Of a stretch of DNA of 64,000 nucleotides, positions 1 through 64,000 are shown one piece after another. The position numbers and the translations under genes are program-made. Where the stretch lies: positions 62,001-126,000 of the forward strand of contig JANQJK010000023.1 of the NCBI GenBank assembly GCA_028281665.1. Reading direction: 5' to 3'. Position 1 is the stretch's first letter; the number at the start of each line of letters is the position of its first letter. The notes beneath the pieces are model-generated. The model saw only the letters and a program-made list of their open reading frames with translations, was not told where the DNA came from and ran no database searches. Source of the stretch: Hyphococcus sp. GTDB taxonomy: Bacteria > Pseudomonadota > Alphaproteobacteria > Caulobacterales > Parvularculaceae.

Positions 1-909
1 CAGCGAAAACCGAAATCCATGCGCGTCACGTTCGAAGGTGAAACGCCGGCGGGCGTGACGGCGAAAGACATGGCGCTTGCCATGATCGCTGAAATCGGCG
101 CCGATGGCGGGCAGGGATATGCGATTGAATATGCCGGGCCCGCGGTTGAGGCGCTGTCCATGGAAGCGCGCATGACCCTTTGCAATATGTCGATCGAAGG
201 CGGCGCCCGCTCCGGCATGGTGGCCCCGGACGACAAAACCATTGCATGGCTTGAGGGGCGTGACCGCGCGCCGAAGGGCGGCGCCTGGGACGCGGCGGTC
301 AGCGACTGGCTTTCGCTGCGAACTGACGAGGGCGCAACGTTTGACAAGGAAGTCGTAATCGACGCGTCTGAACTGAAGCCGATGATTACCTATGGTGTTT
401 CGCCGGACGCCGCGGCGGCGGTGGATGCGCGAGCACCGGCTGCGGCGAGCGACGAGGAGCGCCGCGCGGCTGACTACATGAAACTTGAAGGCGGCCGGCC
501 GTTTACGGAAAACAGCGTCGACAAGGTGTTTATCGGCAGCTGCACCAACTCAAGACTCTCCGACCTTCGTCTCGCCGCGGAGATCATGCGCGGCCGCAAG
601 GTGAGGGACGGCGTCGTCGCGCTCATTGTGCCGGGATCGGAAGCCGTGCGCCGCGCTGCGGAGGAAGAGGGGCTCCACAAGGTGTTTCTGGATGCGGGCG
701 CCGAATGGCGCGAGCCCGGATGCTCTATGTGCATCGCCATGAATGGCGATGCCGGCGCGCCGGGCGACCTCGTCGTTTCCACCTCGAACCGCAATTTCAT
801 GGGCCGTCAGGGCAAGGACGTCCGCACGGTGCTTGCCAGCCCGGCCACTGCGGCGGCGAGCGCGATCGAGGGCCGCATTGCCGATCCGCGCCCCTACCTG
901 GAGCAATAA
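1..909 (+). CDS. leuC: 3-isopropylmalate dehydratase large subunit, C-terminal part (starts upstream of window)
   Basis: Frame open from base 1; QRKPKSMRVTFEGETPAGVTAKDMALAMIAEIGADGG and FIGSCTNSRLSDLR aconitase-family motifs; followed by leuD and leuB. Confidence 0.97.
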   Translation, partial: QRKPKSMRVTFEGETPAGVTAKDMALAMIAEIGADGGQGYAIEYAGPAVEALSMEARMTLCNMSIEGGARSGMVAPDDKTIAWLEGRDRAPKGGAWDAAVSDWLSLRTDEGATFDKEVVIDASELKPMITYGVSPDAAAAVDARAPAAASDEERRAADYMKLEGGRPFTENSVDKVFIGSCTNSRLSDLRLAAEIMRGRKVRDGVVALIVPGSEAVRRAAEEEGLHKVFLDAGAEWREPGCSMCIAMNGDAGAPGDLVVSTSNRNFMGRQGKDVRTVLASPATAAASAIEGRIADPRPYLEQ

Positions 910-912
910 CTC

Positions 913-1494
913 ATGTCGTTCGAACCGTTTCGCACCCTGACATCAAAAACGCTGGTTTTGCCGGCGGAAAATATTGATACGGATCAAATCATCGCCGCCC
1001 GCTTCCTGACGACAACGTCGCGGGATGGCCTCGGAAAAGCGGCGTTCTACGATTGGCGTTTTGACGAGAACGGCGCGCCGAAAAATTCGTCGCCCTTCAG
1101 CGGCTACGACCCGGCGGCGCAAAAAATACTGGTGGCCGGCGCGAATTTCGGTTGCGGGTCGTCGCGAGAGCACGCGCCCTGGGCGCTCTACGACCTTGGG
1201 TTTCGGGCAGTCGTCAGTTCCGACATCGCTGACATCTTCACAAGCAACGCGCTGAAAAATGGATTGCTTCCTGTAGAAGTTGACGAACAGACCCATCGGA
1301 CGTTGCTCGATGCGCCCGGCGAAGAAGTAAGTGTGGATCTTGAAGGTCAGACGCTCCGATTTGGCGGCGACCGGCAGGCCGCGTTCAAGGTGGAGCCGTT
1401 TGCACGGCGATGCCTCCTGGACGGCGTTGATCCGCTGGGACACCTCCTCAATCAGGTCGATGCCATCGAAGCCTATGAAAGCGCGCGCCCGTGA
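913..1494 (+). CDS. leuD: 3-isopropylmalate dehydratase small subunit
   Basis: NIDTDQIIAARFL, GANFGCGSSREHAPWAL motifs; operon context. Confidence 0.97.
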   Translation: MSFEPFRTLTSKTLVLPAENIDTDQIIAARFLTTTSRDGLGKAAFYDWRFDENGAPKNSSPFSGYDPAAQKILVAGANFGCGSSREHAPWALYDLGFRAVVSSDIADIFTSNALKNGLLPVEVDEQTHRTLLDAPGEEVSVDLEGQTLRFGGDRQAAFKVEPFARRCLLDGVDPLGHLLNQVDAIEAYESARP

Positions 1495-2537
1495 CAAAAA
1501 AGATTGCCTATCTGCCGGGCGACGGCGTTGGTCCCGAAGTCGCCGGTGCGGCGCGGCTTGTTACTGAAGCGGCGGCGCGGAAATTTGATTTCCCGATTGA
1601 GATAAAGGACTGCCTCTTCGGCGGCGCCGCCATCGACGCTTGCGGCGATCCGTTCCCGGCGGACACGAAAGAGATCTGCCAGGCGTCCGACGCCATTTTG
1701 CTTGGCGCCATCGGCGGGCCGAAATGGGACAATGCGTCGAAACGGCCCGAACCGGGTCTCCTCGCACTGCGTAAGGATCTAGGGTTGTTCGCCAATCTGC
1801 GGCCTGTGAAAATTTTTGATGGGCACGAGGCGAAATCGCCCCTCAAGGACGATCGTGCGCGGGGCGTGGATATCATGTTCGTGCGTGAACTCACCGGCGG
1901 GATTTACTTTGGCGACCGAGAAGAAGGCGAGGACGCGGCGTGGGACCAGTGCGCATATTCCCGCGAGGAAGTGGAGCGGGTCGCACGCGTTGCGTTCGAG
2001 GCTGCACGAAGCCGCAAGGGTCAGGTCACCTCCGTCGACAAAGCCAATGTTCTGGCGACGGGCAGGCTCTGGCGCAGGACGGTGACGGCGCTGCAGGCGA
2101 GCGACTATCCGGATGTGGCTCTCCATCACGAGTATGTCGACGCGATGGCGATGAAACTCATCCAGGCGCCGGCGCATTACGACATTGTGCTGACCGAAAA
2201 TCTGTTCGGCGACATTCTGAGTGACGAGGCGTCGGTGATCGCCGCGTCCATCGGGTTGGCGCCGTCCGCATCTCTTGGCGCCGGCGGGCCTGGGCTATAC
2301 GAGCCGATCCACGGGAGCGCGCCTGACATCGCGGGCGAGGACAAGGCGAACCCCGCCGGGTCGATTCTCTCGGCGGCGATGATGTTTCGTCTCAGTCTTG
2401 GCGCGCCGGAGATCGCCGATGCGATTGAGACTGCCGTGGAAACGGCGCTTGCCGCCGGCCATGGCACCGCTGATGTGGGCGGAAATGACGGCTGCAAGGC
2501 CTTTGCAGACAGGATTGCCGGCGCGCTGTCGTCATAG
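1491..2537 (+). CDS. leuB: 3-isopropylmalate dehydrogenase
   Basis: LPGDGVGPEV, GAIGGPKWD, ELTGGIYFG, NLFGDILSDEAS, EPIHGSAPDIAG motifs; overlaps leuD stop. Confidence 0.97.
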   Translation: MTKKIAYLPGDGVGPEVAGAARLVTEAAARKFDFPIEIKDCLFGGAAIDACGDPFPADTKEICQASDAILLGAIGGPKWDNASKRPEPGLLALRKDLGLFANLRPVKIFDGHEAKSPLKDDRARGVDIMFVRELTGGIYFGDREEGEDAAWDQCAYSREEVERVARVAFEAARSRKGQVTSVDKANVLATGRLWRRTVTALQASDYPDVALHHEYVDAMAMKLIQAPAHYDIVLTENLFGDILSDEASVIAASIGLAPSASLGAGGPGLYEPIHGSAPDIAGEDKANPAGSILSAAMMFRLSLGAPEIADAIETAVETALAAGHGTADVGGNDGCKAFADRIAGALSS

Positions 2538-2611
2538 CTGCGCGCTCCACTGGATCGCGAAAACCAAACCGTACTAAAAACCCGCCTGACAGCATTGAGG
2601 GCGAGGAAAAG

Positions 2612-4099
2612 ATGTCTGCATATCAAGTCAACCGCCGCTGCGCCCTGAAGGCGGGCGCTGCGGTCAGCGCGCTCGCTGCGGCCGGCTGCGGTCGCGGCGA
2701 CAATGCGCCGGGCGCCAGCGCGGACCTTGCCGGTCTCGACGCCATCGCGACCGCGCAGGCAATCAAGGGCGGTGAGTTATCGGCGGCGGAGGCCGTTGGC
2801 GCCGCTATCGATCGCGCCGAGGCGGTCAACCCACAGATCAATGCGATTGTCTCGCCTTACTTCGACTCCGCGCGGGAACAGGCGACGCAAAACGCAGACG
2901 GCCCGTGGTTCGGCGTGCCGTCCTTCATCAAGGATCTCAGCAATGTAATCGGTCAGCGGACAGCCTACGGGTCAAAGGCGTTTGCCAACAATGTCGCCGC
3001 GACCCAGTCCGACTTTGTGACCGCCTATTTGAACACGGGCATGATCAGCCTCGGTAAAAGCGCGACGCCGGAATTCGGCCTTACCGCGACGACGGAAACG
3101 TCGCTCGCCGGCGATACACGCAACCCGTGGGATCTTAACCACTCCGCAGGCGGATCATCCGGCGGCGCCGCGGCGCTTGTCGCGTCGCGCGTCGTGCCGG
3201 TGGCGCATGCGTCGGATGGCGGCGGATCGATCCGTATCCCGGCCTCCTGCTGCGGTCTCGTCGGTCTGAAGCCTTCAAGCTTTCGCTTTCCCGAACCGGA
3301 ACGGCGCCCCGATCAGCCCGTGCGCCTTTCCGAGCACGGCGTCGTATCCCGAACCGTGCGCGATACCGCGGCGTTTTTCGCGATGATGGAGGTCGAGAGC
3401 GACCTGCCGAAAGTCGGGCTCGTCGAGGCGCCGTCAACGGCGAGGGGAAAGATCGCTGTCGCAATTGATCCGGCGGCCGGGACCGGCGTTGACCCGGACG
3501 TCGCCGCCGCCGTGCGGCGCACGGCGGACGTCCTGTCGGACGCCGGACATGACGTTGTCGAAATCGGACCGCCCTTTGCAAGCGCCGTCGGCCAGGACTT
3601 TATTCTTTACTGGGCTGCGGGCGCCGCGCAAACCGTCGGCGACTGGGAAGCCGCAACCGGGCGAAAAGCGAGCTATAATGATTTCGAAGCGTGGACCTTC
3701 GGTCTCGTCGATTACTTCAACGCATATCAAGGGTCGGCGGTCGACGCCTTCGTCAGATTGAAGAACTTTGCCCGGGACTGGCGGGCCGCGTTCAACAATT
3801 TTGACGTGCTGCTGACGCCGGTGCTGGCGGTGCCCCCTGCGCCGATCGGGTATCTGTCGCCGTCCGCCGCTTTTCCTGTTCTTTTGGATCGCCTCACCCG
3901 ATACGCCGCCTATACGTTCTACGCCAACCTCGCCGGCGCGCCGTCGATTTCGCTGCCGCTTGCACAGTCGGAAAACGGGTTGCCGCTCGGCGTCATGGCG
4001 TCGGCGGTGCAGGGCGGCGACGGCGCATTGATTGAACTTGCCTATGAGCTGGAGGAGGCGATGCCGTGGGACGCGAGAACGCCTGGGGTCGTTGCATAA
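2612..4099 (+). CDS. amidase-signature family protein, predicted Tat/lipoprotein-exported
   Basis: AGGSSGGAAALVASRVVPVAHASDGGGSIRIPASCCGLVGLKPS amidase signature; N-terminus NRRCALKAGAAVSALAAAGC resembles a twin-arginine + lipobox signal. Confidence 0.88.
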   Translation: MSAYQVNRRCALKAGAAVSALAAAGCGRGDNAPGASADLAGLDAIATAQAIKGGELSAAEAVGAAIDRAEAVNPQINAIVSPYFDSAREQATQNADGPWFGVPSFIKDLSNVIGQRTAYGSKAFANNVAATQSDFVTAYLNTGMISLGKSATPEFGLTATTETSLAGDTRNPWDLNHSAGGSSGGAAALVASRVVPVAHASDGGGSIRIPASCCGLVGLKPSSFRFPEPERRPDQPVRLSEHGVVSRTVRDTAAFFAMMEVESDLPKVGLVEAPSTARGKIAVAIDPAAGTGVDPDVAAAVRRTADVLSDAGHDVVEIGPPFASAVGQDFILYWAAGAAQTVGDWEAATGRKASYNDFEAWTFGLVDYFNAYQGSAVDAFVRLKNFARDWRAAFNNFDVLLTPVLAVPPAPIGYLSPSAAFPVLLDRLTRYAAYTFYANLAGAPSISLPLAQSENGLPLGVMASAVQGGDGALIELAYELEEAMPWDARTPGVVA

Positions 4100-4102
4100 G
4101 CG

Positions 4103-6550
4103 CTAATATTGCGGGGGTGCATCGGCTCTGCGGGCTGATCCGTTGGCGTATCTCGGCGCCGGTCGTTCTGAGCTGTCTGCAAGTCGAGTTTCCGCAGCTT
4201 TGGCGACGAGATCCACGCGTCTCGTAATACCGTCAAGCTGGTCGCGGAATTCGCGCCGCGCTGCATCGAGCGCGGCGGCGTCGCCCGAAATCAGGTTGCG
4301 ATTCATGGCAAGGTCGAACCCGTTTTCGAACATCAGCTTACCGATGGATTCCTCGCTTGCAATCCGGCGCTGCAATAGCGCCTGACGTGCGTAACTGAGC
4401 GCAGCATTGACGACCGCTTTCTTGTCGTTTGCGTCGCTGGCGATCCGCGCGTCAAGCAGGACATCGGCGACAATCGAATAGGCTTCGGCGAAGGGGCGCA
4501 GCGCGGCATGCGAGACAAGCGGCGTCATTTCAGCCAGCAGATCATGGGCTTCGCCGGCCTTTACTCTGGCGGTCCAGTCAGGATCGTGCCGTCGCATCTC
4601 CTCTTCGATATCCGATTTGAAGCGATCCAGCGGGGGATAGAAGAACTCGAATTTAAAGAGGTCGCGGACCTCGGCGACCTCCCGCCAGAATGCGTCTAAG
4701 GGTTCAGTCGGCGCCTCGCCCGCCTTAGCTAGCGCCAATTCCGCGATGGCTTTGGCGACAAAGAAGTGCACGGCCGTGTTGCGATAGTAGCTCGCTTCAA
4801 AGTGCTTTCCCGCCGCAATTGAATAGACCGGCTCCGGTCCGGCGTCGTAACAGGAGACGACGCCCATCTCGATAATGGACTCCGCGACCGTCCGCATTCG
4901 CGTCACGTCGAGGCGCGTAATATCCTTCGTCAACGGCAGCCCGCGCGATTTCGCCCAGTCGCGCAGCGCCAACATGCGACGGTTGATTTCCGTTTCCGTA
5001 AGAGCGCGCGGCGCCGCGCCCGTAAGGATAAGCATGAAGAGAGCCGTCGGCGTTATCGGCGTAACGGCGTTCGCACTCACTGACGCTTCGAAGGCGATTT
5101 TTTGCAGGTGCACCGAAAACCGCTCGTCGCCGGCGGCAATAGCGCCGGCGATCTCCGGCGCTGTCGTATCGACGACTACGGGTTCGCCGAATCCAAATGA
5201 AATCCGGCCGAGGGGCTTGCGCAGGCTTCGCAGATAGTCGGCCATCCAGGCAAGGCTCTCTTTCCTTTTTGCAGCGCCGGTCTGCTCGGTGGCATAGTCG
5301 CTCAACTCCGCGATCAGGTCGTAATAGACCGACACCGGGATGATCGTCAGATCACGCATGTTTTCCTTGGCCGCCGCCTCCACGACATATTTCAGAATGC
5401 CGAAGCGCGGCGGCATGAGCTTGCCGTTGCGCGATCTCGTACCCTCAAGCGCCCAGGAAACGGGAAAGCGCTTTCCCATCAGATAGGACAGATATTGCCG
5501 CATGACGATTTTGTAGACGGCGCTGTCGATTGACCGCCGGATAAAGACAGCGCCAGCCCGGCGCATGAGATAGCCGACCCCCGCGAACGCCATGTTGTCG
5601 CCGCCGATCATGTGGACCAGCGGGAAAGACTCATCGCGCGTCGTGAGCATGATGGCGACGCCGTCAATATGGGTTTTGTGGGTAAAAACCAGCGCCAGCG
5701 GTCGCGTCAGCGCCAATCGGCGAATTTCAGCGACTTTCTGTTTGTCGTAAACAAGCTTGTCTTCATACCCAAGCCGGCATACCGCGCGGGAGAACGCCCA
5801 CGCCGCGCTGATATGGGGCGCACGCGCGTTCGGAACGAGTTCCTTTAGGCATGCACGCGCTTCTTCGCGGACTTCTGCAATCGGGCGGCCGGTCTCGGCC
5901 GCGACTTTTTCAAGTTGCGCCTGAAAACTCTTTCGGCCCCAAAGGGCGCGCGTCACGTAGCGGGGGTATTTGATCGTTTCGCCGGTCACGCTGCGGGCGT
6001 CGCGCTCGATGGTCAGCGCCGCCTGCAACGCCACGTAATCGGCAAATGCGTCTGCGTCAGTGTTTGCGTCGTCGTGGGCGGCGTGTCTCGCGTGGCGCAA
6101 TCGTAACTCGCCAAGCGTTGCGGCCTCGCCGATGACGATTGCGCAACGCTGCGGCCTGTATTTCACCATCCGGCGTTGGCGGAAATCGCTGCCGATCAGA
6201 TGGGTCCAGCCCATAATTTCGCGCCAGGACTGCTGGCGCTGCGTCTTGGGTTTCCAGGCGATGCCGACGGGAACGACGAGGGCGTTCTCCGTTGCGCCAA
6301 GTGCATCGGTCAGGCCGTCATGTTGCAGGTTTTCCTGTTCGCCCGACTCGCGCACCCATGCGATGGTGTTCGCGCCGTCATCGGTTAACGCATTGTCGGC
6401 AAACGCTTGTAAGATGGCGCGCTCGGTCCCGGTCTCCGCATAAAGAACATATAGCCTGCGCGTCGCGTTCGGTTGCTCCGGCGTCGCTCCCACGATCTCG
6501 ATATCGCGCAAGGAAATGGCGCCGGCGGCCCGGTTTTCGTCAACCGCCAT
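4103..6550 (-). CDS. plsB: glycerol-3-phosphate 1-O-acyltransferase (PlsB-type)
   Basis: FTHKTHIDGVAIML (HX4D-type) and LEGTRSRNGKLMPPRFGIL acyltransferase motifs, ~815 aa. Confidence 0.85.
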   Translation of the reverse strand: MAVDENRAAGAISLRDIEIVGATPEQPNATRRLYVLYAETGTERAILQAFADNALTDDGANTIAWVRESGEQENLQHDGLTDALGATENALVVPVGIAWKPKTQRQQSWREIMGWTHLIGSDFRQRRMVKYRPQRCAIVIGEAATLGELRLRHARHAAHDDANTDADAFADYVALQAALTIERDARSVTGETIKYPRYVTRALWGRKSFQAQLEKVAAETGRPIAEVREEARACLKELVPNARAPHISAAWAFSRAVCRLGYEDKLVYDKQKVAEIRRLALTRPLALVFTHKTHIDGVAIMLTTRDESFPLVHMIGGDNMAFAGVGYLMRRAGAVFIRRSIDSAVYKIVMRQYLSYLMGKRFPVSWALEGTRSRNGKLMPPRFGILKYVVEAAAKENMRDLTIIPVSVYYDLIAELSDYATEQTGAAKRKESLAWMADYLRSLRKPLGRISFGFGEPVVVDTTAPEIAGAIAAGDERFSVHLQKIAFEASVSANAVTPITPTALFMLILTGAAPRALTETEINRRMLALRDWAKSRGLPLTKDITRLDVTRMRTVAESIIEMGVVSCYDAGPEPVYSIAAGKHFEASYYRNTAVHFFVAKAIAELALAKAGEAPTEPLDAFWREVAEVRDLFKFEFFYPPLDRFKSDIEEEMRRHDPDWTARVKAGEAHDLLAEMTPLVSHAALRPFAEAYSIVADVLLDARIASDANDKKAVVNAALSYARQALLQRRIASEESIGKLMFENGFDLAMNRNLISGDAAALDAARREFRDQLDGITRRVDLVAKAAETRLADSSERPAPRYANGSARRADAPPQY

Positions 6551-6553
6551 CGC

Positions 6554-7555
6554 CTATCCGGGGTCCGCTTCAGAGCCGGACTCGCTGCGCAACAGGCCGC
6601 GGAAGGCGCGGGTCGCCGTCGAACCTTCGTGGCAAACCTTGTAGACCTCGTGGGCGATCGGCATTTCGACACCGTATTCATCGGCCAGTTCCATGACGAT
6701 CTTGCTTGAGTTGATCCCTTCGGCGACCTGGTTCATGTCCGCGATGATCTCGTCGACCGTGCGTCCCTTGCCGAGTTCCTCGCCCACGTGATGGTTGCGG
6801 CTGAGGCTTGAGGTACAGGTCGCCATCATGTCGCCGAGCCCCGCAAGGCCGGCGAATGTCGCCGGATCGCCGCCCATGGCGACGCCCAGCCGGGAAACTT
6901 CCGCCAGCCCCCGCGTGATCACGGCGGATCTTGTGTTCTCGCCCGCGCCGGCGCCGTCGCCCATGCCGGCGGCGATGGCGATCACGTTTTTCAGTGCGCC
7001 GCCGAGTTCGGCGCCCACCATGTCCGTGTTGGTGTAAACGCGGAAAAGGCTCGACTGGAACAGGGGTTTCAGTTTGCGCAGGATGACCTCGTCTTCCATG
7101 GCGAGGACGCTGGCGGCGGCGAAGCCCTGCACGATTTCGCGCGCGAGATTGGGGCCCGTGAGGACGCCCGGCGGATGGCCCGGCATGACTTCTTCAATGA
7201 CTTCGGTCATCCGAAAACGGGTTTCCGGCTCGAAACCCTTGGCGAGGCTGATGACGGGAATCCACGCGCGGCAATGTTGCCGTGCGGTCTTGAGCGTTTC
7301 GCGCATGGCCTTGGACGGCACGCCCATGACAAGAAGGTCGGCCGAGCTGACGGCTTCTTCGAGATTATTCGTTGCCTTGAGTTTTGAATTCAGTTTGAGG
7401 CCGGGCAGATAACGCTCATTCGCACCCGTATTATTGATGCTGTCGGCAGTCGCAGGGTCGCGCGCCCAGATGACAGTCGGCGTGTTGGCGCTCATGATGG
7501 AAGCGACGGTCGTTCCCCACGATCCGGCGCCAAGTACCGCTGCCCGTAAAATCAT
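6554..7555 (-). CDS. gpsA: NAD(P)H-dependent glycerol-3-phosphate dehydrogenase
   Basis: VLGAGSWGTTVA, GPNLAREI, ALKNVIAIAAGMGDG, GLAGLGDMMATCTSSLSRNH motifs. Confidence 0.95.
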   Translation of the reverse strand: MILRAAVLGAGSWGTTVASIMSANTPTVIWARDPATADSINNTGANERYLPGLKLNSKLKATNNLEEAVSSADLLVMGVPSKAMRETLKTARQHCRAWIPVISLAKGFEPETRFRMTEVIEEVMPGHPPGVLTGPNLAREIVQGFAAASVLAMEDEVILRKLKPLFQSSLFRVYTNTDMVGAELGGALKNVIAIAAGMGDGAGAGENTRSAVITRGLAEVSRLGVAMGGDPATFAGLAGLGDMMATCTSSLSRNHHVGEELGKGRTVDEIIADMNQVAEGINSSKIVMELADEYGVEMPIAHEVYKVCHEGSTATRAFRGLLRSESGSEADPG

Positions 7556-7651
7556 TCAGCCTCCAGAACAAGCGAACGCGCATACTAGCCCGCCGGCGGG
7601 CCCATGGCAAAGGCGTCGCCGGCTTGTTGAAAGCGTGGATTTTGCGGACGA

Positions 7652-9091
7652 TCAGGCGTCGTCTGTCTGGCCGAGGGTTTTCAGATACATCCGGCGAACC
7701 TTGTCGATGTGGTGGTCGAGTTTTTCGGCGCTCCACTTCGAGGTTTTGACCGGCGGCAGGACGGTGACTTTGATCGTTGCGGGCTTGGCAATGTGGCGGC
7801 CTTTCGGCAGGGAGTCCCGGGCGTTGTGAATGACAATGGGCACGATCGGGACGCCGGCCTGCATGGCGATATGAAACGCGCCTTTTTTGAAGCGGCCGAG
7901 TTTCGCCCCGGCGCTCCGCGTGCCCTCCGGCGCAAGACACACCGATAGTTTTTCATCGTTGATGGCGCTGATGACGGGTTTAATCGCCCTGATCGCCTTC
8001 TCGGTTGATCCCCGATCGATGAAGACAACGTCTGCATACTGCATCGCCTGGCCGATGACGGGAAAGTTCAATATCTCTTTCTTGCCGATGCCTGTGAAAT
8101 CTCGCCGTATCAGGCGTGCAAGGATCAAGGGGTCGATGGAACTCTGATGATTAAAGATAAACACGGCCGGGCGGTGCGACCACAGATGTTCCTCGCCTTT
8201 TACGTCAAACTTGATGCCGGCAATCGCCGCCGAGAGTTCGCTCCAGATTGCGGACGCCGCGTTGAGTGCGGTTCTTTTGCTTCCGCTCAGCGCCCAAAGC
8301 GGCGCCGTCGCCGCCAGCGTGGCGGGCAACAACGCGAATACCGACCCTGTGCGCGCGATCTGTTGCAGCGTCGGTCGGCCGCGATTTTCAAAATCGCAGA
8401 CTGGCCAGTAATGTCCCCGCGCGATTGACCTCAATTTGTCGTTCGGGTTCACGGCGCAGGGTTTTCCGACCGCCTCAAAGAGCGGGAGATCATCGTCGCT
8501 GTCGGAGTAAAAATAGCTCTCCGACATCGCCGCCTCATTGCCGGCGCAATAGGCCTCCGCCGCAATGCGCTTGCCTTCTCCAAAACAGGTTGGCCGAATA
8601 ACGTCACCGGTAAAAACGCCGCCGTCGACCTCAAGCTCCGTACAGAGAACGTGATCGACGCCAAGCTCGCGCGCCGCCGGTTCGATCTGATACCGGGTTG
8701 CCGACGATACAATGACCACTTCGTGGCCCTGATCCTTATGAGCCTCGACGAGGGCGCGCGCCTCCGGATAGATTGAGCCTGCTACCTTCTTTTCATAGAC
8801 GCGCTGACCGAATTCCTCCATCGCATACTCGGCCTGACCGCGCAGGGATTTTGCGGTGGAGGCAACGAAGTCCGAAAACCCGATTTCCTTTCGCGAATAT
8901 TTGATCGCCGCGGCCGCCTGGATTCGGAAATCCGCCGGCGACATTTTTCCGCTGCGGATTTGCTCGGTCAAAAAAGCCTGTACCGAGTAGCCGGCGATCA
9001 GCGTCTTGTCATAATCGAAAAACGCAGCAACGCGCGGACCCTTTTCGTCGGTCCGGATATCGTCCAGAAGATCGTCTATCGCATAGCGCAT
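7652..9091 (-). CDS. HAD-IB family hydrolase fused to 1-acyl-sn-glycerol-3-phosphate acyltransferase (PlsC-like)
   Basis: AAFFDYDKTLIAG HAD motif; FNHQSSIDPL and PEGTRS PlsC motifs. Confidence 0.9.
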   Translation of the reverse strand: MRYAIDDLLDDIRTDEKGPRVAAFFDYDKTLIAGYSVQAFLTEQIRSGKMSPADFRIQAAAAIKYSRKEIGFSDFVASTAKSLRGQAEYAMEEFGQRVYEKKVAGSIYPEARALVEAHKDQGHEVVIVSSATRYQIEPAARELGVDHVLCTELEVDGGVFTGDVIRPTCFGEGKRIAAEAYCAGNEAAMSESYFYSDSDDDLPLFEAVGKPCAVNPNDKLRSIARGHYWPVCDFENRGRPTLQQIARTGSVFALLPATLAATAPLWALSGSKRTALNAASAIWSELSAAIAGIKFDVKGEEHLWSHRPAVFIFNHQSSIDPLILARLIRRDFTGIGKKEILNFPVIGQAMQYADVVFIDRGSTEKAIRAIKPVISAINDEKLSVCLAPEGTRSAGAKLGRFKKGAFHIAMQAGVPIVPIVIHNARDSLPKGRHIAKPATIKVTVLPPVKTSKWSAEKLDHHIDKVRRMYLKTLGQTDDA

Positions 9092-9210
9092 CGTTTGGCC
9101 TTTCAGCCCGCCCCCAAATTACGGCGATGCTGCATCGATATGGTTACATCTTATGTAAAAGCTGACAATATTAGACGGATTATCATTTGGTTAAAGCACG
9201 AAGGGCCCCG

Positions 9211-9354
9211 ATGGAGCCGGAAACCTGTCAATTCAATTCCGATGCGGACGGCCTGACGATTTCGGCCTGTGCCTGGCCGGGCCCCGATAAACCGATGGGC
9301 GTCGTGCTTATCGCGCATGGACTTGCCGAATACGCCCGGCGATGTAACGGCCGA
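9211..9354 (+). pseudogene. N-terminal remnant of alpha/beta hydrolase (lysophospholipase-like)
   Basis: MEPETCQFNSDADGLTISACAWPGPDKPMGVVLIAHGLAEYARR matches the typical start of this family, then the frame runs into unrelated sequence and stops at ~9378. Confidence 0.6.
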
Positions 9355-9394
9355 CATCCTGGCCAGGCTAATGAGTAAAGCGTAGACAGGACCG

Positions 9395-9448
9395 GTGATC
9401 GCCAAGCATTCGTCACATCGCTTCTGTGTCGCCCCGATGATGGAATAG
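9395..9448 (+). pseudogene. dusA: 5' remnant of dusA left at the element's left junction
   Basis: Translation VIAKHSSHRFCVAPMME* parallels MLEKQSHRFCVAPLMDGTDRHCRYF of the intact dusA at 52743. Confidence 0.8.
9428..9444 (+). repeat. putative attL core (gtcgccccgatgatgga)
   Basis: 14 of 17 positions match 52773-52789 (gtggcccctctgatgga), same place in dusA reading frame. Confidence 0.65.
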
Positions 9449-9752
9449 CGAGAAAAACTAACAAAAACAATTATTTATGATGTTTTGCGTGCACAATGCG
9501 TGCATAGAGAACGAGCAAAAATGGGCAGCGGAGTGTATTTCTAGGCAGGGCTGGGAAGTTTTGATCAGTTGATTGTTCGCCGGGCCTTAGAAGTGCAGTA
9601 CAGCTCGAAGAGCATCGCGTTCGCATCAATTCAACCGGCAAAGCTACGATAAAGGTGCGCACGCTTTGAGGACGCCGACCGTAGTGGTTAGACAGCGACG
9701 ACAACCGCTTCAGCGCTCGTGAAAGATCGCTGCTAGAAAGGCGGTTCCGTTC

Positions 9753-11006
9753 TCAACCCATCGGGTCCTCGATCGACGGCGAGAGTCCTGAGAAAAGTTT
9801 CGGCCCGTCCTCGGTCATGTAGACGCAGTCTTCACTGCGCACTCCGAATTGACCCGGCAAGTAGATGCCCGGTTCATTGGAAAAGCACATGCCGGGCGCG
9901 AGGCGGGTTTCGTTGCCGCGGACGACGAAGACCTCTTCATGCACATCCATGCCGATGCCGTGACCGGTTCGGTGTGAGAGACCGGGAAGCGCATAGTCCG
10001 GACCCCACCCTTCGCGCTCATAGTAGTTGCGAACCGCATCGTCGATTTCGCCTATGGGCGTACCAAGCCTTGCGGTTTCCATTACGATCTCCTGACCCCG
10101 TCGAGCCGTTTGCCAAACGCGCTGCTGCAGTTCGTCTGGTTCGCCATGCACCCAGGTGCGCGAAATGTCGGATTTGTATCCGTGCACGTCACAGCCGCAA
10201 TCCATCAGGATGACTTGGCCATCGCGCACCACATGAACTTTCTTCGAGCCGTGGGGATAGGCGCTCGCCTCTCCGACCAGGGCCAGGGCGAAGACCGGTT
10301 GCGCGCCGCGGGCGGCCATCGCGGCAGTCATCAGATTGCTGATCTCCGGCCCGGTCATGCCGTCTTGAATTTGAGGATAGATCTCGCGATAGGCCGCCAT
10401 CGTGATGTCGTTGGCGACTTGCATCAATTCGATTTCGCGGGCGCTTTTTATTCGCCGCAAGGCGCTGACGATCGACGACGCTGAGACAAGCCCCCATTTC
10501 GGCGCATCCTGCTTCAAGCCGTCCGCGACAAAAAACCGGACGGTGCGCTCAAGGCCGATGCCGCCCTTTACGCCTCGGGAATCGAGAACGCCGCTGATCA
10601 AGCGATAGGGGCTTTCGTGCTCGTGCCAGGTCCGGACCTCCATTTCCATGACCATCAGCTCTCGCAGCTTGCTCTCCTCAAACGAGGGGGTGACGATCGC
10701 TGGCGCACCCTCTGCTGGAATAACCACGGCGGTCACGCGGCTGGATTGACGCCAGGGCAATCCGGTGAAGTAAAGCATGGACGTCCCCGCCTCGAGCACG
10801 ATCCCGGCGACGCCCTGGTTTTGCATCAGCGCCTGCGCGCGCTCGATCCGTGTTTGTCGTTCCTCGTTGGTGATCGGTGGCGGCAGGTCTGAAGCCAAGG
10901 CGTCGGAGTTTTTGTTGTTTGCGCTTGCTGCTGTTGCGCTGCTTACGCTGAGAGACGCAGCGCCGCCGGCGATGGTTTTCAGAAAAGTGCGTCTAGTGTT
11001 CATCAC
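9753..11006 (-). CDS. M24-family metallopeptidase (Xaa-Pro peptidase), Tat-signal exported
   Basis: MDCGCDVHGYKSDISRTW, HRTGHGIGMDVHE, NEPGIYLPG metal-binding motifs; N-terminus NTRRTFLKTIAGGAASLS Tat-like. Confidence 0.92.
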   Translation of the reverse strand: MMNTRRTFLKTIAGGAASLSVSSATAASANNKNSDALASDLPPPITNEERQTRIERAQALMQNQGVAGIVLEAGTSMLYFTGLPWRQSSRVTAVVIPAEGAPAIVTPSFEESKLRELMVMEMEVRTWHEHESPYRLISGVLDSRGVKGGIGLERTVRFFVADGLKQDAPKWGLVSASSIVSALRRIKSAREIELMQVANDITMAAYREIYPQIQDGMTGPEISNLMTAAMAARGAQPVFALALVGEASAYPHGSKKVHVVRDGQVILMDCGCDVHGYKSDISRTWVHGEPDELQQRVWQTARRGQEIVMETARLGTPIGEIDDAVRNYYEREGWGPDYALPGLSHRTGHGIGMDVHEEVFVVRGNETRLAPGMCFSNEPGIYLPGQFGVRSEDCVYMTEDGPKLFSGLSPSIEDPMG

Positions 11007-11070
11007 GACTCTCTTGTTATGCGCCTCAAAAGAGCCAGCCTATCGCCATTCTTCTAAAATAGAAGGTCCC

Positions 11071-13218
11071 TTATTCGAGGCGCGAATCGATGAGCCGGTC
11101 AAAGAAATAACTATATTGCAGCGCCAGCCGCATTGCCGTCTGTTTGTTATTGGCGGCGCCTGCATGACCGCCTTCGGTGTTCTCATAGTAAAGGAAGCTA
11201 TGGCCTTGCTCTTCCATGCGCGCCGCGAATTTCCGTGCATGGCCTGGATGCACGCGGTCGTCCTTGGTCGAGGTGTAAAGAAAGGTCAGCGGATAATCGG
11301 CGTCTGGATCGAGGTTCTGATAAGGGGAATAGCCAGCGAGAAAGGCCCGCTCCTCTGGAATCGACGGGTCGCCATATTCCCCGATCCAGCTCGCGCCGGC
11401 GAGAAGCTGATCATAGCGCATCATGTCAAGGAGCGGCACATTGATGGTCACTGCGCCGAAAAGGTCCGGACGTTGGGTGAGCGCCACGCCCATCAGAAGG
11501 CCGCCATTGGAACCGCCGGAGATGCCGAGGGTTTGAGGCGTCGCGACACCCCAGTCGATCAGGTCTTCGGCGACCGCGTAAAAATCGTCGAAGATGATTT
11601 GGCGGTTGGTCTTGAGGCCCGCCTGATGCCAGGCGGGTCCGAACTCGCCGCCGCCGCGGATATTGGCGATGACATAAACGCCGCCGCGCTCAATCCAGAG
11701 CTTGCCGACAGTGGCGGAATAACGCGGCAGCTGCGCCACCTCGAATCCGCCATAGGCGTAAAGATGGACCGGCGCACCCGCGCCGGGCTCCAACGCGTCT
11801 TCGTTGCCGATCACGAAATAAGGAATCTTCGTTCCGTCCGAGCTTGTCGCCTCGCGCTGCTGGATGACGACATCGGACGCATCAAACATCGCTGGCAGGG
11901 ATTTGATCGATTCAACATCGCTGGCCTCGCTCACATAGAACAGCGTGTCCGGCCGCGCCGGGCTTTCGAAATTGATCATGAGATCGTCACGGAACGCATT
12001 GGCGGAGGCGATTGAAACAACGCCATTGTCAGGGACATTAACTTGTTGCCGAGTCCAGCCGTCGCCTGATTGATCAAGGCGCCAGACCTTGCCGACCACA
12101 TTGTCGAGCGTTTGCACATAGAGCGCAGACGCCGTCGCTTCGACGCGCCCGATCGCCTCGCGCGCGCCCGGCGCATAGACGAGGCTGGCCTGATCCGTCT
12201 CAAGATCGAGAGAGACAAGCGCGCCCTGGGGATAGGTCGCTCCTTGATAAGTCCAGTCCTGCTGCAGCGTCGCGAAAACATCGCCGTCGACGATATCGAC
12301 GATCTCGGCTTTCAGGGGCAGGGGCAGTTTTTGAAAAGCGCCGTTCTGTTCGACATAGAATTCAGATTCGAAAAACGTCACGGCACGAATGATAAGAGGC
12401 GTTACACCTTCTGGTCGGTGCGCGGCGGCGGTCCAGACGCCGACGTCCTCGCTTTCGCCTTCAAAAACCGCTTCCGCGGCGGCGAGGGGCGTTCCGCGCG
12501 TCCAGCGCTTGACGATGCGCGGATAACCGGACTCGGTTAGCGCGCCGTCGGCCCAGTCAGTGCCGATCAGCAGCGTGTCTTCATCAATCCATGCAAGGCC
12601 GCTCTTGGCTTCGGGAACCTCGAAACCGTCGTCGACGAACCATTTGTCGGCGATCGAAAACTCGCGGCGCACGGCGGCGTCTTTGCCGCCTCGCGAGAGC
12701 CGAACCATGCAGCGCTCGTATTCCGGCGCGAGACAGGACGCGCCCTTATAGACCCAGTTTTCTTCTTCAGCCTCGGCAAGAGCGTCGATCGAGAGCAAGA
12801 GCTCCCATTCTGGATCGTCGGTCTTGTAGCTCTCCAGCGTCGCGCGACGCCAGAGTCCGCGCACATTCTCTTCATCGCGCCAGAAATTGTAGACGTAGCC
12901 TCCGCGCAAATTTCCGTAAGGAATGCGGTCGTCGCTATCGAGGAGGGCGATCGCCTGATTGTAGAGCGTCTCATAACGCACATCGCTTGCTAGATAGGCC
13001 TTGCTGCGCTCATTTTGTTCTTCGACCCATTCAAGAGGACGTTCTCCCTCGATCTCTTCAAGCCAGAGAAACGGATCGTCCTCAACGGTCGTCTCCGTGC
13101 GTTCTGCCGCGCCGAAGTCGGTCGGCGCCTTTTCCGCCTCGTCTCCCTTTTGTCCCGGTAGCTGATCGCAGGCCGCTAAAAATGCGCCGGCGGCAAAGAC
13201 TAATAGTCTCTTTTTCAT
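11071..13218 (-). CDS. prolyl oligopeptidase family (S9A) lipoprotein
   Basis: GISGGSNGGLLMGVALTQRPDLF, DDRVHPGHARKFAARM, EGGHAGA catalytic motifs; MKKRLLVFAAGAFLAAC lipobox. Confidence 0.93.
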   Translation of the reverse strand: MKKRLLVFAAGAFLAACDQLPGQKGDEAEKAPTDFGAAERTETTVEDDPFLWLEEIEGERPLEWVEEQNERSKAYLASDVRYETLYNQAIALLDSDDRIPYGNLRGGYVYNFWRDEENVRGLWRRATLESYKTDDPEWELLLSIDALAEAEEENWVYKGASCLAPEYERCMVRLSRGGKDAAVRREFSIADKWFVDDGFEVPEAKSGLAWIDEDTLLIGTDWADGALTESGYPRIVKRWTRGTPLAAAEAVFEGESEDVGVWTAAAHRPEGVTPLIIRAVTFFESEFYVEQNGAFQKLPLPLKAEIVDIVDGDVFATLQQDWTYQGATYPQGALVSLDLETDQASLVYAPGAREAIGRVEATASALYVQTLDNVVGKVWRLDQSGDGWTRQQVNVPDNGVVSIASANAFRDDLMINFESPARPDTLFYVSEASDVESIKSLPAMFDASDVVIQQREATSSDGTKIPYFVIGNEDALEPGAGAPVHLYAYGGFEVAQLPRYSATVGKLWIERGGVYVIANIRGGGEFGPAWHQAGLKTNRQIIFDDFYAVAEDLIDWGVATPQTLGISGGSNGGLLMGVALTQRPDLFGAVTINVPLLDMMRYDQLLAGASWIGEYGDPSIPEERAFLAGYSPYQNLDPDADYPLTFLYTSTKDDRVHPGHARKFAARMEEQGHSFLYYENTEGGHAGAANNKQTAMRLALQYSYFFDRLIDSRLE

Positions 13219-13265
13219 TATTGATTCCCTTTACCCCAAATGAGCTTTCTATCGAATATTGAAAG

Positions 13266-13297
13266 AAGCAGCGCTGGATTGGGCCCCAGCGCTGCTT
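13266..13297. terminator. 12-bp perfect hairpin in leader of the prolyl oligopeptidase gene (terminator/attenuator candidate)
   Basis: AAGCAGCGCTGG / CCAGCGCTGCTT arms separated by 8 nt. Confidence 0.5.
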
Positions 13298-13843
13298 TTA
13301 GTCTCGGTTGGGAATGCGTGTCTCCAGCCAGAGGGCTTAAAGCCGGAACGCAGCGCAGTCGATGAGGCGTGAGCGCCGCGCGTTCCCGTAAGGTAAGACG
13401 TTTTAAAGCTCTTTTCCTTCCACCGGATGACGTTCGATTGGTCACGGAAAGGCCACCTTTCATCGAAACCTGTCGAAACTCTTGTTGTATCGGTGCGTTT
13501 GAAAACGTGGTTTTTGAAAGCGTATTCTGAGCGCTTACATCAGCAAGTCGGGAAGGAATACGCACTGATCATAATTCCACGAAAATTGTGGTCGCTCCCA
13601 GCATCGCCGCTACTAAGCCCTCGAGTAGCTGGATCAACGCGCTAAGCATCGAGCGCTCCTCGCCGTTGTTGATCCCGCAAAACGGAACACTGCAGATACC
13701 GCACATCACGAAGGCGCGAATAGCTCTTTAGCATTTTCTAAGTGTGATCAATATTACTGTTTACAGTGAAGCGCGCTGGAATTATCAGAGTAAGCCTCAT
13801 TTTGCGGCTACGCACGCCCATAACTAACACAAGACTAGTAGTC

Positions 13844-16084
13844 TTATTCTGTAGCGATTGAAGCACGCTCCTCTCCGGCCGCCATGCCCATGGTACTCCA
13901 TCGATCGTATTGATCTGCATCGATAGGATCGACAGCCTCATTTCCGTTCAACCAATAGTCGAACCATTGGATATTCCGCTTGTACCGAGAATAAACATGT
14001 GCTGGGTGGAAAAACGTATGAAGCTCGTTCGGAAAAACGAACATCTCCATTGGCTTTCCCGCATCATGGAACCGTCTTAAAGCTTCAGACTGCATTGCCG
14101 AGTAGTACTCAGATACTGAGGCTTGAACGAGAATCGGTGCGTCTACGTGATTTGCATTTAACGAAAGTGAAAGGGCTGCCATTCCTATCGTCGGTTGGTC
14201 TTCGATTGGATTAAACATTCCCGCAGCCTTAAGGATATCTGCTCCCAGACTGGGAGCGGGAAGATAGTAAGCAGAGGGATTCCACCGAACCCATGCGAGT
14301 GACGCGGCTGAAAATAAATCAGAATTGATCAAACCATACGCAGCGGGGTTCATTCCATTGCTGAAACCGCATATTCCGACCTTGGATGAATCTATCGTTC
14401 TTTCTGCATCTAACCGACGAACGATTTCCTGAATCAGCTTAAAAGGTGTTGATCCGGCTGGTACTGTCCCGGTGTACTGTGATGTCCAGTAGGTTTTAGA
14501 CATTTGGTCGCGAGATTGCGCGATAGGAAGTGGCGCTGGATCCCATTCGTACAACAGTACCGCTAATCCTTCCGAAGCCATTGCGTGCGTGGGACAGTGG
14601 ACACCGCCGTCCGCTTCTAAGGAATCGGTGAGACCATATCCGTTCACTACAAGTGGAACTGGATCTGATCCGTTGTGATCGGGCGGCAAAAATAGGATTC
14701 CGCGCGCCTGAAATTCGTCGACTGACCAATTTATATACTGAACTCTGCCTTGTCGAAAACCCTTCCAATCAGGGTTTGGATCGACGACAACTTCCGGCTC
14801 GCCGGTCACTAAATGGATTGAAACAAGCTGATTTGTTTGAGTAGGACCCTTTCGAAGGCAATAAAGAAGATCGTTCTTCAAATCACACTTAGAGTACAAG
14901 TCCCTCGTTCTTAGGAGACGCTCTATTGTCTGAGATCCAAAGTTCCAACGGAGAAGGTCAAGTTCATAGCTTTCAGGGTCTCTTGTCCAAAACAAGACGA
15001 ACTGGCCGTCTTCGTCTAACCAAGCTCGCTCAGAGCCAAGACTTAGTATGTATCCCTCGCATTCCGAGAACGAACACTCGATAGTCGAATCACCAGGGCC
15101 GTCGATTAATACTCTCCGCTGGCCACCTCGAATTTGGTCGATGCTTTTCTCGATATCGAGTTCCACGAAGCGAACCCGATACGACGGGACTAAACCCGGT
15201 GGATTTGGAGTGCTGGTTTCACGTGGTTTTGCTGTAAAGGTCCCAACTCTGATTTCCCATTCCAAGGGCCCCTCAGGCAACAGCTCATATATCGGTCGAT
15301 AAGGCTGATGATGCAGATACGACCAACGCGTTTCAGTGTCGACTCGGAACCCAGATCTTGCATCTGCCTCTTGCGTCGAAAGTAGCTCTTCTCTTGTCGC
15401 GTAGGTAGAAAACAGAATTAGGTTTCCGTCATTTGACCATTCAAAATCAATCACATCTCCTTTGCTGAAAGTCACTTGCCGAGATGGCGCGCCATCGACG
15501 AATGATTGCCAAATTTGGACCTGGTCGTCGGTCTGTTTCAAGTACAGAAACGACTCACCCTGGGGTGACCATTTTGGACGTGCCGACCAATTCACCGCAG
15601 GTGAACGTAATCCGCGGGCGTGATTAAGCCTCGTGTTCCAGTCGAAGAGTTCATCTTTCCCTGCATCTCCGACTTCTGACACGAGGCCACCATCAGACAA
15701 ATCGGTTACAAACCATCTACTGTCAAATGAGTTGCTATCGACGTTAGGCTCGTAAGCGATGAAAGCAAGGTGTTTTCCGTTGGGGCTAATTGAAAACCCA
15801 CCAAGCCCGCGCAGCTGAGCGATGGTTGCAGCATTAATATCAATGGTCGCGTCAAAAATTGTTTCGGTTTTTTCAAACCAGCTGTGATTTTTTTGAGGCT
15901 TAAAGTTTGCCGCTGAACCATGTTGAGATATTCCTGCAGATAACAGGATTAGCCAAACTGCGGCTCCGCGAGCTGGACGCCTTACGGCATTCAGCGAGCG
16001 CAAACCAACATTCACTGCAGTATTGAGCGTTGGCTTTAAACCGTAGAACTTGAACACGAAACCTCCATACGCGCCAACAGGCAA
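13844..16084 (-). CDS. S9-family peptidase, Atxe2-like lasso-peptide isopeptidase candidate
   Basis: VGICGFSNGMNPAAYGLINSDLF nucleophile region, C-terminal ILVQASVSEYYSAMQSEALRRFHDAGKPMEMFVFPNELHTFFHPAHVYSRYKRNIQWFDYWL; adjacent to STN-TonB receptor, FecR, FecI. Confidence 0.68.
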   Translation of the reverse strand: MPVGAYGGFVFKFYGLKPTLNTAVNVGLRSLNAVRRPARGAAVWLILLSAGISQHGSAANFKPQKNHSWFEKTETIFDATIDINAATIAQLRGLGGFSISPNGKHLAFIAYEPNVDSNSFDSRWFVTDLSDGGLVSEVGDAGKDELFDWNTRLNHARGLRSPAVNWSARPKWSPQGESFLYLKQTDDQVQIWQSFVDGAPSRQVTFSKGDVIDFEWSNDGNLILFSTYATREELLSTQEADARSGFRVDTETRWSYLHHQPYRPIYELLPEGPLEWEIRVGTFTAKPRETSTPNPPGLVPSYRVRFVELDIEKSIDQIRGGQRRVLIDGPGDSTIECSFSECEGYILSLGSERAWLDEDGQFVLFWTRDPESYELDLLRWNFGSQTIERLLRTRDLYSKCDLKNDLLYCLRKGPTQTNQLVSIHLVTGEPEVVVDPNPDWKGFRQGRVQYINWSVDEFQARGILFLPPDHNGSDPVPLVVNGYGLTDSLEADGGVHCPTHAMASEGLAVLLYEWDPAPLPIAQSRDQMSKTYWTSQYTGTVPAGSTPFKLIQEIVRRLDAERTIDSSKVGICGFSNGMNPAAYGLINSDLFSAASLAWVRWNPSAYYLPAPSLGADILKAAGMFNPIEDQPTIGMAALSLSLNANHVDAPILVQASVSEYYSAMQSEALRRFHDAGKPMEMFVFPNELHTFFHPAHVYSRYKRNIQWFDYWLNGNEAVDPIDADQYDRWSTMGMAAGEERASIATE

Positions 16085-16141
16085 TGCAGTTAGCGATCAT
16101 TTGAATTGCACACGCATTAACCGCAAAAGCGCTTCAAATAA

Positions 16142-18844
16142 CTACCAACTCTTGGTCAGTTGGATTGAGACAAATCTTTCTAGAGGTGACGCGTTAGTGG
16201 GGTCATACGCTGCGATTAGAAATGTAGGATCGCCTGGCGTGCTCGGCGGAGGGGAATCAAATAGGTTTTGAACAGAAACTTGAAGGGAAAGATTCCTGAA
16301 AAAATCAGTCCGGGAGCTCGATCCTAGTTGATACCGAAAATTTAAATCCACGGTAAACCAATCATCAATTCGATCCGATCCTGGAGTCAGATCAACCCGA
16401 TAATCGTTCACGTAGTTAAAAAATAGATTTGCCGCGAGCACTTCGCTTGCATATCCGACAGAGCCTCGTGCGCGAAAATCAACGGGATTGAAAAGTGTGC
16501 TAACTTCATCGACGACAGGTGTTCCGACCGAAGCTTGCTCCGTAAACTTAATTATATAAGTGCCATTCAGCCCTGCACTAAGCGTACCGGAACCGATTTC
16601 TCGGCCGTAATGTACGCCTACATCAATCCCCTGTGATTGCGTCTCGCTAATGTTTGTCAGAACATTAAGCCGACTGATTATACTAATCGTTGCAGGGTCT
16701 ACACCAAATAAATTGGATACCGGCAAATCTAAGTTTGCGAGAGCTTCTTCTATTTCAGCAGTACTTGGGTTAAAGACAATTATCCCTGCTGGGAACAGCT
16801 CAGGGGAATTGAACGCCAAATTCCAAGCGTCTAAAGCGCTTCGTCCTTGTGGAACCGGAGTCTGGTTGAGCCGCCCCTTGAAATTTATGTCGTAAAAATT
16901 CGCTGTTAGTCGGACATTATTTTTGCTGAAAGTCTGATCTATCTCAACGCCGGCGGTGAATGCTCGCGAAGTTTCCGGATCTAATGATGGATCAGTACCC
17001 GAAAGAGACAAAACTGTCGTATCAGCAATCGAGGGATCGCCTGGTGTAAATCCAAAGAAGGAGTTGATTAATGCTGTGGGCAGCAGACTCCCGGTATTGA
17101 ATGAGTTTCCGATGCGCCCAAGCGCTGGCGGCTTGAACGAGGTACTGTATGTCCCTCGCAACTTTACGCCATCTATTGGTTCCCATAAGAGGCCTACTTT
17201 TGGATTCGTTGTAACGCCAAAGTCGCTGAAGTCGGAATGGCGAACTGATGCGTTTATATCAAGCCGATTGATACCACGCACGCCATTGTCGGGGCTAATG
17301 ATAGGAATGTAGATCTCGCCAAAAGCCGCGATGACATCACGATCGATAATTTCGGAGTCGTCCGTAAGTTCTTCAAAACGTAAGTGTCCTCCTACTGCGA
17401 TGCTTACGTCATTCCCGTTAACTGAAAGTATTCGCCCCGAGCTTATCAAGTCAGCAGCCCAGATATTGGAGTCCACCCCAAAGGCAGCGTCACCGAAAGT
17501 GGGGTCGATGGTCTGTATATCATTTGCAATGTTGCTGTAGACGGTAGAAAAGCGAACATCCCAATTTTCTTCAATATCCCAAGTGAGGCCGCCACCAATA
17601 CTGAACCCTTCAGAACTAGCGTTTTGTTGGGTAAGCCGACCGTCACCACGCGTTGTGTCCAAGACAGTTTCGCGACGAGAAAAAAGTAGATCTAAATCGA
17701 GCGAAACGTTGCGTGTTATATCTTGGCTGCCGGCAACAACAACGGAGTTCCGCTCTTGACTAGGAAGTAGATCGAAAGGCAGCATTGCATTGCTCGCAAA
17801 ATCTCGATCCTCCGCCCCAAGATCCGTTTGATTAAGATATTCATATGATGCGACTGCATTTCCAGATTTCCAGGTCAAACCACCCGTTACACTACCGCGA
17901 AACTCTTCGCGGTCTCCGGTGGTCACCGTTCCGTATCTGGTTGAGGCCTCGAGACCTTCGTAGTCATCCCGAAGCACAAAGTTGACCACACCCGCAACCG
18001 CATCCGCGCCGTAGATGGAAGAGGCGCCATCCGAGAGAATTTCAACGCGCTCAATCGCCGAGACCGGAATCATTGAAACATCGACGAATCCGCCGTTATT
18101 TGAAGTGGGAGCAATTCGACGACCATTAAGAAGTGTCAGTGTGCTGCCAGCTCCTAAACCGCGAAGGTTTACACTTGAGCCGAACGTAGAATTGCCCCGC
18201 GAGGAACTGTCGTCGGCGAGACCAAAAGGAATATCCGGGTTGGCGCCGCCCCCAAAGTTTTCTGGAAGAAGCTGCAAAAAGTCATCAATAGTGCCGACGC
18301 CGGAATTCAGAATGTCATTTCGATCAAAAACCCGAGTTGGTGAGCTATCAGGCGCAATGCCGCGGATATTAGTACCAGTAACAATGATCGTATCTCGCTC
18401 TTGTTCATTGTCTTCCGTCGACTCATTTTCTTGAACTAGAGTCACGGAATCGTTTGCTTGATCGACCTGAGCCATTCGAAGAAGGCGCGCTTCGTTCGAT
18501 CGCTCACCTAGGGATGCACTCGCCAACGTGATTGTGTAGGCCCCGTTTGGTGCGTCGGCAGCTTTGAGACCCGACCCGGTGAGGATCTTATCGAGAGCGT
18601 CCTCGGGCTCCATGGAGCCTTTCACGGCTGGCGACGTTTTGCCATCAACGAGATCACCGGACACCATCACGATAACGCCGGCTTGCTCGTTGAATTCCAA
18701 AAGCGCGGATGAAAGCGGTTGGGCTTCAATGTCGAATTCCATCGCCTGCGCCTGGGCCGCGGCGATTGAAATCGCCATCGCCGTGATTGACGCCGCCCCG
18801 GTCAGCGCAAATTTCGAGATTATTGATTTTGTCATTGTCGGCAT
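16142..18844 (-). CDS. TonB-dependent receptor with N-terminal STN signalling domain
   Basis: STN-like segment (FDIEAQPLSSALLEFNEQAGVIVMVSG), plug (RDTIIVTGTNIRG...LLNGRRIAPTS...GASSIYGADAVAGVVNFVLR), C-terminal beta-barrel ending in aromatic W. Confidence 0.93.
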   Translation of the reverse strand: MPTMTKSIISKFALTGAASITAMAISIAAAQAQAMEFDIEAQPLSSALLEFNEQAGVIVMVSGDLVDGKTSPAVKGSMEPEDALDKILTGSGLKAADAPNGAYTITLASASLGERSNEARLLRMAQVDQANDSVTLVQENESTEDNEQERDTIIVTGTNIRGIAPDSSPTRVFDRNDILNSGVGTIDDFLQLLPENFGGGANPDIPFGLADDSSSRGNSTFGSSVNLRGLGAGSTLTLLNGRRIAPTSNNGGFVDVSMIPVSAIERVEILSDGASSIYGADAVAGVVNFVLRDDYEGLEASTRYGTVTTGDREEFRGSVTGGLTWKSGNAVASYEYLNQTDLGAEDRDFASNAMLPFDLLPSQERNSVVVAGSQDITRNVSLDLDLLFSRRETVLDTTRGDGRLTQQNASSEGFSIGGGLTWDIEENWDVRFSTVYSNIANDIQTIDPTFGDAAFGVDSNIWAADLISSGRILSVNGNDVSIAVGGHLRFEELTDDSEIIDRDVIAAFGEIYIPIISPDNGVRGINRLDINASVRHSDFSDFGVTTNPKVGLLWEPIDGVKLRGTYSTSFKPPALGRIGNSFNTGSLLPTALINSFFGFTPGDPSIADTTVLSLSGTDPSLDPETSRAFTAGVEIDQTFSKNNVRLTANFYDINFKGRLNQTPVPQGRSALDAWNLAFNSPELFPAGIIVFNPSTAEIEEALANLDLPVSNLFGVDPATISIISRLNVLTNISETQSQGIDVGVHYGREIGSGTLSAGLNGTYIIKFTEQASVGTPVVDEVSTLFNPVDFRARGSVGYASEVLAANLFFNYVNDYRVDLTPGSDRIDDWFTVDLNFRYQLGSSSRTDFFRNLSLQVSVQNLFDSPPPSTPGDPTFLIAAYDPTNASPLERFVSIQLTKSW

Positions 18845-19032
18845 CCTCCCGCCCGCTATTTCGTCTCAATGCGGACCAAGGCCGTCGGCGCGGCCGATCC
18901 CCTCCCTGGTCTCGGCTCTGTGACGCATGACGTGGCGACGCGTTCCAAAAAAGTTCACAAAAGCTTTACGTTCGCGCTTGCGGGACGGCCAGATCGTAGC
19001 AAAATGCATTGAAAACGCGCGTCTTTGCGGTG

Positions 19033-20079
19033 TCAGGACTTACGTCGCAGAACGATCGGGCCAGCGCCGCTGTCGTCAACTTCGATCGGTTGCACCACTT
19101 CCAGAACTTCCAGCATTTGCGGGATTTCCGAAGTGCGGAAGGCGGTCGTGAGCCTTAAGTCCTCAAGGTCGGACGAGGCGATGCGCAACGGACGTTCGGC
19201 GTACCGATTGACGTCGTCGACAATGACTTTCAGGCGTACATTGTCATAGGCGAGGCGGCCGTCGCGCCAGGCGCCTGGCTCGATATTCTCCAGCGGGGAG
19301 GCGGTCGGGACCGATTGCCGGCGTTCGACAGACACTTGCAATCCGGCGGTGAGCACTTGTTTTTGTGCTTGGCTGTCCGCCGTCGAAGTAAGAGCCTCGT
19401 CTTTCATCACTTCGACGACGCCTTCAAGCACCGCCACATGAACCTGACCAGCGCTGCGCTTGACGTCGAACTTCGTGCCGACGACGCGCACGACGGTATC
19501 GTCAGCTGCGACGTAGAAAGGGCGGCTCGCGTCTTTCGCAACGTCAAAGAAGGCCTCGCCGGTAAGGAGCGTGACGCGTCGGGCGTCGCCTGAAAACGCC
19601 GCAGCGATTTCCGATTTGGCGCCAAGGGTGACAATGGTCCCGTCTTCCAGCGTGATCTCTCGGATTTCTGCGATCGCCGTCGCGAAATCAGGCGTCAACG
19701 CAATCTGGTCGGGCGCGCGCAGGTTCGTCGCATTGATCGCCACCAATGCGAACATGGCGATGGTCGCTGCTGCGCCGCCGAAGGCATAAGCCGGTCTGGC
19801 GAAGGCCGCTTGCAGCCAAGCCATAGCGCGCTCGAAGATCGATGGTTCCGCCGCCGTCAGATCAGCTTTCCGCGCCACATAATCGAAATCGCGCCAGATC
19901 TGTTCGGCTTCCCGGAAGGCCGTGCGATGGGCCGTTGATTGCGCGATCCAGGCCTCAAACCCTTCTCGGGTCTCGGCGCTGAGATCGCCCGCGTGGAGGC
20001 GCACCAGCCATTCGCGCGCTTGGCCCGCGACATCCTCGCTGGTTTCGCTTCCCTTCGACATATGCCGTTCAGTGATCAT
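19033..20079 (-). CDS. FecR-family anti-sigma/transmembrane regulator
   Basis: FEAWIAQSTAHRTAFREAEQIW N-terminal and LTGEAFFDVAKDASRPFYVAADDTVVRVVGTKFDVK FecR motifs. Confidence 0.93.
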   Translation of the reverse strand: MITERHMSKGSETSEDVAGQAREWLVRLHAGDLSAETREGFEAWIAQSTAHRTAFREAEQIWRDFDYVARKADLTAAEPSIFERAMAWLQAAFARPAYAFGGAAATIAMFALVAINATNLRAPDQIALTPDFATAIAEIREITLEDGTIVTLGAKSEIAAAFSGDARRVTLLTGEAFFDVAKDASRPFYVAADDTVVRVVGTKFDVKRSAGQVHVAVLEGVVEVMKDEALTSTADSQAQKQVLTAGLQVSVERRQSVPTASPLENIEPGAWRDGRLAYDNVRLKVIVDDVNRYAERPLRIASSDLEDLRLTTAFRTSEIPQMLEVLEVVQPIEVDDSGAGPIVLRRKS

Positions 20080-20681
20080 CCGCCGCGTTGCTTCTTTCGT
20101 CCGCGCTCGACCGCCTCACCGAGCGCTTCGATCGCCATGGTCATCTGTCGGCTGATATCGCCAGCCGACCAGCCCGTTTCGCGGGAAATCTCCGCATAAC
20201 TTTTGCCTTCAACCCGGTTCATGATCAGAACACGCTGTTGCTTTCGCGGCAGCTTTTGCGCCGCAGCGATCATCAATTCGAACCGGTCTTTCTCCACTAA
20301 GACGCGCTCAGGCGTGATCTCTTCCAATTTTGTTTCGCTGTCGTCAGCGAGAACCGCATCGATATAGGCCGCAGCGTTTTTCGCGCGCCGCTTGTGATCA
20401 AGCACGATGTTGCGCGCCGCCTTATAAACAAAAGCGCGCGGATTTTCGATGTTTTCGGGTGAGGGGAGGCTTGCATATTTGACAAAGGCCGCCTGGACCA
20501 CGTCTTCAGGGTCAGGCGGGCCGGGTCCAAACAGCTTGGCGATCCGCCCGCACATTTCTCTGAAATAGGCGCGATAAAGATCGTCCAGCAGACTTGTCGC
20601 AACGGTTGTATTCGCCGATGCGTTCGCGCCGCCGGATTTTGCGGTCGATTGCTTGACCGTCAGTTCACTCACGAAATCCAA
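20076..20681 (-). CDS. ECF sigma factor, FecI-type
   Basis: Sigma70 region 2 (DPEDVVQAAFVKYA...NPRAFVYKAARNIVLDHKRR) and region 4 (YAEISRETGWSAGDISRQM); overlaps fecR. Confidence 0.9.
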   Translation of the reverse strand: MDFVSELTVKQSTAKSGGANASANTTVATSLLDDLYRAYFREMCGRIAKLFGPGPPDPEDVVQAAFVKYASLPSPENIENPRAFVYKAARNIVLDHKRRAKNAAAYIDAVLADDSETKLEEITPERVLVEKDRFELMIAAAQKLPRKQQRVLIMNRVEGKSYAEISRETGWSAGDISRQMTMAIEALGEAVERGRKKQRGG

Positions 20682-21068
20682 TGTCCTCCCAATGGCTTAG
20701 GGTAAGACCGATCACTTCGCTTATGCAAGATCAGGTCCGGCGCGCGGGCCTGGAAAGTCGCGCACTGCGCTTATTCGGACACAAACAAGCGAACCGTCGA
20801 CGGGCTTGAATGTCGATGGTGCCTAACAGCAGTTCAAAAAAGTAAACGCGGTCGTTTAATCGGCCGTCCGTTCAAACCGTCTGGATGTTGGAACGCCTAA
20901 GCGCGTCGCACGTCATATGAGGCGCAGGAACGCGACAGACGCTTCGACGCAACAATTGCCGGTGTCAAATGCAGCGAGCGATTATAGGCCGGCATAATCG
21001 ATCGATTGCGTCGCAACTATCGACGGTGTTCAAGAATGAGCGGTTCTGAAATTGAGGCTTAGGCGGAC

Positions 21069-21623
21069 ATGACCAGCGATCCTGAAAGCGAGCCATTGCT
21101 GACGCCTGCGAATTCAGCGCTCGTCTTCATTTGTCCGCAGGCGAAGTTTGCGTCGTCTTTGAACTCTGCCGAGCGGACCGAACTATTTAACCATCTCCTT
21201 GAAATCGCGACGGAGGCACAGTCACTGTCTATCCCCGTGCTGTCCTTTGTCGAATCAACGATGGCGGACCGCAATGCGCTAGACAGCCGACTGCGCGACG
21301 TTATCGACGACCAGGCGGTTCATTTTTCCAGCGCCGCCCATCCGTGGCGCGACGAGGCGTTTGTCGAAAAGCTTAATGAATTCGGTCGACGCCGTTTAAT
21401 CGTCGGCGGATTAACGACCGAAGGCCCGGTTTCATTTGCTGTCTTGAGCGCGCTCGCAGACGGCTTCGCAGTTTATGTGCTGACCGACGGCTGCGCTGGT
21501 GTTTCTGCGTCCGATCATGAAATAGCCCTGGCGCGTATGGCGCAAGCGGGCGCCGTACTCGTATCAACTGCAGGCGTTCGCCATGAATGGGGGGCGGCCG
21601 GCAAGGGCGACGCCGTGACCTGA
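21069..21623 (+). CDS. isochorismatase-fold protein, apparently lacking catalytic residues
   Basis: LLTPANSALVFICPQAKF...GRRRLIVGGLTTEGPVSFAVLSALADGFAVYVLTDGCAGVSASDHEIALARMAQAGAVLVS aligns by eye to the cysteine-hydrolase fold. Confidence 0.8.
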   Translation: MTSDPESEPLLTPANSALVFICPQAKFASSLNSAERTELFNHLLEIATEAQSLSIPVLSFVESTMADRNALDSRLRDVIDDQAVHFSSAAHPWRDEAFVEKLNEFGRRRLIVGGLTTEGPVSFAVLSALADGFAVYVLTDGCAGVSASDHEIALARMAQAGAVLVSTAGVRHEWGAAGKGDAVT

Positions 21624-21707
21624 TCAGAACGAAATCCAGTTGGCGCATCCCTTCGGCGCCTGGCCCCGCGCGGCCTTCGCCCTCTGAGGCGCGCGGGCGG
21701 TCTCTGA

Positions 21708-21736
21708 CCCCGGGCGCGAGAGCGTCGGGGGTTTTT
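21708..21736 (+). terminator. candidate terminator hairpin
   Basis: CCCCG...CGGGG followed by GTTTTT between convergent genes. Confidence 0.45.
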
Positions 21737-21744
21737 CGCATTTG

Positions 21745-22350
21745 TCATTGTCTTTCTACGGATATATCCCCAGTAGTCTTTCGTGCTGTGTAATACTGTC
21801 CGGTAAGTTTGTCGGGATCGCCGTCGTAATCGAGCTCAAGAAACGCAACGCCTTCATGAGGCGCGCTTCTATGTCGGAACTTGGCCTGCGGTTCGTTCGC
21901 GTAACTATACCAGAGCCGGAAGCGGCGGGTTTCATAAAACGGTTCAAGAAATGTACGCGTCGAGTGCGATGTCGACTCGCCAGTCGTCATGGCGACATGC
22001 GTGGCGAAGAGGGTTTGACGAATCTTGAACTCGACCGGAATTGCCGGCGCGGTTGTCCCCGTATCAGGATTGATCCAAGTCGATTGGAGCTCCCCGCGCC
22101 ATACGCCGTTCAAGTCGGGAAAGGTCCGCAATCCGATCGCTGGGTGCGCTGACCAGACTCGTCGCCATGTGTGATCAAGAACGATGACGCCGGCAGCCGA
22201 CAGCACGCCGACCGATAGCATTATTGTTTTCAATGCGCCCGGACTATCGCCGGACACAAGCGACCATAGCGCGTCAATACTCCATGCAACAGCGACGCCC
22301 GCGGCGACCACCAGCGTCAAGCGCAATTTTTGCGGAAGCAGCGCCCACAT
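21745..22350 (-). CDS. cap15: Cap15-like CBASS effector (two-TM + beta-barrel cyclic-nucleotide sensor) candidate
   Basis: Two N-terminal hydrophobic segments then LNGVWRGELQSTW...PVEFKIRQTLFATHVAMTTGES...GVAFLELDYDGDPDKLTGQYYTARKTTGDI; overlaps the CD-NTase stop. Confidence 0.75.
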   Translation of the reverse strand: MWALLPQKLRLTLVVAAGVAVAWSIDALWSLVSGDSPGALKTIMLSVGVLSAAGVIVLDHTWRRVWSAHPAIGLRTFPDLNGVWRGELQSTWINPDTGTTAPAIPVEFKIRQTLFATHVAMTTGESTSHSTRTFLEPFYETRRFRLWYSYANEPQAKFRHRSAPHEGVAFLELDYDGDPDKLTGQYYTARKTTGDISVERQ

Positions 22351-23417
22351 TAGGCGTCGCCAAGATGGAAAAGCGCCGCATCAAGAAAACGCGCCGCCGT
22401 TTCAAGCCGCCAGGGCTGGCTCGCTGCGAAGAGCGGTTTGATAGCGTTAATTTCGGTCAGCCCTGCGGCTGCCAGCGGCGCATTGACAAGTTCGCGCATG
22501 CGCCTCGTGACTCGACGGACACGGTCATAGGCGTCATCGTTCTCGACGAGAAAATACTGATCCTCAACTGCGTAGACGAGACATTCGATGAAGAAGGAAG
22601 GGATATCGGCTGTAAATATACCGCGTGCCGCCATGTCGGCGCGTAGGCGTTTGACGATCCGCACGACTTTTTTGAAGCGCCGTGCAGTTCGCAGATTTTT
22701 GGTTTTACCGTTCGCGTGATGCTGTTCGGGAAAGTTGAACGTCCAACGTCCGTCGCCGCCGAGAATCGCGACGCCTTCCGAAACGTCGTAACGCCGAAAA
22801 TAATCATTCCACCGGACCTTATTATATTGCACCATGGGAACAACATCGACTTCCGCGCGGCTGCCGGTAATGCCCTTGACTCGGATCGCCTTATTGCCGG
22901 CGTCAATCTTTAGATATCCAAACGCATCGCCTAAAGTCGTCGTCAGGGCTGAACGCATGACGCCAAAAACCTGCGGGTAAGTCTTTCCGCTCGATTGATA
23001 CCCGAGATATTCGCGGGCGGCCGACTGCACGACATTCGGATCGTATTCGACATAGACTGCAGGATAGACGACGCGCAGATCGATATCGGCGTCGATGCGC
23101 ACATTGGTGTTGTTGTGATAAGACCCTTGCGGGCTTACCTGTACGTTTTCGTCTGTAAGCCAATCATTTCGCGCGATGGCGACCCGAACATTTCGTTCGG
23201 CGCGCTCAATCGTGCCTTCCTCGCTGACGCTGGCTGGTTTTTCCCAATGGGCGAAACGCTTGTTCCATTCACTGCGCCGGCGATAGGCTTCGCTGAAGAT
23301 CCCGAGGCCATTGTTGGGCGGCGGGATAAGATTGTCGAAAATGCCCCGGCCCGCGGATGGCGCGCCGCCAAGGAGAATATCGGCCGCCGACAGCGGCTTT
23401 TTGGAGTAATCGGTCAT
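22350..23417 (-). CDS. CD-NTase (cGAS/DncV-like nucleotidyltransferase) of a CBASS system
   Basis: GSYHNNTNVRIDADIDLRVVYP and VKGITGSRAEVDVVPMVQY active-site motifs; start taken as ATG at 23417 (MTDYSKKPLSAADILLGG). Confidence 0.85.
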   Translation of the reverse strand: MTDYSKKPLSAADILLGGAPSAGRGIFDNLIPPPNNGLGIFSEAYRRRSEWNKRFAHWEKPASVSEEGTIERAERNVRVAIARNDWLTDENVQVSPQGSYHNNTNVRIDADIDLRVVYPAVYVEYDPNVVQSAAREYLGYQSSGKTYPQVFGVMRSALTTTLGDAFGYLKIDAGNKAIRVKGITGSRAEVDVVPMVQYNKVRWNDYFRRYDVSEGVAILGGDGRWTFNFPEQHHANGKTKNLRTARRFKKVVRIVKRLRADMAARGIFTADIPSFFIECLVYAVEDQYFLVENDDAYDRVRRVTRRMRELVNAPLAAAGLTEINAIKPLFAASQPWRLETAARFLDAALFHLGDA

Positions 23418-23546
23418 AATATCTCTTTCGCTTGCGGTATTCAGGCCAAATAGGTATTCGGGGGCCGTGCTACAATATCTAGGGGCCGGACCCATTTTCC
23501 CACACAATCCTGCTCTTGAATGTTGCCATTTGTCGTTATATATGTC

Positions 23547-23556
23547 GCCATATGGC
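23547..23556. promoter_or_regulatory. palindrome GCCATATGGC upstream of the toxin-antitoxin operon (operator candidate)
   Basis: Perfect 10-bp palindrome just before the AGGAG ribosome-binding site and ATG 23568; an extra TGCCAT half at 23524-23529. Confidence 0.4.
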
Positions 23557-23567
23557 AGGAGATAAAT

Positions 23568-23984
23568 ATGAGCACGCCAGTAGTCATTGAACGGCCCGCG
23601 TCTGACCTTAGCGCCCGCGATCCGGACCGGGTCGCCAGCGTGGCGATCAAGGCCTTTGCGCGCATTGTGGAGGCTTGGGAATTGAAGAACGAGACCGCCG
23701 CGGCGTTGATCGGAGCGAGCGCGCGCACTTGGGCGCGCATGAAAAAAGAGGATTGGACCGGGCGCTTGTCGAAAGATCAGTTGCTGCGGGTGAGCGCGCT
23801 TTCGGGACTCTATAAAGCCCTGCATCTTTATTTTTCAGACACGCTCGCCGACCGCTGGGTCGGACTTGATAATAAAGGCCCGCTTTTCGGCGGACGCTCG
23901 CCCCTCGAAATGATGGAAGAGGGCGGGCTTCCGGCGATGATGGAGACCCGCGATTATGTGGACGCGCTGAGAGGCGGAGCGTGA
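23568..23984 (+). CDS. Xre/MbcA/ParS-type antitoxin (DUF2384-like)
   Basis: AAALIGASARTWARMKKEDWTGRLSKDQLLRVSALSGLYKALHLYFSDTLADRWVGLDNKGPLFGGRSPLEMMEEGGLPAMMETRDYVDALRGG matches Xre/DUF2384 layout; overlaps RES toxin. Confidence 0.9.
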   Translation: MSTPVVIERPASDLSARDPDRVASVAIKAFARIVEAWELKNETAAALIGASARTWARMKKEDWTGRLSKDQLLRVSALSGLYKALHLYFSDTLADRWVGLDNKGPLFGGRSPLEMMEEGGLPAMMETRDYVDALRGGA

Positions 23985-24676
23985 CGGCGCCGGAACTGGC
24001 ACCGGTTTCCCTAATCGAGAAATCCGACACGGTGCGGCTCATCCCGACGGCCTATTACAAGCCGCCGGTGTTAAAGGCGCTGATTGAAGATGACGACGAC
24101 TTGGAAATCCTCGAAGAGATCGAAGGGTTAACTAATCGACGTCTGCGAGCGCAGGCGCGAGGGCTGTCAGGCATGGACGCGCGTGAGTTCGTTTTCGGCG
24201 TGTGGGGTGAAACGCACGTCAATGCGGCGTTCGCTTATACGCGCGCCGAAGGCAATCGTTTTAACGACGCAAGCCGCGGCGCTTGGTATTGCGCATTTGA
24301 CGACTTAACAGCGATTGAGGAAGTCGGATTTCATAAATCGCGGGAACTCGCACGGATCGATTTTTTCGAAGAAAAATGCGTCTATCAAGCGCTGCTCGCT
24401 GGTTTCATTGGCGAGTTTCATGACGTTCGCAACGTTGATCCGGTGCCGGACTTTCTCGCCAAAGACACAGAAGTCGCTTACCCCGCGGGTCAAGCCTTCG
24501 CCGCGGAATTGCGCAGCGCCGGCGCGCGGGGACTTGTCTATCCGTCTGCGCGGCGCGAAGGCGGAACTTGTCTCGTCGCATTTCATCCCGGTCTTGTACA
24601 GAATGTGCGGCCAGGGGCCCGGTGGAAACTCACTTGGGACGGAACGCCCGAATATGCGGTGACGACGGATCCGTGA
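23981..24676 (+). CDS. RES-domain toxin
   Basis: RAEGNRFNDASRGAWYCAFDDLTAIEEVGFHKSRELA RES signature; GTG start overlapping antitoxin stop. Confidence 0.92.
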   Translation: MTAPELAPVSLIEKSDTVRLIPTAYYKPPVLKALIEDDDDLEILEEIEGLTNRRLRAQARGLSGMDAREFVFGVWGETHVNAAFAYTRAEGNRFNDASRGAWYCAFDDLTAIEEVGFHKSRELARIDFFEEKCVYQALLAGFIGEFHDVRNVDPVPDFLAKDTEVAYPAGQAFAAELRSAGARGLVYPSARREGGTCLVAFHPGLVQNVRPGARWKLTWDGTPEYAVTTDP

Positions 24677-24722
24677 ACCGGCTCAACAAAAGCGGGATCT
24701 GCCGCATGAATTGAATAATGTG

Positions 24723-27700
24723 ATGTCGAAAATTGAAGATGAAAATTTGGCGCGCGAATTGCGCGAAAAGATCGCAGCGATAGCGGCGACTGGCGCCAAT
24801 GGCTTTGAGGGACTTATCCGCGACGCCTATTATGAAGCAACCGGTGTCCGTCTGCGCCTTCTCAAGTCCGGGCAGCAACAAGGCGCGGACGCGATAGCCG
24901 TTGAAGACAAAAAATCAATATATGCAGCGATTGAGGCGAAACGATACGGTCAAGGCTCCGAATTGTCGCTCGATCATCTCCGTTCAAAACTTGAAAGCGC
25001 GATTGCGCGCCGCGGAAATCCTGTTGAGCTTTGGATATTGGCGGCGAGTCGAGAAGTCAGCGGTGACGACGCAGAAGATTTGATGTCCCTCGGCGCACAA
25101 CGCGGCGTCGCTGTTTTAATCTTGGATTGGGGTGCGGAGGGGGACTTATTGGCGCCGCTTCCCCTCCTTCTTGCGTTAGCGCCGAAAGTTGTTTCCAGCC
25201 GGTTTGATTCTGGTTTCGCGTCGCGCCTTGCGTCGGTGCGGCGCTATCCGGACTTTGACGATCGCGCCGCCGCCCTGAAGCAACGCCTGACGGGCGGCGA
25301 TCTCGGTCTCGTCTATACGGCCGATGTGCTTCATACGGCCTTGGAGAAGGCAATGATGTCTCGGTCCGCTGCGCTCCAGGCGTTTGGGTCGAGCGCAAAT
25401 CTTAAGGACAATAGCAGAATACGGATAAGCCGTCCGTCCATTAGCAAGCGCATCGACGCATGGTGGGAGCACAATGACGCGCCTGTCGGGGTTTGCTTGG
25501 GCGAGGCAGGATACGGAAAGAGCTGGTCGGCTCTCGACTGGATACTCAGCAAACAAGAAAGTGATCAGCGTTCCTTCGTCGCCTGGCTCGCGGCGCGAGA
25601 CCTTAACGGGAAAAGCGTAGCGGATGCAGTGGCCCAAAGCTTGGTCCAATGGCTTCCGGAATTGCGCCGCGATAAAGTATTTTGGCGCCAACGTGTTGAG
25701 CGGTGGCGCGCCGCAGCGAAGAGCGCGGTAGAGACGCTCGACGCCACGGCAGTTCCAGCGCTGACATTGGTCTTGGATGGAGTGAATGAGGGAGACCGAC
25801 AACAAGAGGTCCTGAATGTCCTGCTTAATGCGGTTTCTGACGACTGGAAGGGCGTCGTCAAAATCCTCATCACCGAACGCACGCCGCACTGGCGAGAGGT
25901 ATTCAACGAAGGAAAGGGGTTATCGGCGCACCCTTTCTCCGTCGATGTGGGTCCGTTTAGCGCACATGAGCTAGAAACGTTGCTGTCCGCCCATGAACGC
26001 CGCCTTTCGGATTTTCCGCAATCGGTTCGCGACCTCCTCTGCGTGCCGCGATGGTTCGAGGTCGCGTCCACCCTTTTCGGCGAAAAGATCGACTGGGCGG
26101 CGATGACCCCTGACGGTTTGATGTTTCATTATTGGGCTGTTCGGCTTCGCGACCGCGGCGCCATTTCAGATGTAAGCGCAGACCGATTTCGCAATTTTAT
26201 TGTTAGCCTCGGCCGGACGTTAAAAGCGTCGGACGGCGGTGCAGTATACGGAAGAGATAGTCTTTTGGCGCGTCTTTCCGGGTCGAGCGGTCGCGCGCAG
26301 GAGGAATTCCAGTCAGCGATCGACGATATCGTCGACGGGCATTGGTTTGAAGAGGATCAGTTGGACGCCTTAAGGTTGACGTCTCTTGCGTCACTATTCG
26401 CCATCGGATTGGCGCAACTCGATGATTTGAAACGCTTTGAGACCGACGAAGAAATAGACGAAGCGCTGAGCGCTTTTCTGGGTCCTATCGAAGAGCTTGA
26501 CGAAGGCGTCTCGATTCTAAAGTCGACCGCCGTCCTCGCCTTTTGTGATCACGCCTGCCCGGTTTCTGTTCGCCAAGCGCTCATTCGTCGCTGGAGTCTC
26601 GCCAGAAATTTCAATTCATCAGACTACGAACTCTTTTGGCGGATGGGAATAGAAGCGCCGCAGGCCCATCTTAGGGCAGCAAAAGACGTTTGGATCGCGC
26701 AAACCGGGTCAAGCTTTGTTGACCACCTCTGGGTCGGCGCACTGGCGTCGCTCGCCCAAGAAGGCGGCCAGCGCGACGCTGTCGTAACTTTTCTGACCGA
26801 TGAAATGCGTGTTTATTGGCACGATTCCCATGAAGGGCTCTTCATCGGTTACCATCCCTCGGAAGAGGACGTGGCGGCGCGCACCGTTGAAACGAAGCAA
26901 AAGCTCGCCGAAATCGAGAGGATTGCGGAAGGGGCGGGGCAAGGTCTTCAGTTCAGAGATAATGGCGCTGGGGCCAGTTGGCTGCATTACCGGCTATTCG
27001 CGGTCGCTTCTCACTTGCCGCGCGCAGCTCTAGGACCATTCTTTCGCGCATGGGCTGTATCAAGGGCGGTTATTGGCGGCAGTCACGATTTTGATCTGTT
27101 ATGCTGGTTGCTTCGGGAGAACAGGGTTGATCCGCTGGAAACCGATGAAATGGTCATCGAAACCGCCCGTTTCGTGCGGGCGCTTGGGCATGACCTATTT
27201 GAGGCCCCGTCAGAAAACCTGCTGACTGCCCTTGCTACGCCGACGGCCAACGCGGTCCTTGCCGAATGGGGCACGGAACCCAAAGTGGGACGGTGGTACG
27301 GCCACGAAAATGCAGTGACGGTGATTGACAATGAAATCCGCCGACGACGCGGTGATGATTGCGTTGATCCGAAGATATTCGACATCGCCGCCTTGGCGTT
27401 TGACCCGTCCTTGGCATTGGACCGCGATCTAGAACCACTATTGGATGAAGCGCCTGAAGACTTGGCTCCCGATGCGCTCGGGAACGGTCGTTTTACGACA
27501 GCAGCCGATATAGAGCGAGAACGATCGGGGCCGGCGTGGGCGCGATGGCGTTCCGCATGGTTTGCCGATCTGCATCGAACATATGTGAATTCCGCGCCGG
27601 ACCGAACCGGAGAGGCTCAACGCGGCGTCTCTTTCGATATTCACGAGCTTGTTGTGCTTTTGTCTGAGAATACCAAAGATCGATTGGCGAACATGTTGCC

Positions 27701-29171
27701 CGCCATGGCCCCAAACAAAAGCGATAATTGGTTCGTACTCTATCGTTTTTGGGCCGCGGCGCTTTTTGATCGTCCGGCGCAGGAGCAAATTGAAATTTGG
27801 CGTAAGATCCCGCCAATTGCCGCCGTGCCTTATAGCCTCGACGGCGTGCTGCGTACCCCTTCTATCCGCCTTGCAGAGCCGATCTGGTTGACAATATTGA
27901 ATTCTGACGAAACGGATGAACAAGTATTTTGGCTCTGTTATATGTTGATGAGCAGAGCGCCACTGTGCGGACGATGGAAGGAAACGATCGACAATTGCCT
28001 TCAGTCTGACTGCGCGACGGTTCGCGAGCTTGTGCTTCTTATTGCGCTCGAACACGACGAAGGATCAATTGCGGCGGGCGAGCGATTATATGCTCGGGGA
28101 TGGACGGCAAGTGCTGAGCAATCAGACCGCGAACGCCGTCTCGGATCTGATGCTCTTGTATCCCTCGCTCAAAAATATCCCTTAGAGGATTTGCTGGCGC
28201 GGATTGACAAGGCTCATGGACCAACATTGTGGCGCGCTGCTGGATTCCCGGATGAACATTGCGGGCTTATATTCGATTTGTTGAACGATGCGTTGCGCGA
28301 TCCATTGGCGCCGTTTCGCGGCCGATCTAAACCCGAGGCGTTCGCGGAGGGATTAAGGACTCTTTACAACCGCGACCCGAAAATGGTCCGGCGATTCGGC
28401 GAGCAACTTTTTGAAGCGCCGCCGGAATATGTCTACCGAGCGTTGCCCTGGCCGCACAGAGCGATGCTTCGGCTTTTTCTGGAAACGGAGCCGGACTTTG
28501 CTGTTGGGCTAATTGATCGTTTGCCTTCCGCAACAAAGAATGCGTTTTCATACGACCTTCGACAATTGAGTCTTTCCGCTCCAGATCATGCCATAGCCGA
28601 CCGACTCCGCCGCGAGGCGTTGAAAACTCTGGTCACTGATTGGGACATTGAAGAGTTTGCCGCTGACATTGTCGCCCATGGCCGGGAGGCCTGGGCTGCA
28701 AAAATAATCCGGGAAGATGTATCATCATTCGCGCCGGCTGGAACATGCGCGCGGGCGATGATGCTCGCAGGTTTTCTGGCCTCCTTGCCGGCCGTTGCCG
28801 AAATCTGGGAGAACGAGTTGGCGCAAGCGCCGGCAGAGGGCTGGCTAACCGTCGTTTACAAGGAAGCCGCTTGGCGCGCGCGTCGCGCACGGGCTAACGC
28901 CTTTTGGTGGCAAAAAGCGACGAATGCTGAATCAGACGAGGCGTTTTTCTGCGCCATGTTTCTGTTCGACGAAACCCTTGACTGGCCGCAATGGCGTCTC
29001 GCCGGTCGCGTTCTTCGGGCAAGCAGAGACGACGTAACGCCGCGATATTTGTCAGCTATTGATCTGGCTTGGGATGACTTTAAGCAACGGGTGGATCGGC
29101 GGAAAACAAAGCGCGATCGTCGCCTGTACGCCGAAAACACTGGTCCAAAATCAATGATGCCGTGGGCCTAA
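24723..29171 (+). CDS. Large (~1482 aa) putative defence protein: N-terminal PD-(D/E)xK (Mrr-like) nuclease + STAND/NACHT-like NTPase + long C-terminal sensor-like region (Avs-like)
   Basis: GADAIAVEDKKSIYAAIEAKRYGQG nuclease motif; GVCLGEAGYGKSWSALDWIL Walker A; ALTLVLDGVNEGDRQQ Walker B; VKILITERTPHW sensor-like; flanked by CBASS and TA. Confidence 0.75.
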   Translation: MSKIEDENLARELREKIAAIAATGANGFEGLIRDAYYEATGVRLRLLKSGQQQGADAIAVEDKKSIYAAIEAKRYGQGSELSLDHLRSKLESAIARRGNPVELWILAASREVSGDDAEDLMSLGAQRGVAVLILDWGAEGDLLAPLPLLLALAPKVVSSRFDSGFASRLASVRRYPDFDDRAAALKQRLTGGDLGLVYTADVLHTALEKAMMSRSAALQAFGSSANLKDNSRIRISRPSISKRIDAWWEHNDAPVGVCLGEAGYGKSWSALDWILSKQESDQRSFVAWLAARDLNGKSVADAVAQSLVQWLPELRRDKVFWRQRVERWRAAAKSAVETLDATAVPALTLVLDGVNEGDRQQEVLNVLLNAVSDDWKGVVKILITERTPHWREVFNEGKGLSAHPFSVDVGPFSAHELETLLSAHERRLSDFPQSVRDLLCVPRWFEVASTLFGEKIDWAAMTPDGLMFHYWAVRLRDRGAISDVSADRFRNFIVSLGRTLKASDGGAVYGRDSLLARLSGSSGRAQEEFQSAIDDIVDGHWFEEDQLDALRLTSLASLFAIGLAQLDDLKRFETDEEIDEALSAFLGPIEELDEGVSILKSTAVLAFCDHACPVSVRQALIRRWSLARNFNSSDYELFWRMGIEAPQAHLRAAKDVWIAQTGSSFVDHLWVGALASLAQEGGQRDAVVTFLTDEMRVYWHDSHEGLFIGYHPSEEDVAARTVETKQKLAEIERIAEGAGQGLQFRDNGAGASWLHYRLFAVASHLPRAALGPFFRAWAVSRAVIGGSHDFDLLCWLLRENRVDPLETDEMVIETARFVRALGHDLFEAPSENLLTALATPTANAVLAEWGTEPKVGRWYGHENAVTVIDNEIRRRRGDDCVDPKIFDIAALAFDPSLALDRDLEPLLDEAPEDLAPDALGNGRFTTAADIERERSGPAWARWRSAWFADLHRTYVNSAPDRTGEAQRGVSFDIHELVVLLSENTKDRLANMLPAMAPNKSDNWFVLYRFWAAALFDRPAQEQIEIWRKIPPIAAVPYSLDGVLRTPSIRLAEPIWLTILNSDETDEQVFWLCYMLMSRAPLCGRWKETIDNCLQSDCATVRELVLLIALEHDEGSIAAGERLYARGWTASAEQSDRERRLGSDALVSLAQKYPLEDLLARIDKAHGPTLWRAAGFPDEHCGLIFDLLNDALRDPLAPFRGRSKPEAFAEGLRTLYNRDPKMVRRFGEQLFEAPPEYVYRALPWPHRAMLRLFLETEPDFAVGLIDRLPSATKNAFSYDLRQLSLSAPDHAIADRLRREALKTLVTDWDIEEFAADIVAHGREAWAAKIIREDVSSFAPAGTCARAMMLAGFLASLPAVAEIWENELAQAPAEGWLTVVYKEAAWRARRARANAFWWQKATNAESDEAFFCAMFLFDETLDWPQWRLAGRVLRASRDDVTPRYLSAIDLAWDDFKQRVDRRKTKRDRRLYAENTGPKSMMPWA

Positions 29172-29267
29172 ACCCAGAAAATTTGCTTAAGTGTAATCGA
29201 CGATTAGTGAGCAGACGCATCGCTCCGTCCCTGGCGCGGCCGGCCCCGTTGGGGCCGGAGAACCGGA

Positions 29268-29293
29268 CGCCGCCCTACGGGCGGCGGCTTTTT
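29268..29293 (+). terminator. Rho-independent terminator candidate downstream of the large NTPase gene
   Basis: CGCCGCCC-TAC-GGGCGGCG stem followed by GCTTTTT. Confidence 0.65.
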
Positions 29294-29309
29294 GGGTGTT
29301 TTTTCCCTT

Positions 29310-29466
29310 CGGGCGGGGGCGGGAGCGGACGGTGAGCCGCCAGCGGTCGGCGCGCAACGCCTTTGGCTCCAAGTCCATCTAAATTTTCTTTCTTCTCCTA
29401 CCAAAAACATTGCCCGCCGCCCTGCAAGCTGGCGGCTCTTGTGTCCGCTCTCACCGCCCCCGCCCG
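29310..29466. repeat. Large imperfect inverted repeat / cruciform in ardA leader
   Basis: Outer arms 29310-29330 and 29443-29466 (3-nt bulge); inner perfect 11-bp arms GAGCCGCCAGC 29334-29344 and GCTGGCGGCTC 29428-29438. Confidence 0.7.
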
Positions 29467-29503
29467 TGCGGGAAAAAACGGCGAAGGCGAGGAGGAGCGA
29501 GCC

Positions 29504-30151
29504 ATGACGATCAGTACACAAACAACCAGCGACAGCGCCGGCGGAGAGGTCGGAGGCGCGCGCGGCGAGGGCGCGAACGCAGGCGCAGACGCAACCCTAA
29601 GCGCAGGCGCGCACGCCAGCGCAAGCGACGACATGAGAGACGGGCCGCGCGTCTACGCGGCCTGCCTTGCCGCTTATAATAACGGCATACTGCATGGGTG
29701 CTGGATCGACGCGGCGCAAGAACCCGAAGACATTTGGCGGGAAATTTCCGCGATGCTTAGCGCTTCGCCGATCCCAAACGCGGAGGAGCACGCCTTTCAT
29801 GATTTCGAAGGCTTTGGCAAAGCGGACATTCCCGAATATGCAGGCGTTGACACAATCGCACGGCTGGCGGCCTTCATCGTTGAGCGCGGCGAGGATTTGG
29901 GCGGCGGCGTCCTTGAACATTTTGGCGGCGACATCGACGACGCCGAAGCGGCGTTCGAGGACTATGCGGGCGAATGGAAAAGCCTCGCCGAATTCGCGCA
30001 GGACGTCACCGAAGATAGCGGCGTTGAGATTCCCAAGCCCCTCGAATACTACATCGACTGGCAGGCCATGGGCCGCGACATGGAAATGTCAGGCGATATC
30101 TTCACGGTAGAGACGGGATTTGAAGAAATTTACGTCTTCTGGTCACGCTAA
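29504..30151 (+). CDS. ardA: antirestriction protein ArdA
   Basis: RVYAACLAAYNNGILHGCWIDA...EEHAFHDFEGFG...YAGEWKSLAEFAQDVTE...YYIDWQAMGRDMEMSGDIFTVE. Confidence 0.95.
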   Translation: MTISTQTTSDSAGGEVGGARGEGANAGADATLSAGAHASASDDMRDGPRVYAACLAAYNNGILHGCWIDAAQEPEDIWREISAMLSASPIPNAEEHAFHDFEGFGKADIPEYAGVDTIARLAAFIVERGEDLGGGVLEHFGGDIDDAEAAFEDYAGEWKSLAEFAQDVTEDSGVEIPKPLEYYIDWQAMGRDMEMSGDIFTVETGFEEIYVFWSR

Positions 30152-30178
30152 GGAATAAGACGACGCTGAAGCGGCGCC

Positions 30179-30592
30179 TCAGCGTTTGTCTTTCACGGCG
30201 CGCGCCGCCGCGCGCAAATCCTCAGCGAGTTTATCAAGCGTGCTAGCGAAACGCTCTAGCTCGTCGCTCGTTTCGTTGTCGGGAACTGATCGGGCGAGGG
30301 CGATGTGGTCCGCGATCAGATTATCGAGCGTCGCTGACGGCAGCGCGCCCGACCGATGCATATCCATCAACTCAGCATCGTCAATAATGTCAGTCTCGAA
30401 ACTGATATACCCGGCGGACGTGATATCGAATTTAGGCTTAAGCGCCGACATAATCGCCGCCGTCGCGGCGCCCGCAGGCAAACGCAGCGATGCGATGACG
30501 GCGCCGCCGGCGTCTTTGACGCCCATCACAATCATGTCGGCGTCTGACGCGTCAGCGTCATAGCGCGCGAAGACTTCTAATTCCGCTGTCAT
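30179..30592 (-). CDS. hypothetical protein (137 aa)
   Basis: Open frame with plausible composition, no recognised motif. Confidence 0.5.
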   Translation of the reverse strand: MTAELEVFARYDADASDADMIVMGVKDAGGAVIASLRLPAGAATAAIMSALKPKFDITSAGYISFETDIIDDAELMDMHRSGALPSATLDNLIADHIALARSVPDNETSDELERFASTLDKLAEDLRAAARAVKDKR

Positions 30593-30706
30593 ATTAAATG
30601 TGGACCGCCTTCGTTCGCGCCCACCGGAATAGGGCTGTCCGTTAAAAGATATGCCATAGCCTAGCGCCGTCCCGACCCGGCGCCAAACGTCCCGCGCATG
30701 AAAAAT

Positions 30707-30722
30707 ACCTAATATACTAGGT
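30707..30722. promoter_or_regulatory. inverted repeat ACCTA-ATATAC-TAGGT upstream of Xre regulator (operator candidate)
   Basis: 5-bp arms around a TATA-rich centre, 35 bp before ATG 30758. Confidence 0.4.
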
Positions 30723-30757
30723 GGCGCGCTATCGCGGACGCGGGCTCATGTCCCGCC

Positions 30758-30976
30758 ATGCGCCTCAGAGAAAGAATCGCCGACAATCTCAAACGCCTCA
30801 GATTGGCGCGCGGAATCAGTCAGGAAGATCTTGCCGACCTCGCCGGGATCAACCGCAATTATGTGGGCATGATCGAACGCTGCGAGAGCGCGGCGAGCGC
30901 CGACATGCTGGAAAAACTCGCCGACGCCCTTGAGATCGACGGCGAGGAATTTCTGCGTCGACGCGGCGCAGCGTAG
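30758..30976 (+). CDS. small Xre-family HTH regulator
   Basis: IADNLKRLRLARGISQEDLADLAGINRNYVGMIERCESAASADMLEKLADALEI. Confidence 0.93.
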   Translation: MRLRERIADNLKRLRLARGISQEDLADLAGINRNYVGMIERCESAASADMLEKLADALEIDGEEFLRRRGAA

Positions 30977-31534
30977 AGCCGAAGATTGCGGCTGCAAGCG
31001 ATGCGCGAGGTTGCAGCGAAACGCACGACTTGCCGCTCGCTGCGTTGCAATATTCGGCGTGCGGCGTTCGCCTGCCGGCGAAAGCGACGCGATGTCGACG
31101 GGCGGGCGCTCGCTTTCTTTCACCGGATTCGTGATGGGATCATCGTCTTAAACGCCGGGCGGACAGCGCACCCTCATAACCGTTTTCCGGTGTGCGCCCC
31201 CTTATCAAGTCTTGAACGCGGGTCTTCCGTCTGCGGTTTTTTCGGAAAGGCCGACCCCTCGGCGTGGCTTTCTTGGACCTATGGCGAACGCCGCGCCGAT
31301 GAAACCGGCGGCGCCGGCATTTTTTCCCCGATGGGCGGGCGCGCCGCCCATCTTCCTCGCGCATGGGCGCTGAAAAGCGCCCCAAAAAATACCGTCCCGC
31401 CGGTCCTCCGCTAACGCTTCGGCCCCTCATTTTCCCATGCGTTTATCGCTTGGGGTTCATCGGCGCGGCGCGCGCCATCGCCGGTCCGACGCTCGCGAGG
31501 GGATCGACTCCTCGCAAAAACTGGAGACGGAAAG

Positions 31535-31861
31535 ATGGTTCAAGCCCTAGGATATGTGACGAAACAGGAAAACGGTTACGAAGGCACGCTCTCAATGCTG
31601 ACGCTCAAGACCCGGATCAGGATCGTTCCGAATACGGCGAAAGAAAACGAGCGCCAGCCGGACTACCGCGTCTATGCGGGCGACGGCGAAATCGGCGGCG
31701 CCTGGAAGCGGATCGGCAAGGCGAGCGGCAAGCCTTACGTGTCGCTGACGCTTGCGCACCCGGCCTTCCCGGACGGGCGGAAAATCTACGCCAATCTCGG
31801 CCGCGCCGCCGGTCAGGACGATGAAAGCGTCCTCGCGATCTTGTGGTCGCCGGCGACTTAA
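31535..31861 (+). CDS. DUF736-family protein (ICE-associated)
   Basis: GYVTKQENGYEGTLSMLTLKTRIRIVPN...DYRVYAGDGEIGGAWKRIG. Confidence 0.85.
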   Translation: MVQALGYVTKQENGYEGTLSMLTLKTRIRIVPNTAKENERQPDYRVYAGDGEIGGAWKRIGKASGKPYVSLTLAHPAFPDGRKIYANLGRAAGQDDESVLAILWSPAT

Positions 31862-32063
31862 ACCTTGCAGTCGATGCGCTCGCCGCCATCGCGGCGGGCG
31901 CGTTTTTACTTGCCGGGCGCCGTCTTGTACGGTGCCAAATTCAACCCATTTTAACGATTGCGCCCGAAAATTCGGGACGCGGCGGCGCCATTGGTAAACA
32001 ACGGCGCCGCCACTTTAGTCCGCGTCGCCAAGGCTTGCTGTTGTTGTTCGAGGGAGCCGATCC

Positions 32064-32894
32064 ATGCGGAGAAACACGCGGCGGGTGACGCATCCCGCTG
32101 ACATGCATGTTCCCTTGCGCCTGCCCAATCCGGGCTGGGCGTGGGAATGTTTGCGCCGAAATCCGGACTACGCCCGCGACTTTCGATGTAACTTGCCGGG
32201 ACGGCCGCGCGCCATGACGCTCACATCATCGGCTGCCTTGTTGCGCCAGCGCCGCCGCTTTCTCGATGCGGAAAAATGGGGCCTCCTGACCTTCGCCGAC
32301 CCGGCGGTCCCTGCGCCGCAGGCCGATGTTTTTTGGACGCGCGAGGCGCTACCGGGCGGCATCGACGTCGCCTTAAGCCGCGTATCGGGCGCCGATGCGC
32401 AAACTGACATAGACGGCGATATTATTCTCTTACATAAGATTGATTGCCGGCGGACGATTTTGGAAACGGCGAACGGCGCGCAGCATATTTTGCTCGACGG
32501 CACGCGCTTTTGGGTGCAACTAAACGCGGCGCAATCGACCATGATTGGCGACCGCGGCGCCGTGGCGATTCACATTGACGGTGCGCGCCACGCCAATAAA
32601 AAGCTGAAATCCGGCGCGCAATTATTAGAGCTTTATCGGCGCACGGACGGGCGGCTCAGCGCCATCACGGCGCGTCGCAACGCTAAGAAGATCCATAAAG
32701 CGTTGATCGCTTATGACATCAAAGCCGCCGGCGGCAGTTATAAGGACATTGCGATCGCGCTGGTCGGCGAGGCGCGCGTCAAGGAAGACTGGATCGGCGG
32801 CAGACGCCATCTCAAGGACCGCGCAAAACGCGCGTTCGAGCCGGCGCAGGAACTGATTGACGGCGGATATCGTCGTTTGCTAGTCAACGAGTAA
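32064..32894 (+). CDS. DUF6499/DUF2285-type ICE protein
   Basis: N-terminal PNPGWAWECLRRNPDYARDFR and C-terminal YDIKAAGGSYKDIAIALVGEARVKEDWIGGRRHLKDRAKRAFEPAQELIDGGYRRLL. Confidence 0.8.
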   Translation: MRRNTRRVTHPADMHVPLRLPNPGWAWECLRRNPDYARDFRCNLPGRPRAMTLTSSAALLRQRRRFLDAEKWGLLTFADPAVPAPQADVFWTREALPGGIDVALSRVSGADAQTDIDGDIILLHKIDCRRTILETANGAQHILLDGTRFWVQLNAAQSTMIGDRGAVAIHIDGARHANKKLKSGAQLLELYRRTDGRLSAITARRNAKKIHKALIAYDIKAAGGSYKDIAIALVGEARVKEDWIGGRRHLKDRAKRAFEPAQELIDGGYRRLLVNE

Positions 32895-32908
32895 TACTGT
32901 TGTGCATG

Positions 32909-32922
32909 ACACTAAATAGTGT
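32909..32922. promoter_or_regulatory. inverted repeat ACACTA-AA-TAGTGT upstream of AlpA-like gene
   Basis: Perfect 6-bp arms in a 150-bp intergenic gap. Confidence 0.35.
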
Positions 32923-33048
32923 AAAATCAGTGATGGTGTCGGTTTCGGATTTTTCATAACGATACTCCCACAATACTGAATCCTCATACAAACTGGTCCT
33001 GATCCTTCACGGGGAAGGGTCGGGGTACACTGAGTTTGTGGGGTTATC

Positions 33049-33276
33049 ATGAGTGAGACGACGACGAGTCCCTATTTGACGACGGAAGAAGCCGCTCAGT
33101 TTTTGCGGCTCGGAAAACGCACCCTCGACAATATGCGCTGGCGCGGCGAAGGCCCGAAATACCGTAAGCATGGCGGGCGCATTCGCTATCATATCGACCG
33201 CTTAAAAGAATGGTCGGAAAGACGCGAAAACGATCCGCCGAAAAAGCGTCCCGACAACGATGATGACGGGAATTGA
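33049..33276 (+). CDS. AlpA/excisionase-like HTH protein
   Basis: YLTTEEAAQFLRLGKRTLDNMRWRGEGPKYRKHGGRIRYHIDRLKEW. Confidence 0.9.
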   Translation: MSETTTSPYLTTEEAAQFLRLGKRTLDNMRWRGEGPKYRKHGGRIRYHIDRLKEWSERRENDPPKKRPDNDDDGN

Positions 33277-33727
33277 AGTCGTCTACATTGAGGCGCGCGT
33301 CAACTGCTGGCTCAAGTTCGGCGAGATTTCCGATCGCGTCGTAGTCGACAGATGCCGCATGTTGGCGTTCATCGAAGCGGGCGAGATGTTCGCCTATGTG
33401 CGGTGGTTCGCCAATGAATACGGCACGCAGCATTGGAGCGCCTACGTTCTGAAAGCGCGTAGCGCCGGCGCGCGCGCAGCGCGTATTCCGGGGGTTCATC
33501 CGGGCGGCGAACTTTTGTGTGTTTTTAAGGGTGCGGCGCTCGTCAAACGGTTCTTGGCCTTGGCGGATGGGCTGGAAGGGCGGGGGATCAGGTTGCCCAA
33601 GCTTTCGGAAGACTACTGGCGGCAATGCCATTTGCGGCTTCCGCTTCGCATGAAGCCGAATCCGGTTTCAGCGCAAGACGTAAGCGTCGCCGCGGTGCGA
33701 TGCAAAGCGCGCGTCTCAAATGCGTAG
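33260..33727 (+). CDS. DUF2840-family protein
   Basis: VNCWLKFGEISDRVVVDRCRMLAFIEAGEMFAYVRWFANEYGTQHW...IPGVHPGGELLCVFKG, position before traF. Confidence 0.75.
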   Translation: MMTGIEVVYIEARVNCWLKFGEISDRVVVDRCRMLAFIEAGEMFAYVRWFANEYGTQHWSAYVLKARSAGARAARIPGVHPGGELLCVFKGAALVKRFLALADGLEGRGIRLPKLSEDYWRQCHLRLPLRMKPNPVSAQDVSVAAVRCKARVSNA

Positions 33728-34232
33728 CGCTTTTTATATTGGCTCCTGCGTCGCAGGGGTCGGCGCAATCGGCGTCGCGGCGACCATGAGTTTTACGTCG
33801 GTAATTATTTACAATCCGAGCGCCAGCGCGCCTGTCGGTTTTTATGCGATCAAGAAGAAACACCCTATCCGCAAAGGCGCGCTGGTGGCGGCCTATCCGC
33901 CGCAATGGGCGCGAAGTTTAGCGGCGGAGCGGGGCTATTTGCCGGCTGATTTGCCCGTGTTGAAAAGCGTTTGGGGCGAGCCCGGCGACAAGGTTTGCGC
34001 CTCGAAAACATATATTTCCGTAGATGGCAATCCGGATATCCCGGTCCGCGAAACCGATCGTATTGGGCGCGTTATGCCCCGTTGGAAGGAGTGCCGGACG
34101 CTGCAAGCGGGCGAGTACTTTCTCATCTCTATCGATGTGCAGACCTCCTTCGACAGCCGGTATTTCGGGCCGGTGCCAGAAGAGAACATCATCGGCAATG
34201 CGCGCCTGATGTGGCGTACAATGCGTGATTAA
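33720..34232 (+). CDS. traF: S26-family conjugal transfer peptidase TraF
   Basis: YNPSASAPVGFYAIKKKHPIRKGALVAAYPP and LKSVWGEPGDKVCA serine/lysine signal-peptidase motifs. Confidence 0.9.
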   Translation: MRSAFYIGSCVAGVGAIGVAATMSFTSVIIYNPSASAPVGFYAIKKKHPIRKGALVAAYPPQWARSLAAERGYLPADLPVLKSVWGEPGDKVCASKTYISVDGNPDIPVRETDRIGRVMPRWKECRTLQAGEYFLISIDVQTSFDSRYFGPVPEENIIGNARLMWRTMRD

Positions 34233-34300
34233 TTCAGTATCATGAGGAAATCGTATGAATGGGAGAAGTCGGCGTGAGTGAGGGCAAGATAAAAGAGGGC

Positions 34301-34322
34301 GGCGCTAAGCGAGGTTAGCGCC
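34301..34322. repeat. perfect hairpin GGCGCTAA-GCGAGG-TTAGCGCC upstream of relaxase (oriT or terminator candidate)
   Basis: 8-bp perfect arms, 6-nt loop, in the traF-relaxase gap. Confidence 0.55.
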
Positions 34323-34417
34323 ATGTCTGCACATCTTTTTCGCCGCGCTGCGGTTTTTGATCGTAGCGCTGTGGTTTGCGCTTAAGTAGTTGGCATCATG
34401 AGGAATTTGATAGCGCT

Positions 34418-36337
34418 ATGACGGGCGCAGGCGAAAATGACTTCAAGCCAAAGCTCGGGCGTATCCGCGCCCGCGGCGGCAAGCGTTCAAAGGCGTATCT
34501 GAACCGCATCGTCGCGGCCATGAAACGCGCGGGGCCTGGCCCGTCGCGAGGCGCCGGGCGCTATCGACGCAGTATGCCAGGGCGGACGTTCGCGCGGCGC
34601 GTCATCGTCAAGGCGCGAATAATCAAGATGGCGGGCGTCGGCGTCGCCGCGCAGCGCCTGCATCTCAGATACATTCAGCGCGACGCTGTAGGGCCGGACG
34701 GTGAGAAGGGAAAACTGTTCGATCAAACGAGCGAACTAGTGGGCGGCAAGGCGTTTCTGAAACGAGGCGCCGCAGACCGTCATCAATTTCGCTTGATCGT
34801 GTCGCCGGAAGACGGCGTTGAGATGCGCGATCTCAAGGCTTTCACGCGTGATCTGATGACGGCGATGGAAAAGGATCTCGACACGCGCCTCGATTGGGTC
34901 GCAGCGGCACACTACGACACAGGCCGCCCCCATGTGCATATCGTCATCGGCGGCAAGCGTGATGACAGCCGCGATTTGGTCATCCCCCGGAAATATATCT
35001 CCAACGGGATGCGCGAACGGGCGTCAGAACTCGTTTCCATCGAGTTAGGACCGCAGACGGAAATGGAAGTGCGATTGAAGCTCGCGGCGGAGGCGGGCGC
35101 TGAACGGTTGACGCGCCTTGACCGCCAGCTCGCCGATATGGGCGTCGACGACGAACTCGATCTGACGCCGGATCATCGAGGACAAGCCTGGCGGCGGCGT
35201 CTGCATCTGGCGCGGCTTAAAAAACTGGAGCGCTTGGGGCTTGCCGAGAAAACCGGCGCCATGCGTTGGCGACTAGCGCCGCAATGGCAAGCGACCTTGA
35301 AACGCATGGGCGAGCGCGGTGATATCATCAAGACGTTAAACGCCAAGCTTGCAGAACGCGGCGTCTCAGCGCCCGTCGGCGCCGACGCGATTTACGACCC
35401 GGCCGATCCGCGTTCAAAACCGTTCGAAGGCCGCGTTCTGGCTGCCGGCGTCGCCGGCGAAAACCACGATCGCGTCTACGGGGTCATCGAGCGCGTCGAC
35501 GGCCGGGTTTTTCATGTCGATCTTGGAAGCGCTGGCGTCGCGCCGGAAGTCGCGCGGGGCGCCATCGCGCGTGTCGCGCCAATGGACGTGAAACCGAAAC
35601 CGTCCGACCGCACGATTGCGAAGATCGCCGCCAGTAATAGCTGTCGGTATTCGGCGGCGCTCCATCTCGATCATGACACGCGCGCTCGGCCGGAGTTTAT
35701 TGCTGCGCATGTGCGGCGGCTTGAAGCTTTGTGCCGCGCCGGCCATGCGGAGCGTTTGTCCGATGGAAGCTGGTCTGTTCCGGACGACTATCTTGTCCGC
35801 GCCGAAAATTATGAGCGCCAACGCGCAAGGTCGGCGCCCGTGAACATGCAAATCCTGTCGCGCCTTTCGCTCAGCGCACAGGAGCGCGCTATCGGCGTGA
35901 CCTGGCTTGACCGCCAATTGATGAGCGACGGCGAAAGGCAGAAGACCTTCGGCGCTGCATTTCGAGATAGTCTCGCTGCGCGGCGTCTCTTTCTCATCGA
36001 ACAGGGGATGATGCGTGCAGACGACAAGACGCTCGATCCATCGGCGCTCAAAGACCTCGAACGCCGCGATCTCGCGGATGCCGGCGAAGCGCTCTCGAAA
36101 TCGCTCGGCAAACCTTACAAGCCGGCGACAAGCGACGGCAAAATCGAAGGCACATATCGCGCGCCCATCGACCGCCCGAGCGGGCGGTTCGCCGTCATCG
36201 AACGGACGAAAGATTTCACGCTGGTTCCTTGGCGAGACGTCCTTGAACGCAATCGCGGCAAGACCGTCGCCGGCATGGTCCGCGGACGCTCGATGTCCTG
36301 GACGCTGACGCGATCGAAAGGGCTCGTCAGAGACTAG
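34418..36337 (+). CDS. relaxase (VirD2/DUF3363-type)
   Basis: HQFRLIVSPEDGVEMRDLKAFTRDLMTAMEKDLDTRLDWVAAAHYDTGRPHVHIVIGG relaxase HxH motif region; long DUF3363-like C-terminus. Confidence 0.92.
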   Translation: MTGAGENDFKPKLGRIRARGGKRSKAYLNRIVAAMKRAGPGPSRGAGRYRRSMPGRTFARRVIVKARIIKMAGVGVAAQRLHLRYIQRDAVGPDGEKGKLFDQTSELVGGKAFLKRGAADRHQFRLIVSPEDGVEMRDLKAFTRDLMTAMEKDLDTRLDWVAAAHYDTGRPHVHIVIGGKRDDSRDLVIPRKYISNGMRERASELVSIELGPQTEMEVRLKLAAEAGAERLTRLDRQLADMGVDDELDLTPDHRGQAWRRRLHLARLKKLERLGLAEKTGAMRWRLAPQWQATLKRMGERGDIIKTLNAKLAERGVSAPVGADAIYDPADPRSKPFEGRVLAAGVAGENHDRVYGVIERVDGRVFHVDLGSAGVAPEVARGAIARVAPMDVKPKPSDRTIAKIAASNSCRYSAALHLDHDTRARPEFIAAHVRRLEALCRAGHAERLSDGSWSVPDDYLVRAENYERQRARSAPVNMQILSRLSLSAQERAIGVTWLDRQLMSDGERQKTFGAAFRDSLAARRLFLIEQGMMRADDKTLDPSALKDLERRDLADAGEALSKSLGKPYKPATSDGKIEGTYRAPIDRPSGRFAVIERTKDFTLVPWRDVLERNRGKTVAGMVRGRSMSWTLTRSKGLVRD

Positions 36338-36780
36338 CCCGCATTTATGGCTGCTCCCGCGTCGGCAGTGGAAGCGCATTCGTTGAGGAAGTGTTCCCAC
36401 CCCATCACAATCGCGCCCGCCTGCTGCAAGCGAGGCAGGGCCAAGGCGTCCGCCTTCCCGACATCGCTGCAGACGACAAATGTGTTGTAGCCGACTTCGA
36501 GAGCCATATAGCTCAGCGAGACAACGAAGGGTGAGGCGTCAGCGCACAGAAGGACGAACTGCCGCCGCTCCCGAGCGTCAATCAGGGCCGCAAGATCGGG
36601 GTTCGTCCAGGGGCCGGCCGCAGACTCTTCGAATTGTGCCATGTCGACGCCCGCTTGTTCCAACAAGGAAGGCAAACCTTGAAGAGGATCAGATGACTCG
36701 GCGCCGCTTTCCGCTCTTGGCGCAACGCGAACGACGGTCGCGTCGGCGAGCGTTACAATATTGCGCGGCGGCGTGGTCAT
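36334..36780 (-). CDS. short, divergent isochorismatase-fold protein (paralogous to 21069-21623)
   Basis: FEESAAGPWTNPDLAALIDARERRQFVLLCADASPFVVSLSYMALEVGYNTFVVCSDVGKADALALPRLQQAGAIVMGWEHFL aligns to the C-terminal half of the 21069 protein. Confidence 0.65.
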   Translation of the reverse strand: MTTPPRNIVTLADATVVRVAPRAESGAESSDPLQGLPSLLEQAGVDMAQFEESAAGPWTNPDLAALIDARERRQFVLLCADASPFVVSLSYMALEVGYNTFVVCSDVGKADALALPRLQQAGAIVMGWEHFLNECASTADAGAAINAG

Positions 36781-37165
36781 GACGGTGTTCAGCGCCCCTA
36801 TTGTTTCAAATCCGTCAGCGTTGACGCCGTTCTTGATTGCAACCTTAAAGCGCGTATGCCCGCAAGGGAAAGGCGACGCAGCCGAAGCCGCGTCGCGAAG
36901 TTTCTCAGAGGGCGCGAAGCCGGAGGGATTTCCGGCTTACAATGATAAGGACGTGTGGAACGGAAAAAGCCCCCGAAAAAACCGCCGCGTTTTCTTTTGC
37001 AACGAATGATCGCCGCATAACATGGGCTCCTGATAGGCCCGCCAATTGCAGCGATTTGCCAAAAGGAGCGTTCCGTTTCAAAATAGCGAGCGCGGTGCGC
37101 AGGGGGAACAAGGGGAAATCGCCGCGATGTGAAAGGCGCGGGGGCGGCAGATAACCAATAAACTG

Positions 37166-37705
37166 ATGACCAAAAGTTCGGACATTAAGGCGAGAGAGAC
37201 CGCGGCAAACGCACAGCTGCAAGACTTTGCGCGTCAATATGGGACGGCGCTCAAACTCTTTTTCCGCCGGCGCGGCGCCGCGCCGGATCTCTGCGACGAC
37301 CTCGTTCAGGACGTGTTCGCGCGGCTCGCCGCCCGCGCCGGCGGCGAAGAAATCGAGAAATCGGAAGCCTATTTGATGGTGACCGCTTCCAATGTCTGGA
37401 AGGATTTTCTTCGGAAAAAACAAACCCATAGCGAGGACGCCCATTGCGCCTATGAAGATTCCGCCCATTCGCCGGAAGGTTTTTCGCCCGAGCGCGTCTT
37501 TCTCGGTAAGGAAGCCGTGCAGCGGCTGGTCAGCGTCTTGGAGGCGTTGCCGGCGCGGACGCGGAATATTTATCTTCTGTGCCGAGCGCATGGATTTAAG
37601 CGCGCGGAAGTCGCCGACCGGTTGGGCGTTTCGCTCACCACGGTCGACCGGCATCTGATGACGGCGGCCGAGAAAATCGGCGCGGAACTTGGCGATCTTA
37701 AATGA
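37166..37705 (+). CDS. ECF sigma factor, FecI-type
   Basis: CDDLVQDVFARLAARAGG...EAYLMVTASNVWKDFLRKK; region 4 FKRAEVADRLGVSLTTVDRHLMTAAEKIG. Confidence 0.92.
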   Translation: MTKSSDIKARETAANAQLQDFARQYGTALKLFFRRRGAAPDLCDDLVQDVFARLAARAGGEEIEKSEAYLMVTASNVWKDFLRKKQTHSEDAHCAYEDSAHSPEGFSPERVFLGKEAVQRLVSVLEALPARTRNIYLLCRAHGFKRAEVADRLGVSLTTVDRHLMTAAEKIGAELGDLK

Positions 37706-38769
37706 CCGTAAACGGACTAAAAGCGGATGAGAGGAATGTGGACGAAATGGCGTCCTATTGGCTCGTGCGCTTGACGGCGTCCGATTGTTCGCCGGAGGAG
37801 CGTTGCGCTTTCGAGGCGTGGAAGGAAGAAGACCCGGCCCATGAAGACGCCTATTTGCGCTTGCAGCGCGGCGGGGCGATGTTCGACCGCCATTTGGGCG
37901 ATCCGCAGATCCAGGCGCTCGCCGACCGCGCCTTGAAAGAAACCGAGCCCAGTTTCTGGCGCCGGCGGCTGTTTCAGTACGCCGCCATTGCTGCGTCGCT
38001 CATCCTCGCGGTTGGCGTCGCTGTCTCGCTGAATACCGGCGCTGGGTTTAATCGAGAACCGGCGCGTCAGACGATTGCAAGCGTCGAACGTTACGAGACC
38101 GCCATCGGCGAGCGCTCGACGGTGGCCTTGCCGGACGGGTCTGTCATTACGCTCAACACGAATTCCTTAATGGAGGTCGACTTCACGACCGCGACGCGCT
38201 CGGTTCGCCTTCTGAAAGGGCAGGGGTTTTTCGAGGTCGCAAAGGACGTAGGCCGACCTTTTGTCGTGACCGCAGGCGATAAGCGGGTCGTCGCGCTCGG
38301 GACGGCCTTCGATGTGCGCTTCGATAAAGCTGATGTCGTTGAAGTAACGCTTGTCGAAGGCCTTGTTGAGGTTGCAGGGCTTGATGCGCCGGAGCCGGCT
38401 GAGAATGCGAGGGCCTTGCCGGAGGCGGACCAATCGAAAGTACGGCTCAATCCAGGGGAACGGCTGATCGCCAAGGCTGAAACCGCGCCGGCCGTTCAAA
38501 AAACCGACGCCATCGAAGAAACCAGCTGGCGGACCGGGAAACTGATCTTTCGGGATCGAGCCCTCAGCGCTGTGGTCGAGGAAATGAATCGTTACAGCAC
38601 GCAACGGCTTGTTCTTGACAGTGATGATGTTCGCCTTGCTGAAATGCGGGTGAGCGGATCGTTTAACGCCGGCCGTGCGACGACGTTCGTTGATGCTCTG
38701 GAGGTCATGCACCCCCTGAGAGCGATGCGCACCGGCGAGAACGAACTGACCCTTGTGTGGCAAGATTGA
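37702..38769 (+). CDS. FecR-family regulator
   Basis: FEAWKEEDPAHEDAYLRLQ, TALPDGSVITLNTNSLMEVDF-like and LLKGQGFFEVAKDVGRPFVVTAGDKRVVALGTAFDVRF. Confidence 0.94.
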   Translation: MTVNGLKADERNVDEMASYWLVRLTASDCSPEERCAFEAWKEEDPAHEDAYLRLQRGGAMFDRHLGDPQIQALADRALKETEPSFWRRRLFQYAAIAASLILAVGVAVSLNTGAGFNREPARQTIASVERYETAIGERSTVALPDGSVITLNTNSLMEVDFTTATRSVRLLKGQGFFEVAKDVGRPFVVTAGDKRVVALGTAFDVRFDKADVVEVTLVEGLVEVAGLDAPEPAENARALPEADQSKVRLNPGERLIAKAETAPAVQKTDAIEETSWRTGKLIFRDRALSAVVEEMNRYSTQRLVLDSDDVRLAEMRVSGSFNAGRATTFVDALEVMHPLRAMRTGENELTLVWQD

Positions 38770-38905
38770 CACAAGTCTCGCCGTTGCGACGGTTTTTTGA
38801 AATCTTTGTGAAAGCATTTTTGAAGCGTCCCGTCTTTCTTTCTGAGGGCGCGAAAATCCGCGCCCCGATAGAACACGGCGTCTCTGACGTGCGGGAGGGA
38901 AAACT

Positions 38906-41623
38906 ATGACATTCGCGACTTCGAAAACCTTTAAATCAATCGTCCTGGCGGGCTGCGCGACGAGCGCCTTGATCTTAAGCGGCGCCGCATCGGCGCAAGC
39001 TGCGGAACAACATGAGTTTGAAATTGCGCCGCAGGACTTGGGCGACGCGCTCGCTGAATTCAGCGTGCAAGGGGATGCAGAAGTTTATTGGCTGAAAGAA
39101 GATGTCGCGGGCAAAAAAACGGATGGCGTGAGCGGTTCCTACACGAAGCAGGAAGCAATCCGAGAACTTCTCGACGACGCTGGTGTGGAGTACCGCGTTG
39201 ATGGTAACGGTACGCTGCTTGTTGGCGAGGCGGTAATTCAGCAAGCGACGTTGCGGGAGGATGATCGCCAAGGCGGTGTATTTCGCGTGGCTTCGCTGGC
39301 TCAGGAGAATGACTCCGTGGCTTTAGTTGAAGAACCTGAGTCGACAGACGATGCCGAGCGAGAAAGGGACACCATCATTGTAACAGGTACGAATATTCGT
39401 GGAATCGCTCCCGAAAGTTCACCAATACGCGTTTTCGACCGAGAAGCCATTCTCGAATCCGGTGTCGCCACTACCCAAGACTTTATTCAGTTATTGCCCG
39501 AAAATTTTGGCGGCGGTGCTAACCCTGACTTGCCTTTCGGTGTGCCGGGCGACACTAGTTCTCTGGGCAACCGCACCTTCGGAGCCAGTATAAACCTGCG
39601 CGGTCTTGGTTCAGGAAGCACTCTTACGCTCTTGAATGGAAGGCGAGTTGCCCCAACCTCCATCAACGCTGGATTCGTAGACATCTCAATGATCCCAGCG
39701 GCTGCGCTGGAGCGAATTGAGATACTGACCGATGGGGCTTCCTCCATTTATGGATCTGACGCCATTGCGGGTGTTGCCAATTTTGTCCTCAGAGATGATT
39801 ACGAAGGCATTGAAGGAACCGTTCGATATGGGAGCGTAACTTCTGGAGATTTCGAAGAGTTCCGCGGAGGACTTACGGCAGGTACAAGCTGGGACTCAGG
39901 CAACATTCTTGCTGTCTACGAGTACTTCAATCAGACTGATCTTGGAGCTGAAGATAGATCGTTCTCAAGTAATGCTACCCAACCGTTTGATCTTCTTCCA
40001 AGTCAGGACCGCCACTCTGTAGTCGTTGCGGCCTCTCAAGACATCGGTCGAGACGTGAGTTTGGATGCTGATCTTCTATACTCAAATCGTAGTACCGTTT
40101 CTAACACAAGCTCCGACCTTCAATCGCAGGATAACAGTACCACCTCAGAATCAATCAATTTGGGCGCTGGTGTCACTTGGGATGTGAGCAAGGATTGGGA
40201 GGCTAGGTTCTCTGCAGTATATAGCGCCATTCAAGCTGAGACCACTCTCCTCTCTTTTGGCTCTTCAGAACCCGCCGATCTCCAGCTCGATACTGAACTG
40301 CTCTCATTCGACCTGGTTACGTCAGGCACGTTATTCACGTTAAATGGAAACGACGTCAAAATCGCAATTGGCGGCCATGCGCGTTTCGAAGATTTGAATA
40401 ACGACGATTTTGTAGTTTTGGGAAGAGATGTGTATGCAGCATTTGGCGAATTATACTTGCCAATCATCTCGCCGCAAAACGACGTGCCAGGTTTTCGCCG
40501 GCTTGAAGTGAATGCCTCCGTTCGACACTCAGATTTCAGCGACTTCGGTTCGACCACCAACCCCAAAGTGGGGGTGCTGTGGTCACCAGTCGAGGGACTT
40601 CGCCTTCGAGGATCGTATAGCACCTCCTTCCAGGCTCCAATTCTTGGTCGCGTAGGGGCGGCGGATTCGCTTGGATCATTATTTCCTACATCTCTGCTTT
40701 TATCCGCTTTTGGCGTGGAGCCAGCAGATCCCTCAATTGCAGATGTAACACTTTTGAGTCTCAGTGGGACTGACCCCAACCTCGAACCCGAAACATCCAG
40801 GGCCTTCACTTTGGGGGCCGAGGTGGAAAATGAATGGAGTGACCAGAGACTGCGTCTTTCGCTGAACTACTACAACATCAGGTTCAAAGACCGAGTTGAT
40901 CGAGTTCCAGTCCCCGACGGCGTCAATTCAATCCTCGCGTTCAACCTCGCGTTTGACAATCCTAATCTCTTCCCTCCCGGAATTGTGACCTTCAACCCTT
41001 CACAAGATGAAATTGCTGAAGCAGCATCCGGCCTCGATAGGGGACTGCTGAACTTCTTCGGTCAGACGCTTGAAGACACTGCGATAATCACACGGGCGAA
41101 CACAATCACCAATGTATCAGAAACGAACTCTCAAGGCCTCGATTTCGGCTTTGAATACTCGAAAGAAACACCGATCGGACGCTTCAATGCAGCATTCAAC
41201 GGCACCTATATAATTGAGTTTTCTGAACGGGCGTCGACATCGACACCAGCGATTGACGAAATTAACACCCTTTTCAACCCGGTAGATTTTCGCGCTAGAG
41301 GATCGATTGGTCTATCGGGCGAACATTTTTCTGGCAACATCTTCGTTAACTACACGGACGACTATACAGTAGATTTGACTCCAGATTCGCCAAGGGTCGA
41401 CGATTGGCTAACATTCGATCTGAGTGTCGTCTATAAATTTGGCTCCTCCGGAAACAGTAGCTTGCTAAATGATGTATCGCTTCGAGCGTCAGTCTTGAAT
41501 GTTTTTGATCAAGATCCGCCTGCAATTCCTGACAACAACCAATTCTTGATATTCGGTTTTGACCCGACAAATTCTTCGCCGCTGAATCGCTTTGTTTCCT
41601 TTGAGGTCACAAAAGCATTCTAG
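38906..41623 (+). CDS. TonB-dependent receptor with STN domain, paralogue of 16142-18844
   Basis: Near-identical plug (RDTIIVTGTNIRGIAPESSPIRVFDR...QLLPENFGGGANPDLPFG...LRGLGSGSTLTLLNGRRVAPTS) and barrel to the first receptor. Confidence 0.94.
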   Translation: MTFATSKTFKSIVLAGCATSALILSGAASAQAAEQHEFEIAPQDLGDALAEFSVQGDAEVYWLKEDVAGKKTDGVSGSYTKQEAIRELLDDAGVEYRVDGNGTLLVGEAVIQQATLREDDRQGGVFRVASLAQENDSVALVEEPESTDDAERERDTIIVTGTNIRGIAPESSPIRVFDREAILESGVATTQDFIQLLPENFGGGANPDLPFGVPGDTSSLGNRTFGASINLRGLGSGSTLTLLNGRRVAPTSINAGFVDISMIPAAALERIEILTDGASSIYGSDAIAGVANFVLRDDYEGIEGTVRYGSVTSGDFEEFRGGLTAGTSWDSGNILAVYEYFNQTDLGAEDRSFSSNATQPFDLLPSQDRHSVVVAASQDIGRDVSLDADLLYSNRSTVSNTSSDLQSQDNSTTSESINLGAGVTWDVSKDWEARFSAVYSAIQAETTLLSFGSSEPADLQLDTELLSFDLVTSGTLFTLNGNDVKIAIGGHARFEDLNNDDFVVLGRDVYAAFGELYLPIISPQNDVPGFRRLEVNASVRHSDFSDFGSTTNPKVGVLWSPVEGLRLRGSYSTSFQAPILGRVGAADSLGSLFPTSLLLSAFGVEPADPSIADVTLLSLSGTDPNLEPETSRAFTLGAEVENEWSDQRLRLSLNYYNIRFKDRVDRVPVPDGVNSILAFNLAFDNPNLFPPGIVTFNPSQDEIAEAASGLDRGLLNFFGQTLEDTAIITRANTITNVSETNSQGLDFGFEYSKETPIGRFNAAFNGTYIIEFSERASTSTPAIDEINTLFNPVDFRARGSIGLSGEHFSGNIFVNYTDDYTVDLTPDSPRVDDWLTFDLSVVYKFGSSGNSSLLNDVSLRASVLNVFDQDPPAIPDNNQFLIFGFDPTNSSPLNRFVSFEVTKAF

Positions 41624-41754
41624 AGCGGCTTTTTCGCGTGAGTGAAAAGCCAAGGGAATGGTTCGCGCGATTAGATTCGCGCTGCCAAGTTGAAACGAGT
41701 CATCCCTGCCAATTGAAAACCAAATCCATTTTAGAAGCGAAGGCGAAAAGAACT

Positions 41755-44298
41755 ATGTTCCGATTCTTGTTGTCGATTGTTTTAGCGATCGTGCTCTTCG
41801 TCCCGAATTCAGTTGAGGCCCGCGATGCGAGACCATTCACTATCGAAGACATCTTGTCTCTGGAGGCCGTCGGTGACGGGGCTGCGTCAAAGCAACAGAT
41901 CGTTTGGGAGCAAGCTCCACCTTATCAATCCATTGGTTACTATGGCCAAGGTCTTTTTGGGACGTGGGACAATGCAGGGTTCGTTCTGAAATCGATCAGT
42001 TTGGAGGCTGATAACCTTGTTTCCGAATCCTTATTCGAACAAGATGACGGGGCCACATACTGGTTGGATTCCATTTCTCCGGGAGGTCGATACGTCGTCT
42101 ATTATGCGGCAAAAGACGCTCAGATCTTCATGGGGGCCTACGACAACCTGACCAAACGTGTTCACCGGTTCGAAGCCGCTCCACTCGTCCATCATACAAG
42201 AGGGCATAAAGTCGTTTGGGTGTCCCAGGATGAATTTATCTTCTCGGCCCATTCTGACCGAGAGCAGCCACTCCTAATGGCACGGCCTTACACCACAAGA
42301 AAACTCCTCGAAGAGTCGGAAAAGTCTTGGCGGGGTGAAGTAGGCGTATCCATTTCAGTTTCAGGTTCAAATGACGTTTCGTCCGTGCAGCCAAACTGGA
42401 AGGAAGGTCGTCTATACAGAGCCAACGCCCGTACAGGTGATCTGTCGCTTCTTGCCGAAGGCTTGTACAAGAGCCTGAAAGTATCTGCTGATGGTCAATA
42501 TCTGGCAGCGTTGCGCCAGGCTGAGCTTCCGTCCAACAGCAAAGAAAAGTCAAACGACGATTGGGTAACGACTAAGTCCCAGCTTTATGTCTTTGACCTT
42601 ATAAACGGCCAAGAGCCAAAGGTCTTTGTACAAGACAAGAATATAATGATCGAGACCCTTGCATGGTCACCAAGTCAAAACCTTCTAGCATTCTTCGGTT
42701 GGGAGAATGGGACGGGTGTCCAATCTGGGGTATTCCACGCTCTTTCGCCTAAAAGCGGACAGATCATTCAGTATCCTCACCGCGGGCTTGATCTCGCGTC
42801 TGAGAGAGAACGTGGGTTTGCTCAAAAGCCTGAGAGAGTAATGTGGGTCGACGGACGGCTTGCAGTCTTCGCCCGTCCACATGAGGGCGAAGAAGCGCTT
42901 TTAACCTACAGAGACATCGCTCAGCCCGGCGACGCTGCGTATCCAGGAAAGGCTGATTGGATCCTACTTGATGCAGACGGTAGTATCGAGAATCTATCAG
43001 AGCCGTTTGCGTTCATCTCACCAATACCTCTCCACGCTGATGAGGACACGATAACTGTTCTTGCGGACGGAGATGTATGGCGTTTGGGGCCCGGCCTCGA
43101 ACCACTCAATCTAACATCGAATGTGAAGAGCCAACTTACGCATCCCGATGCCGTACGATATTCTACTTTTCATCTGCCTTTCACCGACGGCCTCGTTCTC
43201 GTCGGAAGAGACCAAAGTAGTCCAAGCTTCGTTCTCGTCGATCTGGAGTCGGATAGTGTGACAGAAGTGATGTCGCCAACTCCTCACGCCGAATTCGTGG
43301 CTGGTTCGATCAAAGCTAGTGCCTTACTTTTCCGTTATGAGCAGGGGGATGTTAGCTACCTAACTCTGAAGTTCGCAAACGGTCGCGAAGTAGAAATTGA
43401 TCAGCTCAATACACACCTCATTGACATCGCGCGAACCGAATGGGGCCCAATTACATACGAACTGGACCACCACGCGGGGGAACGTACTGTCGGAGGCTGC
43501 ATACTGCTCCCGCCGGACTATGAACCTGGTAAGAAATACCCCGTAATCGCATCGGTTTATCCGAATGTTAGCGGTGATTGGTGCAAAGATCCAACCTACA
43601 GAAGTTCACTCGCCCGTCGACGCCCATCCTCAAGCCATCTTCTTGCAGGTGCGGGATACATTGTTTTTTCGCCCAACACTTTACGTGAGTTTATTCGCAC
43701 GAGTGAAGGGCCGATCAACGGTATGCCCGCAATTGTCGAACAAGGATTGGACGCTTTGATTGAGCAAGGTTACGCCGATCCTGAAAGGCTTGGCTTATTC
43801 GGCTTCAGCCAAGGCGGTTTTGCATCGCTGTATGTCGGAGCTCGGTCGGAACGATTTCATGCGGTCGTTTCCATGAATGGCTGGGCTGACATGTATTCAC
43901 ACTTCTTTGACGGGGCATCGTTTCTGAATGCATTCTACGAGAAGGAATATGGCTTCACACTTGAATCAAAGCGATATATGGCTACCGCTGGTACCGAATT
44001 CTCAATCGGTGCATCGCCATTCGCAAATCCAGATTCTTACGTGAGAAACAGTCCACTGTATCATGCGCAGAGCGTCTCGTCCCCAATGCTCTTGATTCAT
44101 TCAGACCGTGATGTCTTCGCGCTAAATCAATACGAAAAGATGTTTGCTGCGTTGGAGTTCGAAAACAAAGAAGCTCGATTACTGAGATACTGGGGCGAAG
44201 GACATGCGCCCTCAAGTCCGGGTAACCTTCGCCACATGTGGAGCGAAATTCTCGACTGGTTTGATAAACATCTAAGTGAACCGTCTTCGTCACCGTAA
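41755..44298 (+). CDS. S9-family peptidase with signal peptide
   Basis: GLFGFSQGGFASLYVGARSERFHAVVSMNGW, LLIHSDRDVFALNQYEKM, YWGEGHAPSSPGNLRHMW catalytic triad motifs; signal MFRFLLSIVLAIVLFVPNSVEA. Confidence 0.9.
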   Translation: MFRFLLSIVLAIVLFVPNSVEARDARPFTIEDILSLEAVGDGAASKQQIVWEQAPPYQSIGYYGQGLFGTWDNAGFVLKSISLEADNLVSESLFEQDDGATYWLDSISPGGRYVVYYAAKDAQIFMGAYDNLTKRVHRFEAAPLVHHTRGHKVVWVSQDEFIFSAHSDREQPLLMARPYTTRKLLEESEKSWRGEVGVSISVSGSNDVSSVQPNWKEGRLYRANARTGDLSLLAEGLYKSLKVSADGQYLAALRQAELPSNSKEKSNDDWVTTKSQLYVFDLINGQEPKVFVQDKNIMIETLAWSPSQNLLAFFGWENGTGVQSGVFHALSPKSGQIIQYPHRGLDLASERERGFAQKPERVMWVDGRLAVFARPHEGEEALLTYRDIAQPGDAAYPGKADWILLDADGSIENLSEPFAFISPIPLHADEDTITVLADGDVWRLGPGLEPLNLTSNVKSQLTHPDAVRYSTFHLPFTDGLVLVGRDQSSPSFVLVDLESDSVTEVMSPTPHAEFVAGSIKASALLFRYEQGDVSYLTLKFANGREVEIDQLNTHLIDIARTEWGPITYELDHHAGERTVGGCILLPPDYEPGKKYPVIASVYPNVSGDWCKDPTYRSSLARRRPSSSHLLAGAGYIVFSPNTLREFIRTSEGPINGMPAIVEQGLDALIEQGYADPERLGLFGFSQGGFASLYVGARSERFHAVVSMNGWADMYSHFFDGASFLNAFYEKEYGFTLESKRYMATAGTEFSIGASPFANPDSYVRNSPLYHAQSVSSPMLLIHSDRDVFALNQYEKMFAALEFENKEARLLRYWGEGHAPSSPGNLRHMWSEILDWFDKHLSEPSSSP

Positions 44299-44627
44299 CG
44301 ACATACGGACGCATGGACATAGAGAAGATGTTGCCTACAGCCGTAATTGCGGGTGTATGATGAGTGTTGCTGTTTCATGTGATCAAATCAATGCATGAAG
44401 AACCACGAGAAACCGACAGTAACTCCGCGACATACAAATTAAGGTGTGTGTAGCCGTCGTTCTTGATCGAAGGCGCAAAAATTGTTCGCAACAACTGAAT
44501 TCACGCTATCACACCGTTGCTCCACACGGCTGCACAAGACCCAACGGAATAGCTCCGTAAACCTCTGAAACGTCACGCTTTTCCGTCTTGACGAAAAATC
44601 GTTAGCGCAGGCATCGTTCGCCTTGTC

Positions 44628-46676
44628 GTGAACTTGTTTGTGAGCTGCGCCGTGACGCCAACTAAAATCCTCATTGGACAGATTATTCTGGTTTTTGCAG
44701 TCGTAATCGCCTGTGTCTGGTTCGCGACACAATGGGCGGCGGCGGCCCTCGGCCACGATCCCGCGTTAGGCGCCCCATTTACCGAAATCGCCGGTCAATC
44801 GATCTACTACCCTTGGCGCCTTTTCGAGTGGTGGTACGCCTATGAAGCTTACGCGCCTGGCGTCTTCAATCGCGCCGGCGCGCTTGCCGCCGGCGGCGGG
44901 TTTCTCGGCGCCGGGGTCGCTATTGCTGGATCGGTATGGCGGGCGCGGCAATCGAAAAACGTCACCACCTACGGGTCGTCGCGCTGGGCGTCGGTCAAGG
45001 AAATCGCCCGCGCCAAATTATTCCAGCCGGCCGGCGTTTTCCTCGGAACATTCAAAAACAGATATCTCCGCCATGACGGACCGGAGCATGTGATGGCATT
45101 CGCGCCGACGCGTTCGGGCAAGGGCGTCGGGCTCGTGGTGCCAACGCTGCTCTCCTGGCCGCACTCCGCGGTTATTCACGACATCAAGGGCGAGAACTGG
45201 TCGCTCACCGCCGGCTGGCGCTCAAAAATTTCCCATTGTCTATTGTTCAATCCAACAGACGGAAATAGCGCCAAATATAACCCACTCCTCGAAGTGCGCC
45301 GCGACGAGCATGAAGTGCGCGACGTTCAGAATATCGCCGACATTCTCGTCGATCCCGAAGGCGCGCTTGAACGCCGCAGTCATTGGGAAAAGACCGCTCA
45401 TGCGCTTCTCGTCGGCGTCATCCTCCATGTTCTCTATGCGGAAAAAGAAAAGACGCTGGCGCGCGTCGCAGAATTTTTGAGCGATCCGGACCGGTCTTTC
45501 GAGCAGGCGCTTCTCATCATGATGACGACTAATCATGTGGGCGACGAGAAGTCCCCGCGCGCGCACCCGGCCGTGGCCGCGGCGGCGCGCGAGCTATTAA
45601 ACAAGGCGGATAACGAGCGCTCAGGCGTCTTATCGACGGCCGTCAGTTTCCTAAGCCTTTATCGCGACCCAACCGTGGCGAAAGTGACGAGCGCCTGCGA
45701 CTGGCGCATCGCCGACTTCACATCTGCGGAAAAGCCGGTTTCTCTTTATCTTGTCATTCCGCCCTCGGATATTTCCCGGACCAAACCGCTGGTGCGTCTG
45801 GTCCTGAATCAGATCGGCCGGCGTCTCACCGAAAAGCTCGACGGCGATGAGACACTTAAAAAGCGCCGCAAGGTTCTTTTGATGCTCGATGAGTTTCCCG
45901 CGCTTGGCCGGCTCGATTTCTTCGAATCAGCGCTCGCCTTCATGGCCGGTTACGGCGTCAGAGCCTTTCTGATCGCCCAAAGCCTTAATCAGATCGCCAA
46001 AGCCTATGGCGAGAACAACGCTATTCTCGACAATTGCCATGTGCGCGTCGCCTTCGCGTCAAACGATGACCGCACTGCCAAGCGTATCTCCGACATGCTG
46101 GGGCAAACGACGGAATTGCGCGCCATGCGCAATTACGCGGGCCATCGTCTCGCCCCCTGGCTCGCCCATGTCATGGTCTCGCGGCAGGAAACTCAGCGAC
46201 CGTTGTTGACGCCCGGCGAAGTCATGCAATTGCCGCCGGATGACGAGCTGGTGCTGGTCTCTGGATTGGCGCCGGTGAGGGCCGCAAAACTGCGGTACTA
46301 TGAAGATCGGAATTTTACCGAGCGGGTAGCTGCTGCGCCGCAGTTATCGGACGACCAATACGCAGATTCGCCGGCCACGCGGAAAGATGATTGGCGCGGC
46401 CAGATTCGCTTTGTCGATGACCGCCTTGTCGAGCAATGGCGGGAGCGCCGAAAATCGTCATTCGGCGAGGGTGGCTTAAGACGCCAGCCGGAGCTGGACG
46501 CCCCCGACGCCGACCGCGCTGAAACGAAGACTTCGCCAGAACCGCCAAATGCGGACGAGGACGATCCGTCGATCGCCGCGCGGCGTCTTGCCGACATGCA
46601 AAAACGTCTTTCCCCCGCCCAGCGCGCCCATGGCGTCAATCTCTCTCAAGATCACGACATTCTGAAAGGAGTTTGA
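44628..46676 (+). CDS. traG: conjugal transfer coupling protein TraG/VirD4
   Basis: EHVMAFAPTRSGKGVGLVVPTLLSWPHSAVIHDIKGENW; LLMLDEFPALGRLDFFESALAFMAGYGVRAFLIAQSLNQI. Confidence 0.96.
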   Translation: MNLFVSCAVTPTKILIGQIILVFAVVIACVWFATQWAAAALGHDPALGAPFTEIAGQSIYYPWRLFEWWYAYEAYAPGVFNRAGALAAGGGFLGAGVAIAGSVWRARQSKNVTTYGSSRWASVKEIARAKLFQPAGVFLGTFKNRYLRHDGPEHVMAFAPTRSGKGVGLVVPTLLSWPHSAVIHDIKGENWSLTAGWRSKISHCLLFNPTDGNSAKYNPLLEVRRDEHEVRDVQNIADILVDPEGALERRSHWEKTAHALLVGVILHVLYAEKEKTLARVAEFLSDPDRSFEQALLIMMTTNHVGDEKSPRAHPAVAAAARELLNKADNERSGVLSTAVSFLSLYRDPTVAKVTSACDWRIADFTSAEKPVSLYLVIPPSDISRTKPLVRLVLNQIGRRLTEKLDGDETLKKRRKVLLMLDEFPALGRLDFFESALAFMAGYGVRAFLIAQSLNQIAKAYGENNAILDNCHVRVAFASNDDRTAKRISDMLGQTTELRAMRNYAGHRLAPWLAHVMVSRQETQRPLLTPGEVMQLPPDDELVLVSGLAPVRAAKLRYYEDRNFTERVAAAPQLSDDQYADSPATRKDDWRGQIRFVDDRLVEQWRERRKSSFGEGGLRRQPELDAPDADRAETKTSPEPPNADEDDPSIAARRLADMQKRLSPAQRAHGVNLSQDHDILKGV

Positions 46677-46680
46677 CGTC

Positions 46681-47172
46681 ATGGGTAAGCCGCGCATCCA
46701 CCCTTACATCTCTGAAAGCGTCTACGCGAAGCTCTCTGCGGCGTCGAAAAAGCCCGGTTTAAGCGAATCGCAAGTCGTTGAAGCCGCACTTGCCGCGTTC
46801 TTTTCCTATGACGTCGATGACGCCCGCGACGCCGCCATCATCCGCCGGCTTGATCGCATGACGCGTCAATTCGGGCGGATTGAACGCGATCACATGATCC
46901 TCGGCGAAACTCTGGCGCTCTTTATACGGACCTATCTCACCGTGACGCCGCCAGTGCCGGAACAGGACAAAGCCGCCGCTCGGGCAAAAGGCGCAGAGCG
47001 ATTTGAAATCTTTATCGAACAGCTCGGCCGCCAACTCGCGGCGGGAAAGCGCGCTTTTGAGAACGCCTTTGAAGAGATCGCGCCGGGCGCGGAAGAATTT
47101 TTCACCGCTGACGACATCGCCGCGATGAAGGAAAACGGCGCGGGCAAGACGACGGAGGCCGTCGATGCGTGA
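46681..47172 (+). CDS. CopG/ribbon-helix-helix-type transfer-region protein
   Basis: GKPRIHPYISESVYAKLSAASKKPGLSESQVVEAALAAFF; position between traG and trbB. Confidence 0.8.
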   Translation: MGKPRIHPYISESVYAKLSAASKKPGLSESQVVEAALAAFFSYDVDDARDAAIIRRLDRMTRQFGRIERDHMILGETLALFIRTYLTVTPPVPEQDKAAARAKGAERFEIFIEQLGRQLAAGKRAFENAFEEIAPGAEEFFTADDIAAMKENGAGKTTEAVDA

Positions 47173-48139
47173 TCTTTGCCGGCCCGAGACCCGTGCGCGT
47201 CAACGCGCCATGCTTTCAACCGCCTTTGGTCCGGCGGTGAACGCAGCGCTGGAGGACGGGTCGGTTATGGAAGTCATGGTCAATCCCGACGGCCGGTTAT
47301 GGGTCGAGCGTCACGGAACGGGACGGGTCGACACCGGCGAACGGATGTCGCAAGCCAATGTGGAGCGGGCCATTCGCCTTGTCGCTAGTCATATTGGCCG
47401 TGAGTGCGATCGCGAACGACCCATTGTCAGCGCCGAACTCCCGGAAACCGGGGAACGGTTCGAAGGCGTGTTACCGCCGGTCTCAACAGCGCCGTGCTTT
47501 TCCATACGGAAGGCGGCGGGCCGCGTCTTCTCGCTCGACGATTATGTCGCCGCCGAGATTATGACGGAGCCCCAAAGCCGTACACTACGTCATGCAGTCC
47601 GGGAACGGATGAATATCGTCATCGTCGGCGGCACGTCGTCGGGCAAGACAACACTTGCCAATTCGCTGCTCGCCGAAATCGCGGTAAGCGGCGATCGCAT
47701 CGTGATGATAGAAGATACAAGAGAGCTTCAGTGCGAAGCGCCTGACGCCGTTGCCTTGCGAACAACGCCCGGCGTCGTGTCGCTCGCCGATCTTGTCCGT
47801 TCGACTATGCGATTGCGTCCCGATCGAATTATCGTCGGAGAGGTGCGGGGGCCTGAAGCCCTCGACATGCTGAAAGCCTGGAACACCGGTCATCCAGGCG
47901 GCGTCGCGACTTTGCACGCGAATTCTGCGCGGGCGGGCCTCTACCGTCTCGAACAATTGATTCAGGAAGCCGTCGTCACAGTCCCTCGCGAATTGATCGC
48001 CGACGCCATCGATTGCGTCGTCTTCATTCGCGGTCGCAACGGCGCGCGCCGCGTCGAGACCGTCGCCGCGGTCCGCGGATTGGAAGCGGGCAATTATGCC
48101 CTCGGCGATCTCGACTTCAATCTTGTTACCGCCGCTTGA
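47165..48139 (+). CDS. trbB: P-type conjugative transfer ATPase TrbB
   Basis: NIVIVGGTSSGKTTLANSLLAEI, RIVMIEDTRELQC, RLRPDRIIVGEVRGPEALDMLKAWNTGHPGGVATLHANSA. Confidence 0.96.
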   Translation: MRDLCRPETRARQRAMLSTAFGPAVNAALEDGSVMEVMVNPDGRLWVERHGTGRVDTGERMSQANVERAIRLVASHIGRECDRERPIVSAELPETGERFEGVLPPVSTAPCFSIRKAAGRVFSLDDYVAAEIMTEPQSRTLRHAVRERMNIVIVGGTSSGKTTLANSLLAEIAVSGDRIVMIEDTRELQCEAPDAVALRTTPGVVSLADLVRSTMRLRPDRIIVGEVRGPEALDMLKAWNTGHPGGVATLHANSARAGLYRLEQLIQEAVVTVPRELIADAIDCVVFIRGRNGARRVETVAAVRGLEAGNYALGDLDFNLVTAA

Positions 48140-48152
48140 GAAAGGAACGCCC

Positions 48153-48464
48153 ATGTTGAGACAATCGGTATTATTCGCAGCGATCTTTATCGCATTCATC
48201 GCTTGGCCTGCCGCCGCCCATGCCGCCGGCTCTGGGATGCCGTGGGAAGCGCCGCTGCAACAAATTCTCGACTCTATTGAAGGACCAGTCGCCCGCATCG
48301 TCGCCGTGATCATCATTATCATAACGGGCCTGACGCTCGCCTTCGGCGGCGCTGACGGCGGGTTCAGGCGAATGGTTCAGATTGTCTTCGGCCTTTCCAT
48401 CGCTTTCGCTGCCACGTCGTTTTTTCTGGCGTTCTTCTCGTTCGGCGGCGGCGCGGTGATTTGA
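48153..48464 (+). CDS. trbC: TrbC/VirB2-type pilin
   Basis: Signal peptide, MPWEAPLQQILDSIEGPVARIVAVIIIIITGLTLAFGGADGGFRRMVQIVFGLSIAFAATSFF. Confidence 0.92.
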   Translation: MLRQSVLFAAIFIAFIAWPAAAHAAGSGMPWEAPLQQILDSIEGPVARIVAVIIIIITGLTLAFGGADGGFRRMVQIVFGLSIAFAATSFFLAFFSFGGGAVI

Positions 48465-48474
48465 GGTAACTCCT

Positions 48475-48747
48475 ATGACTGTTCCCACACAAATGATTGA
48501 CGGTTATACGGCGCCGCTGCACCGCTCGCTCACCGAGCCTATTCTTCTTGCCGGCGCGCCGCGCTCGGTCGCCATCCTCAACGGCACTATCGCGGCGGCG
48601 CTTGGTCTCGGCCTGCAACTCTGGCTTGCCGGAATCGTCTACTGGCTCGTCGCCCACGGAATATGCGTTTACGCCGCTAAGCGCGATCCAAAATTCATGG
48701 AAGTCCTAATCCGCCATGTGCGGCACAAGGGGTATTTGGGATGCTGA
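48475..48747 (+). CDS. trbD: conjugal transfer protein TrbD (VirB3-like)
   Basis: GYTAPLHRSLTEPILLAGAPRSVAILNGTIAAALGLGLQLWLAGIVYWLVAHGICVYAAKRDPKFMEVLIRHVRHKGYL. Confidence 0.9.
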   Translation: MTVPTQMIDGYTAPLHRSLTEPILLAGAPRSVAILNGTIAAALGLGLQLWLAGIVYWLVAHGICVYAAKRDPKFMEVLIRHVRHKGYLGC

Positions 48748-49526
48748 ATCTCGCCGAATATCAAAAACGCCCCGCTGCTCTTGCCGATTATCTACCGTGG
48801 GCTTGTCTCATAGCGCCGGGCGTCATTCTTAACAAAGACGGGAGCTTTCAGCGAACGTTTGCCTATCGCGGGCCCGATCTTGAAAGCTCGACGTTCGAAG
48901 AACTGGTCGGCGTTTGCGCGCGAGTTAATAACGTGCTGCGGCGCTTCAGTTCGGGTTGGGCGCTGTTTTTTGAAGCGCAGCGATTGCCCGCGCTCGGCTA
49001 TCCGACATCGGAATGGCGAGATGCGCTCGCCTGGCTTGTGGACGAGGAACGACGCGCGGCATTTGAGGAAGCGGATACTCATTTCGAAAGCGCATACTAT
49101 TTGACGTTCGTTTATTTGCCCCCGGCCGAAACGATCGACCGCGCGGAAAACCTGCTGCTTGAACGTCCGGACGGGCGAGAGGGACGCGCTTATCGGGAAC
49201 ATCTGGAGCGTTTCATCGCGGAGACGACTCGCGCCCTCGATCTATTGGGTTCGATCATGCCGTCGGCGCGCGCCCTTGATGATGATGAAACGCTGACCTT
49301 TCTTCATTCAACCATTTCTCCGAAACGCCATCGCGTCGTTGCGCCAGAGATTCCCGCCTATCTCGACGGCGTCCTGGTGGACGCCGATTTATCCGGCGGC
49401 CTTGAACCGACGCTCGGCAGCGAGGTCTTAAAGACCATTTCGATTCTTGGCTTATCTTCCCGAACGGCGCGTCCATCGTCATCCAAAATCTGCCCGGCAC
49501 TGACGCTCAAGGATTTGCGGGCCTAG
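48741..49526 (+). pseudogene. trbE: truncated trbE (N-terminal part only, lost Walker ATPase domain)
   Basis: MLNLAEYQKRPAALADYLPWACLIAPGVILNKDGSFQRTFAYRGPDL TrbE start; homology ends near GGLEPTLGSEVLKTISILGL, then out-of-frame tail. Confidence 0.88.
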
Positions 49527-49798
49527 AAGACGAGGTCGACTTCCATACCTGGCGGCTATTGAAAGGCATTGTGCTGTCAACGCTTCTCGGCGTCGGCACG
49601 GAATTGAGTTTCGACGACAATGAGAGCGATATTGTCGAAGCCTTGCGCGAGTCGGCGCAAAGCTCCGCCAACCAGGCCGGCCAGCGCCTTATCAATCGCA
49701 CGTTGAACATTCAGCCAACCATCACCATCCGGCAAGGCTGGCCGTTGCGGGTTGTTGTGAATAAAGACCTGGTGCTTCGTCCCTATGAGGAGTTTTAG
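49442..49798 (+). pseudogene. trbI: C-terminal fragment of trbI
   Basis: In the +frame of 49559-49798 extended upstream: DSWLIFPNGASIVIQNLPGTDAQGFAGLEDEVDFHTWRLLKGIVLSTLLGVGTELSF... Confidence 0.85.
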
Positions 49799-49801
49799 CC
49801 C

Positions 49802-50093
49802 CGTGACTTCGCCGTCATTGAAACTCTCCCGGTTGCCGGACTTAAAGCCCGTCAAGATGACGATCTCGCTTGATCCGGAACTCGCCGAGGATTTGAAAAT
49901 CTATTCGGAGGTTTACCGGGAATTTTACGGCGAGGCGAAATCCGTCGCCGATCTTTCACCTTACATTTTGCGCGCATTCATCGACGCCGACGCCGCCTTC
50001 AAGCGTGCACGCAAAAAGCGATCTGCCGGCGGCCCGTCCGCGCCGGCCAGTCGCAATGGTAAAGCATCGGACGCAAGTAACCCCACGGAGTAG
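49802..50093 (+). CDS. DUF2274-family protein
   Basis: LKLSRLPDLKPVKMTISLDPELAEDLKIYSEVYREFYGEAKSVADLSPYILRAFIDAD; usual position after trbI; start codon uncertain. Confidence 0.8.
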
Positions 50094-50097
50094 AAAA

Positions 50098-50400
50098 ATG
50101 GCGAATATTGGAAAATTTAAGCCGAGCAAGAACGGCTATGACGGCGTTATCCAAACGCTGACCTTAAATGCCGAAGTCAGCATCATCCCAAATGAGAAGA
50201 AAAACGGAGACAAATCGCCGGATTATTTTGTCAAAGCCGGGGACAGCGACATCGGGGCCGCCTGGAAGATGAAGTCCAAGGGCGATGAACCGATCGATTA
50301 TCTGAGCGTGTTGCTTGACGATCCGAGTTTCGCCGAACCCATTCGTGCTGCGCTCTTCGATAAGGGTGAGCAGGCGCACCTCGTTTGGGACCGAAAATAG
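50098..50400 (+). CDS. DUF736-family protein, second copy
   Basis: MANIGKFKPSKNGYDGVIQTLTLNAEVSIIPNEKKNGDKSPDYFVKAGDSDIGAAWKMKSK. Confidence 0.88.
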   Translation: MANIGKFKPSKNGYDGVIQTLTLNAEVSIIPNEKKNGDKSPDYFVKAGDSDIGAAWKMKSKGDEPIDYLSVLLDDPSFAEPIRAALFDKGEQAHLVWDRK

Positions 50401-50678
50401 GGTACGTGGGCCGGTTGTGCGACTTGAGCGTCGAGCGAAGCCAGCATCCCCGTTGGCGGCGGGCCTGATTCACCAAGCGGGTACATCTCGGCCTAATGGC
50501 AAGCCGGCTGGCCGCCTCACTTTTTATATTGCGGCAACGGCCAATAGCTCTTGAATTTCATAAGGTTAATACCCATTTACCCAATGTGCGCAAAAAACGG
50601 CTAGAGTAGTCTTATCCGGCCTGCGCATTGCAAATTTAGCGCGGATGGCCCATATTCGCGTCAAGAAAGGAGGAAGCT

Positions 50679-50810
50679 ATGACCGCAGCTATTAAAGCTT
50701 TTCAAGAGCGGCCGTTTGACACGGCGCTGGTGGCGTCAGCCGTCCTCCTGATTGTCGGCGGCGCCGCCGGCATTCTGATTGTCGGCGGACTTAGGCTTAT
50801 CGCCGGCTAA
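50679..50810 (+). CDS. 43-aa single-TM small protein candidate
   Basis: ATG preceded by AAAGGAGGAAGCT; MTAAIKAFQERPFDTALVASAVLLIVGGAAGILIVGGLRLIAG*; overlaps antisense the end of 50736-51431. Confidence 0.5.
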   Translation: MTAAIKAFQERPFDTALVASAVLLIVGGAAGILIVGGLRLIAG

Positions 50811-51431
50811 ACGCCAGTGTTTGCGGGCGGCGTTAATCGCCTGTGCCGGCCTGCAAACAATTGCCTTAATTCCCCACCAGAGATCATCGAAATCCCATTG
50901 TTTATCGTCGCCGTCCGGCTGCGTCGGATAGCGCATCCAGTCGTTTGCGACAGCGACGACGAACCCTAGAAAGACATATCCTGAAAGCGCTTGTATTGCA
51001 GAGACAAGTCTCAGGTCAGGAGACGGTTGAAAGTCGCCATATCCAAGAGTCGTGAACGTCACAATTGAAAAATAGAGACTGTCGCTAAATGTCGGCGTTT
51101 CGGGCGTTTTCAAATGCGCTGGTCCAGCAAACGTGATGGGAAAAGCTTCGTGGATAAAAGCGAAAGCGAGGATCAGCAGAAAGCCATTCACCACAAGCCA
51201 AAAAAACGCGAAACGATCCGCTATGGTTGTTACGAACGCCCCGCGAAACGCGCCGACAACCGCAAGGAAAGCTCCTGCCAAAACGAAATAAATCGCAGGC
51301 AGCACTGCCGGCAAAAGCGGGCGTGCGAGCCAAAACAGCGTAACGACGAAGATGTTGCCGAGTGTTGGGGCAACAACGTAAAGCGCCAAATCCCGCTTTG
51401 CGCCTTTGCCTTCTGATCTTTGGCTATCCAT
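50736..51431 (-). CDS. two-pore-domain-like potassium channel family membrane protein
   Basis: SLYFSIVTFTTLGYGDFQPSPDLRLVSAIQALSGYVFLGFVVA selectivity-filter motif (TLGYGD). Confidence 0.88.
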   Translation of the reverse strand: MDSQRSEGKGAKRDLALYVVAPTLGNIFVVTLFWLARPLLPAVLPAIYFVLAGAFLAVVGAFRGAFVTTIADRFAFFWLVVNGFLLILAFAFIHEAFPITFAGPAHLKTPETPTFSDSLYFSIVTFTTLGYGDFQPSPDLRLVSAIQALSGYVFLGFVVAVANDWMRYPTQPDGDDKQWDFDDLWWGIKAIVCRPAQAINAARKHWRLAGDKPKSADNQNAGGAADNQEDG

Positions 51432-51491
51432 GCCGCTCCCCTATTGCTCCGACGCTCGCGGAATTCGCAAGGAATCGCAATCGTAACTTCA

Positions 51492-52616
51492 TCATCCAGC
51501 GTGCTTTGACCACGGCGATGTCGTCGTAATCAGGATCCCCGATGGCGGAGGTGTTGGCGGCAAGTCGTTAGGAGCGTATTTTTTCGTAAGATGCTCCGGA
51601 CGAAGGTGCGTATATCGATTGAGCATTTTCCAGTCGCGATGGCCGGTTACAAGGGCGACCTCTTGAATTTTCAGACCAGCCTCAAAGAGCCGGCTTGTCG
51701 CTTCGTGCCGCAAATCATGGAAACGCAATCCTTCAATCCCGAGCGCTCGGCAGGCGCGCCGGAATGCGGCGCCAACGGATCGCGGATTGTATGGGAAAAT
51801 ACGATCGCCGTTAGGAACCGCCGCAATCTGCTCCTGGATCAATTCCCATGCGTCATACCCGTTGATATCGAGCAGCGGCACTTTCTGATGATTGCCTTCT
51901 TTCTTGCGGGGGTCTTTGCGATTCCGCACCAATTGTGTGCGCGTCCGAGCGCAAACGTCTTTGCGCGCGATCATGCAGATTTCTTCTTGGCGCATGGCTG
52001 TCGCTACAGCGAATTTGATGATCCTCCCGACAGGAATAGTCTGTCGCGGATTGCTGTCGACATAGGCGATCAGCGCGTCGAGTTCATCCTGCGTCGGCCG
52101 GCGATCCCGTTCCTGACTGTGGCCGACAAGGCCGAGCCGGTTCAACGCCTTGCGCGCCAATTGCACCGGTTCAATACTGACATTGAGGCCGTGAACGGCG
52201 GCGGCGTGTGTTAAAATGGTTCCGATGTAAGATAGCTCCGAACCAAGCGTTGACGGTGAGATCCCGTCCTTGGCGCGTTTCTTGCCGAATTCAATCAAGC
52301 GTTCGCGGGTCAGCTGATCGATTCGGAGATGGCCGATACGCTGTCGGAGAGCCTTCAAGGCGCCTCTTTTAGACCGTCTTATTCTCTTGCCGACCTCGCG
52401 TAGATCGTCGAGGTGGATATCTAACAGTTCGCCGAATGTTGTCGCATCGTGAGCGTTCGACAACGCCACGTCCTCGCCGCGGTCGATCCGGCGTTCGGTC
52501 TCAAGCGCCCATCGTTCGGCTTCGGCCTTGCGTCGAAAAGTGGCCGACGCATACTGGCCTTTACGTCGGACTTGGACACGCCAACTATCGGATTTTGTTT
52601 TTATGAAAGTTGCCAT
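51492..52616 (-). CDS. tyrosine site-specific recombinase/integrase
   Basis: ATAMRQEEICMI, LRFHDLRHEATSRLFEAGLKIQEVALVTGHRDWKMLNRYTHLRPEHL catalytic R-H-R-H/Y region; adjacent to dusA. Confidence 0.95.
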   Translation of the reverse strand: MATFIKTKSDSWRVQVRRKGQYASATFRRKAEAERWALETERRIDRGEDVALSNAHDATTFGELLDIHLDDLREVGKRIRRSKRGALKALRQRIGHLRIDQLTRERLIEFGKKRAKDGISPSTLGSELSYIGTILTHAAAVHGLNVSIEPVQLARKALNRLGLVGHSQERDRRPTQDELDALIAYVDSNPRQTIPVGRIIKFAVATAMRQEEICMIARKDVCARTRTQLVRNRKDPRKKEGNHQKVPLLDINGYDAWELIQEQIAAVPNGDRIFPYNPRSVGAAFRRACRALGIEGLRFHDLRHEATSRLFEAGLKIQEVALVTGHRDWKMLNRYTHLRPEHLTKKYAPNDLPPTPPPSGILITTTSPWSKHAG

Positions 52617-52742
52617 GTTAGTATTCCTCAATGGTGTGCGCTATGCGTGCAGGGCCAGCGTGAAACTCCGAGAATTGAGGTGAAATTATGAGCGTATACG
52701 GAGTAAATCGGCTTCCCTCAATGTCTTGAATATACTCGAAAA

Positions 52743-53726
52743 ATGCTTGAAAAACAATCACATAGGTTTTGCGTGGCCCCTCTGATGGACGGCACGGATC
52801 GTCACTGCCGGTACTTCCACCGGCTGATGACGAAGCATGCCCGGCTCTATACCGAAATGATTACCGCAGAAGCGATTGTGCATGGAGACCGCGATCATCT
52901 GCTGGCGTTTGACGACAGCGAACACCCGGTCGCCTTGCAGGTCGGCGGCAGCGATCCTGCGAAGCTCGCCGAAGCCGCAAGCATTGGCGCCGATTATGGT
53001 TATGACGAAATCAATCTGAACGTCGGCTGTCCGTCGGATCGCGTGCAGTCCGGGGCTTTTGGCGCCTGTCTGATGAAAGAGCCGATGCTGGTCGCAGACT
53101 GTGTGGCGGCGATGAGCGATGCCGCAGACATACCGGTCACAGTCAAATGCCGCATTGGCGTTGACGATCAGGATCCGGAAACTGCGCTGCCCGCGCTCGT
53201 TGACGCCTGCACCGACGCCGATTGTCGGATTTTTATCGTGCATGCCCGCAAAGCGTGGCTCGACGGGCTCAGCCCGAAGGAAAACCGCACCATACCGCCG
53301 CTCGACTATGATCTCGTCCGGCGGCTCAAAGACGACCGCCCGGAGCTGACGATCGTGCTTAATGGTGGCGTCGAAACGCTGGCGGAAGCCGCGAGGCGCC
53401 TGCATGATGTTGACGGTGTCATGCTCGGCCGCGCGGCCTATGGCGCGCCGTTTCTTTTGTCGGATGTGGATGAGATGATCTTTGGTTGTGAGTCTGGCGG
53501 GGTGACGAGGGAGATGGTGATCGGCAAGATGTCCGCCTACTTGAAACAAGCGTTCGCGCTCGGCGTCCGTCCGCATTCCGTCACCAGACACATGCTGGGC
53601 CTTTATCACGGGGCGCCGGGCGCACGGGCGTGGCGACGGTTTCTTTCCGAAAACGCTCCGTCAGCGCGCAGCGACATTCTCGATCGCGCTCTTGATGAAA
53701 TGCGCGCTGCGCGCGCGCCGGCATAG
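52743..53726 (+). CDS. dusA: tRNA-dihydrouridine(20/20a) synthase DusA
   Basis: HRFCVAPLMDGTDRHCRYFHRLMTKHARLYTEMITAEAI; EINLNVGCPSDRVQSGAFGACLM; HARKAWLDGLSPKENR. Confidence 0.96.
   Translation: MLEKQSHRFCVAPLMDGTDRHCRYFHRLMTKHARLYTEMITAEAIVHGDRDHLLAFDDSEHPVALQVGGSDPAKLAEAASIGADYGYDEINLNVGCPSDRVQSGAFGACLMKEPMLVADCVAAMSDAADIPVTVKCRIGVDDQDPETALPALVDACTDADCRIFIVHARKAWLDGLSPKENRTIPPLDYDLVRRLKDDRPELTIVLNGGVETLAEAARRLHDVDGVMLGRAAYGAPFLLSDVDEMIFGCESGGVTREMVIGKMSAYLKQAFALGVRPHSVTRHMLGLYHGAPGARAWRRFLSENAPSARSDILDRALDEMRAARAPA
52773..52789 (+). repeat. putative attR core (gtggcccctctgatgga)
   Basis: See attL; lies within dusA codons for VAPLMD. Confidence 0.65.
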
Positions 53727-53735
53727 ACGGCGCCG

Positions 53736-54566
53736 ATGGCGGAGCTTTTATCCGAATACGGATGGCTTCTGGCGGGGATGCTGGCGGCCGGATGCGCCAC
53801 CGGGTTCGCCGCCGGCCTCTTTGGCATTGGCGGCGGCATCATCACCGTCCCGGTGCTCTATGCGGTTTTTCACGCCCTCGATATCGCGGAAGATCCAAGC
53901 CTTAAAGCCGCCATTGGCACGTCGCTCGCGGTGATCATGGTTACGTCCATCCGCTCGCTCGCCGCGCATCACAGCGCCGGCCATGTGGACAGGGATATCC
54001 TTCTCGGCTGGGGACCGTGGATTGCCGTCGGCGCCGCCATAGGCGGCGCGGTCGCGCGGTGGGTTCCCGCAGAAGCGCTGGCGGCCGTTTTCGTCATCGG
54101 CGCGTTCTACATTGCGAGCCGGCGGGTTCTCGCGAGCGACGCCGCCGGCAACAAGCGAAACATCGATCTCCACGCCGCTTATCTCAAGATTCCCGTGGGC
54201 GCCGGCGCCGGGGTCTTTTCAGCGTTAATGGGGCTTGGCGGCGGCGCGGTCGGGGTCATGGTCATGACGCTTGCGGGCAGGCCGATGCATCAGGCGATTG
54301 CGACGTCCGCCGGCTTCGGTCTTGCTGTGGCGGCGCCCGGTGTCGCGGGGTTCGTCCTGTCCGGCTGGGGCGCGCCGGGGCTGCCGCCGGCGTCGATCGG
54401 GTTTGTCAATGTACCCGCCTTCGCCGCCGTCGCCGTCACCGCGGGCCTTATGGCGCCGGTGGGCGCCCGGCTTGCCCACCGCCTGGACGCTATTCTTCTG
54501 TCGCGCATTTTCGCCGCCTATATCCTGATTGCGGCGGTATTGCTCGGCATCGATATCTTTGCTTAG
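53736..54566 (+). CDS. sulfite exporter TauE/SafE family membrane protein
   Basis: GFAAGLFGIGGGIITVPVLY; GVFSALMGLGGGAVGVMVMTLAGRPMHQAIATSAGFG. Confidence 0.92.
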   Translation: MAELLSEYGWLLAGMLAAGCATGFAAGLFGIGGGIITVPVLYAVFHALDIAEDPSLKAAIGTSLAVIMVTSIRSLAAHHSAGHVDRDILLGWGPWIAVGAAIGGAVARWVPAEALAAVFVIGAFYIASRRVLASDAAGNKRNIDLHAAYLKIPVGAGAGVFSALMGLGGGAVGVMVMTLAGRPMHQAIATSAGFGLAVAAPGVAGFVLSGWGAPGLPPASIGFVNVPAFAAVAVTAGLMAPVGARLAHRLDAILLSRIFAAYILIAAVLLGIDIFA

Positions 54567-54670
54567 CCGAAATCTCTGCACGCCCCGGCGCCGATAACAA
54601 TTTCCGCCTGAACTGGTATCCTTTCGGGCGGGTTGCTGCTAGCGTCTTCGCAGTTGCAGCGTGGGCCAGT

Positions 54671-55648
54671 ATGACCGACATAGAAACGATCGTCTCCGGA
54701 GTTGGAAGCTATCTGCCGGAACGCATTCTGACGAATGCAGAACTCGCCAAAACCGTAGAGACGTCCGATGAGTGGATCCGCTCGCGCAGCGGCATCGGTC
54801 AGCGCCACCTGGCGGCGGACGATCAGGCGACCTCGGATCTCGCCCGCGAAGCGGCGTGGGCCGCGCTCAATGACGCGGGACTGAAGCCCGCCGATATCGG
54901 GCTGATCATTGTTGCGACCGTCACGCCGGACAAAACCTTTCCGTCCACGGCGGTTTACGTTCAGGAAAAACTCGGCGTCCCGTCCGGCATTGCGTTTGAC
55001 GTATCGGCGGCCTGCGCCGGGTTCATATACGCCATGAACGTCGCGAACAATTTCATTTCAACGGGACAGATCAAACACGCGCTGGTGATCGGCGCGGAAA
55101 AGCTTTCCTGCTTTCTCGACTGGACCGACCGCTCGACCTGCGTGCTGTTTGGCGACGGCGCGGGCGCGGTGGTGTTGAGCGGAGAGAGGCCGGCTGTCGC
55201 CCGCCGTCCGCGCGGGGTGCTCGCAACGTATCTTTCCGCCGATGGACGGCTGGCGCCGCATCTTTACGCAGATGGCGGCCCGTCGACAACGGGGACCGTC
55301 GGCCTCGTAAAAATGAACGGCAAGGAAGTCTTCCGCAATGCGGTGGAGGAGATTGCCGGCGCGGTCTTTGAGGTGACCGAAAGGGCCAAGGTCTCCCGCC
55401 ACGAAATTGACTGGTTCGTACCGCACCAGGCCAATATCCGCATCATTCAATCATGCGCCAAAAAGCTTGAACTGGCCGACGAAAAGATCATCGTCACGAT
55501 CGACAAACACGCCAATACCTCGTCGGCGTCGATACCGTTGGCGCTGGATGCGGGGATCAAGGACGGCCGCATTAAGCGGGGCGAACTTCTCGTCTTTGCG
55601 GCCCTCGGCGGCGGCCTTGCCTGGGGCTCTGCGCTGGTTCGGTTCTAG
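54671..55648 (+). CDS. fabH: beta-ketoacyl-ACP synthase III
   Basis: VSGVGSYLPERILTN, FDVSAACAGFIYAM (catalytic Cys), WFVPHQANIRII, NTSSASIPLAL motifs; start chosen at MTDIETI. Confidence 0.93.
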   Translation: MTDIETIVSGVGSYLPERILTNAELAKTVETSDEWIRSRSGIGQRHLAADDQATSDLAREAAWAALNDAGLKPADIGLIIVATVTPDKTFPSTAVYVQEKLGVPSGIAFDVSAACAGFIYAMNVANNFISTGQIKHALVIGAEKLSCFLDWTDRSTCVLFGDGAGAVVLSGERPAVARRPRGVLATYLSADGRLAPHLYADGGPSTTGTVGLVKMNGKEVFRNAVEEIAGAVFEVTERAKVSRHEIDWFVPHQANIRIIQSCAKKLELADEKIIVTIDKHANTSSASIPLALDAGIKDGRIKRGELLVFAALGGGLAWGSALVRF

Positions 55649-55772
55649 GAGCCGGGCCCGGCGGATTCGCTAAGCCGTCACACGGCCGTTTCGAATGCGA
55701 ACGACATTCATCCTTCAGCGGCCAAATTCTGCGCGGTCATCAAGTCTTGTCGCCGGCAAGTGTGTTGGGGTG

Positions 55773-56591
55773 TCAGGCCGGTTTTGCGGCGGACGCCGGC
55801 CTTCGCACAATCGGCCAGAGCAATTGTTCGGCGGCGCTGGTTTCGGGCAGGTTCTCCACGCCAAACGCTTCCGGAACGCGGCGCGTGATCCTGGCGGTGC
55901 CGAACAAGATATCCCAGAAGAACAGGAGATTGCCGAAATTGCCTTTGTAATTCGTAACCCCGTCGTTGGCGTGTTTGCCGTGATGAGCGCTGTGGGTCGC
56001 CGGCGTCGAAATCGTGCGCTCAACCACCCACATGATCGGGGACAGCCATTTGATTTTGTATAACGGCAGATCCCAGCGGACGTCCGAATGCGCGGCATAG
56101 ATGATCGCCATCTTGACCATGATATAGCCGGCGTAGATCCATCCGAGGCCGAGATAGATAAGCGCGCCCGAAAACCAGAGCCCCGGCATCAGCGCGTAGT
56201 AAAACAGGTTGTTCCGGTAGACGACGCGGATGGAAAGATACTCTGCATTGTGATGGGGGCGATGCAGGCTGTAGAGCCACGGGAACGTGTGAGACGCCCG
56301 GTGCCACCAATATTGCGTCATGTCGTCGAAAATGAGGAAAAGGGCGACACCGGCGACAACCGGCAAGCCGGTCAGCGCGCCCGCCGCCTCCGGTGCGATG
56401 AAATGTGCGGTCGCCGCGCCGGCCGAAAGGACGAGGGGTTGCGTCACCGCCACGAGCATCAGTGAACTGACGAGTTCGACGCTGATGTCGCCCCGCCGCT
56501 GACCGGCTTTCCGAAAAAAACCGGTGAACAGAAATTCGAGCAGCGCGAACGCGAAAAATATCGTCGCGATAATCATCAGTTCCGGTTTCAT
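55773..56591 (-). CDS. sterol desaturase family protein
   Basis: WHRASHTFPWLYSLHRPHHNAEYLS and HSAHHGKHANDGVTNYKGNFGNLLFFWDILFGTA histidine boxes. Confidence 0.92.
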   Translation of the reverse strand: MKPELMIIATIFFAFALLEFLFTGFFRKAGQRRGDISVELVSSLMLVAVTQPLVLSAGAATAHFIAPEAAGALTGLPVVAGVALFLIFDDMTQYWWHRASHTFPWLYSLHRPHHNAEYLSIRVVYRNNLFYYALMPGLWFSGALIYLGLGWIYAGYIMVKMAIIYAAHSDVRWDLPLYKIKWLSPIMWVVERTISTPATHSAHHGKHANDGVTNYKGNFGNLLFFWDILFGTARITRRVPEAFGVENLPETSAAEQLLWPIVRRPASAAKPA

Positions 56592-56686
56592 GGGATCGGC
56601 CTCGATTTTCGGCGCTGCGAAAGCGCTTCCGCCCTATTGACGTAGCAGGCGGCGCGAGGAAAGAATGCTAAAAATTTATCATTTAT

Positions 56687-57361
56687 ATGGCCGACCTTCT
56701 CACTCTTGGCGACCAGCCGTTGGACGCGCTTTTACGGCCGGAGATATCGGCGCGTCTTGAGGCCGTCGCGTCGCGAGTTCGTTATCGCGACGGTCGCCTT
56801 ATTCACGCCCGCGGCGATAACAAACCGGGATTTTCCATTGTCGCCGAGGGCGCGGTGCGTTTCGTCAAACCTCTCGTCGACGGCGGAGAACTGACGATCT
56901 CCTTGTTGGGCCCCGGACATTTTTTTGGCGAGGCGACGGTCTTTGCCGATACCGGCCGCGCCTATGATGCGATCGCCGTCGGCGAGACCGCTGTCGATCA
57001 GATCTCCAAAACCGCTTTCGAGCGCTTGCTTGAAAAGGAACCGGCGCTTTCGCGAGCGTTGTTGGCGGCAACGACGCGGCGGCTTTATGCGGCGCTTTCG
57101 TTTCTCGACGATTTGCGCAGCCTGCCGCTGGAAGCGCGCGCCGCCAAGCTGGTGCTGGGCATGGCGGCGTCAGCAAAGAACCCCGCATGCGTTGCGTGCC
57201 GCCAAAGCGATCTTGCCTTTACGCTGGGCGTTTCGCGCGTGTCGGTCGGTAAGGCGCTCGGCGCGCTGCAGGAGCGCGGCCTGATCGACCTTGGTTACGG
57301 TGAAATCAGGCTCCCGGACAGAACCGCCCTCGCGCGATGGATCGCGGCATACGAAGCCTAA
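56687..57361 (+). CDS. Crp/Fnr-family transcriptional regulator
   Basis: cNMP-binding-like LLGPGHFFGEATVFADTGRAYDAIAVGETAV and HTH QSDLAFTLGVSRVSVGKALGALQERGLIDLGYGEIRL. Confidence 0.92.
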   Translation: MADLLTLGDQPLDALLRPEISARLEAVASRVRYRDGRLIHARGDNKPGFSIVAEGAVRFVKPLVDGGELTISLLGPGHFFGEATVFADTGRAYDAIAVGETAVDQISKTAFERLLEKEPALSRALLAATTRRLYAALSFLDDLRSLPLEARAAKLVLGMAASAKNPACVACRQSDLAFTLGVSRVSVGKALGALQERGLIDLGYGEIRLPDRTALARWIAAYEA

Positions 57362-58467
57362 CGGGCGGCAGCGCCGTGTTTTCGCAGGAAATCGGCGATT
57401 TCGTCCATGGCTTCGTGCGCTTCCGGCAACATGCGGTCGAAGGCGTGCCAGACATGAGGCATGTGCTCCCAGATCTGGAAGTCCGCCGGGCTCCCATGCG
57501 CCGCGCGTTTGGCGGCGTAGCGCCGGGAATCGTCGAGCAGCATTTCCGCGGCGCTGGCGTGAATCAGCGTCGGCGGCAGATTGGACAGATCTGCGAATAT
57601 GGGAGAAATCGCGGGATGCGAAGGGGAGGCCCTGTTGCCGCGCCAGAGCGCCCACAAAAGAACCGCATGCGGAGTATTCATGAGCGGCTCGAAAAGCGGC
57701 TGCAGCATAATATCGGTCTTGTAGTTCTCGCGCAGGCTCGGGCTCGTAAAGGTGGAGTCCGTCGCGGGTGAAATCACAAATACCGCATCGGCGGGCCGCT
57801 TCTTTCCGTCGCGCGCCCAGTTGATCACGGACAGGGCAAGATTGCCGCCTGCGGAGTCGCCGCCAACCGCGACGCTGGCGGCTTTTGCGCGTCCGTTCGG
57901 GCCGTTTTCGCAAATCCACTTATAGGCCGCGCGGCAATCGGCGACGCCCGCCATGCGCGGGTTCTCCGGCAACAGTCGATAATTCGGCGCGAAGACCGCG
58001 CAGCCCGTGCGACTGGCGATGTTGGTAATGATCGGCCGGTGGCTGACGGCGCTCCCGACCGTGTGGGCGCCCCCATGCAGATAGAGGATGCGCCGGGACG
58101 GGTCGCAATCCTTGGGCAGCGTCCACTCGCCGTCGACTTTTGTATTGCCTGACCGCGCCGTGCCGTCGCGGAACTCGCAGTCGAACTCCCGCGTCAGGCC
58201 GACCTGATCAAAGCGTTGTCGTTTCGCGGCGAGCTTTTGCCTGGCCGATCCTTGCGCCGCCGCCGGTTTGACGAAGTTCTCGATAAGATAATCATGGACC
58301 TTTCGCAGCCCTTCCGAATTCGGATCGGGCCGAAAGGCCACGGGAAAATCTGCATCGTCATATTTCGACAGGTCGTCGCCTGACAAATGAAACCGCGTAA
58401 CGGCTGCGGCGGCGACCCCGGCGACAGCGACGGCGGGCGCGCCAATGGCGAGGGCTGCGTAAAGCAT
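57358..58467 (-). CDS. alpha/beta hydrolase (HSL-type esterase)
   Basis: YLHGGAHTVGS oxyanion motif and VGGDSAGGNLALSV nucleophile motif. Confidence 0.92.
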   Translation of the reverse strand: MLYAALAIGAPAVAVAGVAAAAVTRFHLSGDDLSKYDDADFPVAFRPDPNSEGLRKVHDYLIENFVKPAAAQGSARQKLAAKRQRFDQVGLTREFDCEFRDGTARSGNTKVDGEWTLPKDCDPSRRILYLHGGAHTVGSAVSHRPIITNIASRTGCAVFAPNYRLLPENPRMAGVADCRAAYKWICENGPNGRAKAASVAVGGDSAGGNLALSVINWARDGKKRPADAVFVISPATDSTFTSPSLRENYKTDIMLQPLFEPLMNTPHAVLLWALWRGNRASPSHPAISPIFADLSNLPPTLIHASAAEMLLDDSRRYAAKRAAHGSPADFQIWEHMPHVWHAFDRMLPEAHEAMDEIADFLRKHGAAAR

Positions 58468-58545
58468 GGCCAGTGACTCCAGATCCTGGCGATCAGTTTA
58501 CGTCAGTCGCAAGTTCGGCGCGACGGGAAATTGCAGTGCGCGGAT

Positions 58546-60033
58546 TCAGATTTTCTGGTTGTAGTCGCCGACTTCGCTGTGCTTTTGCAGCTCCCGGTCA
58601 AGCTCGGAAAACATGGACTTCATATTCTCTTCCGAGACGGGGCTTTCAACCACGACGACCAGTTCCGGCTTGTTGGACGATGCGCGGATAAGGCCCCAGG
58701 TTCCGTCCTCGGCGGTGATGCGCACGCCGTTGACGGTGACGACGTCGCGGACCGGCTGGCCGATAATCTCCTTGCGCGCCGATAGCGACGCAACGACCTT
58801 TTCGACGACGCCGTATTTTTCTTCGTCCGGGCAATGGGGCGACATGGTCGGCGACTGCCAGGTTTTCGGCAGGGCTCTTCGCAAGTCGGAAAGCTTTTTT
58901 CCGGGGTTTCGGTCAAGCATCTGCAGCAACGCGATTGCTGCAACGAGCCCATCATCATAGCCGCGCCCGATCGGCTTGTTAAAAAAGAAGTGGCCGGATT
59001 TTTCAAAACCGGCCAGCGCGCCGAGTTCGTGGCTCTTGCGTTTGATATAGGAGTGGCCGGTTTTCCAGTAAATCGTTTCCGCCCCGTTCTCGACGAGAAC
59101 CGGGTCGGTCATGAAAAGCCCGGTCGATTTAACATCGACGACGAATTGCGCATTTTTGTGCAGAGCCGAAAGATCCCGGGCGATCATGACGCCAATCTTG
59201 TCGGCGAAAATTTCCTCGCCTTCGTCGTCGACAACGCCGCAGCGGTCGCCGTCGCCGTCAAAGCCGAGCGCAACGTCTGCACCATGCTCCCTGACAGCTT
59301 CCTGCATCGCGTGCAGCATCTCCATATCTTCGGGGTTCGGATTATAGCGTGGAAACGTGTGATCGAGCGCCTCGTCCATGGGAACGACGTCGAGCCCCAG
59401 GCGAGACAGCGCTTCGGGCGCATAGGCGCCGGCCGTGCCGTTGCCGCAGGCGGCAATCACTTTCATTTTTCGCTTGAAAGAAACGCCGTCAATGACGTCG
59501 GCGATGTAGCGCTCGCGCATGCCGGAGACATAGTTGTACGCGCCGCCGTCGCAGGGTTTGTATTCGCCCTTCAGGACGATTTCCTTCAGACGTCCCATTT
59601 CATCGGGTCCGAAGGTGAGCGGCCGCGCCGCGCCCATTTTAACACCGGTCCAGCCATTTTCGTTGTGGCTCGCCGTCACCATCGCGACGCAGGGAATATC
59701 GAGATCGAACTGGGCGAAATAGGCGACCGGCGAGAGGGCGAGCCCTATGTCGTTGACTTCGATGCCGGCGCTCATGAGGCCGACCGTGAGCGCCTGTTTG
59801 ATTGAGGTCGAATAGCTGCGGAAATCATGCCCGACGACGATGCGCGGGGCCTTGCCCATTTCATGGATCAGCGTGCCGAGCCCGGCGCCCAGCGCCTGGA
59901 TGCCGAGGAGATTGATTTCTTTTTCAAAAATCCAGCGCGCGTCATATTCGCGGAAGCCGGTTGGTTTGACGAGCGGCGTGATCTCATAGTCGAGGGTGTT
60001 GGAGACAAGATCGGCGCGGGGAAGCGGCAACAT
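58546..60033 (-). CDS. phosphomannomutase/phosphoglucomutase
   Basis: TASHNENGWTGVKMG phosphoserine loop, GFDGDGDRCGVVDDEGE metal loop, FEKSGHFFF. Confidence 0.93.
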   Translation of the reverse strand: MLPLPRADLVSNTLDYEITPLVKPTGFREYDARWIFEKEINLLGIQALGAGLGTLIHEMGKAPRIVVGHDFRSYSTSIKQALTVGLMSAGIEVNDIGLALSPVAYFAQFDLDIPCVAMVTASHNENGWTGVKMGAARPLTFGPDEMGRLKEIVLKGEYKPCDGGAYNYVSGMRERYIADVIDGVSFKRKMKVIAACGNGTAGAYAPEALSRLGLDVVPMDEALDHTFPRYNPNPEDMEMLHAMQEAVREHGADVALGFDGDGDRCGVVDDEGEEIFADKIGVMIARDLSALHKNAQFVVDVKSTGLFMTDPVLVENGAETIYWKTGHSYIKRKSHELGALAGFEKSGHFFFNKPIGRGYDDGLVAAIALLQMLDRNPGKKLSDLRRALPKTWQSPTMSPHCPDEEKYGVVEKVVASLSARKEIIGQPVRDVVTVNGVRITAEDGTWGLIRASSNKPELVVVVESPVSEENMKSMFSELDRELQKHSEVGDYNQKI

Positions 60034-60212
60034 TAAACGGGTCCTGATCAGCGAAAACCTGGGCGCCGATTAAGCCACGCGGCGCGAAACCGCAAGGCGG
60101 CCGCTTCATAATCACAATTGTGTTTGCGCCGGCGGCGGAGCCTCATGGGTGCTTTCCATTGAGGCTGCTGGCGCTTATCTGGGGTGCTTAAACCATCGAA
60201 TGGAATGATAAT

Positions 60213-60818
60213 GTGAGAAAGCCAGCGCTCGGGCCGTTAATTAAGGAGATCCGCGCATGCCGGATCTGCATTGATGCGCCGGAAAAGACGCCATTGCCCC
60301 ATGAGCCGCGCCCCGTGCTTCAGGCGGCCCGCAGCGCTCGGATCGCCATCTTCGGCCAGGCGCCGGGCAATCTCGTTCACCAGACCGGCGTGCCGTTTAA
60401 CGACCCATCCGGCGATCGCCTGCGCGAATGGATGGGGATTTCCCGTGACGCGTTCTACGATCAGAAAAAGCTGGCCATCATACCGATGGGGTTCTGTTTC
60501 CCCGGCTATGATGCAAAAGGCGGCGACCTGCCGCCGCGCAAGGAGTGCGCGCGGGCGTGGCGGGCCCGGCTGCTGACGGCGCTGCCGAATATCGAGACGG
60601 CGATCCTCGTTGGCGGTTATGCGCAGAAATGGCACCTTGAAACGCGCGCCGCCAAAAGCCTGACCGAGACGGTGAAAGCATGGCGCGACTTTGCGCCCGC
60701 CTATTTCCCGACGCCGCACCCCTCCTGGCGCAACAACGCCTGGCTGAAGAAGAACCCGTGGTTTGAAAGCGATGTTCTGCCGACCCTTCGCCGACGCGTC
60801 GCCCGTTTGATGAAATAG
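60213..60818 (+). CDS. uracil-DNA glycosylase family protein
   Basis: IAIFGQAPGNLVHQTGVPFNDPSGDRLREWMG and PTPHPSWRNNAWLKKNPWFE. Confidence 0.85.
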   Translation: MRKPALGPLIKEIRACRICIDAPEKTPLPHEPRPVLQAARSARIAIFGQAPGNLVHQTGVPFNDPSGDRLREWMGISRDAFYDQKKLAIIPMGFCFPGYDAKGGDLPPRKECARAWRARLLTALPNIETAILVGGYAQKWHLETRAAKSLTETVKAWRDFAPAYFPTPHPSWRNNAWLKKNPWFESDVLPTLRRRVARLMK

Positions 60819-60933
60819 CGTCGTTAACGCCTTGGTAAGGACTGTCCGTAAGCGGTGTATTTAACGATTTGTCAGCCATCGAGCGCCTAGATTTCCCGGT
60901 GAAATTGCGATCGCTCCAATCGGGACGTTCTGA

Positions 60934-61809
60934 ATGACCGCGACATTTGCGAAACGGCCGGGCATGGGCGCGCGGCTCGCGCTGGCGAGCCGGCGTTTCC
61001 ATGCGTGGTGGGAGGGCTATGCGTTCGACGAGGCGGCCGAGCGCGCCGCCCTTCAGGCGCAACTGCCGATCGGCGGCGGGGCGTCCGGTCGGCCGCCCCA
61101 TGAACTTGTCGCCGAGGCGATCTGGGGCGCGGGCCGGCTTGAGCCGGGATCGCCGGCCTTCACGATGCGATATGCGCGAATGCTTGGACTGCCGGTCAAA
61201 GCCAATGTGGTTGTTTTCGGCGCCGGCGCGGGCGGGCCGCTTGCGGATCTCGATCACGGGACGCGCTGGAAGGTGAAGGGGTTTACCCATGCGAAGTCCG
61301 CCGCCGGCGGCAATCTGAAATTCTATGGCGGCGCAATGGGGCGGATGAACAAGTCCGACGCAGAGGCGGTGATCTCGTTTTTTCAGTTGGGCAGCGACGC
61401 CAATCCCGCGGCGTTTGCGGAATTTGCCGCTGAGTTTCTGGACAGCGGCGCGAAAGCGGTGTTTGCGGATTTCGCGGTGGTGCGAAAGGGCGCGCGCCTG
61501 CCGAAGTGTTTTCCCGCAGGCACGAGCGCGTCGCCGAAAACCGAAAGCGAATATCGCGACGCGCTGCGCGCCGGGGGCTTTGTCATTGAGGAAGCCGGCG
61601 ATGATACGGCTGCGTTCCTGCCATTGATTGCGAATGCGTGGTCTGGCTGGCGCAGCGCATATGATGCGATCGGCAATATCGAAGACGCAAGGCTGCGCGC
61701 CGAGATGTTGCGCGCCATGTCCGATCATGCGCGTCTTTGGGCGGAGCGCTACGAAGCCCTGAAATCCGGTCAGCTCCGGATCCTGTTCATGCGCTGCGCC
61801 CGTCGTTAG
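60934..61809 (+). CDS. conserved-type hypothetical protein, methyltransferase-like fold possible
   Basis: Open frame with VVVFGAGAGGPLADL glycine-rich segment; no firm family. Confidence 0.55.
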   Translation: MTATFAKRPGMGARLALASRRFHAWWEGYAFDEAAERAALQAQLPIGGGASGRPPHELVAEAIWGAGRLEPGSPAFTMRYARMLGLPVKANVVVFGAGAGGPLADLDHGTRWKVKGFTHAKSAAGGNLKFYGGAMGRMNKSDAEAVISFFQLGSDANPAAFAEFAAEFLDSGAKAVFADFAVVRKGARLPKCFPAGTSASPKTESEYRDALRAGGFVIEEAGDDTAAFLPLIANAWSGWRSAYDAIGNIEDARLRAEMLRAMSDHARLWAERYEALKSGQLRILFMRCARR

Positions 61810-61830
61810 TCGCCCGCCGGCTTACTCATC

Positions 61831-62505
61831 TCACAACTCAGACCCAGGCGTTGGCGTCGTCAAATAGGCGTATGTCATTTGTACAACTTCGTCGCAAAAT
61901 GCGGCGTCGGCCAACGCCATTGCTCCATACGCGCCATGTTCGCCGTTCACGCAGCGTTCCGCCAGGCTGATGCTCAAAAAGTAATTGAGCATCTTTTTCG
62001 CTTTTTCTTTGTCCTTATGAACGACTTCATCCGTATAGATATCGACTAACAAAGCTATGGTCTCATAAGCCTCACGGCGCAGTTCGTCCCATGGGCGCCA
62101 TTCTTCCGCATTGCAGCTGCGCAGATAGTCTTCGGTCGCGCGAATGATATGAGCGTCCGCACTTACTTGCTCGTGGCCGTGGGCGACCACCACCAGCAGC
62201 GCTTTGTACAAGCTCCCGCAGGATCGGTATTCGGCCTCAAGGTCCGACTGTTGAACCATGCGCAGGCGCTCCGCGATGCGGCTGCGCCATAGTTCCAGCA
62301 GGGCGGCGAGGAATGCGTCCTTGTCGGCGAAGTGCGAATAGACTGAGCCCACGGAAACCCCGGCGGCCGCGGCGATATCGGTAACCGCGATGTCCTCGAA
62401 TGATTGCGATTTCAACAGGTGTTCGAGGGCCGCCAGCAGCTTTTCGCGGGTGCGTATGGCCCGTGACTGACGAGGCGGCGGCGGCGCTTCCCTCGATTTC
62501 TTCAT
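61831..62505 (-). CDS. TetR-family transcriptional regulator
   Basis: TREKLLAALEHLLKSQSFEDIAVTDIAAAAGVSVGSVYSHFADKDAFL. Confidence 0.93.
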   Translation of the reverse strand: MKKSREAPPPPRQSRAIRTREKLLAALEHLLKSQSFEDIAVTDIAAAAGVSVGSVYSHFADKDAFLAALLELWRSRIAERLRMVQQSDLEAEYRSCGSLYKALLVVVAHGHEQVSADAHIIRATEDYLRSCNAEEWRPWDELRREAYETIALLVDIYTDEVVHKDKEKAKKMLNYFLSISLAERCVNGEHGAYGAMALADAAFCDEVVQMTYAYLTTPTPGSEL

Positions 62506-62607
62506 TATCGCCCTACATCTCCAACGGTTGCAGCACCATACTTGAATCTGAATTCGTATTCAAGTATGGTGCGATAATCGCCGGCTGCGTGGGGCGGTTC
62601 GGCTCGG

Positions 62608-63384
62608 GTGAAGCTTCGAAAGCGTTGCTTTTGTGCAGGAGGCGTCGTGGAGTTCCTTCAACAGTCAAACCTTGCGGTTTTCGATGCGGTTTTACTGGCG
62701 CTGATTTTCATTGCCTGGCCGCTCGCGGGCGAACTCGGGCGCCTGTCCAAGCGCGAGGACGGTGCGCCGCCTTTCGAACCGCTTGAGGCATATAACAGCT
62801 CCATGATCATGCTTTGGGCGACCGCGATAGTGACGCTCGTCTGGTGGGCCGTCGCAAATCGCCCCTGGCCGGATTTGGGATTTCAGATCTCGAACAATGC
62901 TGCGACGAAAGCGGCGTTCGTCATTGCAGCGGCAGTCGCGCTGTTCGTCTTTGTCCAAATGATACGGTCGGTCTTCAGCGAGCCCATGCGCGCGAAAATG
63001 CGCACCGACATTACAAAAGTCGGTGACGCAATCTACCTTGTTCCGCGCAATGCAAAAGAGTACCGGCGTTCAATGGCGTTAGCGGTGACGGCGGGCTTCA
63101 CCGAAGAAGTGATCTTTCGGGGTTATCTCATCTGGGCGCTGACGCAACTGTCGAACATATGGGTCGCGGTTGTCGTCTCCATTGCGCTTTTTGTTTTTCT
63201 GCACAGATATCAGGGATGGCACGGTATGAAGCAGGTCGCGATGATAACGGCGTTGCTGACCGGACTGTTCATCCTGAGCGGATCGCTGATCCCGGGAATC
63301 GTGCTTCACATATTTGTTGACGTCGTCAACATCACGCGACTGAAGATCAGCATGAATAGCGAAGCCGGCGCTCATCATGAGTGA
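62608..63384 (+). CDS. CPBP-family intramembrane protease
   Basis: GFTEEVIFRGYLIWAL, FLHRYQGWHGMKQ, GIVLHIFVDV motifs; start codon uncertain. Confidence 0.88.
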   Translation: MKLRKRCFCAGGVVEFLQQSNLAVFDAVLLALIFIAWPLAGELGRLSKREDGAPPFEPLEAYNSSMIMLWATAIVTLVWWAVANRPWPDLGFQISNNAATKAAFVIAAAVALFVFVQMIRSVFSEPMRAKMRTDITKVGDAIYLVPRNAKEYRRSMALAVTAGFTEEVIFRGYLIWALTQLSNIWVAVVVSIALFVFLHRYQGWHGMKQVAMITALLTGLFILSGSLIPGIVLHIFVDVVNITRLKISMNSEAGAHHE

Positions 63385-63396
63385 TGCGAACGCGGA

Positions 63397-64000
63397 TCAC
63401 CGGCGATAGTTTCGCCAGTCATCGATGCGCGCGATGATCACAAAGAGCACCGATAAAACAATGAGAACGAGCAGGGCGAACTGCACCTGCGCCTCGACCG
63501 CATGGACTTCATGCTTGGACGGTCGTTGCGGCATGGTATCGCTCAGGACGATTTCGCCGCTTTCAATGTCGGGCTCTTCCGGAACAACGACGCCTTCGTC
63601 GGTTTCGGCGACAACGTCTGACGAGGGTTCATCTTCCGCGGCTGCGTCGGCGCCTTGTGGATCGGGCGCCTCGTCGCCAGTCTCGCCCGGCGATTCACTT
63701 TCCTCGCTCGAAGGCGCATCGATGTCTTCCGGCGGGGCGGAGGGCGTTTCCGATTCCTCCTCGGACGGCGATGGCTCGCCCTCGATTTCACAATCCGCGT
63801 CCCCGTTTTGAACGCGTGGGTCGTTCGCGAAGTCAATTTCTCCGTCGAACAGCGTATCGCGCCCGCATGTGTCCTCGGGTTTGTCGTCGACCAGACTGCG
63901 CGGGGGCGTTGAGCCTTCGCGAGCGGATGGGTCCTCGGTGGCGCCGCGCCCGGATTCAATGTTTGTTTCGATCTGATCAAGCTCTTCGGCGCTGTCGCGC
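63397..64000 (-). CDS. C-terminal part of an acidic protein with a terminal TM segment (continues beyond window)
   Basis: Minus-strand frame open to window end: ...GEPSPSEEESETPSAPPEDIDAPSSEESESPGETGDEAPDP...VQFALLVLIVLSVLFVIIARIDDWRNYRR*. Confidence 0.65.
   Translation of the reverse strand, partial: RDSAEELDQIETNIESGRGATEDPSAREGSTPPRSLVDDKPEDTCGRDTLFDGEIDFANDPRVQNGDADCEIEGEPSPSEEESETPSAPPEDIDAPSSEESESPGETGDEAPDPQGADAAAEDEPSSDVVAETDEGVVVPEEPDIESGEIVLSDTMPQRPSKHEVHAVEAQVQFALLVLIVLSVLFVIIARIDDWRNYRR

Follow-up and report, generated by a model that had tools for sequence, protein, structure and literature searches.

A giant nuclease–STAND protein with a HEAT-like solenoid, probably an immune sensor spread on mobile elements

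Introduction

Here, we describe a 1482-residue protein, encoded in the window (the whole 64,000-nucleotide stretch of Hyphococcus sp. DNA that was analysed), which is probably a single-protein nuclease–STAND immune sensor spread on mobile elements, acting by sensing infection, cutting DNA and causing death or growth arrest of the cell. The protein is tripartite, with an Mrr-like PD-(D/E)xK nuclease (residues 1–140), a NACHT-like STAND NTPase with a winged helix (237–556) and an all-helical HEAT-like solenoid (557–1440). This is the general STAND-sensor layout of an N-terminal effector, a central STAND NTPase and a C-terminal repeat sensor in one chain, as seen with Pfam, AlphaFold2 (AF2) and Foldseek. 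In bacteria, nuclease–STAND proteins correspond to the NLR immune receptors of animals and plants; the main open question about them is what they sense. The family of the window protein is widespread and mobile. Full-length members occur in four bacterial groups, and the family is not listed in the defence catalogues searched (PADLOC and NCBIfam models). We rate the family as uncatalogued and its kind, the nuclease–STAND immune sensors, as already known.

Results

An earlier note, made from the sequence alone, had described a single open reading frame of about 1482 residues with nuclease, Walker A and Walker B motifs. The frame was confirmed as described from the ATG at 24723 (an alternative TTG start at 24711 gives a frame of 1486 residues, 24711..29171 on the + strand), and so were its motifs: the nuclease signature G54-x-D56...E71-A-K73-x-Y75 lies at the N-terminus where it had been placed, GEAGYGKSW occupies residues 260–268 and LTLVLDGVNE residues 347–356. 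Conservation was counted over 23 aligned homologues from Alpha- and Gammaproteobacteria, Nitrospirota and Chloroflexota. In the nuclease, Q52, G54, D56, E71 and Y75 never vary, and 22 homologues retain K73, with R in the remaining one; in the NTPase, G260, G263, G265, K266, W268, D352, G353, N355, P442 and R443 are all invariant. Such strict conservation shows that the motifs are not there by chance.

The Pfam domain counts refer to 21 family members. Mrr_cat reaches 17.9 bits on the window protein, under its cut-off of 21, and is matched at E ≤ 0.01 in two members. The AF2 model of this domain has the secondary-structure order H-E-E-E-H-E-H-E, and the restriction-endonuclease core topology and the catalytic triad are both present. 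For the NTPase, NPHP3_N scores 26.1, above its cut-off of 24.8, and NACHT 21.9 bits against a cut-off of 26.7; NACHT is matched at E ≤ 0.01 in ten of the 21 members (best 4.8e-9). The usual NACHT Walker B motif is DGxDE, with a small residue after the Asp and then an acidic pair. Here it is DGxN, with Asn at +3 in all 23 homologues and mostly Gln or Glu at +4, and owing to this departure NTP hydrolysis could be weak. A sequence search of the PDB gave no match for the window protein, and the family profiles gave only sub-significant P-loop matches. The best Foldseek match of residues 1–700 was Avs4 (8dgf, E 8.5e-7), followed by NLRC4, Dark, EfAvs5 and Apaf-1, at TM-scores that are low (0.27), as expected with multi-domain models.

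In the AF2 model, residues 540–1482 form a regular alpha-solenoid, at a mean pLDDT of 80; the Foldseek matches of this solenoid include those of the karyopherin/exportin type and the DNA-binding condensin Ycg1, and one of the 21 members scanned scores as HEAT_2. The earlier remark that no repeat unit was apparent holds at the DNA level, where no tandem repeats were found, but not for the modelled fold. In the clade of the window protein (clade A), identity falls abruptly from ~60% to ~33% over residues ~800–1400 and recovers at the C-terminal tail. Pairs from clade A show the dip clearly; in clades B and C it is faint or missing. A multiple-alignment artefact was rejected as its source, since pairwise global alignments show the same dip. 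This divergence narrows the likely recognition region: a variable candidate region exists, as had been proposed for residues 450–1482, but it is narrower, and judged from the identity profiles residues ~800–1400 are the candidate recognition surface.

The giant gene is cargo of a 43-kb element integrated in dusA, where its neighbours are a CBASS operon and the RES/Xre toxin–antitoxin pair (Table 1). The empty integration site is present in a congener. Another candidate for the left attachment site, a 16-mer with one mismatch at 16255, was put down to chance once the empty site and, at 9413, the dusA fragment had come to light. Integrases also adjoin several family members, and the relatives have defence genes as neighbours: a retron II-A (locus L027), HNH-NACHT proteins (L035 and L047), Hachiman HamA (annotated in L007, homologues in L029), an RloB-domain gene (Sphingobium), an Avs2-like STAND protein (L042) and an nSTAND1 protein (L006, homologue in L044).

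Table 1. Features of the window, in order of position
Feature	Position	Strand	Basis
Left attachment remnant, displaced dusA 5' end encoding SHRFCVAPMM	9413..9444	+	25/32 bases equal 52758-52789
CBASS 2TM (Cap15-type) effector	21745..22350	-	PADLOC 2TM effector, E 3e-81
CBASS CD-NTase (oligonucleotide cyclase)	22350..23825	-	PADLOC Cyclase, E 2e-130
Xre/ParS-like antitoxin of RES/Xre pair	23520..23984	+	NCBIfam NF049845, E 8.8e-7, below cut-off
RES-domain toxin	23981..24676	+	Pfam RES, E 6.9e-31; ends 47 nt before ATG
Nuclease-STAND-solenoid protein gene	24723..29171	+	1482 aa from ATG; 22 aligned full-length homologues
Mrr-like PD-(D/E)xK nuclease domain, residues 1-140 (D56, E71, K73)	24723..25142	+	Pfam Mrr_cat below cut-off, conserved catalytic residues, AF2 topology
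NACHT-like STAND NTPase with winged-helix-like region, residues 237-556	25431..26390	+	Pfam, Foldseek; Walker A 260-268, Walker B D352-G-x-N355, PR motif 442-443
HEAT-like alpha-solenoid, presumed sensor arm, residues 557-1440	26391..29042	+	AF2 model, Foldseek
Sharply diverging segment, residues ~800-1400, candidate recognition surface	27120..28922	+	Identity profiles, clade of the window protein
Terminator-like hairpin 3' of giant gene	29268..29286	+	8 G-C pairs, then T run
ArdA antirestriction protein of element	29504..30151	+	Pfam ArdA, E 1.8e-41
Relaxase of element	34376..36337	+	Pfam DUF3363, E 2e-118, and Relaxase
Tyrosine integrase adjoining dusA	51492..52631	-	Pfam Phage_integrase, E 9e-23
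Right attachment site inside dusA 5' end (dusA 52743-53726)	52758..52789	+	Match to left remnant, empty site

The distribution of the family is patchy: two of 398 genomes of the order carry a member (protein query), and a profile search found about four full-length members among 399 genomes of the phylum. Searching genome contigs with the clade alignment gave 16 loci, and a single-protein search of the same contigs gave no match. One apparent member (G631/L009) was dropped as an unrelated hydrolase frame. We rejected a phage or virus origin: phage records searched with the protein gave no match, and the one member on an IMG/VR contig is adjoined by a tyrosine recombinase.

Discussion

The reading as an immune sensor draws on the domain order and the invariant catalytic and NTPase residues, on Avs4 as the top structural match and on the analogy with bNACHT25/32, together with the defence-gene neighbours, the nearby integrases, the patchy distribution and the clade A divergence at ~800–1400. 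Weighing against it are the sub-cut-off Pfam score of the nuclease in the window protein, the DGxN form of Walker B and the low TM-scores. For the working of the protein, we infer sensing, oligomerization, DNA cleavage, abortive infection and phage protection from Avs4 and bNACHT25/32. In the resting state, the nucleotide-bound NACHT-like NTPase would keep the protein inactive. Upon infection by a phage or other invader, the HEAT-like solenoid, chiefly at ~800–1400, would recognize a phage-made or infection-disturbed host protein; NTP binding would then lead to oligomerization, which would bring the N-terminal Mrr-like domains together. The joined nuclease domains would cut DNA with little sequence choice, and death or growth arrest of the infected cell would follow. 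The gene itself is carried and spread by integrative elements and plasmids.

We also consider, tentatively, that the members form a separate, unnamed family of NACHT-like nuclease sensors with an NTPase signature of its own (GxxGxGK[ST]W and DGxN). Perhaps the centre of its HEAT-like solenoid diversifies as a ligand-specific module, with no such change in the effector, the switch or the C-terminal tail, and some members may work jointly with a second giant STAND protein from an adjoining gene. Owing to the sharp boundary between the conserved effector and switch and the diverging sensor, sensor swaps and activator screens can be designed directly. If ~800–1400 sets specificity, closely related members, for instance those of Pseudomonas and Rhizobium, should trade phage ranges when they trade this segment.

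It is unlikely that the protein is instead a restriction-like system, in which the solenoid and NTPase recognize DNA that enters the cell (with modified bases, or from a plasmid or conjugation) for direct cutting by the nuclease, so that the element or host is guarded against competing DNA without cell death. Mrr-type enzymes restrict modified DNA and the nuclease is Mrr-like, the element carrying the gene also encodes the antirestriction protein ArdA, and Ycg1 binds DNA. Nevertheless, no DNA-reading domain is recognizable, the NTPase and architecture resemble those of STAND sensors and not those of McrB or type I/III motors, and condensin is only one of many HEAT solenoids matched.

Less probable still is a two-component guard, in which the STAND nuclease would monitor the upstream toxin–antitoxin pair or be stabilized by it in inheritance. 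The RES/Xre pair is possibly co-transcribed with the giant gene, and the gap between them holds no + strand promoter-like site and no terminator-like site; in Sphingobium/Novosphingobium, 2 nt separate the end of a VapBC pair from the family gene. However, most other members have no toxin–antitoxin gene at that position, and RES/Xre and VapBC are unrelated; the pairs are therefore more likely to be addiction cargo than part of the mechanism. Regulators do exist among STAND NTPases, but a MalT-like transcriptional or signalling regulator with a degenerate nuclease domain is very improbable here, given the invariance of D56 and E71 and the near-invariance of K73, the lack of an output DNA-binding domain by Pfam in the 21 members and the variable, mobile, defence-island distribution.

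Comparison with known systems

The earlier note had put forward two readings, an Avs-like protein and a new STAND defence gene, whose recognition region might also be new. The first term suits its fold and presumed function, since Avs4 is the best Foldseek match of residues 1–700, but does not extend to membership of Avs1–Avs5. A PADLOC hmmscan of the window protein returned no family at E ≤ 10, the Avs4 (PDLC02169), Avs5 and Avs3b models found no match over the whole window genome, and among eight relatives scanned with PADLOC one matched Avs2, weakly (0.029). Because no PADLOC Avs model matches, the protein is not an Avs by sequence, and we rejected that membership. The second reading is the better one, as a previously uncatalogued nuclease–STAND family.

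Avs4 (AVAST type 4) is likewise a single protein of ~1500 residues with a nuclease, a STAND NTPase and a helical C-terminal sensor. Its differences are that the NTPase of the window protein scores as NACHT/NPHP3_N and that the sensor models as a HEAT-like solenoid, with no Avs protein among its top 50 fold matches. Avs2 (PDB 9o4e) is also a nuclease–STAND phage sensor; its profile similarity to the family is weak, not significant and confined to the NTPase (E 0.13).

The N-terminal order is shared by bNACHT25 and bNACHT32 of bNACHT clade 6 (Kibby 2023, as cited in PMC12169576), where a PD-(D/E)XK DNase precedes a central NACHT module. Their nuclease is required for protection, and infection triggers nuclease-dependent DNA degradation (PMC12169576). 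They differ by an NCH1 C-terminal module and in Walker B, which is DGxN in the family here. No Pfam NACHT C-terminal module was matched in any of the 21 members; as a positive control, the same library found NCAB2 in neighbour proteins, and the NCH1 model perhaps lies outside it. Those neighbours are the HNH-NACHT-NCAB2 proteins (L035:15521-19861 and L047:5362-9714), which lie in the same islands as two relatives and share the plan of a nuclease, NACHT and a long C-terminus in ~1450 residues, but with an HNH effector in place of PD-(D/E)xK and another C-terminal module.

Domain architecture and predicted structure

The earlier note had claimed a single large open reading frame with nuclease and NTPase motifs. 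The reading frame is real, whether begun from a TTG or, giving 1482 residues, from an ATG (see table), and the motifs could be located: G-x-D...E-x-K-x-Y spans residues 54-75, Walker A 260-268 and Walker B 347-356. Against Pfam, the N-terminus scores 17.9 bits with Mrr_cat, below the cut-off of 21, while the NTPase matches NPHP3_N above and NACHT below cut-off. No family match was obtained at E<=0.1 with the PADLOC or NCBIfam models, and PADLOC still gave none at E<=10.

AlphaFold2 models were built with 13 family sequences in two parts, residues 1-700 (pLDDT 81) and 540-1482 (pLDDT 80). In the first, a PD-(D/E)xK core (H28-40, E44-46, E57-59, E68-73, H83-95, E103-108, H114-126, E130-134) is followed by a helical linker, then by the P-loop NTPase (residues 255-410) and by a winged, helical stretch that includes a beta hairpin (542-552), before the solenoid starts; in the second, about 50 helices form one continuous solenoid. 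The top Foldseek match of the N-terminal part in the PDB is Avs4 bound to phage portal (8dgf, E 8.5e-7), followed by NLRC4, a Pyrococcus STAND ATPase, Dark and EfAvs5, with Apaf-1 lower. For the C-terminal part, the matches are HEAT solenoids of a generic kind (exportin 4, RRP12, UNC-45, karyopherins); their TM-scores are low, and the top 50 include no Avs protein. The modelled solenoid is therefore read as a HEAT-like arm for sensing, to which no family is assigned.

Across 23 aligned sequences, Q52, G54, D56, E71, Y75 and W104 of the nuclease, R237, G260, G263, G265, K266, W268, D352, G353, N355, P442 and R443 of the NTPase part, and, nearer the C-terminus, D1306 and D1420 never vary; K73 is retained in 22 of them. 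Selection therefore acts on the triad of the nuclease and on the motifs of the NTPase. The family Walker B signature is DGxN[E/Q], unlike the DGxDE usual in NACHT proteins. At the extreme C-terminus, a K..LF/LY......PW motif recurs in many members of two groups, where it is perhaps an autoinhibitory contact.

Family distribution and the divergent segment

Searches by tblastn and profile recovered full-length relatives of 1438-1580 residues. Among alphaproteobacteria, they are plasmid-borne in Rhizobium, Ensifer, Azospirillum and Methylobacterium, and occur in Sphingobium/Novosphingobium, Mesorhizobium, Maritimibacter and Hyphomicrobium; others are in the gammaproteobacteria Rahnella, Acerihabitans and Pseudomonas, on Candidatus Manganitrophus (Nitrospirota) plasmids, in one Chloroflexi MAG and on one IMG/VR contig. 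Matches in a 'Melainabacteria' and a 'Chloroflexi' MAG (L041 and L042) share coordinates, identity and E-value; a binning error probably accounts for one of the two host labels. Few genomes carry a member: the protein query found 2 among 398 genomes of the order, and the profile search about four full-length members in 399 genomes of the phylum, its remaining matches there being P-loop-only.

The family tree has three well supported groups. The branch of the window protein is long, at 1.95 changes per site, and its best identity is 27%; it groups with members from Rhodospirillales, Sphingobium, Maritimibacter, Mesorhizobium, Rhizobium, Rahnella and Pseudomonas, so that hosts of different classes are mixed in one group. 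Within this group, pairwise identity is level and high to about residue 800, then falls sharply, and rises again over roughly the final 80 residues. Between the Pseudomonas (L037) and Rhizobium (L004) members, successive 100-residue blocks are 69, 63, 52, 59, 68, 65, 65 and 61% identical before the fall, 32, 35, 30, 39, 49 and 38% in the dip, and then 52%; the same dip is seen in L037/L035, L004/L035 and L037/L033, and is weak or absent in pairs from the other two groups. Mean identity in the window's group is 46% for the nuclease, 39-43% for the NTPase and winged region, 40% for solenoid residues 557-856, 23-27% for 857-1440 and 31% for the tail. A module matched to its ligand and joined to an unchanging effector and switch would produce such a pattern, and the divergent segment may bind a ligand.

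Genomic context

Features of the window around the giant gene
Feature	Position	Strand	Remarks
Giant gene	24711-29171 (TTG) or 24723-29171 (ATG)	+	
C-terminal motif region	29043-29168	+	residues 1441-1482
CBASS cyclase	22350-23825	opposite to giant gene	
CBASS 2TM effector	21745-22350	opposite to giant gene	
RES/Xre toxin-antitoxin pair	23520-24676		
dusA-integrated element	9413-52789		~43 kb; displaced dusA start, integrase, empty site in congener G001
Displaced dusA 5' end	9413-9444		SHRFCVAPMM
Integrase	51492-52631		adjoins present dusA
trbE-like gene	48741-49526		261 aa
FecR-/TonB-like sets	16142-20681; 37702-44298		

In the congener genome G001 (locus L068), the genes directly after dusA are homologous to those at 7655-9091, 6557-7555 and further on in the window, where these stand 43 kb from dusA. 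Given this empty site, the still readable displaced dusA start and the integrase, the giant gene is carried as cargo by an element integrated at dusA. Elements related to it within the genus share the gene order ArdA, cargo, DUF2285-like gene, TraF, relaxase, TraG, and homologues of three of these genes (relaxase, TraF and DUF2285-like) occur near the relative in L046 as well. The trbE-like gene is shortened relative to the 812 residues in the related element L069, and no long reading frame resembling further trb genes follows it in the window's gene list; the element may therefore no longer be self-conjugative. Two sets of anti-sigma FecR-like, TonB-receptor-like and peptidase-like genes, recognized by eye in translations, lie inside the element, one on each side of the defence cargo.

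The giant gene is flanked by the CBASS operon, the RES/Xre pair and ArdA, and its stop codon is followed after 97 nt by a strong terminator-like hairpin. As the interval from RES to the giant gene contains neither a terminator-like site nor a plus-strand promoter-like site, co-transcription with the pair is possible. In Sphingobium/Novosphingobium, a VapBC pair unrelated to RES/Xre ends 2 nt ahead of the family gene. Neighbours of other relatives include a retron II-A (RT E 2e-130) and a NACHT-motif protein with, by eye, a protease-like N-terminus (both L027), an annotated Hachiman HamA (L007; L029 holds homologues of it and of its next gene), an AAA ATPase plus RloB-domain gene, and an Avs2-like STAND (L042). 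HNH-NACHT-NCAB2 proteins of about 1450 residues and 29% mutual identity adjoin the family gene in two distant hosts (L035:15521-19861, L047:5362-9714); PADLOC models, candidate PDC-M68A among them, match these proteins over the HNH N-terminus only. Directly upstream of the family gene in two loci from different family groups, giant STAND-like proteins match nSTAND1 (L006:2559-7766, 1735 aa; L044:3292-8517, 1741 aa; 27% identical); a two-protein system with the nuclease-STAND protein is possible. Tyrosine integrases lie near several members. As raw co-occurrence, the recurrence of independent defence genes beside relatives is strong.

Comparison with known systems

At the sequence level the earlier proposal of an Avs-like protein is not supported, since no curated Avs model is matched; nor is any NACHT C-terminal module matched. 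Searches covering open-access papers brought up no description of the family. Avs4 recognizes a phage protein, whereupon phage and host DNA are cleaved and the cell dies (PMC12931631). The PD-(D/E)XK-NACHT proteins bNACHT25/32 degrade DNA on infection; phage coat protein activates them without direct binding, and host DnaJ is required (PMC12169576). A defence function is inferred for the giant protein with good confidence. By analogy with these systems, the solenoid would most likely sense infection, NTP-driven oligomerization would follow, and the nuclease would then be activated. Sensing could be by direct binding or indirect guarding, neither being preferred. In its action the giant protein would resemble Avs4 and bNACHT25.
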